A stretch of DNA of 64,000 bases from Chondrosia reniformis. Lineage: Eukaryota; Porifera; Demospongiae; Chondrillida; Chondrillidae. The notes under the pieces are model-generated. The model saw nothing but the letters and a program-made list of their open reading frames with translations. It had not been told where the DNA came from and did not search any database. Shown one piece after another: positions 1 to 64,000 of this stretch (positions are counted from its first letter, which is position 1; each line of letters starts with the position of its first letter). The translations under genes were made by a program, and so were the position numbers. The stretch is taken from positions 5,209,673 through 5,273,672 of the forward strand of contig OX359197.1 in assembly GCA_947172415.1 (NCBI GenBank), written 5' to 3'.

Positions 1-102
1 TGAAGTCTTTTAATTAGGCTGTAGTTCTGAGGTGATCATCCATTATTATGTACATCATAGCCTTTGAAGGAATTAGGAGTGCTTGTTGCGATCATTATAA
101 GA

Positions 103-191
103 GATGAAGGGTTATTGCTGATGAAGACCTCAGGGTCGAAACGTTCAGAATTTTACCAATTCATGTTGCTGAAGCTCAATAACCCTTCATC
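103..191. repeat. Small foldback (hairpin) element with conserved centre
   Basis: Perfect 15-nt inverted arms lie at 103-117 and 177-191 (GATGAAGGGTTATTG and its complement). The centre (118-146) reads CTGATGA, A, GACC, TCAG, GGTC, GAAAC, GTTC. That is a stem-loop flanked by CTGATGA and GAAA boxes, as in a hammerhead core, but with one extra A and no usable stem III. The same centre recurs in two other foldback elements in the window whose arms are unrelated. Element boundaries beyond the arms are not clear. Confidence 0.6.
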
Positions 192-306
192 ATAGCCTTT
201 GCACAGACATTATGGAATTAATCTCTTTTTATATGATTTATAACATACGTATAACAGTTAGAAAGGGAATTAATCTCTCATGATTGAATTTTTCTCTTTG
301 TATAAG

Positions 307-2893
307 GACAAACAGGCTTCCAGGTTGTCCATTGAGTTGTTGGATGTACAGCAGAACGCCCAAGAAGAAGTCCCTGAAACCAAAGTAAGTTACATTGACT
401 AGTAAAACCATTCATTTTCACTTCTATCAGTTGTCTAAAACATACGTAGACCATACATCTTCTTCCTCCTGTGGTTGTCATGACTACTAATAAGATACTC
501 TGTCTGTGTCCACTACCCTCAGCAGTCTCCTATTGATGACTGTACAATAAAGCATCACATACGTATGACTACCTCTTGGCTTGTGAAAGGGTATCTTAGC
601 TTTGAGGCAGTGAGATTACACAATAGCCCTTGCTCTAAACGCCAGAAATACAGAAGCATCCCGAATTACAGTAAGAGTAGTCTCCTTTGGGTACATCACA
701 GGATGGCTCTACTATGTGGCCACAAATTTCAAAACTCCTGTCAGGTGGACATGGTGGCACTATATATAGACAATAAAATGGGCATATTTTTAATTGGCTG
801 ATGCCTTGAAAGGGATGCAATAGAGATGTACATATTTCAGAAGGGAAAGTGGTGCACTTATAGAACTACTCTGTCTGGCCCTTAGTTGAGTTCCATTGTA
901 TGTATTCAGTGAACTATGAAACCCTAAAAACAACCACTTGTTGAATGCGAATTGCTAATTCACTTTCTGTTTACTGTTATTATAATTTAATTTTCCACCT
1001 ATTAGTTTATTCACTCTCAGTGACTGGTGTTTGCTTTCCTGTATTGTATTTCTACAGAAGTGGAAGGAATATGTGGCAAAGTTCAGTAAACCAGTCATGA
1101 ACCTGAGTGACCTTCAAATGATGCCTGCACATAGAAAGATTTTCTTATCCAGGTAAACTAGTATATTCTATTAGAATTTTATTTTCGAGAAGTGGAGAGG
1201 GGCATGGATTAGTGTTTGGGGTGGAGTGGGTAGATTGTAGCTTTGAGACATCTTATTTGGGAATTGTGTCAGTTTAGAAGAGAAGTTCCTAAAACTTGTA
1301 GAGAATAGTACGTTGTATATCTCTTTGTGGCTATATTGTTCTGTTTTAATAGTTTTAATTTCCATTTTTTCAGACATACCAAACTCAAAATGGAAAAAGG
1401 AGGTAATTCTAGCAGAAGTGATGAGGAGGATGAATTGCCCCATGCAGTCACACGCAAGTCACATGCAAGCCTTATCAATCAAGCCTTCTTCAATTTGGTC
1501 ATCCATGGTGGCATAGAGTTCAAAATGGACAAGAATTCTTACAGAATGGTACCACTTGCCAATAGTGAAGACTACATGTACAGAATAGGGTCGCTGCAGA
1601 AGGCAAAGGAGGTCATTATCAGTACTTGTGCAATGGTCATATAAATACAAATAATCTAACACACCATTTTTCTCGAGTGCAGCCTAGTCACCATTTGTCT
1701 TATATGCTATGTACATCTATTTTGAATGAATGCCTAAATTAACTAGATTAATTGTCTGACCACATTTGTTCACATGTAATAGGAACTCCAATCACTTCAC
1801 ATATGAACTAGTACTTGATATTAATTGTGCAACATTACAGATTGATTCTCTGTAATTGACAGTCATTAAGTCTGAATTCTGAGAACTATGGGCTAGTTTG
1901 TTTCAATCAACAGCTAAAATTATGCAATCACTCAATGGGAACTTCAGATCATTGTCTAGCTGTTTGCCTTTATTGATGAATAAGACTACTACTGTAGGTT
2001 GGGGTGAGCTTGACTGTCCTTCTATAATGACAGGGTCAGATATCAGGCCATGTCACACAGCCAGCATGGGCTGGTTGGAATCATACCTACGTATCTTCTG
2101 TAGTATGTAGTTTTGAAGTACTGTAGGTTACCGACATTTAATGTCTGCTACTTATTGTTAATTGTCTATTTCAACAGGTTGGGAGCCGGCTTGCTGCGAG
2201 ATTGCACAGCAGGTTTGACTCCTGGTACCAGAAATGGGTCCTGAACAACGTAACTGAGGATCAGATGGTGGGATGTGATCACTGGTTTCAGGCATCAAGT
2301 AAGCCGTGCCAATGGCTACTTAGTGCATGTGGTCAATTAGGTCATTTACACTTATTACTGATACTCACTTAGCCAGTTACTAGACCTGTAAACCCTATTC
2401 ACAATATAATACATGTACACCATTCATACACACCTGTTATCAAGTAGCTATTTACTGAATGAGTGTGGTTTGGACTGTATCTGGTTGGAGTTCCTATATG
2501 TTCTGTACATGTTATGCTGTACAGTGGAACCTCATAAATGTCCTAGACTGGTAAAGATTTAGTTCCTAAATAATTGGGTGTTTTAAATTAAATAGCAATA
2601 TTTTACGACTATAAAATTGGATACATTTTCAAATAGATTCTTCCTTGTTCGTGTGAGTTACCAGGGGTACTTCTTCTGTTCAGTAGAGCAGATTACAATT
2701 TATATACTAAAACACTCCATTTATCTAACAATTTGCAAGTCCGTCACATCCATGTATTCTTGTTGTGTTTGATAATGTCCTTTCTCTATTTCAAGATGGC
2801 AGCAATGTGACAAGTAGAAAGACTTCAGAGGAGTTTCTTGGCATCACAAGACACAAATACATCACAGGAACAAAATCTTCCTTTGAAGATTAA
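307..2893 (+). CDS. 3' portion of an unrecognised spliced gene
   Basis: This is a run of exon-like open segments with matching phases that continues from outside the window. Likely exons are 307-384 (ends AAA|GTAAGT), possibly 523-580, 1058-1152 (ends CCAG|GTAAAC), 1374 to about 1612, 2178-2298 (ends TCAA|GTAAGC) and 2796-2893 with a TAA stop. The 1058 exon encodes KWKEYVAKFSKPVMNLSDL; the 2178 exon encodes a Trp-rich helix-like stretch (RFDSWYQKWVLNN). The exon at 1374 has an acidic, Ser-rich start followed by a compact segment (INQAFFNLVIHGGIEFKMDK). The donor closing the 1374 exon is weak (GAG|GTCATT, or ATG|GTCATA), and the exon at 523 is doubtful. I do not recognise the family and see no catalytic motif or membrane segment. 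The gene lies head-to-tail with the ETNPPL-like gene and is present once, outside the duplicated array. Confidence 0.55.
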
Positions 2894-3218
2894 ACTGATT
2901 ATGATTTCACATACACAGTGACACTGCCACGCTTTCAATGTGTTCATATGCTTGTCATGGGTAAATCACAAGTTTGTTCAAACTGGTAAACGGAGAATTC
3001 ACGCGCGACTCACGCGCGTATCATATTGAATGCGGAATGCGGCAGGCCATATTTCCTGCCTAATGGCACCCGAAACCAAACATCCATTTATAATTAGCTT
3101 GCGCCAAGTGCCCTGAACTTAGAAAGCTCAGGATTGCAATAATCCAATCGCTGCCTCCCGTTTCGTCAGCAGCTCCGTTTAAACGTGCCCAGGTCACTGA
3201 TTGCTCAGAAGTTCGAAT
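2894..3218 (+). promoter_or_regulatory. Intergenic region, probable ETNPPL-A promoter
   Basis: This is a 325-bp gap between the stop of the upstream gene and the ETNPPL-A start. It contains a locally CpG-rich patch with two ACGCGCG motifs (3000-3020), unlike the AT-rich surroundings. None of the later, 5'-truncated ETNPPL copies has this region, so they lack this promoter. No TATA box is obvious. Confidence 0.35.
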
Positions 3219-10129
<6,911 letters not shown>

Positions 10130-11437
10130 AGTGATTGTCCAAGGGAATTGTAAAATTAAAGAAATTGTTGCTAATTGTATAATACTATTGATACTCTGCA
10201 CTCAACCATTGCACAAACATAAATTATTTGTATAATATGGTACACACACAATTTTATCATTTAACTAGCACCAATTTAATAAATACTTGAAAGATCCTTT
10301 ATTTGGACTCAATACCGACATGAGTTGCCATAGTGATTTGTCTATTCAAAATGGCGGAAGAACTTCGCAGCCTTTTTGCTAAATGGGACAAAGTAAGGTT
10401 ATATACGATTGCATTCCCACGTATTGATGATTCTGTATATGTAGTATTATATATAGCATCAGATATTTTAATTTCCATATACTTAATAAAACGTGTAGGG
10501 TTCAAAATCTGTCCGAGAATGTATTCTAGCTGATTTCATAGCTCAGTGCGAAGGAATGACGGGGCCTGATTTAGAACAGCAGTTTTTAGATTGTGCAAGT
10601 CTATTTCTAGCGCGGCTGACTGCGTGGATAAGAATAAGGTTGAGTTCTAATGCGACTGCAGTTGGCGCATAAGTATATGTATACACGTATATAAGTACAT
10701 ATGGGCATTTATACTCACACACGTAATATTAAAAAGTGACTGAATCTATATTTTGATTTACGTCACTGTTGAATTCACTTGTGTAGCTATCAATTTGGCG
10801 TTTGTCTAAAATTACAGTTAAAAGCAATCAGAATTTTCATATCGTCCACAAGTGGGTAAGTATTGCTCTACAAGTGACAGGAGGTATTGTATGATTCATG
10901 TTACTATACAAGTACAGCTCATTATCTTGTGGTACATCACATTTCCAATTATCCAAACACATTTCACGATTCACGATTCATGGTGTGTGTGTTCAGCTCA
11001 TTATCTTATGCTACATCACATTCAAACACATTGATTAACTGAACAACTATACATCTTTTATCTTGTATTTCAGTCGCAAATTTCTAAGTGAATTTCTGGA
11101 AGTGGGTGGTATATTGACAGTGCTTGAAATCCTCAGTATCAAGAAGGCATCTGAAGAAGCTAAACTGGAGGCTCTTGGACTTCTAATGGATGTGGCCAAG
11201 TCAGGAAGGCAGTCAAAGGAGCTTGTCTGTGAGAGTGCTGGCATTAGAGCTGTCACAGAGTGTCTGGCTAGGTCCACCAGCCCTCCCACTCAGGAGAGGG
11301 CGCAAGGACTGCTGTTTGAACTGTTTCAGGGCAATCCTCACTATCAGAGTCAAGTCTACAAAGCACTTATTGCACTGATGGCAGCATCTAATACTAACGC
11401 ACAAAGACTTGCTGCATCTACTCTTAGAGATATTCAG

Positions 11438-11610
11438 GTATGGATGGGCTCTTAGTTAGGAGGTATATAGGTGTAGATGGGGTCTTAGTTAGGAGGTATT
11501 CAGGTATGGATGGGGTCTTAGTTAGGAGGTATTCAGGTATGGATGGGGTCTTAGTTAGGAGGTATTTAGGTATGGATGGGGGTCTTAGTTAGGAGGTATT
11601 TAGGTATGGA
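11438..11610 (+). repeat. 33-bp minisatellite at the exon 4 splice donor, ARMH1-A
   Basis: About five units of 33 bp start exactly at the exon 4/intron 4 junction. The unit contains GGTATTCAGGTATGGATGGG, then GTCTTAGTTAGGA. The real exon end reads CTTAGAGATATTCAG|GTATGG, so the repeat reproduces exon end plus donor. In the exon frame the intron gives VWMGS then a stop. Confidence 0.92.
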
Positions 11611-12519
11611 TTTAGGATGGGCTCAGGTTGTATCCTCATTTTGTCACATTATATAGCCTCAAATGGGAGTAGTGAGTGCTTCTATAGTAGACCCAGTGCT
11701 GTCCTTATTGAAGACACTGGACTTGGCAGTGCAGTATGAGGGTTAGTACTTGTATGTGTAGATACAGTACATTAGAAAGGAGATAGAAGAAAGTGTTTGA
11801 TTATTTTGACAGAGATTGTAGAGTATATTGTGTTTTAATAGTGTGTACATACAAAATAGTTTAGAAGAACGTATTTATAATTACTGCATTTGTGATCTGA
11901 TATATAGTCATGTATCAAGTCTGGTCAAGAGGTTTGCTTACAGTCACTTTATATATGTGTACTTATATATACCATTAAATATGGGCTCACCAAAAAGTTG
12001 CCAACACACATATACGTGTATCTATATATGTACATGTGTGTTGTACGTATACATATATCTGTAGCTTGTGAGTTGATCAAAGATCTGGTGGTCTATGAAG
12101 AGGTACAGCACCCACTGATGACAGGTCTGATTAATCTACTGAAGCCAGCAGAGAAGGAAGAGAAGGAAGGTGACTCTAGCAGGCAGACTTCTAGTGGTGA
12201 GGTTGAACAAGCTTCTTCTGCCATGTTATTGAGCAACTCTGTGTTGTCTCTCTTTCTCCATCGTAGTACCTCTACCGATGTACATCCAGCAAGCGAGTGC
12301 AGCCTAGGTCATTGGAATGTTGGCTGTCTCCAATACCATGGTAGCAGAAGAGATGGTTCAGGTAAACCCACACTATGTATATAGCAATGTTATGCACTGT
12401 ACGTATGTACACATGTATATACATTACTTGTCACTTAGATATATATATTTGTTGTGATAGTGTGTTGAATTGTACCTACCTCTTGAAGAACTGTGTCTAT
12501 ATATTAGTTCAATATACTC

Positions 12520-12960
12520 CATTGCCAGGGCAACCACCTGTGCTTAAATTTTGTAACCGTGATATAACAGGATTTAAGAAGTTATATACTGCATTGGCTT
12601 CTTAAATCCTGTCTGCCCAAATATGATAAACTTTTCTACTAAACTACTAAACTAAACGTTTCTTCTTGGAGGTGGACAATTCTCCTTACATTTAGGACAG
12701 TTGAAGTAGTCAGGGCAAGAGCATTCTATGAAGTTGTCAGTGTTTAAGCAAAAACAAACAGACGTAGCAGAGCCATCCTGAAATTCCCGCCAAAATAACA
12801 ATAAAAAGCGACGGAGTATATATCACTCATACCACAACGCTTAATTCGGTGTATATGGATTTTATACACCTCAGCACTGTGGTATAACTAATACATATAC
12901 CCTATATACCAGTTCTATATATACTCCCATGGTTTCCCATCAATAATATGTAGTACTGTC
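12520..12960. other. Copy-specific segment in ARMH1-A intron 7
   Basis: This block is shared with ARMH1-D (43676-44125) and partly with E (56198-56580) but is absent from B. It contains a short hairpin (CAGGATTTAAGAAG and its complement at 12570-12613), then on the minus strand a small cysteine-rich reading frame. The frame is disrupted here: MALLRLFVFA is followed by a stop before the Cys-rich part. See the E copy for the open version. Confidence 0.5.
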
Positions 12961-13846
12961 TAAAGAGTTACGTATATCTATATGGAATATTGTCCTCATC
13001 ACCTGCTCACACTCACATCTCCTACAGTGGCCGTGTGATTGTATGTATATTGTACATGTCTACAGTTAAATGTAATTCCATTGCTGCTCTTTGTGATGGG
13101 AAATGTGAAGCATGTCAGCAGTCAGTATCAAGCAGCCATAGCTCTAAAGGTCAGAACAGCAACAAGTCTTGTTTATTCCTACATTGGTTGTAATTAGGCC
13201 TTGTACATTAATCAAAATATCTTTTCAATAAACATTATGAAGCAATTGAACACTGTATTACATGTTTCCTCAATTTCCCAACTGAATTTAATATAATAGT
13301 GAAGTGAAATTCTTAAGTTGTTCAAGATGGTCATTTTGTTTCACAGATATTCCTGTCTGCTTATGAACCTGTCAAACCTTTAGTTGTCAGTTTTGTGGGA
13401 GATACTATGTACTTGAAATTTAAGGTAATGAATAAGTCATGTGTTATATCTTTCTAACATTGTGACAGTATATATATTTTGTTGTGTGTATTTAGAAAAA
13501 TCCTGAAGAGTTTCATAATATACTGAATCAACCTGAAATGGACTTATTAAAAGGAGCTTTACAAAGTATCAAAGAATTGACCTAACATTTAATTTTTGAC
13601 ATCCAAATGATTTTGAACATGTTTTATGAAAGCTTATTACATCCAACTATGGAAATAATAGGGGAACTTTAAGATCTAAAGCCGATCTTAAAGCATCGAT
13701 CGATATCATCATCTTTAAACTCTAGAATCTTGGTATTACCCCTGCCCACTCATGTCTCCTGAGGAGTGCAATGGGCTAATGGGCGGAACCGAAGTTCGCT
13801 TGATGGGAACCAGAGTCTCCACCTAGCCACTCAAAAAGATGGTCGA

Positions 13847-13891
13847 GCCATAGACAGCTGTTTTGTCCTTATTAGGACTCATCAGTATGGC
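13847..13891 (-). ncRNA. Inactivated antisense hammerhead (G12 to A)
   Basis: The left-arm twin of the ribozyme at 14007-14051 reads on the minus strand. Stem I (GCCATA/TATGGC), CTGATGA, stem II (GTCC/GGAC), stem III (CAGCTG) and the GTC site are all present. The GAAA box reads AAAA, because plus-strand 13864 is T instead of C. G12 is the general base of the hammerhead, so this arm should be inactive. Confidence 0.75.
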
Positions 13892-14006
13892 ATACGATGG
13901 AAGTTTGAGTGGCTAGTCTGCTAATAAGTACTCCCAGAAGCAAAAAAGCTTGTGGTTTCCTTATCAGCAGATAAGGGGTACAGCCACACTCAAACTTCCA
14001 TTGTAT

Positions 14007-14051
14007 GCCATACTGATGAGTCCTAATAAGGACGAAACAGCTGTCTATGGC
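14007..14051 (+). ncRNA. Type I hammerhead ribozyme, complete core
   Basis: Elements in order: stem I 5' GCCATA (14007-14012), CTGATGA (14013-14019), stem II GTCC / loop TAATAA / GGAC (14020-14033), GAAA (14034-14037), a very short palindromic stem III CAGCTG, the cleavage triplet GTC (14043-14045), and stem I 3' TATGGC (14046-14051). Stem I is six perfect pairs and stem II four. All invariant core positions are present, and predicted cleavage is after 14045. The tiny stem III is typical of retroelement hammerheads that act best as dimers. Confidence 0.88.
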
Positions 14052-14193
14052 TCGACCATCTTTTTGAGTGGCTAGGGGGAGACTCCGGTTCCCATCAAGT
14101 GAACTTCGGTTCCGCCTATTAGCTCATTACGCTCCTCAGGGGACATGAGTGGGCAGGGGTACCGGTAATACCCAGAGTTTAATGATGATGATA

Positions 14194-15342
14194 CATCCAA
14201 CTAGTATACATATACGTAGACTAGTTGTTTATGCATGTGAAACGTGTTTCAGGTTAACTGCATTAATTGCCAGTGTCTTAATTAATTATAATTACATTGT
14301 CTTTTCTTAGTCCAACTTAGTGCACTGATCATGATATCACTATAATACAGTTCATTAACTATATATAGGAGAGTTAGTCAACGATGTTGGTTGGTTGTCC
14401 AGACCGGATGTTGCAATGTCCGGTCTGATAACTGACCCATAAAAAGTACTGTAGCTGTCAGTATTTTCTGCATTTATAGTAAACTTATTAGTTAAATAAT
14501 ATACGTACAATCTTCTCTGTGATATATATTATGTATTTTATCGAATTCTGATCTGATATTTACAATAAGATGCCTATAAAGGACAATTAGGTTATTTGAT
14601 CTGCAGCTAGTTTAATTTGCCTTCCTCTACTCTAGGCCTTTCCTTTCCTCCACGTGGACGTGTTTAATTTACTTTAAAAATGGCTTCCACAAATTAAATG
14701 ATGGATAACAAGCAAAGTTACTTACAGCTAAATACATTATGATCGTAAATGTGCATCATCATATCGATTAGATTTGTTATAGAATTTTATTGTTACTGTT
14801 ACCATTGACCACATAATAATTAAAATATTGTGACAGTATAATTATACGTACTTACTTTTTCAATTTCGTGTGTATTTAGAAAAACCTTGAAGAGTTTTAT
14901 AATGTCAATCTGAAGTGGACTTATTAAAAGGAGCTTTACAAAGTATCAAAGAATTGACCTGACATTTATTTTTGACGTACAAAATGTTTTTTATGGAAGT
15001 TTATTACTAATATAGTTGTTTATATTAGACGTGTTTCAGGTTATCTGCATTGCCAGTGTCTTAATTATCTTATCTTAGTAATATAATATAATACAATAAT
15101 TCATGAACTAAAATTGGTCAGCAAGGTTAAGGTTAATTTGTATACAGTACACACTTTTTGGTTTGTGGATGTTGCAATCGGTATAACTCGCAACTACCAC
15201 CAACTTTCCCACTAGAATGACATCACCATGCATCCATTGATCACCACTTTATAAATTACACAAAAGTTTGTTACAATTTGAATTAATTAATTTTTGCATA
15301 TAACATCAGTTAAAGAATTAATTGTTACAATAATTATAAATA
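14194..15342. other. ARMH1-A / kinase-Kelch intergenic region
   Basis: There is no intact gene. About 14388-14437 holds a small hairpin (CAGACCGGA ... TCCGGTCTG), also seen after ARMH1-D and, degraded, after ARMH1-E. The region 14880-14962 is a second, damaged ARMH1 terminal exon (listed separately). The remainder is AT-rich unique sequence. Confidence 0.6.
14880..14962 (+). pseudogene. Duplicated terminal exon of ARMH1, damaged
   Basis: A second copy of the last ARMH1 exon lies about 1.4 kb downstream of the first, with a TATTTAG acceptor and the end LLKGALQSIKELT plus stop. Relative to the other copies it has a 7-bp deletion (TGTCAATC instead of TGTACTGAGTCAATC), so the frame is shifted. 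The D unit has the same arrangement with an intact second exon at 46048-46137. Confidence 0.75.
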
Positions 15343-17699
15343 CTATAAAAAATATACAAACTCTACAGAAGACAAAAATGTATCTTTGTTAACAGTAATA
15401 GGATGATTAAGTCCTCCAACTGCCAAGAAAGCCCTTTCACCTAGCTGTACAGTACCTGATAACATACGAGGTACCTTTAACTGACCAAGTGACACCCACT
15501 TACTTTGAGATGGAGAATAAATGTGAACAGCTGATTGAGGATGGTCTTCACTGTCTGCACCACCAACAGTAAAGAGTGAGTGTGGGCTGGAAAATGAGGA
15601 TGAAGCATCAAATGGTGTCTGACATGGTAACTCCATCCACTGTCTTCCTACCACTGGGTGATCACTGAGTACTGCTTTATTGAGGATATCCCAACTCATC
15701 TTCCAGGTAGACTGTAATGGTGTATATAAGCCTTTCCCTTTGTCAAGTTCATCAGTGTAGCCTCCATTGCAGATGAAAACTGCATCTCCACACGAAATTA
15801 GTTGATGTAACTCTAATGGTCTAGAAGTGTAAAGTTGACTAGTGTAGACCACTGCTTTGTAGTGATACGCATGACATCTATGCTCTGTAATGTTGTATCA
15901 TCCTGAGCACGTCCACCAGCCACAATGAGTATGTCATCTTTATAGAGTGTTGGTGGTCTGATTCGTTTTGTGGGCATTGGTGGGAATACTGCTCTCCAAG
16001 TGTTATCCACCAAGGTGCTCAGCTTATTAGTAAACTGACGTGATCCTGATTCCCTTCCTCCAATCAATGTTATTTGATTATGAATGATTTCTCCTTGGCA
16101 ACCGATTTGAGGTGTTGGTTGTGGGAGAATGGTCCAAGTGAGTTCCTCCAAGTTAAACACTTGTACTTTGTCTACATCTTTGATATCCACACATTTTCCT
16201 CCAAACATGTACACCAAGTGACCGTCACACAGTACATTGGGGAAGGCAGTAGGTATGGGTAGATCGTGCAATTGAAATGAGGCCAACTGTAAAGATTGGA
16301 CATCATCAACCTGCACAAGAAAGGAACAGTTCTGTAAATTGTAATAGAATGTGTGCATGTGAATAGGGTACATGGTCTTATATCATTTGGTGAATAGAGA
16401 ACAAACAACAATATAAAATGACTACCATTATATACATGTACTTGAAAAACACAATTTTAACAGTCAAATTCAATTAATGAAAATTGAATGTATTTTTTAT
16501 ACTCACTTATATACATACATACTATAGGGTCATAGCTGATGAATTTCAACAACAAATAACTTAAAACTATATAAAAAAAATTACTTGGCGTGTTCAGTGG
16601 GTACAGTCAGTTCAGTGATTCAGTTGGTTAATAAAGTATTACCACTGCCCAACGAATCCCAAGTGCCCCTAATGACTAGCTCAATACAAGGTTGACCCAT
16701 GTAATGTAATCACATGTGATACATTAGAATTTTTCATTCACAATCAGTGTAACAGCTAGTAATCTAAACAATACAGACACTTAAAACAAAAGAGTTAGTA
16801 GAAACACAAGGCCTGAGTAAACTTACTTGTTTATGCAAAGGAATGGCTTGATTAAATCCAATTTGTGTCCTGAGTACCATTTTGGAGATGGTTATCTTCA
16901 CTGTCTCAATGTCTGGTCTCTCCTCTGGATTGTCTCTGAGACATTGAAGGATAAGTGGCTTCAGTTGGTGGTCATCAGGTAACTTTGACAGATCATCAGT
17001 TCTTCTCTCAATTTCTGGTGTCCCTCCAATATTAATAAATCCAGAAGTGGGTGGGTCCTGAGTGCCCACCTCCAGCATCACTACACCAAAGGAGAAGACG
17101 TCTCCTTTCGATGTGAATTTCGCCTTCTGATCAACCAGTGATTCGAGTGGCATGTACACAATACAACCTGGAGCTTGTGTTGTAAGATACTTCACATCAG
17201 TTGGTCTGAACTTAGCTTGTCCAAGATCACTGATTTTCACGACACTGCAGTCGATGTTAACTAGAATGTTGGCTGGTCGAAGGTCTCGATGTAGGATCTG
17301 AGGGTCGAACTGGTGAAGGAACAGTAGACCGGAAGCGATCTGGACACAGATATTCATCTGTTTGGTGACAGTGACGCGTCCTTTATTTGTATTCAAGAAC
17401 TTCTCCAATGATTGTTCCATGAATTCCATTATTAAAACAGATTGACCTTCGTAACGGGAAACTCCGATGAATTCGACAATATTTATGTGTTTGGCCTTCT
17501 GTAGCAATTCGCATTCTCTTTCAAAGTCAGCTTGAATCTTTTCAAACTGTTCTTCTGAAAGTCTTGCAGAGTCTAAGAGTAGTTTGTGGATTCTCTTAGC
17601 GGCGATCACTCTTCCCTGGAATGTTCCTTTCTGAACTACACCGAAAGCACCTCTTCCTAGCTCTTCACGAAGTTGGAGACTAGAAAAGTACGTTCCCAT
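15343..17699 (-). pseudogene. Kinase-Kelch fusion gene with 1-bp frameshift (copy 1)
   Basis: Two-exon gene: kinase exon 17699-16827 (291 codons, ends CAA|GTAAGT) and Kelch exon 16310-15343. The kinase has the Gly loop GRGAFGVV (15-22), Lys35 in VIAAK, HRD (137-139) and a DLG instead of DFG (158-160). The usual PPE of the paralogs is PLE here. The Kelch exon lost one base near 15823 (CTAGAAG versus CTAGGAAG or CTGGGAAG in the paralogs). This shifts the frame between WSTLVNFTL and the RPLELHQLISCGD part. The exon is 968 nt, whereas B plus one extra codon predicts 969, so one deletion explains everything. The N terminus MGTYFSS fits an N-myristoylation site. It converges on ARMH1-A. A truncated kinase with half a Kelch domain could still be made. 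Confidence 0.8.
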
Positions 17700-17752
17700 G
17701 ACTGGTCACGTATGCAGCTTTGAGAACGGTCAACGCCCTATTTCGAGGCTGT

Positions 17753-17758
17753 CACGTG
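17753..17758. promoter_or_regulatory. CACGTG palindrome upstream of kinase-Kelch copy 1
   Basis: A canonical E-box-like CACGTG in the context GTCACGTGTTTAGCG lies 54 bp upstream of the ATG. The same sequence precedes all four kinase-Kelch starts. It is a candidate promoter element conserved within a region that could simply be recently duplicated. Confidence 0.45.
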
Positions 17759-17879
17759 TTTAGCGCTACATGTGTAATCATTATAATAAGTTAGCACGAA
17801 AAAGGGATAACAGCGACACAAGGTAAGGGCTAATCATACAGAAAGTGGCATATACAGCGCTAGTACAGCTACACACATA

Positions 17880-18042
17880 ATTGGTTGGTTGGATATGATT
17901 TGAGCATCAGCAACACTTATTATTAATCAAAGACTTAGGACGTTTCGACCCGTAGGTCTTCTTCAGCAATAAATGTGAAACGTTCTAAGTCTTTGATTAA
18001 TAATAAGTGTTGCTGATGCTCAAATCGTATCCAACCAATCAA
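17880..18042. repeat. Foldback element with about 65-nt arms
   Basis: The arms run from TTGGTTGGTTGGATATGATT inward to GACTTAGGACGTTT, with complements ending at CCAACCAATCA. The loop, read on the minus strand (17966-17938), gives CTGAAGA, A, GACC, TAC, GGGTC, GAAAC, GTC. It is the same centre as in the elements at 103-191 and 60896-61018. It sits upstream of kinase-Kelch copy 1. Confidence 0.75.
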
Positions 18043-18269
18043 TTATGAACGCAACAAGTACCCCTTATTACATCATATATATATACGTACGTATGGGTTA
18101 TTGTGTATTTATATACTGTTTTTTTTTGCATTCTGATACAATAAGACATCATCATCAGTTTCTTCTTTTTCAGTTTTTAAAAAATGGAATTAAACAGAAC
18201 ATAATTCAAGCAATTAAACACCACCATACAGCTTCGATTCTATACACATAAAATTGTATTTGTATGAAC

Positions 18270-18415
18270 TCCATTGATCACCATTTTTTTATAAATATAT
18301 TTTTACAATTTAAATTGATTAATTTTGCAAATAACATCAGGTAAAGAATTAATTGTTATGATAATTAAAAAATACTATAAAATGTTCACAAACTCTACAG
18401 AAGACAAGAATGTAC
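18270..18415 (-). pseudogene. 3' end fragment of a kinase-Kelch gene at a duplication junction
   Basis: Matches the 3' flank and last codons of the Kelch exon (CATTGATCACCA, then AAACTCTACAGAAGACAAG) found at the ends of copies 1 and 2. It is then joined directly to ETNPPL intron-3 sequence at about 18416. This marks the left breakpoint of unit B. Confidence 0.75.
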
Positions 18416-19216
18416 ATTTCCTAAATGAGATCCAATGAGATTTGAATGTATATAATCATATCAAGTCACTTGATCATATAAAATACAGTGTATAAAAGTT
18501 TCAATGTATAATATTTAATATTAGAAATTGTATGTGTGTTCCGGTCTGCCGCAGATCTGAAGCTAATGATCTTGCTCTAAGAATAGCAAGAGAGACTACT
18601 GGCCACACTGAAATCATTTGTCTTGAAGGGTGAGCAATGCAGATGAGCTAGACATTCACCAGAACTACACTGTCCACTGGTACTTGATAACCGTGCTGCA
18701 CTGCCTGCGTGTTAAGACAAGCCGTTTTTCAATAAATGCTTGCTTGAGCCTGTTTTCTGTGATTTCTACTAGTTGCACTCACGTATATGTACTGTACATA
18801 TGTGCTTGTAGGGCTTACCATGGTCATCTGACCTCTCTGATGGAGATTAGTAGCTACAAGTGGCAGAATGATCCCGAAAAGTGGCGTGGAAAACACACCA
18901 TCTTGGTATGAATGAGACCTGGAGGGGCTGCAAGCTCCATAGGGTACACATGACTGTGTATCATGTGATCCATTCCTTGTCCAGGCCCCTGCACCAGATA
19001 GCTACAGAGGTCTCTATAGGGACCCCGAAACTGCCGGACAGCTGTATGCTGGCGAAATCAAAAAGCTGATTGATGAAGCTCACAGTAAAGGGAAAAAGGT
19101 TTGAGTTGACATATTTGTATATCAATGCTGCTTTTATACACAATTTGTATACATACATATATAAAAATATGTACATATATAGATGTGTAGATCTATGTGT
19201 AGATAGATATAGATGT

Positions 19217-19327
19217 CAGGGCTGTATGCAGAACAGGGCCAGAGGGGGCAAAATGAAAAATTTCAAAATTTAGGGAGGGGCAATGGTATGAGGGTGTCAA
19301 AGCAGTTTAGAGGGTTCCCAAAAGCAT
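19217..19327. repeat. Copy-B-specific insertion in intron 6
   Basis: About 110 bp, beginning CAGGGCTGTATGCAGAACAG, interrupts sequence that is continuous in copies A, C and D. It has purine-rich blocks (GGGCCAGAGGGGGC, TTTAGGGAGGGG) and no ORF. Origin unknown. Confidence 0.55.
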
Positions 19328-19689
19328 TTGTACATGAGTGCATACAAATACGTACAAATACTTAAGACTATCTAGCTACTGATGGATTATCTTGTAAAGT
19401 AAAATATTTAAAATGATTTTAGCTATCTTAATTGTGTACTGGTACCTTTGTAGATGTGAATGTATTCTCCTTTGATATGTCCCATGTAGATTGCAGCCTT
19501 TATTCATGAGTCTGCACCGAGCTGTGCTGGTCTCTACACGCTGCCAAAGGGCTTCCTCAAAGCAGCCTACAAGTACGTACACAGGAAGTCTTGTCTTCTG
19601 TCTCTTTTGCATGTAGTGTGGATAATCACAGTGATAATCCAACCACAAGTAACTATAATCAGTCTGAAGAGGGAAACATGAAAGAAGCA

Positions 19690-19757
19690 AATGCTGGGAA
19701 TTGAACCCAGGACAGCTGGTTATGACCACCAGTTGCTCTTCCACTGAGCTACAGTTG
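19690..19757 (-). repeat. tRNA-like sequence in ETNPPL-B intron 7
   Basis: Paralog of the element at 7139-7206. The T arm here reads GGGTTCAATTCCC, a one-base change in the B box, and the acceptor stem is again absent. Confidence 0.5.
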
Positions 19758-20666
19758 TCACAGCAATGCCTCTCCCATGCTCTCCCTCATGTTTCCCCTC
19801 TCAGCTAACTACAAGCTAGTAATGTAATTAATAAAGTTTCTTGCTGTATTCTGAGTAATTCATAGGAAGTCCTTGAATAATCTACTAAACCAATTGAAGA
19901 CACTTTAAACAGTGTAAAGAATGTATTAGATAAATTTGAGAAGTTATGGTACATCAATAAATTCCTTCCAGAAATTTGTGTAAAACATATTACAGTTACT
20001 CTAAGAGAATTAACAGACACCTTAATTGATGCAAGTCCAAATTTGACAACAAATAATAAGGCACTTACACCATGTGTGCATGTATATTATCGGGTTAAAG
20101 TGGATGCAGTTAATTGACCAATTTTGACTATCAGTTATGGCTTCTGGACCAAATGCTTTGTGGCCTTTCTGCAGAATATTATATGATCTATAGGATAGTA
20201 CGTATGCATATGTCTACTGACTGCATGACCTGTAAACCCTCCACTTATTATTACCATGTGTTGGCCCACAACACTGACTGAGATGTTAATGCACTGGTCA
20301 TGTGATTCGCTGTCTGTGTTTCCTTATAAGGTATGTGAGAGATGCTGGTGGAGTGTGTATTGCTGCAAGTTGGATTTGGTAGAGCAGGCACCCACTTCTG
20401 GATGTTTGAAATGCAAGGTAAGTGACACTGGGACAGTGACTACTCATAAACAACAAGTTCATATACAAGTACTTATAATGTGGCATGTTATGAATTTATT
20501 GCCTACTTTGGTTGTGAAACTAAAAGACTTAGTCTGCATGTAATGATCTTACTTAGGACTAATTTGTTTGGCAGCATATTCTTCAGTTACTTAACATCAC
20601 CTTGAACACTGACCAATTTAATAGCAAAACGACTTTTATGGATTGTTGTACCTAATAGTGGTTGAA

Positions 20667-21420
20667 TGAGTGGGTAGGTAGGAGAGGTGGGTGGGTGGGT
20701 AGTTAGGAGAGGTGGGTGGGTAGTTAGGAGAGGTGGGTGGGTAGTTAGGAGAGGTGGGTGGGTAGTTAGGAGAGGTGGGTGGGTAGTTAGGAGAGGTGGG
20801 TGGGTAGTTAGGAGAGGTGGGTGGGTAGTTAGGAGAGGTGGGTGGGTGGGTAGTTAGGAGACGTGGGTGGGTAGTTAGGAGAGGTGGGTGGGTAGTTAGG
20901 AGAGGTGGGTGGGTAGTTAGGAGAGGTGGGTGGGTAGTTAGGAGAGGTGGGTGGGTAGTTAGGAGAGGTGGGTGGGTAGTTAGGAGAGGTGGGTGGTAGT
21001 TAGGAGAGGTGGGTGGGTAGTTAGGAGAGGTGGGTGGTAGTTAGGAGAGGTGGGTGGGTAGTTAGGAGAGGTGGGTGGGTAGTTAGGAGAGGTGGGTAGT
21101 TAGGAGAGGTGGGTGGGTAGTTAGGAGAGGTGGGTAGTTAGGAGAGGTGGGTGGGTAGTTAGGAGAGGTGGGTGGTAGTTAGGAGAGGTGGGTGGGTAGT
21201 TAGGAGAGGTGGGTAGTTAGGAGAGGTGGGTGGGTAGTTAGGAGAGGTGGGTGGGTAGTTAGGAGAGGTGGGTGTGTAGTTAGGAGAGGTGGGTGGGTAG
21301 TTAGGAGAGGTGGGTGGGTAGTTAGGAGAGGTGGGTAGTTAGGAGAGGTGGGTGGGTAGTTAGGAGAGGTGGGTGGGTGGGTAGTTAGGAGAGGTGGGTG
21401 GGTAGTTAGGAGAGGTGGGT
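20667..21420. repeat. 21-bp G-rich minisatellite, ETNPPL-B intron 8 (long allele)
   Basis: Roughly 35 units of the same 21-bp repeat as at 8130, with several shortened units (GGTGGGTAGTTAGGAGA, GGTGGTAGTTAGG). It is more than twice as long as the array in copy A. Confidence 0.95.
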
Positions 21421-22475
21421 ATGCATGTACGTACATAGCACTGTACATTTTGCTAAATCTATTGAAGCAAGTACAAGTATATATGTACACTCAAGGTATA
21501 GGAAATGTACCATATACAATCAGAGTGGCACTCACTGGGTCCTTCCTGTGTCCTTGCACTTGTGTGCACACCACTCTCAGTCAGTCAGCAGTAGAGCTCA
21601 GATCAGATGTTCAGGATGTGTAATCTTCCTCCTTTCAAAGGTTTCTCTTCCACCTGGCACATGTGTATATTTTACATTCTTCAGATGTAATTCCTGATAT
21701 TGTTACAATTGGTAAACCGATGGGCAATGGCCATCCTGTCTCTGCTCTCATCACTAGCCCGAGGATTGCGGATACACACGATGCAGTATCCCCTTCCTAT
21801 TTTAGCACCGTGAGATCTGAGAAGCATATTGGGATTTTCTGTTATTGTGTAATCATTTTATTTTGTAACATTATTATTGGCCAATTTGAACTTGAGTGAA
21901 GGCTTACATTGAAGAAGTTATTTTGCTCCATGCTGTCTGAAAGCTGTCTGTTGACATATTACAAAGAACTAGATCTGTCGTTGTCTTTAGTAATCCTGCT
22001 TCAGATTGTGGTGCTGTTGTAACTGTTCTCTCACTCTTCTCTCTAGTTTGGAGGTAACCCTGTGTCTATGGCCATAGCAGATGCTGTTCTGACAGCTATT
22101 GAAAAGGAGAATCTCCAGAAGCATGCTCTGGAAGTTGGTAGCTACCTCATAGAGAAGTTTCAAGAGCTCAAGTCTGCCTACCCTAACTACATTGGAGATG
22201 TTAGGTTAGTTTAAGTCAACACTCAATGCAGTCTATCTACTACACACTGATGTGGGATAGCTATATCCTTATAATAATAAGTCTTATATCTCCTTGCACA
22301 AGTGTGTAGCGAATGATAAGTGGTGTGTATATAATGGTTTCTTCACTTATACAGTGCCTATACGTATGTGGTAAGGAGATTGTTTATCTGCTAGCATACG
22401 TAGGAATGAGTACCTCTTTACTGGTGATCTAGCAATATTTATTAGTTCCTAAATTGACATCATGTGGCTCTGGAT

Positions 22476-22657
22476 TTCCCCGCCCACTTATGACTCTCAA
22501 GGAGTACACTGAGTTTGAATAAGCAGACCTGAAGTCCACTTAATGGGAACCAGTGTCTCCCCCCTTGCCTATCAAAGACACAGCTCATAGGTGTACGTAT
22601 GTACTGTATATAGCTCAACTGTGTCTTTGATAAGCAAGGGGGAGACACCAGTTCCAT
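22476..22657. repeat. Foldback element in ETNPPL-B intron 10
   Basis: Ortholog of 9475-9656. The inverted GGAACCAGTGTCTCC arm now faces GGAGACACCAGTTCC, a small arm mismatch. Confidence 0.75.
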
Positions 22658-23356
22658 AGTCAAATGATACTTAAGGTATGATCATAAAAATCTTCTTTCT
22701 TTTCCTAAAATTTCTTTCTTGCATGGAACTCCATTCTACTGATGGGTGCAATTTCCTGTATATATGCACTTAAGAGAACTTTGTATGTCTGTGTAGGGGA
22801 CAAGGCATGTTTATTGGAATAGAGATGATCAAGGATGGAGTGACCAAAGAAGCTAATAAAGAGTTGGCAGTTCATCTTCATATGAAGTGAGTGTTTAGAT
22901 GTCTAATGTGAAGTTTATTGAAGATACACCAGATGTAATTATCTTCCCCCTGAAAGTTCAGGTATAGCTTAGTCTGTTGTTTTCTTAGATTGAAGAGTGA
23001 CTACTTTATTATCATGACAAATGATGGAATCCTTGATAATGTGATGAAGTTTAAAGGGCCAATGGTCTTTACCAAAGAGAATGCTGATTACTTGGTGAAG
23101 TGTTTCGGAGAAATACTTGAAGATTACTAAAGTGATTGTCCAAGGGAATTGTAAAATTAAAGAAATTGTTGCTAATTGTATAATACTATTGATACTCTGC
23201 ACTCAACCATTGCACAAACATAAATTATTTGTATAATATGGTACACACACAATTTTATCATTTAACTAGCACCAATTTAATTTAATAAATACTTCAAAGA
23301 TCCTTTATTTGGATTCAATACTGACATGAGTTGCCATAGTGATTTGTCTATTCAAA

Positions 23357-26300
23357 ATTGCGGAAGAACTTCGCAGCCTTTTTGCTAAATGGGACAAAGT
23401 AAGGTTATATACGATTGCATTCCCACTTATTGATGATTCTGTATATGTAGTATTATAGATATAGCATCAGATATTTTAATTTCCATATACTTAATAAAAC
23501 GTGTAGGGTTCAAAATCTGTCCGAGAATGTATTCTAGCTGATTTCATAGCTCAGTGCGAAGGAATGACGGGGCCTGATTTAGAACAGCAGTTTTTTGATT
23601 GTGCAAGTCTATTTCTAGCGCGGCTGACTGCGTGGATAAGAATAAGGTTGAGTTCTAATGCGACTGCAGTTGGCGCATAAGTATATGTATACACGTATAT
23701 AAGTATATATGGGCATTTATACTCACACACGTAATATTAAAAAGTGACTGAATCTATATTTTGATTTACGTCACTGTTGAATTCACTTGTGTAGCTATCA
23801 ATTTGGCGTTTGTCTAAAATTACAGTTAAAAGCAATCAGAATTTTCATATCGTCTACAAGTGGGTAAGTATTGCTCCACAAGTGACAGGAGGTATTGTAT
23901 GATTCATGTTACTATACAAGGATAGCTCATTATCTTGTGGTACACCACATTCAAACACATTGATTAACTGAACAACTATACATCTTTTATCTTGTATTTC
24001 AGTCGCAAATTTCTAAGTGAATTTCTGGAAGTGGGTGGTATATTAACAGTGCTTGAAATCCTTAGTATCAAGAAGGCATCTGAAGAAGCTAAACTGGAGG
24101 CTCTTGGTCTTCTAATGGACGTGGCCAAGTCAGGAAGGCAGTCAAAGGAGCTTGTCTGTGAGAGTGCTGGCATTAGAGCTGTCACAGAGTGTCTGGCTAG
24201 GTCCACCAGCCCTCCCACTCAGGAGAGGGCGCAAGGACTGCTGTTTGAACTGTTTCAGGGCAATCCTCACTATCAGAGTCAAGTCTACAAAGCACTTATT
24301 GCACTGATGGCAGCATCTAATACTAACGCACAAAGACTTGCTGCATCTACTCTTAGAGATATTCAGGTATGGATGGGCTCTTAGTTAGGAGATATTTAGG
24401 TATAGATGGGCTCTTAGTTAGGAGGTATTTAGGTATAGATGGGCTCTTAGTTAGGAGGTATTTAGGTGTGGATGGGGTCTTAGTTAGGAGGTATTTAGGT
24501 ATGGATGGGGTCTTAGTTAGGAGGTATTCAGGTATGGATGGGGTCTTAGTTAGGAGGTATATAGGTATGGATGGGGTCTTAGTTAGGAGGTATTTAGGTA
24601 TGGATGGGGTCTTAGTTAGGAGGTATTTAGGTATGGATGGGGTCTTAGTTAGGAGGTATATAGGTATGGATGGGGTCTTAGTTAGGAGGTATATAGGTAT
24701 GGATGGGGTCTTAGTTAGGAGGTATTCAGGTATGGATGGGGTCTTAGTTAGGAGGTATATAGGTATGGATGGGGTCTTAGTTAGGAGGTATATAGGTATG
24801 GATGGGGTCTTAGTTAGGAGGTATTCAGGTATGGATGGGCTCTTAGTTAGGAGGTATTTAGGTATGGATTTAGGATGGTCTCAGATTGTATTCACATTTT
24901 GTCACATTATATAGCCTCAAATGGGAGTAGTGAGTGCTTCTATAGTAGACCCAGTGCTGTCCTTATTGAAGACACTGGACTTGGCAGTGCAGTATGAGGG
25001 TTAGTACTTGTATGTGAAGATACAGTACATTAGAAAGGAGATAGAAGAAAGTGTTTGATTATTTTGACAGAGATTGTAGAGTATATTGTGTTTTAATAGT
25101 GTGTACATACAAAATAGTTTAGAAGTACGTATTTATAATAGCTGCATTTGTGATCTGATATATAGTCATGTATCAAGTCTGATCAAGAGGTTTGCTTACA
25201 ATCACTTTATATATGTGTACTTATATACCATTAAATATGGGCTCACCAAAAGGTTGCCCAACACACATGTACGTATATCTATATATGTACATGTGTGTTG
25301 TACGTATACATATATCTGTAGCTTGTGAGTTGATCAAAGATCTGGTGGTCTATGAAGAGGTACAGCACCCACTGATGACAGGTCTGATTAATCTACTGAA
25401 GCCAGCAGAGAAGGAAGAGAAGGAAGGTGACTCTAGCAGGCAGACTTCTAGTGGTGAGGTTGAACAAGCTTCTTCTGACCATGTTATTGAGCAACTCTGT
25501 GCTGTTTCTCTTCCTCCATCGTAGTACCTCTACCGATGTACATCCAGCAAGCAAGTGCAGCCAAGGTCATTGGAATGTTGGCTGTCTCCAATACCATGGT
25601 AGCAGAAGAGATGGTTCAGGTAAACCCACACTATGTATATAGCAATGTTATGCACTGTACGTATGTACACATGTATATATATACAGTACTTGTCACTTAG
25701 ATATGTTTGTTGTGATAGTGTGTTGAATTGTACCTACCTCTTGAAGAACTGTGTCTATATATTCAATATACTATATAATATGTCTATATGTAGTTATTTG
25801 TCACCAATGCTATATATACTTTGTCTATATATTAGTTCAATATACCCTATATACTCCCATGACTTCCCATCAATAATATGTAGTACTGTCTAAAGAGTTA
25901 TATCTATAAGGAATTGTAAGGAATATTAATATTGTCCTCATCATCTCCCCTGTTCACACTCACATCTCCTACAGTGGTATATACTGTGTTTGTATGTATA
26001 TTATACATATCTACAGTTAAATATAATTCCATTGCTGCTCTTTGTGATGGGAAATGTGAAGCATGTCAGCAGTCAGTATCAAGCAGCCATGGCTCTAAAG
26101 GTCAGAACAGCAACAAGTCTTGTTCATTCCTACATTGGTTGTAATTAGGCTTGTATGTTAATCAAAATGTCTTTTAATTAAACATTATGAAGGAAACTTA
26201 GCAATTGAACACTGTACGTATTACATGCTTCCTTAATTTTCCCAGCTGAATTTAATAGTCAATTGAAATTCTTAAGTTGTTCAAGATGGTCATTTTGTTT

Positions 26301-26560
26301 CACAGATATTCCTGTCTGCTTATGAATCTGTCAAACCTTTAGTTGTCAGTTTTATGGGAGATACAATGTACTTGAAATTTAAGATAATGAATAAGTCATG
26401 TTCTATATAGACCTTTCAAAACATTGTGACAGTATAATTATACGTATTTACTTTTTCAATGTGTATTTAGAAAAATCCTGAAGAGTTTCATAATGTACTG
26501 AGTCAATCTAAAGTGGACTTATTAAAAGGAGCTTTACAAAGTATCAAAGAATTGACCTGA
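23357..26560 (+). pseudogene. ARMH1-like: ARMH1-like copy B: start codon and one splice donor lost
   Basis: Ten exon equivalents have exactly the same lengths as copy D: 23357-23398, 23507-23646, 23795-23863, 24003-24366, 24915-24999, 25322-25453, 25525-25619, 26017-26100, 26306-26383, 26471-26560. The start ATGGCGGAAGAA is ATTGCGGAAGAA (23357). The donor after exon 9 is AAG|ATAATG instead of AAG|GTAATG (26384). Exon 7 carries the normal Lys codon that is a stop in copy A. With both start and donor lost it is unlikely to make full-length protein. Confidence 0.82.
24367..24870 (+). repeat. 33-bp minisatellite at splice donor, ARMH1-B
   Basis: About 15 units of the 33-bp repeat described at 11438, starting at the exon 4 donor. 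The ORF of 11-residue repeats across it is not a gene. Confidence 0.93.
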
Positions 26561-26941
26561 CATTTTTTTTGATGTACAAAATGTTTTTTATGGAAGTTTA
26601 TTACTAATATAGTTGTTTATATTAGACGTGTTTCAGGTTATCTGCATTGCCAGTGTCTTAATTATCTTATCTTATATAATACAATAATTCATGAACTAAA
26701 ATTGGTCAGCAAGGTTATATAATTAATGTATACAGTAGACACTTTTTGGGTTGTGGATGTTGCAATCGGTATACATAACTCGCGAATACCATTTGTACAA
26801 ACTTTCCCACTAGAATGACATCACTATGCATCCATTGATCACCACTTTATAAATTACACAAAAGTTTGTTACAATTTGAATTAATTAATTTTTGCATATA
26901 ACATCAGTAAAAGTAATTAATTGTTACAATAATTAAAAATA

Positions 26942-29466
26942 CTATAAAAAGTACACAAACTCTACAGAAGACAAGATTGTATCTTTGTTACGAGTAAGAT
27001 GATGATTACGTCCTCCAACTACCAAAGCCCTTTCACCTAGCTGTACAGTACCTGATGACATACGAGGTATCTTTAACCGACCAAGTGACACCCACTTGCT
27101 TTGAGATGGAGAATAAATGTGAACAGCTGATTGAGGATGGTATTCACTGTCTGCACCACCAACAGTAAAGAATGAGTGTGGGCTGGAAAATGAGGATGAA
27201 GCATCAAATGGTGTCTGACATGGTAACTCCATCCACTGTCTTCCTTCCACTGGGTGATCACTGAGTACTGCTTCATTGAGAATATCCCAACTCATCTTCC
27301 AGGTAGACCTTAGTGGTGTATGTAAGCCTGTCCCTTTATGATGTTCAGCATTGTAGCCTCCATTGCAGATGTAAATTGCATCTCCACACGTAATGAGTTG
27401 ATGTAACTCCAATGGTCTGGGAAGTGTAAAGTTGTCTAGTGTAGACCACTGCTTTGTAGTGACACACATGACATCTATGCTCTGTAATGTTGTATCATCC
27501 TGAGTACGTCCACCAGTCACAATGAGTATGCCATCTTTATAGAGTGTTGCTGGTCCGATTCGTTTTGTGGGCATTGGTGGGAATACTGCTCTCCAAGTGC
27601 TATCCACCAAGGTGCTCAGCTTATTAGTTAACTGAAGTGATTCTGATTCCCAACCTCCAATCAATGTTATTTGGCTATTAACGATTACTCCTTGGCAATA
27701 AACTTGAGGTGTTGGTTGTGGGAGAATGGTCCAAGTGAGTTCCTCCAAGTTAAACACTTGTACTTTGTCTTCATCTATGATATCCACACATATTCCTCCA
27801 AACACGTACACCAAGTGACCATCACACAGTACATTGGGTTGGGCAGTAGGTATTGGTAGATCTGGCAATAGAAATGAGGTCAACCGTAAAGATTGGACAT
27901 CATCAACCTGCACAAGAAAGGAAGAGTTCTGTAAATTGTTATAGAGTGTGCATGTGAATTCCAATAGGATCACTTGGTTAATACACAAATGACTACCATT
28001 ATATACATGTACTTAAGAAACTGTTACACAATTTTAACAGCCGAATTTATTTAAGGAAAATTGAATGTATTTTTATACTCTCATGATCACTTATATACTC
28101 ACATACTATAGGATCAATGGTGGGATGAACTTCAAAAACAAATAACTTTGTGTTCAGTGGGTATACAGTCAGTTCATGTGCTGATTCAGTTGGTTAGTAT
28201 ACTTGGTAGCTCAATACTGTACACAACATGGCACACTACTGCGTATGTGAAATAGTAAACATTTTATTGTTACCGAAATTAGTGATGCAATAGCTAACAT
28301 TTATGGTCACTATATTACGCAGTCAGTTCAGTGGACTGATTCGGTTAATAAAGTAATGTAATCACATGTGATACATTGGAATTTCTCATTTACAATCAGT
28401 GTAACAGTAATCTAAACCATGTACATGTAGTAACAATACTGACACTTAAAGCAAAAGAGTTAGTAGAAACACAAGACCTGAGTAAACCTACTTGTTTATG
28501 CAAAGGAATGGCTTGATTAAATCCAATTTGTGTCCTGAGTACCATTTTGGAAATGGTTATACCTTTATAAGTAGTTTACTTTGGAGAAATTAACCATACT
28601 AAGATAATACTTACCTTCTCCATTGGCTCTGCCATTAGACTGTACTTCATATTTAATTTCCCCTTCACTGTCTCAATGTCTGGTCTCTCCTCTGGGTTGT
28701 CTCTGAGACATTGAAGGATAAGTGGCTTCAGTTGGTGGTCATCAGGTAACTTTGACAGATCATCAGCTCTTCTCTCAATCTCAGGTTTGCCTCCAATATT
28801 ATTAAATCCAGAAGTGGGCGGGTCCTGAGTGCCCACCTCCAGCATCACTACACCAAAGGAGAAGACGTCTCCTTTCGATGTGAATTTTGCCTTCTGGTCA
28901 ACCAGTGATTCTGGTGGCATGTACAAAAAACAACCTGGAGCTTGTGTTGTAAGATACTTCACATCAGTTGGTCTGAACTTAGCTTGTCCAAGATCACTGA
29001 TTTTCACGACACTGCAGTCGATGTTAACTAGAATGTTGGCTGGTCGAAGGTCTCGATGTAGGATCTGAGGGTCGAACTGGTGAAGGAACATAAGACCGCA
29101 AGCGATCTGGATACAGATATTCATCTGTTTGGTGACAGTAACGCGTCCTTTATTTGTATTCAAGAACTTCTCCAACGATTGTTCCATGAATTCCATTATC
29201 AAAACGGATTGACCTTCGTAACAGGAAACTCTGATGAATTCGACAATATTAACGTGTTTGGCCTTCTGTAGCAATTCGCATTCTCTTTCAAAGTCAGCTT
29301 GAATCTTTTCAAACTGTTCTTCTGAAAGTCTTGCAGAGTCTACGAGTTGTTTGTGGATTCTCTTAGCGGCGATCACTCTTCCCTGGAACGTTCCTTTCTG
29401 AACTACACCGAAAGCACCTCTTCCTAGCTCTTCACGAAGTTGGAGACTAGAAAAGTATGTTCCCAT
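26942..29466 (-). CDS. Kinase-Kelch fusion protein, intact (copy 2)
   Basis: Two exons: 29466-28615 (284 codons, ends GAGAAG|GTAAGT) and 27907-26942 (321 codons plus stop), joined in phase 0 for about 605 aa. A kinase domain fills the N-terminal ~275 residues: GRGAFGVV, VIAAK with Lys35, HRDLRPANILV, DLG in place of DFG, MPPESL and DVFSFGVVMLEV. It resembles TKL/RIPK-type kinases. The C-terminal ~320 residues contain about five Kelch-like blades (VYVFGG, ITLIGG, ILIVTGG, IYICNGG, FFTVGG, LVVGG), expected to form a beta-propeller for partner binding. MGTYFSS at the N terminus fits N-myristoylation (Gly2, Ser6). The linker after RPDIETVK (GKLNMKYSLMAEPMEK) differs from the other copies. Substrate unknown; whether the DLG kinase is active is open. 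Confidence 0.85.
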
Positions 29467-29525
29467 GATTTGTCACGTACGTAAGCAGCTTTGAGAACGG
29501 TCAACGCCCTATATTTCGAGGCTGT

Positions 29526-29531
29526 CACGTG
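29526..29531. promoter_or_regulatory. CACGTG upstream of kinase-Kelch copy 2
   Basis: Same GTCACGTGTTTAGCG context as upstream of copy 1, 60 bp before the ATG. Confidence 0.45.
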
Positions 29532-29907
29532 TTTAGCGGAACGTTTAGAAACATTATATTGAATGAAGTTAACACGAAAAAGGGATGACAGCGACGCAAG
29601 GTAAGGGCTAATCATACAGAAAGTGGCATATACATCGCTAGTACAGCTACACACAAATGGTTTCTTTCTTCTCACCGTACGTAGTATTTGAAACATGCTA
29701 AAACTAAATTATTGCTGTTATTAGAGTAATATACATATATGTATGCACATTGATGCCTTAATACTTCCACTGTAAATATTATATAAATTCATCCGATAGA
29801 AAAGTTGTTAATTTTCTAAGCTCCTGCCATATATATATTTCACAGGATGGAGTATATATTAGTGTATTTCACTGCAGGGTATGTACATATTATAATTTCT
29901 GTGAGAG

Positions 29908-30212
29908 TGCTGTCATGTTGGCATTAGAGCTGTCACAGAGTGTCTGGCTAGGTCCACCAGCCCTCCCACTCAGGAGAGGGCGCAAGGACTGCTGTTTGAA
30001 CTGTTTGAGGGCAATCCTCACTATCAGAGTCAAGTCTATATACAAAGCACTTATTGCACTGATGGCAGCATCTAATACTAACGCACAAAGACTTGCTGCA
30101 TCTACTCTTAGAGATATTCAGGTATGGATGGGCTCTTAGTTAGGAGATATTCAGGTATGGATGGGCTCTTAGTTAGGAGGTATTCAGGTATGGATGGGCT
30201 CTTAGTTAGAGA
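29908..30212 (+). pseudogene. Orphan ARMH1 exon-4 fragment plus minisatellite stub
   Basis: Starts inside ARMH1 exon 4 (CTGTGAGAGTGCTG), has an 8-bp insertion (TCATGTTG) and a 6-bp insertion near AAGTCTATATAC, and ends at ATTCAG|GTATGG (30122/30123). About three 33-bp units follow. It is joined on the left to kinase-Kelch upstream DNA, exactly as at 52110, and on the right to ETNPPL intron 3 sequence. Confidence 0.8.
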
Positions 30213-30271
30213 TGTTAGCTTAGCTATTACCTATTTGACTTTAAAAATTACTCATTATGGTGATTTGCACT

Positions 30272-30425
30272 ATAGAACCTTAGATATCTAAATAACTACA
30301 TAGAACCGTAGATATCTAAACAACCACATAGAACCGTAGATATCTAAACAACCACATAGAACCGTAGATATCTAAACAGCAACATACGGTAGAACCTTAG
30401 ATGTCTATATATCTAAACAACTTTC
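30272..30425. repeat. 28-bp tandem repeat upstream of ETNPPL-C exon 4
   Basis: Five imperfect copies of a unit containing TAGAACCTTAGATATCTAAA. There are two copies in ETNPPL-A intron 3 (5983-6029) and four at 36475-36590. Confidence 0.8.
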
Positions 30426-30781
30426 CTTATATACATGGAGTATTGCCATTTGGTCCTAGCATTTTAATAACTTATGTTTATGAAATTCTTTAAATTGAAG
30501 AAATTGAAAACTACTTATTAAACAGCTGTCTTTAGGCTCTCAAAGACATAGACTCCATTAGCAATGTTATTATCTTGCTCGGGTAGTCACTGTGTTGTAT
30601 GTGTGTTCCGGTCTGCTGCAGATCTGAAGCTAATGATCTTGCTCTAAGAATAGCAAGAGAGACTACTGGCCACACTGAAATCATTTGTCTTGAAGGGTGA
30701 GCAATGCAGATGAGCTAGACATCCACCAGAACTACACTGTCCACTGGTACTTGATAACCGTGCTGCACTGCCTGCGTGTTA

Positions 30782-31008
30782 AGTGTGTGTCCATATATAT
30801 CTGTATAATATGTGAAAGCTGCCAGTAGAAGTTGCTGAAATGGTATCATAATCTACATTGACTTTTCTTGGAAAACGTCTATATGGCCCTTAGAGAATAT
30901 GTTCACCAAATTTGAGTGAAATTTTCTTCTTTATGAAGGAGATATGATTGATTGTAAACATGTACCATATATGTTTTTACCGTATCAGAAATATATAACC
31001 AGCCATTT
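30782..31008. repeat. About 230-bp insert in intron 4, shared by ETNPPL-C and D
   Basis: Sequence from AGTGTGTGTCCATATATATC to about ACCGTATCAGAAATATAT replaces a short stretch present in A and B (GTTAAGACAAGCCGTTTTTC). D has the same insert at 36932-37168. No ORF or clear terminal repeats. It marks C and D as sister copies in this region. Confidence 0.65.
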
Positions 31009-31888
31009 TTCAATAAATGCTTGCTTGAGCCTGTTTTCTGTGATTTCTACTAGTTGCACTCACGTACGTATATGTACTGTACATATGTGCTTGTAGGGCT
31101 TACCATGGTCATCTGACCTCTCTGATGGAGATTAGTAGCTACAAGTGGCAGAATGATCCCGAAAAGTGGCGTGGAAAACACACCATCTTGGTATGAATGA
31201 GACCTGGAGGGGCTGCTAGCTCCATGGGGTACACTTGACTGTGTATCATGTGATCCATTCCTTGTTCAGGCCCCTGCACCAGATAGCTACAGAGGTCTCT
31301 ATAGGGACCCCGAAACTGCCGGACAGCTGTATGCTGATGAAATCAAAAAGCTGATTGATGAAGCTCACAGTAGAGGGAAAAAGGTTTGAGTTGACATGTT
31401 TGTATGTCAACGCTGCTTTTATACACAATTTGTATACGTATATAACAATATGTACATATATGGATGTGTAGATCTATGTGTAGATAGATATAGATATGTA
31501 TTTTATTGTATTGCATTTGTATGTACATAAATGCATACAAATATGTACAAATGCTTATGACTAACTAGCTATGGATTATCTTGTAAAATATGTATATATT
31601 TGATTAATTTAAAATGATTTTTAGCTGTATACATACCTTTGTAGATGTGAATGTATTCTCCTTTGTTATGTCCCATGTAGATTGCAGCCTTTATTCATGA
31701 GTCTGCACCGAGCTGCGCTGGTCTCTACACGCTGCCAAAGGGTTTCCTCAAAGCAGCCTACAAGTACGTACACAGGAAGTCTTGTCCTCTGTCTGTTTGT
31801 ATGTTGTGTGGTACATGGATAATCACAGTAATAATCCAACCACAAGTAACTATAATCAGTCTGAAGAGGGAAAACATGAAAGAAGCAA

Positions 31889-31955
31889 ATGCTGGGAATC
31901 GAACCCAGGACAGCTGGTTATGACCACCAGTTGCTCTGCCACTGAGCTACAGTTG
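31889..31955 (-). repeat. tRNA-like sequence in ETNPPL-C intron 7
   Basis: Third paralog of 7139-7206, with intact A- and B-box-like motifs (TAGCTCAGTGG, GGTTCGATTCC) and no acceptor stem. Confidence 0.5.
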
Positions 31956-32504
31956 TCACAGCAATGCCTCTCCCATGCTCTCCCTCATGTTTCCCCTCTC
32001 AACTAACTACAAGCTAGTAATGTAATTAATAAAGTTTCTTGCTGTATTCTGAGTATTTCATAGGAAGTCCTTGAATAATCTACTAAACCAATTTAAGACA
32101 CTTTAAACAGTGTATAGAATGTATTAGATAAATTTGAGAAGTTATGGTACATCAATAAATTCCTTCCCTAAGTTTGTGCAAAACATATTACAGTTACTCT
32201 AAGATAATTAACAGACACCTTAATTGATGCAAGTCCAAATTTGACAACAAATAATAATGCACTTACACCATGTACCATGTGTACTACAGGGTATGTGTGC
32301 ATGTACATTATCGGGTTAAAGTGGATGCAGTTAATTGACCAATTTTGACTATCAGTTATGGCTTCTGGACCAAATGCTTTGTGGCCATTCTGCAGAATAT
32401 TATATAATCTATAGGATAGTACGTATGTCTACTGACTGCATGACCTGTAAACCCTCCACTTATTATTACCATGTGTTGGCCCACAACACTGACTGAGATG
32501 TTAA

Positions 32505-32645
<141 letters not shown>

Positions 32646-32888
32646 TGACACTGGGACAGTGGCTACTCATAAACAACAAGTTCATATACAAGTACTTATA
32701 ATGTGGAATGTCTTGAATTTATTGCCTACTTTGGTTGTGAAACTAAAAGACTTAGTCTGCATGTAATGATCTTACTTAGGACTAATTTGTTTGGCAGCAT
32801 ATTCTTCAGTTACTTAACATCACCTTGAACACTGACCAATTTAATAGCAAAACGACTTTTATGGATTGTTGTACCTAATAGTGGTTGA

Positions 32889-33121
32889 ATGGGTGGGTAA
32901 TTAGGAGAGGTGGGTGGGTAGTTAGGAGAGGTGGGTAGTTAGGAGAGGTGGGTGGGTAGTTAGGAGAGGTGGGTGGGTAGTTAGGAGAGGTGGGTGGGTA
33001 GTTAGGAGAGGTGGGTGGGTAGTTAGGAGAGGTGGGTGGGTAGTTAGGAGAGGTGGGTGGGTAGTTAGGAGAGGTGGGTGGGTAGTTAGGAGAGATGGGT
33101 GGGTAGTTAGGAGAGGTGGGT
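32889..33121. repeat. 21-bp G-rich minisatellite, ETNPPL-C intron 8
   Basis: About 11 units of the repeat described at 8130. Confidence 0.95.
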
Positions 33122-34173
33122 ATGCATGTACGTACATAGCACTGTACATTTTGCTAAATCTATTGAAGCAAGTACAAGTATATATGTACACTCAAGGTAT
33201 AGGAAATGTACCATATACAGTCAGAGTGGCACTCACTGGGTCCTTCCTGTGTCCTTGCACTTGTGTGCACACCACTCTCAGTCAGTCAGCAGTAGAGCTC
33301 AGATCAGATGTTCAGGATGTGTAATCTTCCTCCTTTCAAAGGCGGCTTCCCTTCCACCTGGCACATGTGTATATTTTACATTCTTCAGATGTAATTCCTG
33401 ATATTGTTACAATTGGTAAACCGATGGGCAATGGCCATCCTGTCTCTGCTCTCATCACTAGCCCGAGGATTGCGGATACACACGATGCAGTATCCCCTTC
33501 CTATTTTAGCACCGTGAGATCTGAGAAGCATATTGGGACTTTCTGTTATTGTGTAATCATTTTATTTTGTAATATTATTATTGGACAAATTGAACTTGAG
33601 TGAAGGCTTACATTGAAGAAGTTATTTTGCTCCATGCTGTCTGAAAGCTGTCTGTTGACATATTACAAAGAACTAGATCAGTTGTTGTCTTTAGTAATCC
33701 TGCTTCAGATTGTGGTGCTGTTGTAACTGTTCTCTCACTCTTCTCTCTAGTTTGGAGGTAACCCTGTGTCTATGGCCATAGCAGATGCTGTTCTGACAGC
33801 TATTGAAAAGGAGAATCTCCAGAAGCATGCTCTGGAAGTTGGTAGCTACCTCATAGAGAAGTTTAAGGAGCTCAAGTCTGCCTACCCTAACTACATTGGA
33901 GATGTTAGGTTAGTTTAAGTCAACACTCAATGCAGTCTATCTACTACACACTGATGTGGGATAGCTATATCCTTCTAATAATAAGTCTTATATCCCCTTG
34001 CACAAGTGTGTAGCGAATGATAAGTGGCGTGTATATAATGGTTTCTTCACTTATACTGTGCCTTTACGTATGTGGTAAGGAGATTGTTTATCTGCTAGCA
34101 TACGTAGGCATTTGTACCTCTTCACTGGTGATCTAGGAATTAGTTCCTAAATTGACATCATGTGGCTCTGGAT

Positions 34174-34353
34174 TTCCCCGCCCACTTATGACTCTCAAGG
34201 AGTACACTGAGTTTGAATAAGCAGACCTGAAGTCCACTTAATGGGAACCAGTGTCTCCCCTTGCCTATCTAAGACACAGCTCATAGGTGTGTGTATGTAC
34301 TGTATATAGCTCAACTGTGTCTTTGATAGGCAAGGGGGAGACACTGGTTCCAT
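34174..34353. repeat. Foldback element in ETNPPL-C intron 10
   Basis: Ortholog of 9475-9656, with arms GGGAACCAGTGTCTCC and GGAGACACTGGTTCC. Confidence 0.75.
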
Positions 34354-35078
34354 AGTCAAATGATACTTAAGGTATAATCATAAAAATCTTCTTGCTTTTC
34401 CTAAAATTTCTTTCTTGCATGGAAATCCATTCTACTGATGGGTGCAATTTCCTGTATATATGCACTTAAGAAAACTTTGTATGTCTGTGTAGGGGACAAG
34501 GCATGTTTATGGGAATAGAGATGATCAAGGATGGAGTGACCAAAGAACCTAATAAAGAGTTGGCAGTTCATCTTCACAGGAAGTGAGTGTTTCGATGTCT
34601 AATGTGAAGTTTATTAAAGATACACCAGATGTAATTATCTTCCCCCTGTAAGTTCAGGTATAACTTAGTCTGTTGTTTTCTTAGATTGAAGAGTGACTAC
34701 TTTATTATCATGACAAATGATGGAATCCTTGATAATGTGATGAAGTTTAAAGGGCCAATGGTCTTTACTAAAGAGAATGCTGATTACTTGGTGAAGTGCT
34801 TCGGAGAAATACTTGAAGATTACTAAAGTGATTGTCCAAGGGAATTGTAAAATTACAAGAAATTACATTTTCTGTTGCTAATTGTATAATACTATTGATA
34901 TATACTCTGCACTCAACCATTGCACAAACATAAATTATTTGTATAATATGGTACACACACAATTTTATCATTTAACTAGCACCAATTTAATAAATACTTC
35001 AAAGATCCTTTATTTGGACTCAATTTTTGTACGCAAACTGACATGTACGAGTTGCCATAGTGATTTAGTCTATTCAAA

Positions 35079-36160
35079 ATGGCGGATGAGCTTCGCAGCC
35101 TTTTTGCTAAATGGGACAAAGTAAGGCTATATTATCTTATATAGCATCAGATATTTTAATTTCCATATACTTATAAACGTGTAGGGTTCAAAATCTGTCC
35201 GAGAATGTATTCTAGCTGATTTCATAGCTCAGTGCGAAGGAATGACGGGGCCTGATTTAGAACAGCAGTTTTTTGATTGTGCAATTCTATTTCTAGCGCG
35301 GCTGACTGCGTGGATAAGAATAAGGTTGAGTCCTAATGCGACTGCAGTTGGCGCATATACGTAGTATTATGTATACACGTATATAAGTACTTATATACGT
35401 GTATAATGCCCATATGTACTTAAGTACATATGGGCATTAATATATACTCACATACGTAATATTAAAAAGTGACTGAATCTATATTGTGATTTACATCACT
35501 GTTGTCTAGCTATCAATTTGGCGTTTGTCTAAAATTACAGTTAAAAGCAATCAGAATTTTCATATCGTCCACAAGTGGGTAAGTATTGCTCTACAAGTGA
35601 CAGGAGGTATTGTATGATTCATGTTACTATACAAGTACAGCTCATTATCTTGTGGTACATCACATTCCCAATTATCCAAACACATTTCACAATTCACGAT
35701 TCATGGTGTGTGTGTTCAGCTCATTATCTTGTGCTACACCACATTCAAACACATTGATTAACTGAACAACTATACTTCTTTTATCTTGTATTTCAGTCGC
35801 AAATTTCTAAGTGAATTTCTGGAAGTGGGTGGTATATTAACAGTGCTTGAAATCCTCAGTATCAAGAAGGCATCTGAAGAAGCTAAACTGGAGGCTCTTG
35901 GTCTTCTAATGGACGTGGCCAAGTCAGGAAGGCAGTCAAAGGAGCTTGTCTGTGAGAGTGCTGGCATTAGAGCTGTCACAGAGTGTCTGGCTAGGTCCAC
36001 CAGCCCTCCCACTCAGGAGAGGGCGCAAGGACTGCTGTTTGAACTGTTTGAGGGCAATCCTCACTATCAGAGTCAAGTCTACAAAGCACTTATTGCACTG
36101 ATGGCAGCATCTAATACTAACGCACAAAGACTTTCTGCATCTACTCTTAGAGATATTCAG
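35079..36160 (+). pseudogene. ARMH1-like: ARMH1-like copy C, truncated after exon 4
   Basis: Intact start (MADELRSLFAKWDK) and exons 1-4: 35079-35120, 35185-35324, 35510-35578, 35797-36160, with good splice sites. It encodes the first 205 residues, including FLEVGGILTVLEIL and the ECLARS helical repeats. Exons 5-10 are absent; after the intron-4 minisatellite the sequence switches to ETNPPL intron 3 of copy D. Read-through would give VWMGS and stop. Splicing into ETNPPL-D exon 4 would be out of frame. The Asp3 of MADEL is shared with copy D, versus Glu in A and B. Confidence 0.85.
35404..35439. repeat. 36-bp perfect palindrome in ARMH1-C intron 2
   Basis: TAATGCCCATATGTACTT is followed directly by its exact complement. 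It is present with a small central insertion in D (41549-41588). A and B have only the right half (AAGTACATATGGGCAT, one base changed in B), so the palindrome arose by an inverted duplication in the C/D lineage. Confidence 0.75.
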
Positions 36161-36420
36161 GTATGGATGGGCTCTTAGTTAGGAGATATTTAGGTATAGA
36201 TGGGCTCTTAGTTAGGAGGTATATAGGTATAGATGGGGTCTTAGTTAGGAGGTATATAGGTATGGATGGGCTCTTAGTTAGGAGATATTTAGGTATGGAT
36301 GGGCTCTTAGTTAGAGATATTCAGGTATGGATGGGCTCTTAGTTAGAGATATTCAGGTATGGATGGGCTCTTAGTTAGGAGGTATTTAGGTATGCTTGGG
36401 CCTTTAGTTAGGAGGTATTA
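36161..36420 (+). repeat. 33-bp minisatellite at ARMH1-C donor and unit C/D junction
   Basis: About eight units, including shortened ones reading CTTAGTTAGAGATATTCAGG that match the exon end more closely. It is followed by the 28-bp repeat (36475-36590) and then ETNPPL-D. Confidence 0.9.
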
Positions 36421-38047
36421 GCTTAGTTATTACCTATTTGACTTTAAAAATTGCTCGTTTATGGTGATTTGCACTATAGAACCTTAGATGTCTAAACAAC
36501 TACAAGAACCTTAGATACCTAAACAACTACATAGAACCTGTGATACCTAAACAACTACATATAGAACCTTAGATATCTAAACAACTTTCCTTATACGTAT
36601 ACATAGAGTATTGCCATTTGGTCCTAGCATTTTAATGACTTATGTCTATGAAATTCCTTAAATTGAAAACTACTTATTAAACAGCTGTCTTTAGGCTCTC
36701 AAAGACATAGACTCCATTAGCAATGTTATTATCTTGCTCGGGTAGTCACTGTGTTGTATGTGTGTTCCGGTCTGCTGCAGATCTGAAGCTAATGATCTTG
36801 CTCTAAGAATAGCAAGAGAGACACTGAAATCATCTGTCTTGAAGGGTGAGCAATGCAGATGAGCTAGACATTCACCAGAACTACACAGTCCACTGCTACT
36901 TGATAACAGTGCTGCACTGCCTGCGTGTTAAAACACTATATATGTGTATGTCCATATATATCTCTATAATATGTGAAAGTTGCCAGTAGAAGTTGCTGAA
37001 ATGGTATCATACCCAAAAAATTGACTTTTCTTAGCAAACGTCTATATGGCCCTTAGAGAATATGTGAACCAAATTTGAGTGATATTTTATTCTTTATGAA
37101 GGAGATATGATTGATTAAAAACATCGTACCATATAGGTTTTTACCGTATCAGAAATATATGACCAGCCGTTTTTCAATAAATGCTTGCTTGAGCTTGTTT
37201 TCTGTGATTTCTACTAGTTGCACTCACGTATATGTACTGTACATATGTGCTTGTAGGGCTTACCATGGTCATCTGACCTCTCTGATGGAGATTAGTAGCT
37301 ACAAGTGGCAGAATGATCCCGAAAAGTGGCGTGGAAAACACACCATCTTGGTATGAATGAGACCTGGAGGGGCTGCTAGCTCCATGGGGTACACTTGACT
37401 GTGTATCATGTGATCCATTCCTTGTCCAGGCCCCTGCACCAGATAGCTACAGAGGTCTCTATAGGGACCCCGAAACTGCTGGACAGCTGTATGCTGACGG
37501 AAGCTCACAGTAAAGGGAAAAAGGTTTGAGTTAATGTATATATTTGTATATCAATGCTGCTTTTATACACAATTTGTATACATACATATATAACATTATA
37601 TACGTATATAGATGTGTAGATCTATGTGTAGATAGATATAGATGTGTATTTTATTGTATTGCATTTGTATGTACATAAATGCATACAAATACATACAAAT
37701 ACTTATGACTAACTAGCTACTGATGAATTATCTTGTAAAGTAAAATATTTGATTACTTAAAATGATTTTAGCTCTCTTAATTGTGTACTGGTACCTTGGT
37801 AGATGTGAGTGTATTCTCCTTTGTTATGTCCCATGTAGATTGCAGCCTTTATTCATGAGTCTGCACCGAGCTGCGCTGGTCTCTACACGCTGCCAAAGGG
37901 TTTCCTCAAAGCAGCCTACAAGTACGTACACAGGAAGTCTTGTCTTCTGTCTGTTTGTATGTAGCGTGGTACATGGATAATCACAGTAATAATCCAACCA
38001 CAAGTAACTATAATCAGTCTGAAGAGGGAAAACATGAAAGAAGCAAA

Positions 38048-38113
38048 TGCTGGGAATCGAACCCAGGACAGCTGGTTATGACCACCAGTGCTCTGCCACT
38101 GAGCTACAGTTGT
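38048..38113 (-). repeat. tRNA-like sequence in ETNPPL-D intron 7
   Basis: Fourth paralog; one base is lost in the CCAGTTGCTCTGCC region (now CCAGTGCTCTGCC). Confidence 0.5.
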
Positions 38114-38662
38114 CACAGCAATGCCTCTCCCATGCTCTCCCTCATGTTTCCCCTCTCAACTAACTACAAGCTAGTAATGTAATTAATAAAGTTTCTTGCT
38201 GCATTCTGAGTAATTCATAGGAAGTCCTTGAATAATCTACTAAACCACTTCAAGACACTTTAAACAGTGTATAGAATGTATTAGATAAATTTGAGAAGTT
38301 ATGGTACATCAATAAATTCCTTCCATAAGTTTGTGCTAAACATATTACAGTTACTCTAAGATAATTAACAGACAGACCTTAATTGATGCAAGTCCAAATT
38401 TGACAACAAATAATAATGCACTTACGCCATGTACCATGTGTACTACAGGGTATGTGTGCATGTACATTATCGGGTTAAAGTGGATGCAGTTAATTGACCA
38501 ATTTTAACTGTTAGTTATGGCTTCTGGACCAAATGCTTTGTGGCCTTCTGCAGAATATTATATAATCTATAGGATATTACGTATGTCTACTGACTGCATG
38601 ACCTGTAAACCCTCCACTTATTATTACCATGTGTTGGCCCACAACACTGACTGAGATGTTAA

Positions 38663-38803
<141 letters not shown>

Positions 38804-39053
38804 TGATACTGGGACAGTGGCTACTCATAAACAACAAATTCATATACAAGTACTTATAATGTGGAATGTCATGAACTTAATGCCTACTCTAGTTGTGAAA
38901 CATGTAATGATCTTACTTAGGACTAATTTGTTTGACAGCATATTCTTCAGTTACTTAACTGCAACAACTAGTTTGATTATAACCTTGGAACACTAACCTA
39001 TTTAATTATTAGCAGAAAGACATTTATGGATTGTTGTACCTAATAGTGACTGA

Positions 39054-39270
39054 ATGGGTGGGTAGTTAGGAGAGGTGGGTGGGTAGTTAGGAGAGGTGGG
39101 TGGGTAGTTAGGAGAGGTGGGTGGGTAGTTAGGAGAGGTGGGTGGGTAGTTAGGAGAGGTGGGTGGGTAGTTAGGAGAGGTGGGTGGGTAGTTAGGAGAG
39201 GTGGGTGGGTAGTTAGGAGAGGTGGGTGGGTAGTTAGGAGAGGTGGGTGGGTAGGTAGGAGAGGTGGGTA
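39054..39270. repeat. 21-bp G-rich minisatellite, ETNPPL-D intron 8
   Basis: About ten nearly identical 21-bp units, as at 8130. Confidence 0.95.
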
Positions 39271-40313
39271 TGCATGTACGTACATAGCACTGTACATTTT
39301 GCTAAATCTATTGAAGCAAGTACAAGTATATATGTACACTCAAGGTATAGGAAATGTACCATATACAGTCAGAGTGGCACTCACTGGGTCCTTCCTGTGT
39401 CCTTGCACTTGTGTGCACACCACTCTCAGTCAGTCTGCAGTAGAGCTCAGATCAGATGTTCAGGATGTGTAATCTTCCTCCCTTCAAAGGCTTCCCTTCC
39501 ACCTGGCACATGTGTATATTTTACATTCTTCAGATGTAATTCCTGATATTGTTACAATTGGTAAACCAATGGGCAATGGCCATCCTGTCTCTGCTCTCAT
39601 CACTAGTCCGAGGATTGCGGATACACACGATGCAGTATCCCCTTCCTATTTTAGCACCGTGAGATCTGAGAAGCATATTGGGATTTTCTGTTATTGTGTA
39701 ATCATTTTATTTTGTAACATTATTATTGGACAATTTGAACTTGAGTGAAGGCTTACATTGGAGAAGTTATTTTGCTCCATGCTGTCTAAAAGCATCTGTC
39801 TGTTGACATATTACAAAGAACTAGATCAGTTGTTGTCTTTAGTAATCCTGCTTCAGATTGTGGTGCTGTTGTAACTGTTCTCTCACTCTTCTCTCTAGTT
39901 TGGAGGTAACCCTGTGTCTATGGCCATAGCAGATGCTGTTCTGACAGCTATTGAAAAGGAGAATCTCCAGAAGCATGCTCTGGAAGTTGGTAGCTACCTC
40001 ATAGAGAAGTTTAAGGAGCTCAAGTCTGCCTACCCTAACTACATTGGAGATGTTAGGTTAGTTTAAATCAACACTCAATGCAGTCTATCTACTACACACT
40101 GATGTGGGATATCCTTATAATAATAAGTCTTATATCCCCTTGCACAAGTGTGTAGCGAATGATAAGTGGCGTGTATATAATGGTTTCTTCACTTATACTG
40201 TGCCTATACGTATGTGGTAAGGAGATTGTTTATCTGCTAGCATACGTCTACCTACTAGTACCTTCACTGAGATCTGGAATTAGTTCCTAAATTGTCGTCA
40301 TGTGGCTCTGGAT

Positions 40314-40494
40314 TTCCCCGCCCACTTATGACTCAAGAGGAGTACACTGAGTTTGAATAAGCAAACCTGAAGTCCACTTAATGGGAACTGGTGTCTCCTC
40401 CTTGCCTATCAAAGACACAGCTCATAGGTGTATGTATGTACTGTATATAGCTCAACTGTGTCTTTGATAGGCAAAGGGGAGACACCAGTTCCAT
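40314..40494. repeat. Foldback element in ETNPPL-D intron 10
   Basis: Ortholog of 9475-9656 with arms GGGAACTGGTGTCTCC and GGAGACACCAGTTCC. The arms match each other here although both differ from copy A, which suggests compensatory change or conversion between arms. Confidence 0.75.
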
Positions 40495-41223
40495 AGCCAA
40501 ATGATACTTAAGGTACGTATAATCATAAAAATCTTCTTTCTTTTCCTAAAATTTCTTTCTTGCATGGAACTCCATTCAACTGATGGGTGCAATTTCCTGT
40601 ATATATGCACTTAAGAGAACTTTGTATGTCTGTGTAGGGGACAAGGCATGTTTATGGGAATAGAGATGATCAAGGATGGAGTGACCAAAGAACCTAATAA
40701 AGAGTTGGCAGTTCATCTTCACAGGAAGTGAGTGTTTAGATGTCTAATGTGAAGTTTATTGAAGATACACCAGAAGTAATTTTCTTCCCCCTGAAAGTTC
40801 AGGTATAACTTAGTCTGTTGTTTTCTTAGATTGAAGAGTGACTACTTCATTATCATGACAAATGATGGAATCCTTGATAATGTGATGAAGTTTAAAGGGC
40901 CAATGGTCTTTACTAAAGAGAATGCTGATTACTTGGTGAAGTGCTTCGGAGAAATACTTGAAGATTACTAAAGTGATTGTCCAAGGGAATTGTAAAATTA
41001 CAAGAAAATACATTTTCTGTTGCTAATTGTATAATACTATTGATATATACTCTGCACTCAACCATTGCACAAACATAAATTATTTGTATAATATGATACC
41101 CACACAATTTTATCATTTAACTAGCACCAATTCAATAAATACTTCAAAGATCCTTTATTTGGACTCAATTTTTGTACGCAAACTGACATGTACGAGTTGC
41201 CATAGTGATTTAGTCTATTCAAA

Positions 41224-44200
41224 ATGGCGGATGAGCTTCGCAGCCTTTTTGCTAAATGGGACAAAGTAAGGCTATATTATCTTATATAGCATCAGATATT
41301 TTAATTTCCATATACTTATAAACGTGTAGGGTTCAAAATCTGTCCGAGAATGTATTCTAGCTGATTTCATAGCTCAGTGCGAAGGATTGACGGGGCCTGA
41401 TTTAGAACAGCAGTTTTTTGATTGTGCAAGTCTATTTCTAGCGCGGCTGACTGCGTGGATAAGAATAAGGTTGAGTCCTAATGCGACTGCAGTTGGCGCA
41501 TATACGTAGTATAATGTATACACGTATATAAGTACTTATATACGTGTATAATGCCCATATGTACTTAAGTATATACATATGGGCATTAATATATACTCAC
41601 ATACGTAATATTAAAAAGTGACTGAATCTATATTGTGATTTACGTCACTGTTGTGTAGCTATCAATTTGGCGTTTGTCTAAAATTACAGTTAAAAGCAAT
41701 CAGAATTTTCATATCGTCCACAAGTGGGTAAGTATTGCTCTACAAGTGACAGGAGGTATTGTATGATTCATGTTATTACAAGTACAGCTCGGTACATCAC
41801 ATTCAAACACATTTATTAACTGAAATACTATACTGCTTTTATCTTGTATTTCAGTCGCAAATTTCTAAGTGAATTTCTGGAAGTGGGTGGTATATTAACA
41901 GTGCTTGAAATCCTCAGTATCAAGAAGGCATCTGAAGAAGCTAAACTGGAGGCTCTTGGACTTCTATTGGATGTGGCCAAGTCAGGAAGGCAGTCAAAGG
42001 AGCTTGTCTGTGAGAGTGCTGGCATTAGAGCTGTCACAGAGTGTCTGGCTAGGTCCACCAGCCCTCCCACTCAGGAGAGGGCGCAAGGACTGCTGTTTGA
42101 ACTGTTTGAGGGCAATCCTCACTATCAGAGTCAAGTCTACAAAGCACTTATTGCACTAATGGCAGCATCTAATACTAACGCACAAAGACTTTCTGCATCT
42201 ACTCTTAGAGATATTCAGGTATGGATGGGCTCTTAGTTAGGAGGTATTTAGGTATGGATGGGGTCTTAGTTAGGAGATATTCAGGTATAGATGGGGTCTT
42301 AGTTAGGAGATATTTAGGTATGGATGGGGTCTTAGTTAGGAGGTATTTAGGTATGGATGGGGTCTTAGTTAGGAGGTATTTAGGTATGGATGGGGTCTTA
42401 GTTAGGAGGTATATAGGTATGGATGGGGTCTTAGTTAGGAGATATTTAGGTATGGATGGGGTCTTAGTTAGGAGGTATATAGGTATGGATGGGCTCTTAG
42501 TTAGGAGATATTCAGGTATGGATGGGCTCTTAGTTAGGAGATATTCAGGTATGGATGGGCTCTTAGTTAGGAGGTATATAGGTATAGATGGGCTCTTAGT
42601 TAGGAGGTATATAGGTATGGATGGGCTCTTAGTTAGGAGATATTCAGGTATGGATGGGCTCTTAGTTAGGAGGTATATAGGTATGGATGGGGTCTTAGTT
42701 AGGAGGTATTTAGGTATAGATGGGGTCTTAGTTAGGAGATATTTAGGTATAGATGGGGTCTTAGTTGGGAGGTATTTAGGTATGGATTTAGGATGGGCTC
42801 AGGTTGTATCCACATTTTGTCACATCATATAGCCTCAAATGGGAGTAGTGAGTGCTTCTATAGTAGACCCAGTGCTGTCCTTATTGAAGACACTGGACTT
42901 GGCAGTGCAGTATGAGGGTTAGTACTTGTATGTGTAGATACAGTACATTAGAAAGGAGATAGAAGAAAGTGTTTGATTATTTTGACAGAGATTATAGAGT
43001 AGATTGTGTTTTAGTAGTGTGTACATACAAAATAGTTTAGAAGTACGTATTTATAATAACTGCATTTGTGATCTGATATATAGTCATGTATCAAGTCTGG
43101 TCAAGAGGTTTGCTTACAGTCACTTTATGTGTACTTATATACCATTAAATATGGGCTCACCAAAAAGTTGCCAACACACATATACATGTATCTATATATG
43201 TACATGTGTGTTGTACGTATACATATATATGTAGCTTGTGAGTTGATCAAAGATCTGGTGGTCTATGAAGAGGTACAGCACCCACTGATGACAGGTCTGA
43301 TTAATCTACTGAAGCCAGCAGAGAAGGAAGAGAAGGAAGGTGACTCTAGCAGGCAGACTTCTAGTGGTGAGGTTGAACAAGCTTCTTCTGACCATGTTAT
43401 TGAGCAACTCTGTGTTGTTTCTCTTCCTCCATCGTAGTACCTCTACCGATGTACATCCAGCAAGCAAGTGCAGCCAAGGTCATTGGAATGTTGGCTGTCT
43501 CCAATGCCATGGTAGCAGAAGAGATGGTTCAGGTAAACCCACACTATGTATATAGCAATGTTATGCACTGTACGTATGTACACATGTATATACATTACTT
43601 GTCACTTAGATATTTTTGTTGTGATAGTGTGTTGAATTGTACCTACCTCTTGAAGAACTGTGTCTATATATTAGTTCAATATACTCCATTACCAGGGCAA
43701 CCACCTGTGCTTAAATTTTGTAACCGTGATATAACAGGATTTAAGAAGTTATATACTGCATTGGCTTCTTAAATCCTGTCTGCCCAAATATGATAAACTT
43801 TTCTACTAAACTACTAAACTAAACGTTTCTTCTTGGAGGGTGGACAATTCTCCTTACATTTATGACAGTTGAAGTAGTCAGGGCAAGAGCATTCTATGAA
43901 GTTGTCAGTGTCTAAGCAAAAACAAACAGACGTAGCAGAGCCATCCTGAAATTCCCGCCAAAATAACAATAAAAAGCGACGGAGTATATATCACTCATAC
44001 CACGACGCTTAATTCGGTGTATATGGATTTTATACACCTCAGCACTGTGGTATAACCAATACATATACCCTATATACCAGTTCTATATATACTCCCATGG
44101 CTTCCCATCAATAATATGTAGTACTGCCTAAAGAGTTATATCTATAAGGAATTGTAAGGAATGTATTTGTCCTCATCACCTGCTCACACTCACATCTCCT

Positions 44201-44762
44201 ACAGTGGCCGTGTGATTGTATGTATATTGTACATGTCTACAGTTAAATGTAATTCCATTGCTGCTCTTTGTGATGGGAAATGTGAAGCATGTCAGCAGTC
44301 AGTATCAAGCAGCCATAGCTCTAAAGGTCAGAACAGCAACAAGTCTGGTTTATTCCTACATTGGTTGTAATTAGGCCTTGTACATTAATCAAAATATCTT
44401 TTCAATAAACATTATGAAGCAATTGAACACTGTATTACATGTTTCCTCAATTTCCCAACTGAATTTAATATAATAGTGAAGTGAAATTCTTAAGTTGTTC
44501 AAGATGGTCATTTTGTTTCACAGATATTCCTGTCTGCTTATGAACCTGTCAAACCTTTAGTTGTCAGTTTTGTGGGAGATACAATGTACTTGAAATTTAA
44601 GGTAATGAATAAGTCATATTTTATATCTTTCTAACATTGTGACAGTGTATATATTTTGTTGTGTGTATTCAGAAAAATCCTGAAGAGTTTCATAATATAC
44701 TGAATCAACCTGAAATGGACTTATTAAAAGGAGCTTTACAAAGTATCAAAGAATTGACCTGA
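41224..44762 (+). CDS. ARMH1-like: ARMH1-like armadillo-helical protein, complete (copy D)
   Basis: The only copy with no visible lesion. Exons: 41224-41265, 41330-41469, 41659-41727, 41855-42218, 42833-42917, 43235-43366, 43438-43532, 44243-44326, 44524-44601, 44673-44762. They total 1179 nt (392 aa) and all phases agree. The family is recognised by the N-terminal WDK / LEQQFLDCASLFLARLTAW block, the FLEVGGILTVLEILSI repeat, SAGIRAVTECLARS, IVDPVLSLLKTLDLAVQYE, CELIKDLVVYE and LPMYIQQASAAKVIGMLA. The arrangement follows vertebrate ARMH1, which is slightly longer (about 440 aa). Intron 6 is 71 bp, with donor AGTG|GTGAGG and a pyrimidine-rich acceptor. No catalytic residues; helical repeats suggest protein binding. 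It starts 252 bp after the ETNPPL-D stop. Confidence 0.9.
42219..42788 (+). repeat. 33-bp minisatellite at splice donor, ARMH1-D
   Basis: About 17 units starting at the exon 4 donor. It lies in an intact gene, so the spliceosome must choose among many donor-like ATTCAG|GTATGG or TATAG|GTATGG sites. Confidence 0.93.
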
Positions 44763-45023
44763 CATTTAATTTTTGACATCCAAATGATTTTGAACATGTT
44801 TTATGAAAGCTTATTACATCCAACTATGGAAATAATAGGGGAACTTTAAGATCTAAAGCCAATCTTAAAGCATCGATCGATATCATCATCTTTAAACTCT
44901 AGAATCTTGGTATTACCCCTGCCCACTCATGTCCCCTAAGGAGTGCAATGAGCTAATGGGCGGAACCGAAGTTCGCTTGATGGGAACCAGAGTCTCCCCC
45001 TAGCCACTCAAAAAGATGGTCGA

Positions 45024-45068
45024 GCCATAGACAGCTGTTTTGTCCTTATTAGGACTCATCAGTATGGC
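45024..45068 (-). ncRNA. Inactivated antisense hammerhead (second element)
   Basis: Equivalent of 13847-13891 with the same G12-to-A change (TTTT on the plus strand). Confidence 0.72.
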
Positions 45069-45183
45069 ATACGATGGAAGTTTGAGTGGCTAGTCTGCTA
45101 ATAAGTACTCCCAGAAGCAAAAAAGCTTGTGGTTTCCTTATCAGCAGATAAGGGGTACAGCCACACTCAAACTTCCATTGTAT

Positions 45184-45228
45184 GCCATACTGATGAGTCC
45201 TAATAAGGACGAAACAGCTGTCTATGGC
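45184..45228 (+). ncRNA. Type I hammerhead ribozyme (second element)
   Basis: Identical core to 14007-14051: GCCATA, CTGATGA, GTCC/GGAC, GAAA, CAGCTG, GTC, TATGGC. Predicted cleavage after 45222. Confidence 0.87.
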
Positions 45229-46047
45229 TCGACCATCTTTTTGAGTGGCTAGGGGGAGACTCCGGTTCCCATCAAGTGAACTTCGGTTTCGCCCATTAGC
45301 TCATTGCGCTCCTCAGGGGACATGAGTGGGCAGGGGTACTGGTAATACCCCGAGTTTAATGATGATGATACATCCAACTAGTATACATATACGTAGACTA
45401 GTTGTTTATGCATGTGAAACGTGTTTCAGGTTAACTGCATTAATTGCCAGTGTCTTAATTAATTATAATTACATTGTCTCTTCTTAGTCCAACTTTGTGC
45501 ACTGATCATGATATCACTATAATACAGTTCATTAACTATATATAGGAGAGTTAGTCAACGATGTTGGTTGGTTGTCCAGACCGGATGTTGCAATGTCCGG
45601 TCTGATAACTGACCCATAAAAAGTACTGTAGCAGTATTTTCTGCATTTATAGTAAACTTATTAGTTAATTAATATACGTACAATCTTCTCTGTGATATAT
45701 ATTATGTATTTTATCGAATTCTGATCTGATATTTACAATAAGATGCCTATAAAGGACAATTAGGTTATTTGATCTGCAGCTAGTTTAATTTGCCTTCCTC
45801 TACTCTAGGCCTTTCCTTTCCTCCACGTGCACGTGTTTACTTTAAAAATGGCTTCCACAAATTAAATGATGGATAACAAGCAAAGTTACTTACAGCTAAA
45901 TACATTATGATCGTAAATGTGCATCATCATATCGATTATATTTGTTATAGAGTTTTATTGTTACTGTTACCATTGACCACATAATAATTAAAATATTGTG
46001 ACAGTATAATTATACGTACTTACTTTTTCAATTTCGTGTGTATTTAG

Positions 46048-46137
46048 AAAAATCCTGAAGAGTTTCATAATGTACTGAGTCAATCTGAAGTGGACTTATT
46101 AAAAGGAGCTTTACAAAGTATCAAAGAATTGACCTGA
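46048..46137 (+). CDS. Alternative/duplicated ARMH1 terminal exon (D unit)
   Basis: An intact 90-nt copy of the last ARMH1 exon (KNPEEFHNVLSQSEVDLLKG to stop) with acceptor TGTATTTAG, about 1.4 kb downstream of the exon used in the model. Phase is compatible with exon 9, so it could serve as an alternative last exon. It resembles the terminal exon of copy B (VLSQS) more than its own neighbour (ILNQP). Confidence 0.55.
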   Translation, partial: KNPEEFHNVLSQSEVDLLKGALQSIKELT

Positions 46138-46367
46138 CATTTATTTTTGACATACAAAATGTTTTTTATGGAAGTTTATTACTAATATAGTTGTTTATAT
46201 TAGATTGTTTCAGGTTATCTGCATTGCCAGTGTCTTAATTATCTTATCTTAGTAATATAATACAATTAATAATTCATGAACTAAAATTGGTCAGCAAGGT
46301 TATATATATAATTAATGTACAGTACACACTTTTTGGTTTGTGGATGTTGCAATCGGTATAACTCTTA

Positions 46368-46690
46368 ATAATCTTTGTTAACAGTAATAGGATGATTACG
46401 TCCTCCAACTGCCAAGAAAGCCCTTTCACCTAGGTGTACAGTACCTGATAACATACGAGGTACATTTAACTGACCAAGTGACACCCAAGTGCTTTGAGAT
46501 GGAGAATAAATGTGATCACTGAGTACTGCTTCATTGAGGATATCCCAATTCATCTTCCAGGTACACTTTAGTAATGTATATCTGTGTTTCCCTTTCTGAT
46601 GTTCAGCAGTGTAGCCTCCATTGCAGATGCAAACTGCATCTCCACATGGAATCAGTAGAGTGAGAGTGGTATCCTGGGAGAAGGAGTGGA
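46368..46690 (-). pseudogene. Kelch-domain relic
   Basis: Matches the C-terminal part of the Kelch exon: CGDAVCICNGGYTAEHQKGK, WKMNWDILNEAVLSD, then directly IYSPSQSTWVSLGQL and AFLAVGGRNHPITVNKD. About 50 residues (the WMELPCQTPF to SAVH section) are deleted, and both ends and the kinase exon are missing. It sits where a converging kinase-Kelch gene would be expected after ARMH1-D. Confidence 0.8.
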
Positions 46691-46739
46691 TTCTGATGAT
46701 GTGGCAGTCATCCAACATACCTTGTCTTCCAACTGAATA

Positions 46740-48423
46740 GGAGGTTTGTCTCTCTTTAGCCTCACTTTAGACAAGATTGGTACCTTCAATGTTGACAAGT
46801 GTACAATCAAATACATTGATATATATACACATGTACATACACTATACTGCTAGTGCTGATATTCGACGGAAATGATAATAAAAAAATAATGGAGAGAATA
46901 TATTACTAAGTGAAACGTCCTTTAGTAAATATGTACACATTAGCACATACTAACTTCTAATTTCAGTATTTGAGATATAAATTAGACATAACATATTTAA
47001 AATTATGATGTAATGAAGAAGATACTTGACTTAGGGAATTTAATTTAAGTACATAATGTGTCAAGCTGTAGGTACATTCAATAAATCTCAGTTGACATGC
47101 CGAATAATGATTAATAGTATTGAACTAATCTGGATGATTAATGTATGTCAGTCTTTCATAATCAATTCAGTTTTGCAAAAGGATTTCCCCAAAGTACCCA
47201 AGTAGGAGCTAGTCTGGTGTCCAGACCCATCCGCCATTTTTAATTGGCTAGAGGTAGAAGGGTCTGGTAATATATCCTATCACTCTCGTGTCAGGGACAG
47301 TTAATCCATGATAATAAAACACACAGCACAGTGGATATGATGGTGGCATTAGAGGAGAGAGATTGGACTAGTGAGGATGCTACCATTCCCAAGAAGAGAA
47401 GGAGCTGTACACTAACCACTAACTATGTGATAACAGAAGTACCTTGGAAGCTTATCAACTAGGTACAAGGGAATTATCTTAGTCAGTTAGACAGCTGTTT
47501 CACCCTCATTTGAGCTCATCAGTGTGGTACACTTTAATGATGGTGCGTTTGGATGGCTGCCTTTATGTACATATTAATTAAATAAAACACATAATAAGTC
47601 TGAGACTGAGTGCTCACAATAAACTAAGTTAATTACACTGAGCCATGCGAAGGCTATGATGATAAGCAAATAATATATAGTAAGAATAGAACTTGTGACT
47701 TCAGCCAAGCTCAGACTGTAGTCACTTGACTGGTTTGGTATAATATACTACAGATTTGTTCAGCACTAATAATCAATAATACACTATAATAAGAATAGTA
47801 CATACGTATGTACAGTTAACATGCTCACTGTGTTCTCTGCAACATTCTGACAGAGTATCTTATGCATCACACTGACTATAGCAGTTTCACCATTCACATG
47901 ATTATCATCTACAGAGTGTTAAAACTATCACGACTGTACACTAACTCTCAGTAAAAGGAGATCACTGACTACTATGAAACAGTAAAGGCAGTCAGTACGT
48001 GTATATAGCTGGGAAGGTCAGAGGAGAATACATTAGCTGAATAAATACAAGCTTAAAATGATCTTGTAAATCAATATCGTTTCACTTGATCTTAAAATAT
48101 CAATTTCTTAAAGTAGGATAGCTGATAGCATTTATAAGAGAGCGCTTTCCTGTTAATGATCTGCGATCGATTTGTATATCACAAAACTTACAGCTTTTTT
48201 AAGTACCTCTGATCTCTTCAACCTTCATCACTGGACCTAGTATAAGAGACAATTAGGACGCTTTATTGATCTGCAGTTTAATTTTCCTTCCTCCAGTCCT
48301 TTTCTTTCCCCCACGTGTCTACTTTATAAATGGCTACCACAATTTAAAAATTAATCACAAAACATGCAAGTTGAAATTATTGATGATTCTACAGCAACAC
48401 ATGCAAACATATAGTAAAAAGAA
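46740..48423. other. Gene-free region
   Basis: AT-rich, with no convincing exon on either strand. It contains an imperfect hairpin near 47214-47262 (TCTGGTGTCCAGACC ... GGGTCTGG) and a degenerate hammerhead at 47484-47530. The stretch 48240-48330 resembles the sequence left of the Kelch exons in units A and E. Confidence 0.5.
47484..47530 (-). ncRNA. Degenerate hammerhead-like motif
   Basis: On the minus strand: CTGATGA, then GCTC AAATGA GGGT (stem II with two wobble pairs), GAAA, CAGCTG, GTC. The conserved boxes are intact, but the flanks (CCACA and TAACTG) cannot pair as stem I, so it is probably a relic. Confidence 0.55.
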
Positions 48424-51400
48424 TTACAAAAAGCACACAAACTCTACAGAAGACAAGATTGTATCTTTGTTATGAGTAAGATGATGATTACGTCCTCCAA
48501 CTGCCAAGAAAGCTCTTTCACCTAGCTGTACAGTACCTGATAACATACGAGGTACCTTTAACTGACCAAGTGACACCCACTTGCTTTGAGATGGAGAATA
48601 AATGTGAACAGCTGATTGAGGATGGTATTCATTGTCATAACCACCAACAGTGAAGAGTGAGTGTGGGCTGGAAAATGAGGATGAAGCATAAAATGGTGTC
48701 TGACATGGTAACTCCATCCACTGTCTTCCTTCCACTGGGTGATCACTGAGTATTGCTTCATTGAGGATATCCCAACTCATCTTCCAGGTAGACTGTAGTG
48801 GTGTATATAAGTCTTTCCCTTTGTCAAGTTCATCAGCGTAGCCTCCATTGCAGATGTAAACTGCATCTCCACACGAAATGAGTTGATGGTTTTGTAATGG
48901 TCTAGGAAGTGTAACGTTGACTAGTGTAGACCACTGCTTTGTAGTGACACGCATGACATCTATGCTCTGTAATGTTGTATCATCCTGAGTATATCCACCA
49001 GCCACAATGAGTATGTCATCTTTATAGAGTGTTGCTGGTCTGATTCGTTTTGTGGGCATTGGTGGGAATACTGCTCTCCAAGTGTTATCTACTAAGGTGC
49101 TCAGCTTATTAGTAGACTGAAGTGATCTTGCATCCTGCCCTCCAATCAATGTTATTTGATTATGAATGATTTCTCCTTGGCAACAGATTTGAGGTGTTGG
49201 TTGTGGGAGAATGGTCCAAGTGAGTTCCTCCAAGTTAAACACTTGTACTTTGTCTACATCTTTGATATCCACACATTTTCCTCCAAACACGTACACCAAG
49301 TGACCATCACACAGTACATTGGGGAAGGCAGTAGGTATGGGTAGATCTGGTAATTGAAATGAGGTCAAATGTAAAGATCGGACATTGACCTGCACAAGAA
49401 AGGAAGAGTTCTGTAAATTGTTATAGGTGTGCATGGGAATTCCAATAAAGTACATGTTCTTGTGTCACTTGGTTAATACAATATCAACACTACTACATAC
49501 ATGCATGTATTTAAGAAATACACATATACAGCAGACAAAGGAATTACATGAATGTAATCCACTAACACTCTCATACTATAGGGTCAATGGTGACTGATGA
49601 TATAAACAAGTAACTTTGAGTTTAGTGGGTAAAGCTACTTAATGTTCTGTAGCATGGCGGTCTGATTCAGTTGGCTAATAAGTACATTGCCATGGCAACA
49701 CCCTAAGATTGCAATCGAGTACATATGTACGTACATACAGTTATTATAGGAAACATTTTCTATTCATATTTTCTAATCGTACAGAGCAAAAGTCAGAAAC
49801 TAATGTGGTAGTTTACAGAGTTGTATATTGGTACACTTAAACTAATGCCACCATTTTCTGTTGCACAATGTCTGATGAAAGGTCAAAATATCACATTGCT
49901 CTACATAATAGAAATGGATCATTATCAGGTACCTTCTATAAGCAAGGTCTCAATGTACAAGTGTATAGGTCACTGACAAACTCAACTTTAGTACAGTGCA
50001 AATACTAAAGATACAGTAATATATATAACAAGCAAGCAGGATACTTTTAATCACTATAGTAACTGTAAGAATGAAACAAAGTTCATTAGTGTATACCTTC
50101 TCTTGAGTTTTGTAAAGATAGATAGTTAATTATATGATCCTCCATACTTATGTACAATACAGACCACTACGGTCAAGGTACACATGTACGGTCTTATATA
50201 TCATGTGTTTTTATACTAGCACTTATATACTCCCATACTAGGGTCAATGGTGACTGATGAACTTCAAAAACAAATAACTTTGTGTTCAGTGGGTACAGTC
50301 AGTTCAGCGGCCTGATTCAGTTGGTTAATAAAGTATTGCCACCTGCCCAACAAGACCGTCTGCCCAACGAATATCTCAAGTGCCCCTAATGGCTAGCTCA
50401 ATACAAGGTTGGCCAGAGTAATGCAATAACATGTGATACATTAGAATTTTTCATTCACAAGTAACAGTAAGCTAAAGGTAGTAACAATACTGATACTAAA
50501 GGTAGTAACAATACTGATGTACAGTTAATTATTTCTGGAGCATACAGCTTATACACTGCTTGGGAGCGTGGCCAAAGTCACTATCCAAACTGTATGTGCA
50601 AGGAGACTTCACTTTGTTAGTGAATAGTTGAAATTTATGCAAAAATGTGTATATCTTGTAAACAAATATTGACTATATCTATGAATAGTAAATGGGCCAA
50701 GCTTATCAGAAGTGACAGTAATTATATATCCAGACTTACTTGTGTATGTACACCAACTCCTCTATTGACACTTTGAGTCAATCTCTGAGCTCTGAGTAAA
50801 AGGTGAATTACTTCTGAATCATTTGGCTCAGACCTAATTAGCTCTTCAATGATCTTAATAGTGGCCACTGAGATGTCTGTCTCAATGTCTGGTCTCTCCT
50901 CTGGGTTGTCTCTGAGACATTGAAGGATAAGTGGCTTCAGTTGGTGGTCATCAGGTAACTTTGACAGATCATCAGCTCTTCTCTCAATTTCTGGTGTCCC
51001 TCCAATATTAATAAATCCAGAAGTGGGCGGGTCCTGAGTGCCCACCTCCAGCATCACTACACCAAAGGAGAAGACATCTCCTTTCAATGTGAATTTCGCC
51101 TTCTGATCAACCAGTGATTCTGGTGGCATGTACACAATACAACCTGGAGCTTGTGTTGTAAGATACTTCACATCAGTAGGTCTGAACTTAGCTTGTCCAA
51201 GATCACTGATTTTCACGACACTGCAGTCGATGTTAACTAGAATGTTGGCTGGTCGAAGGTCTCGATGTAGGATCTGAGGGTCGAACTGGTGAAGGAACAT
51301 TAGACCGAAAGCGATCTGGACACAGATATTCATCTGTTTGGTGACAGCAACGCGTCCTTTATTTGTATTCAAGAACTTCTCCAACGATTGTTCCATGAAT

Positions 51401-51675
51401 TCCATTATTAAAACAGATTGACCTTCGTAACGGGAAACTCCGATGAATTCGACAATATTAACGTGTTTGGCCTTCTGTAGCAATTCACATTCTCTTTCAA
51501 AGTCAGCTTGAATCTTTTCAAACTGTTCTTCTGAAAGTCTTGCAGAGTCTAAGAGTAGTTTGTGGATTCTCTTAGCGGCGATCACTCTTCCCTGGAACGT
51601 TCCCTTCTGAACTACACCAAAAGCACCTCTTCCTAGCTCTTCACGAAGTTGGAGACTAGAAAAATGCGCTCCCAT
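48424..51675 (-). CDS. Kinase-Kelch fusion protein, intact (copy 3)
   Basis: Exons 51675-50740 (312 codons, ends CAA|GTAAGT) and 49389-48424 (321 codons plus stop), phase 0, about 633 aa. Kinase landmarks as in copy 2, with MPPESL and DLG. The N terminus MGAHFSS still fits N-myristoylation. The linker is unique: after RPDIET it reads DISVATIKIIEELIRSEPND, then a helical stretch to VHTQ, about 45 residues with no similarity to the linkers of copies 1, 2 and 4. The Kelch half is closest to copy 1 in its first blades (CVDIKDVDKVQVFNLEELTW). The 1.35-kb intron (49390-50739) shows no other gene. Upstream it is followed by unit E rather than by its own ETNPPL/ARMH1 pair. Confidence 0.86.
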
Positions 51676-51728
51676 GATTTGTCACGTAAGCAGCTTTGAG
51701 AACGGTCAACGCCCTATTTCGAGGCTGT

Positions 51729-51734
51729 CACGTG
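51729..51734. promoter_or_regulatory. CACGTG upstream of kinase-Kelch copy 3
   Basis: GTCACGTGTTTAGCG context, 54 bp before the ATG. Confidence 0.45.
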
Positions 51735-52055
51735 TTTAGCGGAACATAATAGAAACATTTTATTCGAATGAAGTTAGCACGAAAAAGGGATGACAGCGAC
51801 ACAAGGTAAGGGCTAATTATACAGAAAGTGGCATATACAGCGCTAGTACAGCTACACACAAATGGTTTCTTTCTTCTCACCGTACATAGTATTTGAAACA
51901 TGCAAATATTGTTATGTATTTAGTATTTTTATAAATTGACTAAGTTATTGCTGTTATTATATATGTATGCACATTGATGCCTTAATACTTCCACTGTAAA
52001 TATTATTCGATAGAAAAGTTAATTTTCGGAGCTCCTGCAGTATATATTTCACAAG

Positions 52056-55000
52056 ATGGAGTATATATTAGTGTATTTCACTGCATATGTACATTATTAT
52101 TATAATATCTGTGAGAGTACTGGCATTAGAGCTGTCACAGAGTGTCTGGCTAGGTCCACCAGCCCTCCCACTCAGGAGAGGGTGCAAGGACTGCTGTTTG
52201 AACTGTTTCAGGGCAATCCTCACTATCAGAGTCAAGTCTACAAAGCACTTATTGCACTGATGGCAGCATCTAATACTAACGCACAAAGACTTGCTACATC
52301 TACTCTTAGAGATATTCAGGTATGGATGGGCTCTTAGTTAGGAGGTATATAGGTATGGATGGGGTCTTAGTTAGGAGGTATATAGGTATAGATGGGGTCT
52401 TAGTTAGGAGGTATTTAGGTATGGATGGGCTCTTAGTTAGGAGGTATATAGGTATGGATGGGCTCTTAGTTAGGAGGTATATAGGTATAGATGGGGTCTT
52501 AGTTAGGGGGTATATAGGTATAGATGGGGTCTTAGTTAGGAGGTATATAGGTATGGATGGGCTCTTAGTTAGGAGATATTAAGGTATGGATGGGGTCTTA
52601 GTTAGGAGGTATTTAGGTATGGATGGGGTCTTAGTTAGGAGGTATATAGGTATGGATGGGGTCTTAGTTAGGAGGTATATAGGTATGGATGGGGTCTTAG
52701 TTAGGAGGTATATAGGTATGGATGGGGTCTTAGTTAGGAGGTATATAGGTATAGATGGGGTCTTAGTTAGGAGGTATTTAGGTATGGATGGGGTCTTAGT
52801 TAGGAGGTATTTAGGTATGGATGGGGTCTTAGTTAGGAGGTATATAGGTATGGATGGGGTCTTAGTTAGGAGGTATATAGGTATGGATGGGGTCTTAGTT
52901 AGGAGGTATATAGGTATAGATGGGGTCTTAGTTAGGAGATATTTAGGTATGGATGGGGTCTTAGTTAGGAGATATTCAGGTATGGATGGGGTCTTAGTTA
53001 GGAGATATTCAGGTATGGATGGGGTCTTAGTTAGGGGGTATATAGGTATAGATGGGGTCTTAGTTAGGAGATATTCAGGTATGGATGGGGTCTTAGTTAG
53101 GAGATATTCAGGTATGGATGGGGTCTTAGTTAGGAGATATTCAGGTATGGATGGGGTCTTAGTTAGGAGGTATATAGGTATGGATGGGGTCTTAGTTAGG
53201 AGGTATTTAGGTATGGATGGGGTCTTAGTTAGGAGGTATATAGGTATGGATGGGGTCTTAGTTAGGAGATATTCAGGTATGGATGGGCTCTTAGTTAGGA
53301 GGTAAATAGGTATGGATGAAAAATCTAAGATACCATTTTCCTACATGCTATATGCCTATTCTGTAAAAAGAGCCTATAGGGGAACTAAACCTAAAGAGAG
53401 CTTTAGATGAAGATACAGTAGTCTTTTCTTCCTTCTTTTCCCGTCTTTCATCTTCTTCTCCACTGGGTCAGACAGCCGTTTCTGGGAATTCCACCCTTCA
53501 TCAGTGATCCTGGGAGTCTTTGTCTTTTTCTTTATCTTGATCTTCTGTGAATCCTTGGCTCACTATGCTAAATCTAGGGGCCTTATATACACTATTTTGG
53601 CGCCAAAAGTTAAATAAGGTGTTAACTAAGACACATGATGAAATTTAATTTTATGAAAGGAATGTAGGTCCAATTAACTTTTATGAATTAATTATAAATC
53701 TATTAGTAATCTTGCTTGTACAGGTAAAACAGACTCAGCATAACTATAGACACAAGTAGGACATATTACGTAAGTCTACCCTTAGGTCTTCTAGTAGTAA
53801 CATTTCTTTGGAGGTGGGGTAACACAATATGGGGTAACACAAGACAGTCCTTAAGCATACTAGCTACTTTTTGCTTATACTTGATTCTAACTAGAGGCTG
53901 CCGGGATAGGAAGGTTTTAAAGGTTGACTTTAGCTTAAAGTATTTGTAACCCTGCTTAATAAGCCTACTGCATAACTGCAAACTTTTAGCCTGAAAACTG
54001 GAGAAGTCACTACATATTCTAGAATACCTAATTAGTTGTGAAATAAAGACACCATAGGCTGGGGTATTAGGAATATTACTATCTAAATGGGGGAAATTTA
54101 CTATATTAAAGTTAAAGTCCTCTCGCTTATCATATACTTTAGTGATAAATTGATTGTTAGTAATGGTTATATCTAAGTCTAAAAAGGGGGATTTTTTAGG
54201 GCTGGTATTTGTCTTTTTAAGAATAAGTTCTTTGGGGTAAATATCACTGGATGGGCTCTTAGTTAGGAGGTATATAGGTATAGATGGGGTCTTAGTTAGG
54301 AGGTATATAGGTATGGATGGGGTCTTAGTTAGGAGGTATATAGGTATGGATGGGGTCTTAGTTAGGAGGTATATAGGTATAGATGGGGTCTTAGTTAGGA
54401 GATATTTAGGTATGGATGGGGTCTTAGTTAGGAGATATTCAGGTATGGATGGGGTCTTAGTTAGGAGATATTCAGGTATGGATGGGGTCTTAGTTAGGGG
54501 GTATATAGGTATAGATGGGGTCTTAGTTAGGAGATATTCAGGTATGGATGGGGTCTTAGTTAGGGGGTATATAGGTATAGATGGGGTCTTAGTTAGGAGA
54601 TATTTAGGTATGGATGGGGTCTTAGTTAGGAGATATTCAGGTATGGATGGGGTCTTAGTTAGGAGATATTCAGGTATGGATGGGGTCTTAGTTAGGAGAT
54701 ATTCAGGTATGAATGGGGTCTTAGTTAGGGGGTATATAGGTATAGATGGGGTCTTAGTTAGGAGATATTCAGGTATGGATGGGGTCTTAGTTAGGGGGTA
54801 TATAGGTATAGATGGGGTCTTAGTTAGGAGATATTTAGGTATGGATGGGGTCTTAGTTAGGAGATATTCAGGTATGGATGGGGTCTTAGTTAGGAGATAT
54901 TCAGGTATGGATGGGGTCTTAGTTAGGAGGTATATAGGTATGGATGGGGTCTTAGTTAGGAGGTATTTAGGTATGGATGGGGTCTTAGTTAGGAGGTATA

Positions 55001-57253
55001 TAGGTATAGATGGGGTCTTAGTTAGGAGATATTCAGGTATGGATGGGCTCTTAGTTAGGAGGTATATAGGTATAGATGGGCTCTTAGTTAGGAGGTATTT
55101 AGGTATGGATGGGGTCTTAGTTAGGAGGTATATAGGTATGGATGGGCTCTTAGTTAGGAGGTATTCAGGTATGGATGGGCTCTTAGTTAGGAGATATTCA
55201 GGTATAGATGGGGTCTTAGTTAGGAGGTATATAGGTATAGATGGGGTCTTAGTTAGGAGATATTCAGGTATAGATGGGGTCTTAGTTAGGAGGTATTCAG
55301 GTATGGATTTAGGATGGGCTCAGGTTGTATCCACATTTTGTCACATTATATAGCCTCAAATGGGAGTAGTGAGTGCTTCTATAGTAGACCCAGTGCTGTC
55401 CTTATTGAAGACACTGGACTTGGCAGTGCAGTATGAGGGTTAGTACTTGTATGTGTAGATACAGTACATTAGAAAGGAGATAGAAGAAAGTGTTTGATTA
55501 TTTTGACAGAGATTGTAGAGTATATTGTGTTTAAATAGTGTGTACATACAAAACACAAAATAGTTTAGAAGTACGTATTTATAATAACTGCATTTGTGAT
55601 CTGATATATAGTCGTGTATCATGTCTGATCAAGAGGTTTGCTTACAGTCACTTTATGTGTACTTATATACCATTAAATATGGGCTCACCAAAAAGTTGCC
55701 AACACACATATACGTGTATCTGTATATGTACATGTGTGTTGTACGTATACATATATCTGTAGCTTGTGAGTTGATCAAAGATCTGGTGGTCTATGAAGAG
55801 GTACAGCACCCACTGATGACAGGTCTGATTAATCTACTGAAGCCAGCAGAGAAGGAAGAGAAGGAAGGTGACTCTAGCAGGCAGACTTCTAGTGGTGAGG
55901 TTGAACAAGCTTCTTCTGCCATGTTATTGAGCAACTCTGTGTTGTTTCTCTTCCTCCATCGTAGTACCTCTACCGATGTACATCCAGCAAGCAAGTGCAG
56001 CCAAGGTCATTGGAATGTTGGCTGTCTCCAATGCCATGGTAGCAGAAGAAATGGTTCAGGTAAACCCACACTATGTATATATATGGCAATTTTATGCACT
56101 GTACGTATGTACAGTACTTGTCACTTAGATATATTTGTTGTGATAATGTGTTGAATTGTACCTACCTCTTGAAGAACTGTGTCTATATATTAGTTCAATA
56201 TACTCCATTGCCAGGGCAACCACCTGTGTTTAAATTTTGTAACCGTGATATAACAGGATTTAAGAAGTTATATACTGCATCGGCTTCTTAAATCCTGTCT
56301 GCCCAAATATGATAAACTTTCTACTAAACTACTAAACTAAACATTTCTTCTTGGAGGTGGACAATTCTCCTTACATTTATGACAGTTGGAGTAGTCAGGG
56401 CAAGAGCATTCTATGAAGTTGTCAGCGTTTAAGTAAAAACAACCAGACGCTAGCAGAGCCATCCTGAAAGTCCCACCAAAATAACGATAAAAAGTGACAG
56501 TCTATCACTCATACCACGGCTCTTTATTAGGTGTGTATGGATTTTATACTCCCATGACTTCCCATCAATAAATTATAGTACTGCCTATAGAGTTAAGGAA
56601 TTGTAAGGAATATTGTCCTCATCATCTCCCCTGTTCACACTCACATCTCCTACAGTGGTATATATACTGTGATTGTATGTATATTGTACATGTCTACAGT
56701 TAAATGTAATTCCATTGCTGCTCTTTGTGATGGGAAATGTGAAGCATGTCAGCAGTCAGTATCAAGCAGCCATAGCTCTAAAGGTCAGAACAGCAACAGG
56801 TCTTGTTCATTCCTACATTGGTTGTAATTAGGCCTTTTACATTAATCAAAATGTCTTTTCATTAAACATTACGAAGGAAACTTAGCAATTGAACACTGTT
56901 ATTACATGCATGCTTCCTCAATTTTCCCAACTAAATTTTATAGTCAAGTGAAATTTTTAAGTTGTTCAAGATGGTCATTTTGTTTCACAGATATTCCTGT
57001 CCGCTTATGAATCTGTCAAAACTTTAGTTGTCAGTTTTATGGGAGATACTATGTACTTGAAATTTAAGGTAATGAATATAATTATAAGTCATGTTCTCTA
57101 TAGACCTTTTAAAACATTGGGACAGTATTTACCTACTTCCTCAATTTTGTTGTGTGTATTTAGAAAAATCCTGAACAGTTTCATAATGTACTGAATCAAT
57201 CTGAAGTGGACTTATTAAAAGGAGCTTTACAAAGTATCAAAGAATTGACCTGA
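52056..57253 (+). CDS. ARMH1-like: ARMH1-like copy E, 5'-truncated, possible novel N terminus
   Basis: Exons 1-3 and the first part of exon 4 are missing; the copy begins within exon 4 at about 52110 (TCTGTGAGAGTACTGG). An ATG at 52056 in the joined foreign sequence opens a frame (MEYILVYFTAYVHYYYN) that runs straight into the ARMH1 frame and on to the exon 4 donor at 52319. Exons 5-10 are intact with wild-type lengths: 55354-55438, 55763-55894, 55965-56059, 56700-56783, 56991-57068, 57164-57253. A protein of about 275 aa would result if the 3-kb intron, made of minisatellite plus a retroelement, is spliced. No promoter is evident, so a pseudogene is the alternative. Confidence 0.55.
52320..53313 (+). 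repeat. 33-bp minisatellite, first block, ARMH1-E intron
   Basis: About 30 units beginning at the exon 4 donor, then broken by the retroelement insertion at about 53314. Variants with GGAGATATTCAG, GGAGGTATATAG and GGGGGTATATAG alternate. Confidence 0.95.
53464..53512 (-). ncRNA. Hammerhead-like motif of the retroelement
   Basis: Minus strand: stem I side GGATCA, CTGATGA, A-GGG / TGGAATT / CCC-A (stem II with an A-A closing mismatch), GAAA, CGGCTG (short stem III with a G-U), cleavage GTC, then TGACCC. Stem I pairs TCA/TGA, then has a mismatch, then GG/CC. The core boxes are intact; activity is uncertain. Confidence 0.6.
53766..54246 (-). pseudogene. C-terminal part of a reverse-transcriptase protein
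   Basis: Open for about 160 codons to a stop at 53766. Includes SPFLDLDITITNNQF, VYDKREDFNFNIVNFPHLD, AYGVFISQLIRYSRIC and SRLIKQGYKYFKL. I associate these motifs with the thumb and post-RT region of Penelope-like or related reverse transcriptases. No GIY-YIG endonuclease follows before the stop. No start: 5' truncated at the minisatellite edge. Confidence 0.6.
54249..55310 (+). repeat. 33-bp minisatellite, second block with higher-order repeats
   Basis: About 32 units on the other side of the retroelement. The GATATTTAGG variant recurs at 54401, 54599 and 54830, that is at 198 and 231 bp (6 and 7 units), showing higher-order duplication. The same unit order appears in the first block near 52935. 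Confidence 0.95.
56337..56462 (-). CDS. Small cysteine-rich ORF nested in ARMH1-E intron 7 (hypothetical)
   Basis: 41 codons from ATG (56462) to TAG (56337). It starts MALLASGCFYLNADNF and continues with a block of five cysteines (ECSCPDYSNCHKCKENC) and a PPPRRNV tail. The sequence is shared with the A and D introns, where a 1-bp difference and a stop close the frame. No splice partner or signal peptide is obvious. It may be an exon remnant of an inserted element or chance. Confidence 0.25.
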   Translation of the reverse strand: MALLASGCFYLNADNFIECSCPDYSNCHKCKENCPPPRRNV

Positions 57254-57420
57254 CATTTAATTTTTGACATATATATTGATTTTGAATGTGTTTTATGGAA
57301 ATTATTACATCCAACTAGTATACATAATATTGACTAGTTGTTTATGTGAAACCTGTTTCAGGTTATCTGCATTGCCATTGTCTTAATTACATTATCTTTT
57401 CTTAGTCCAACTTTGATCAT

Positions 57421-57665
57421 GAAAAATCTAAGATACCATTTTCCTACATGCTATATGCCTATTCTGTAAAAAGAGCCTATAGGGGAACTAAACCTAAAGA
57501 GAGCTTTAGATGAAGATACAGGAGTCTTTTCTTCCTTCTTTTCCCTTCTTTCATCTTCTTCTCCACTGGGTCAGACAGCCGTTTCTGGGAATTCCACCCT
57601 TCATCAGTGATCCTGGGAGTCTTTGTCTTTTTCTTTATCTTGATTTTCTGTGAATCCTTGGCATA
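57421..57665 (-). mobile_element. Solo 3' end of the Penelope-like retroelement
   Basis: About 245 bp nearly identical to 53315-53560, including the same hammerhead-like motif, with no RT sequence. It lies between ARMH1-E and kinase-Kelch copy 4. Severe 5' truncation or a solo terminal repeat. Confidence 0.7.
57570..57616 (-). ncRNA. Hammerhead-like motif of the solo element
   Basis: Same boxes as at 53464-53512: CTGATGA, GGG/CCC stem, GAAA, CGGCTG, GTC. Confidence 0.58.
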
Positions 57666-58148
57666 TCATGCATGATATATAAAACATGAACTATTATGTA
57701 CATAAGGAGAGTTGATTATAAATAATACTTTTTGGCTTGGTTGTCCAAACTGGATTTTGCAATGTCCGGTCCAATAACTGACCTAAAAAGTACGTATACT
57801 GTATTAGCAATATATATTTTCTGCATTTATAGTAAACTTATTAGTTAATATATACATATATGTATAATCTTCTCTGTGATATATATATTTTATCGAAATA
57901 TTCTGATCTGATATTTACAATGAGATGCCACTGGACCTAGTATAAGGTTATTTGATCTGCAGCTAGTTTAATTTGCCTTCCTCTACTCTTGGCCTTTCCT
58001 TTCTTCCACGTGCACGTGTTTACTTTAAAAATGGCTTCCACAAATTGTTAAATTAAATAATGGATAACAAAACAAAGTTACTTACAGTTAACAATGAAGA
58101 ATATATATATTCTATAGCAAAACATGCAAACATATATAGTAAAAAGAA

Positions 58149-60836
58149 TTACAAAAAATATACAAACTCTACAGAAGACAAGAATGTATCTTTGTTAACA
58201 GTAAGATGATGATTAAGTCCTCCAACTACCAAGAAAGCTCTTTCACCTAGCTGTACAGTACCTGATAACATACGAGGTACCTTCAACTGACCAATTGACA
58301 CCCACTTGCTTTGAGATAGAGAATAAATGTGAACAGCTGATTGAGGATGGTATTCACTGTCTGCACCACCAACAGTAAAGAGTGAGTGTGGGCTGGAAAA
58401 TGAGGATGAAGCATCAAATGGTGTCTGACATGGTAACTCCATCCACTGTCTTCCTACCACGGGGTGATCACTGAGTACTGCTTTATTGAGGATATCCCAA
58501 CTCATCTTCCAGGTACACTGTAGTGGTGTATATAAGTCTTTCCCTCTCTGATGTTCAGGAATGTAGCCTCCATTGCAGATGTAAACTGCATCTCCACATG
58601 AAAAGACTTGATGGCTATATAATGGTCTAGGAAGTGTAACGTTGTCTAGTGTAGACCACTGCTTTGTAGTAACACGCATGACATCTATGCTCTGTAATGT
58701 TATATCATCCTGAGTATGTCCACCAGCCACAATGAGTATGTCATCTTTATAGAGTGTTGCTGGTCTGATTCGTTTTGTGGGCATTGGTGGGAATACTGCT
58801 CTCCAAGTGTTATCCACCAAGGTGCTCAGCTTATTAGTAACTCGATGTGATCCTGATTCCCATCCTCCAATCAATGTTATTAGATTATTAATGATTACTC
58901 CTTGGCAACAGATCTGAGGTGTTGGTTGTGGGAGAATGGTCCAAGTGAGTTCCTCCAAGTTAAACACTTGTACTTTGTCTTCATCTTTGATATCCGCACA
59001 TCTTCCTCCAAACACGTACACCAAGTGACCGTCGCACAGTACATTGGGGGAGGTAGTAGGTATGGGTAGATCTGGTAATTGAAATGAGGTCAACCGTAAA
59101 GATTGGACATCACCAACCTGCACAAGAAAGGAAGAGTTCTGTAAATTGTTATAGAGTGTGCATGTGAATAGGGTACACGGTCTTACCATTTGGTTAATAG
59201 AGAACAAACAACAATATAAAAATATAATATTATCATTATATACATGCACTTGAGAAACACAATTTTAACAGCCAAATTCAATTAAGGAAAATTAAATGTA
59301 TTTTTTACTAGCATGCACTTATATATTTTTTATACTCACATATAGTATACTATAGGGTCAATGGTAGCTGATGAACTTCAAAAAGAATTAACTTTGTGTT
59401 CAGTGGGTACAGTCAGTTCATGAGCTGATTCAGTTGTTTATGTAATCACATTAAAATTTTTCATTCACTAAACTGACAGACTAAACCTTTGTACATGTAG
59501 TAAGCCATTCCTTTGCATTAACAAGTGTGTTTCTACTAATTAACTCTTTTACTTTAAGTATCAGTATTTGTATCCCGAGTATCATTTTGGAAATGGTTAT
59601 ACCTCCCTTTATAAGTACAGTGGACCCTCGCTTATCCGGACCTCGAGTACCCAGCCGCTTGGATTATCCAGCCTTAGATTCGGTTTCTAATTAACGTCCA
59701 TCGTTTAATAGCGTGTACGAGTTTACAACAATGGCTATCTGTAGCGATATCTCCTTGAAAAGGAATTGTAGTTGTGGTACTTTAAAGACCAAGCTAACTA
59801 ACGACTCGACGAAATCAACCAAAATACTACTCGTTCCTCGCTTGAAAATCTCGATCAAGGCGGCGTTTCTTTTGCTTCACATATCCAGTCGTTTCAGTTA
59901 TCTGGACATAGTCCCTTTATAAGTACTTTACTTTCAAATTGGAGTAATTAACCATACTATAATAATAATATTTACCTTCTTTAGTGGCTCTGCTGTTAGA
60001 CCATACTTTATAAGTAAACTCAGTAATTTCACCTTTACCATCTCAATGTCTGGTCTCTCCTCTGGGTTGTCTCTGAGACATTGAAGGATAAGTGACTTCA
60101 GTTGGTGGTCATCAGGTAACTTTGACAGATCTTTAGCTCTTCTCTCAATCTCTGGGAAAGCTCCAATCTTTTTAAATCCAGAAGTGGGCGGGTCCTGAGT
60201 GCCCACCTCCAGCATCACTACACCAAAGGAGAAGACGTCTCCTTTCGATGTGAATTTCGCCTTCTGTTCAACCAGTGATTCGGGTGGCATGTATGGAATG
60301 CAACCTGGAGCTTGCGTTGTAAGATACTTCACATCAGTTGGTCTGAACTTAGCTTGTCCAAGATCACTGATTTTCACGACACGACAGTCGATGTTAACTA
60401 GAATGTTGGCTGGTCGAAGGTCTCGATGTAGGATCTGAGGGTCGAACTGGTGAAGGAACAGTAGACCGGAAGCGATCTGGACACAGATACTCATCTGTTT
60501 GGTGACAGTAACGCGTCCTTTATTTGTATTCAAGAACTTCTCCAACGATTGTTCCATGAGTTCCATTATTAAAACAGATTGACCTTCGTAACGGGAAACT
60601 CCGATGAATTCGACTATATTTACGTGTTTGGCCTTCTGTAGCAATTCACATTCTCTTTCAAAGTCAGCTTGAATCTTTTCAAACTGTTCTTCTGAAAGTC
60701 TTGCAGAGTCTAAGAGTAGTTTGTGAATTCTCTTAGCGGCGATCACTCTTCCCTGGAACTTTCCCTTCTGAACTACACCGAAAGCACCTCTTCCTAGCTC
60801 TTCACGAAGTTGGAGACTAGAAAAGTACGTTCCCAT
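58149..60836 (-). CDS. Kinase-Kelch fusion protein, intact (copy 4)
   Basis: Exons 60836-59976 (287 codons, ends AAGAAG|GTAAAT) and 59117-58149 (322 codons plus stop), phase 0, about 609 aa. An in-frame upstream ATG (60866) exists, but MGTYFSS at 60836 matches the start of the other copies and its myristoylation-type N terminus, so I prefer it. Kinase: GRGAFGVV, Lys35, HRDLRPANILV, DLG, MPPESL. The substrate-loop region has unique changes (GCIPYMPPESLVEQK, FKKIGAFPEIERRAKDLSK). The linker VKVKLLSLLIKYGLTAEPLK resembles that of copy 2. The Kelch half has at least five blades. The single intron contains a pogo-type transposon fossil. Confidence 0.86.
59606..59925. mobile_element. Pogo/Tigger transposon fossil in the kinase-Kelch copy 4 intron
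   Basis: The left end CAGTGGACCCTCGCTTATCC, preceded by TA, is a typical pogo-type terminus. On the minus strand, ALIEIFKRGTSSILVDFV resembles the HTH of pogo-like transposases, without an intact ORF. The right terminus is missing. The insert is bracketed by a 14-bp direct repeat, TCCCTTTATAAGTA, which is longer than the TA duplication expected for this superfamily. Confidence 0.6.
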
Positions 60837-60863
60837 GACTGGCCACGTTAGCAGCTTTCCTGT

Positions 60864-60869
60864 CACGTG
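60864..60869. promoter_or_regulatory. CACGTG upstream of kinase-Kelch copy 4
   Basis: GTCACGTGTTTAGCG context only 28 bp from the ATG; about 40 bp present in the other copies is deleted in between. Confidence 0.4.
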
Positions 60870-60886
60870 TTTAGCGGAACATAATA

Positions 60887-61034
60887 TCGAAACAGGATAA
60901 ACTGGTTAATGAGCTTCGCGTAGCAGCGTGAAACAGAGGAAGACCGCGGACCGAAACGTTCTGAAATAATTCATCAATTGTTTCACGCTGCTACGCGAAG
61001 CTCATTAACCAGTTTATCATATAACAACGTAGTA
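60887..61034. mobile_element. Foldback element split by the Tigger transposon
   Basis: 39-nt perfect arms lie at 60896-60934 and 60980-61018 (GATAAACTGGTTAATGAGCT and onward). The loop holds GGAAGACC, GCG, GGACC, GAAACGTTC. The remainder of the element is 63789-63807 on the far side of the transposon. A 7-bp duplication, CATAATA (60880-60886 and 63808-63814), flanks the whole and matches the single CATAATA of the empty site upstream of kinase-Kelch copy 3. Confidence 0.75.
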
Positions 61035-63788
61035 GGGTAGAGCGGGGGAATTTGGGATATAATTTCACCGCGGTGTCTATGACGTCACACTGCTCAAAAC
61101 CTAGAAGACTAAAGTACATCGATTTCGCCAAGAAGTAAGAGGAGACAATACTCTTTAAGACTGTGAAAGAATTATCTTAACCCGGTTTTGATCCGGCGAA
61201 CGCAGCTTCACTAAACAGTTTCATATGATTTTCAGCCGGAAATGGCTGACGGGGTAATTTGCAATTGAAAACTATATATGTGTTAGAGCGCTTTTGATCA
61301 GCAATAAGTTACAGCAAGTATCAGATGAGATGTATGCATGATATGTAGACGTTAGAGCAGGCAGAATGTGCATATCCAGACGTCCTCTGGTCCTGGGCTT
61401 TCGTCCAGATCAGTGCAACTGAGGTGGTACCATAAGTTGCACTGATTGCATGCTACCCAGTGTTCATCTTCGACGGTGTTGTTGCACTCACAGCATACTC
61501 CATCATCTTCAGACTCAGAATCTGCAAAGAAAGTGAAGGGAGAATGAATTTAGCCAGTATATATGTATGGCGAGGATGTGCATTGTATAGTGCATACCTT
61601 CTACTGTAATGACACTGGGAGCAGCTGACTTTCTCTTTGATGCTGCCGTAGACCGCTTCTTAGATGTTTTTGTGGCCTTGCCTTTTCCTTTTACAGTGGT
61701 GTCTGTGCAAGTTAAAGAATTATGCATTGAGTGTTACCATGTATCTATAGCAGGATTACTCACCAGGTGCTTTCCTCTTTCTTTGACTTTTCCTGTCTTT
61801 TTCTCCCATCAACAGCTCGACCACCTCGTCAGAAGTCAAAACCTGACCATAGACAGTTGGTTTCACCTTTTGTTTGTCATCACTCTTGTGTATCGGGTGC
61901 TTGTGAGCCAAGAGAATGGCAAAGTGATCCCTGAGGTGCAGTCGGACCGGTGTCAGATGTGGTTCTCCCCGAGAGCATTTGCACATGACTTCAATGCTCA
62001 ATCGTGAGCCAGGCCTGGAACTTGATGGCTGAGGATCTGTATGGCAACTGAGAGCTGGGGTCAGCTTGCTGTCTGACACTGCCCCTTTGGAAAGGGGGTG
62101 AAGGCCACAACATTTGAACCCATTTTGCAGGTGACCTGCAAGAAGGGTCTTCTCCCAAACTTCCTTCAGCAGTGCTGGGAATTCAATTTTGGTGACATGC
62201 ATGGCCCCACTCTTCATCTTAAAATTCTTCAGTGTTTGCCGCCACACCTGCTTCAAAGGCCCATAGCAAGTCACATCCAGTGGCTGCAGAACGTGACTTG
62301 CATGTGGAGGCAAACACATGAGGATCACACGGTGTTTTAGAGCTATGTTTACGAGCTCAAAATCAATGTGTGAGCCATGCCCATCCAGGAAGAGGACGAT
62401 GGGGCCAGCTGTGAGGAGGTGCGAAACAGATGGTATGAACGAATGTTCGAACCACTGATTAAAGTTTGCTTTCTCCATCCAGCCACTGTCTGAAACGGTA
62501 TATGTGGCTCCTGCAGGACCACCTTTGGTCCACCTTGCCCACAAATTCTTCGCTTTGTAAACGACAAGCGGTGGTAGCTTCACGCCATCTGCTGAGCCAC
62601 ATCCGAGAACAGTGATGTACTCCCTACCAGATCCTCCCCCGATCTCATACACTGATTTTGCGCCCCGCCGTGCCAGAACTGTCTTCGATGTGGCATCCAA
62701 GCACAAACCAGTTTCATCCGCATTCCACAGTCTCTTGGTCAGGTCATCACCACTGAACTGAATCATGTTGTACTCCTCAAACGCTTTCTGCACAGTGTCA
62801 ATCCACTCATCCACCACAGCCCGTGTTACCCCCTCAGCTCGTTTCTTGGAGAGATGCTCTGGCTTTCTCTCACTCAGTTGTGGCCACCGTTTGAGAAAAA
62901 GGGCCCACCAATCAGGTCCAGGCACACCTTTCTGGAAAGGATTGGGCCTGCTTATCAACACTAGATAGTCTGCAATTACCTGAGCCACCATTTCCCGTGT
63001 TAGGCCAAAACCCAGATCCTGCATGGCTTGGCAGGTTGCCACGATTTCCTTCTCCTCATCATATGTCAGAACTGTTGGATGCCCAGCAGATTTGCTCTTG
63101 CTGATCCCTACACATTGTAACAACAATTGACTGATGAAATGAGCTATGTGTTGCTTTAATAAATGCATTCAGATTACCTCTGTAATGGCGATGGAGGGTG
63201 CTGGTGGGAATGCCAAATTGTTTAGCAGCCATGTTCTGGGTCATTCCTTCCTTAACAGCCTTAATGGCATTTGCCAGAGACTCACCAGACCATGAACCGT
63301 GCTGGGTTTTCCTTACATAGGTTCTAGGCATTGCCAGTCCACGCTTAATTCGAAATTTAGCGGTTTTATCGCGGTTATTATTAAAATTATCGTGCTAAAT
63401 CATAATTAATTAGTTGACTTCCTGTAAAATGGCAGCTTTCAGATGTGCTTAGTTAATTTAGTGCTGCACAATAATGCCAATGGCTTTGCGGTTTTTGTTC
63501 GCACCAAGTCTTCCTGATTGTGTGAGCTATTTCAGGGCATGACCCAAGTGGCAACTACCAACAAGGTGAAATTTTATTGTGCAAAACAAGCTACATGTTT
63601 CCACAAATGTTGCGCTATCCTCGCAGTGCTTGTGTCTTTTACCGAAGTTTTTATATGTAGGGATCATCACATACTAGGCTTGGGTGTGCTAGGTTGTTAG
63701 GGGATTTGAGCTGTTCTTCGTTGAGCGCCGACTGATTAAGGAAAAATATCCCAAATTACCCCGTATTTCAAATTACCCCGCTCTACCC
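61035..63788 (-). mobile_element. Intact pogo/Tigger-type DNA transposon
   Basis: The ends are inverted: GGGTAGAGCGGGG at the left, CCCCGCTCTACCC at the right, each followed inward by a run like AATTTGGGATAT. TA sits on both outer sides (61033-61034, 63789-63790), the target-site duplication expected for this superfamily. The interior encodes one spliced transposase. Because both termini and the reading frame are intact, it could be recently or currently mobile. Confidence 0.85.
61352..63331 (-). CDS. Pogo/Tigger-type transposase with C-terminal PHD finger
   Basis: Four exons: 63331-63178, 63107-61764, 61702-61598 and 61521-61352, totalling 1773 nt (590 aa) in consistent phase. Residues 14-50 form a psq-type HTH (MTQNMAAKQFGIPTSTLHRH). 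A second DNA-binding half follows (PGPDWWALFLKRWPQLSERK). The catalytic triad is Asp182 (WNADETG), Asp293 (VLFLDGHGSH) and Asp329 (HVLQPLDVTCYG). Exon 3 is a basic, Lys/Arg-rich stretch, probably a nuclear signal. Exon 4 encodes a PHD-type zinc finger (CCEC, VACNQCNLWYHLSC, ICTFC). It would cut and paste the element through its inverted ends. Earlier stops within the exon-2 frame are avoided by the final two introns, so the PHD part depends on splicing. Confidence 0.88.
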
Positions 63789-63814
63789 TAATGACCATTT
63801 ATTCAGTCATAATA

Positions 63815-64000
63815 GAAACATTTTATTCGAATGAAGTTAGTACGAAAGAGGGATGACAGCGACACAATGTAAGGGCTAATCATACAGAAAGTGGCATATA
63901 CAGCGCTAGTACAGCTACACACATATGGTTTCATTTTTCTCACCATACGTAGTATTGTATTTTTTATAATTAGCTATTAAAACAGGTCTGATGGCCAATT
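63815..64000. other. Continuation of kinase-Kelch upstream DNA
   Basis: Matches the region upstream of copies 2 and 3 (GAAACATTTTATTCGAATGA, then AGGGATGACAGCGACACAA). It is the right half of the upstream region of copy 4, displaced nearly 3 kb by the nested insertions. In the other units an ARMH1 exon fragment follows this sequence, so another unit may lie beyond the window. Confidence 0.65.

Follow-up and report, generated by a model that had tools for sequence, protein, structure and literature searches.

A hammerhead palindrome in the sponge Chondrosia reniformis is probably a retrozyme insertion with a Penelope-like signature

Why does a sponge genome carry a type I hammerhead ribozyme inside a long palindrome, with an altered copy of the same ribozyme on the opposite strand? 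The question was raised by a window of 64,000 nucleotides of Chondrosia reniformis (contig OX359197.1), the whole stretch of DNA analysed here, in which a preliminary description had seen a strand-specific self-cleaving foldback element of an undescribed family. Our analyses led to the verdict that the palindrome is the outcome of an insertion and not a heritable foldback design. It probably arose in a single insertion event of a metazoan non-LTR retrozyme, here a hammerhead retroelement of 350 nt without coding capacity, and the machinery of a Penelope-like element (PLE) most likely carried it out.

The inverted-repeat search of the window placed the near-palindrome in two arms, 13737-13911 and 13987-14161, which are 94% complementary over 175 nt and separated by a 75-nt spacer, with outer inverted arms at 13704-13723 and 14174-14193. 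The giant inverted repeat described earlier as a 490-bp element is real, but the inserted DNA spans 13650-14191, as given by unit mapping and by a target-site duplication, TACATCCAACTA, present as a perfect 12-nt direct repeat at 13638-13649 on the left and 14192-14203 on the right. The full insertion (locus L001) consists of two head-to-head pieces of a 350-nt retrozyme unit, whose positions are prefixed here with u. Arm 1 (13650-13986, minus strand) lies antisense on the plus strand and runs from u94 round to about u73, with its sense 3' end at the site named b below, the tailed end; arm 2 (13987-14191, plus strand) is sense and runs from u170 round to about u18, with its sense 3' end at site a, the tail-less end, so that the left end of the focal copy is of class b and its right end of class a. 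The tail holds a hairpin, CTTTAAGATC/GATCTTAAAG, at 13667-13693 on the minus strand, read from the sequence between sites a and b and corresponding to the unit hairpin u26-53. The Rfam search recovered the proposed type I hammerhead at 14007-14051 on the plus strand, complete, with an intact core and a predicted cleavage after 14045 (RF00163, 37.1 bits, above the gathering score of 34, with E 1.1e-5 in the search of the window). The mirror copy at 13847-13891 on the minus strand differs from it across 45 nt solely by G12>A, the single substitution that had been reported, and the altered base, read at plus-strand position 13864, falls within a CpG of the intact copy. The suggestion that a long hairpin would bury the ribozyme agrees with the minimum-energy fold of 13650-14191, itself a prediction, in which 0 ribozyme bases are paired internally and 45 (plus strand) or 44 (minus strand) are paired outside. 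About 200 bases outside the insertion, at 14400-14427, two abutting 14-nt inverted-repeat arms (86%) were also seen.

The same insertion is found again in the window at 44827-45368 (98% identity over the 490-bp query; coordinates by a 31177-base offset), with hammerheads at 45184-45228 on the plus and 45024-45068 on the minus strand. Since both copies lie in segmental duplicates (11424-15189 and 42600-46364, 96.8% identity), with an identical duplication sequence and the same G12A, they represent one insertion event, and two separate insertions were rejected. The unit search of the window also found a diverged relative of part of the unit at 9467-9654, made of a minus piece (9467-9575) followed by a plus piece, 9603-9654 (77%). 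In addition, a 40-nt remnant resembling the hammerhead part of the unit (82.5%) lies at 47488-47527 on the minus strand.

A search of the C. reniformis genome for further copies, as the preliminary description had proposed, returned at least 126 DNA matches and at least 65 hammerhead matches; the fetched loci cover 59 of the 65 hammerhead matches and part of the DNA matches. From 75 loci, six overlapping ones were removed, the unit was mapped on the remaining 69, and seven sharing flanks were then removed to leave 62 independent loci, over which the unit is dispersed; an undescribed strand-specific self-cleaving foldback family is not supported by this distribution. L007 and L010, which are among the 62, resemble the unit in the hammerhead alone, and a few others (L009, L011, L081, L085) are relatives of about 80-86%. 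The length of 350 nt was defined from tandem loci (for example L021 and L028), in which units abut without coding sequence between them. The unit has a G+C content of 45.7%, no frame over 66 codons, and a presumably active hammerhead at u190-234 with a predicted cut after u228. Its folded RNA is strongly paired (z -5.47; 0 of 100 shuffles equally stable), and stem III, as read from the sequence, is short and palindromic (ACAGCUGU); in animal type I hammerheads a weak stem III is the usual case, and many of them need dimers (PMC7761336). The exact 33-nt core gave 0 matches in IMG/VR. L007 and L010 carry a second hammerhead family (1501-1545 in each; 41.6 and 40.3 bits), which has only the ribozyme in common with the unit; their right flanks are 91% identical over 88 nt.

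Among 87 complete hammerheads, duplicates included, the core was intact in 74. The most frequent change was G12>A (8); C>T at the preceding base, which belongs to the same CpG, ranked joint second (5/87), as expected from CpG decay. C>T and G>A were as frequent or more frequent at five further CpG sites of the unit; the G12A pattern therefore looks like CpG decay as far as these sequence counts go, and a designed switch was rejected. Nine two-armed insertions have a full hammerhead on both arms: in five both cores are intact, and in four G12 is changed on one arm, twice on the b-ended and twice on the a-ended arm. There is no fixed inactive twin, and the inactivated antisense copy, put forward as part of the layout, is a feature of individual insertions in which the changed side varies. 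Because loci found by hammerhead search are biased to intact cores, no inference on selection is drawn from these counts.

On the evidence of the mapped loci, insertions of this repeated unit are flanked by duplications, obey an orientation rule and use two 3'-end sites, mostly one each. Two arms are present at 37 of the 62 loci, and all 37 are head-to-head with sense 3' ends outward (opposite orientation 0); the other 25 were counted by script as one-armed, although on visual inspection some of them (L017, L082) have a short second arm. On the sense 3' side, arms terminate at site a (...GATGATGACA, about u18-21) or site b (...CCCCTATTTTTTTCC, about u65-78), with the hairpin u26-53 between them; these site classes, like the 15 non-CpG sites and the head-clustering windows used below, were chosen post hoc with the data already seen. 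Of the 37 two-armed insertions, 22 have one a and one b end, two have b+b, one has a+a, and 12 have one end in neither class, five of these inside the tail. One end of each kind was thus found in 22 of the 25 whose two ends could both be classed; under equal chance, P is 8e-5. When counted by eye with duplicates still included, 27 of 41 were a+b and 3 had the same class at both ends; the scripted count is preferred. Duplications scoring at least 10 flank 25/62 loci (19/37 of the two-armed), compared with 17/359 shifted-boundary controls, and 37/62 loci have none at that score. In length, these 25 mostly fall at 10-14 bp; one measures 16 bp and two measure 21 bp. Arm lengths and junctions differ between loci, the 37 junctions ranging from 43 nt inserted to 26 nt overlapping, a spread from which no case for junction microhomology is made.

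The two arms of an insertion share minor source variants more often than permutation allows, at 44 of 94 comparisons over 36 informative sites (permuted mean 0.117, maximum 0.264; 1000 permutations) and at 37 of 46 over the 15 hand-picked non-CpG sites (permuted mean 0.175, maximum 0.46; 2000 permutations); tandem copies within one insertion share 17/20. By this sequence measure, both arms derive from the same RNA lineage, and gene conversion could account for part of their similarity. Segments of at least 80 nt crossed the ribozyme cut site in 71/85 cases, 0/105 segments started at u225-233, and 28/105 were longer than 360 nt, which indicates that the template was continuous over the cut site; it would have been a circle or an uncut multimeric RNA. 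We infer that it was a ligated circle rather than an uncut multimer, and that both arms came from one molecule. The heads of the arms show a modest cross-stop preference: b-primed arms end near a in 15/37 cases and near b in 6/37, and a-primed arms end near b in 9/48 and near a in 8/48. In three insertions (L032, L091, L101) the two arms jointly span the circle about once. Together with the clustered heads, this may point to a pair of reactions on a single circle; the clustering could also come from pausing at RNA structure.

By sequence comparison, a GIY-YIG PLE of the sponge follows the same insertion plan. Loci L047 and L062 contain PLE frames with both RVT_1 and GIY-YIG, and the 3' end of the L062-type PLE has at least 45 matches (the best 40 of 1492 candidates scored, favouring complete 3' ends). 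Fifteen neighbouring matches within 4 kb comprise 12 minus-plus, two plus-minus and one minus-minus pair, the last three all in one cluster (C6:3932-3937 kb) where minisatellite separates the copies. Six minus-plus pairs, chosen as short, were studied. All six are head-to-head, with one end stopping at ...CCCAAAGAT, the other running on for 32-37 nt through the palindrome AAGTTCGACGCAGTTATAAGGAATCCTTATT, and a perfect flanking duplication of 12-15 bp. Minisatellite flanks are common to the retrozyme (11/62 loci) and the PLE (4/6 pairs) and were met at 0/2000 random places, the control being drawn from this window only. The tail regions of retrozyme and PLE have no sequence similarity (1421/2000 shuffles score as high), and mimicry of the PLE tail sequence by the retrozyme was rejected on that ground. 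An Rfam-detectable hammerhead beside PLE frames was likewise rejected, since 14 PLE or GIY-YIG loci yielded none up to E = 1. The L062-type PLE contains a stretch, CAGTCACTGAGGAAGACCCCCAGGGTCGAAACGTTTGACC, which fits a hand-made pattern and may be a minimal hammerhead.

In the metazoan non-LTR retrozymes of coral, mussel and axolotl, a type I hammerhead sits within a non-coding repeat of about 150-450 bp; copies occur in tandem, the G+C content is under 50%, duplications exceed 4 bp, and the RNA is self-paired with a weak stem III (PMC7229834). The Chondrosia unit agrees with them in each of these respects. Helix I-II tertiary contacts and a circular RNA transcript are further marks of that group. 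In contrast to those retrozymes, it occurs in a sponge, mostly as one or two units per locus and not in long arrays, and has a head-to-head, two-site insertion plan; the word 'inverted' is absent from the main text of PMC7229834. Plant LTR retrozymes are also non-autonomous hammerhead retroelements, but their hammerheads are of type III and lie in LTRs, and the elements have 4-bp duplications as well as a primer-binding site and a polypurine tract (PMC7761336). With PLEs and their terminal repeats (pLTRs), the family shares head-to-head inverted repeats, an optional tail at one end, short duplications and AT-rich targets (PMC11167929, PMC3846280). It differs from them in a unit without a coding region, no similarity to the PLE examined, a canonical hammerhead above the Rfam cut-off, and a tail of about 48 nt versus 30-40 nt. 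The telomerase-like reverse transcriptase frame, canonically with a GIY-YIG endonuclease, that would mark a PLE itself is absent from the mapped insertions. We therefore regard the palindrome family, as judged by sequence, as a metazoan non-LTR retrozyme in a sponge whose insertions bear the Penelope signature. The novelty claimed for the element was to fall if it proved a known retrozyme or a Penelope-type repeat in inverted duplication, and in substance that is what was found.

In this reading, the two target strands would be cut about 12 bp apart, and each cut end would prime reverse transcription of the retrozyme RNA, with site a used by one end and site b by its partner. The two antisense cDNAs would then be joined at variable heads, producing head-to-head arms with sense 3' ends at both duplications, and the buried ribozyme and the focal G12A would be by-products of inverted insertion and CpG decay, respectively. 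The PLE enzymes would have acted in trans on the retrozyme RNA. PLEs were already a strong candidate for the mover of animal retrozymes, on the grounds that PLEs and retrozymes are found together, are each arranged in tandem and each bear type I hammerheads (PMC7229834). The published Penelope plan is an arrangement of inverted pLTRs with a tail on one of them and a short duplication (PMC3846280); the PLE tail is the stretch between two reverse transcription start sites, and the purified Anolis PLE protein cuts and extends both strands (PMC11167929). For Schistosoma W-elements, the part of PMC8490949 available contains no statement on mobilisation by PLEs.

A LINE could instead have moved the same retrozyme by L1-style twin priming, with the second target strand serving as an internal primer on that RNA. 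Twin priming also yields head-to-head arms and duplications of the observed size, but its second start would be expected at varied internal places, whereas here the ends fall at two defined sites, one each in 22/25 insertions as in the six PLE pairs of the same genome. The presence of two arms at 37/62 loci also speaks against it. The LINE route gains from the lack of common sequence between retrozyme and PLE tails and from the naming of both LINEs and PLEs as possible movers (PMC7229834); we consider it unlikely. Slightly less probable again is an origin of the unit as the pLTR of an autonomous PLE, of which loss or recombination has left solo inverted repeats. The plan does match that of PLE pLTRs (PMC3846280), and these carry hammerheads (PMC7761336). 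Against this, tblastn of one PLE protein to the 69 loci gave a single match (L076:105-335), outside the insertion at 467-871; similarity to the unit was absent (best E 1.1) from 30/38 GIY-YIG hits with 1.5 kb flanks and from L066 and L067; tandem units abut with no coding sequence between them; and the 14 PLE or GIY-YIG loci lacked Rfam hammerheads at E up to 1.

The foldback element first envisaged, strand-specific and self-cleaving, or else a foldback or MITE-type DNA transposon, in either case copied as a palindrome, would account for the long inverted arms and for a focal ribozyme intact on one strand only. Such elements have constant inverted ends and a fixed duplication length, whereas here the two ends differ, arm lengths, heads, junctions and duplication lengths vary by locus, units occur in tandem, 25/62 loci are one-armed and both ribozymes are intact in 5/9 comparable insertions; constant junctions and ends were seen only among copies sharing flanks. 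We regard this origin as highly improbable. Snap-back of one cDNA on itself was also rejected, because it predicts equal ends and 22/25 differ.

Within the preferred reading, insertion of a retrozyme by a PLE, a more specific version can be put forward tentatively: each insertion may consist of two simultaneous reverse transcriptions on one retrozyme RNA circle, one per target strand and with separate start sites, where each reaction would tend to halt at the point at which the other began. For the Anolis PLE, the start site is the same on both strands, the hammerhead is dispensable for insertion in vitro, and unprocessed RNA is the dominant substrate in vitro (PMC11167929); these results disfavour a strict one-site-per-strand or circle-only model. 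If the specific version is true, Penelope elements would owe both their one-tail rule and their head-to-head palindromes to an enzyme with paired starts, and PLEs would be the movers of animal retrozymes. The retrozyme insertions themselves bear the PLE signature beside a PLE that shows it, within one sponge genome, and the rule of one tail per insertion constrains how PLEs may insert, in that priming takes place on both strands, mostly at two distinct sites, and uses RNA of one lineage. In the literature searched, with most subscription journals outside its scope, no description of a sponge retrozyme with head-to-head, two-site insertion was found.

Several other repeats were recorded in the genome and in the window. 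A family of at least 42 matches (the best 40 of 2229 candidates scored), represented at L052:2787-3036 (minus strand) and also at L036 and L053, holds a stretch that is hammerhead-like by a hand-made pattern and not by Rfam, and contains AGTTCCCCTAT, as does site b; one match pair on C1 is in plus-minus order. The window itself is composed of large duplicated blocks and short tandem-repeat arrays with spacings of about 21 and 33 bases (for example 8131-8434, 20667-21420, 11424-11611, 42205-42787, 52306-53318 and 54248-55308). Within repeated blocks lie four near-identical tRNA-like genes, at 7132-7207, 19684-19759, 31882-31957 and 38040-38114 (minus strand), which score 41.9-45.3 bits with the Rfam tRNA model and were labelled tRNA-SeC (anticodon tca) by ARAGORN, a label we consider doubtful.
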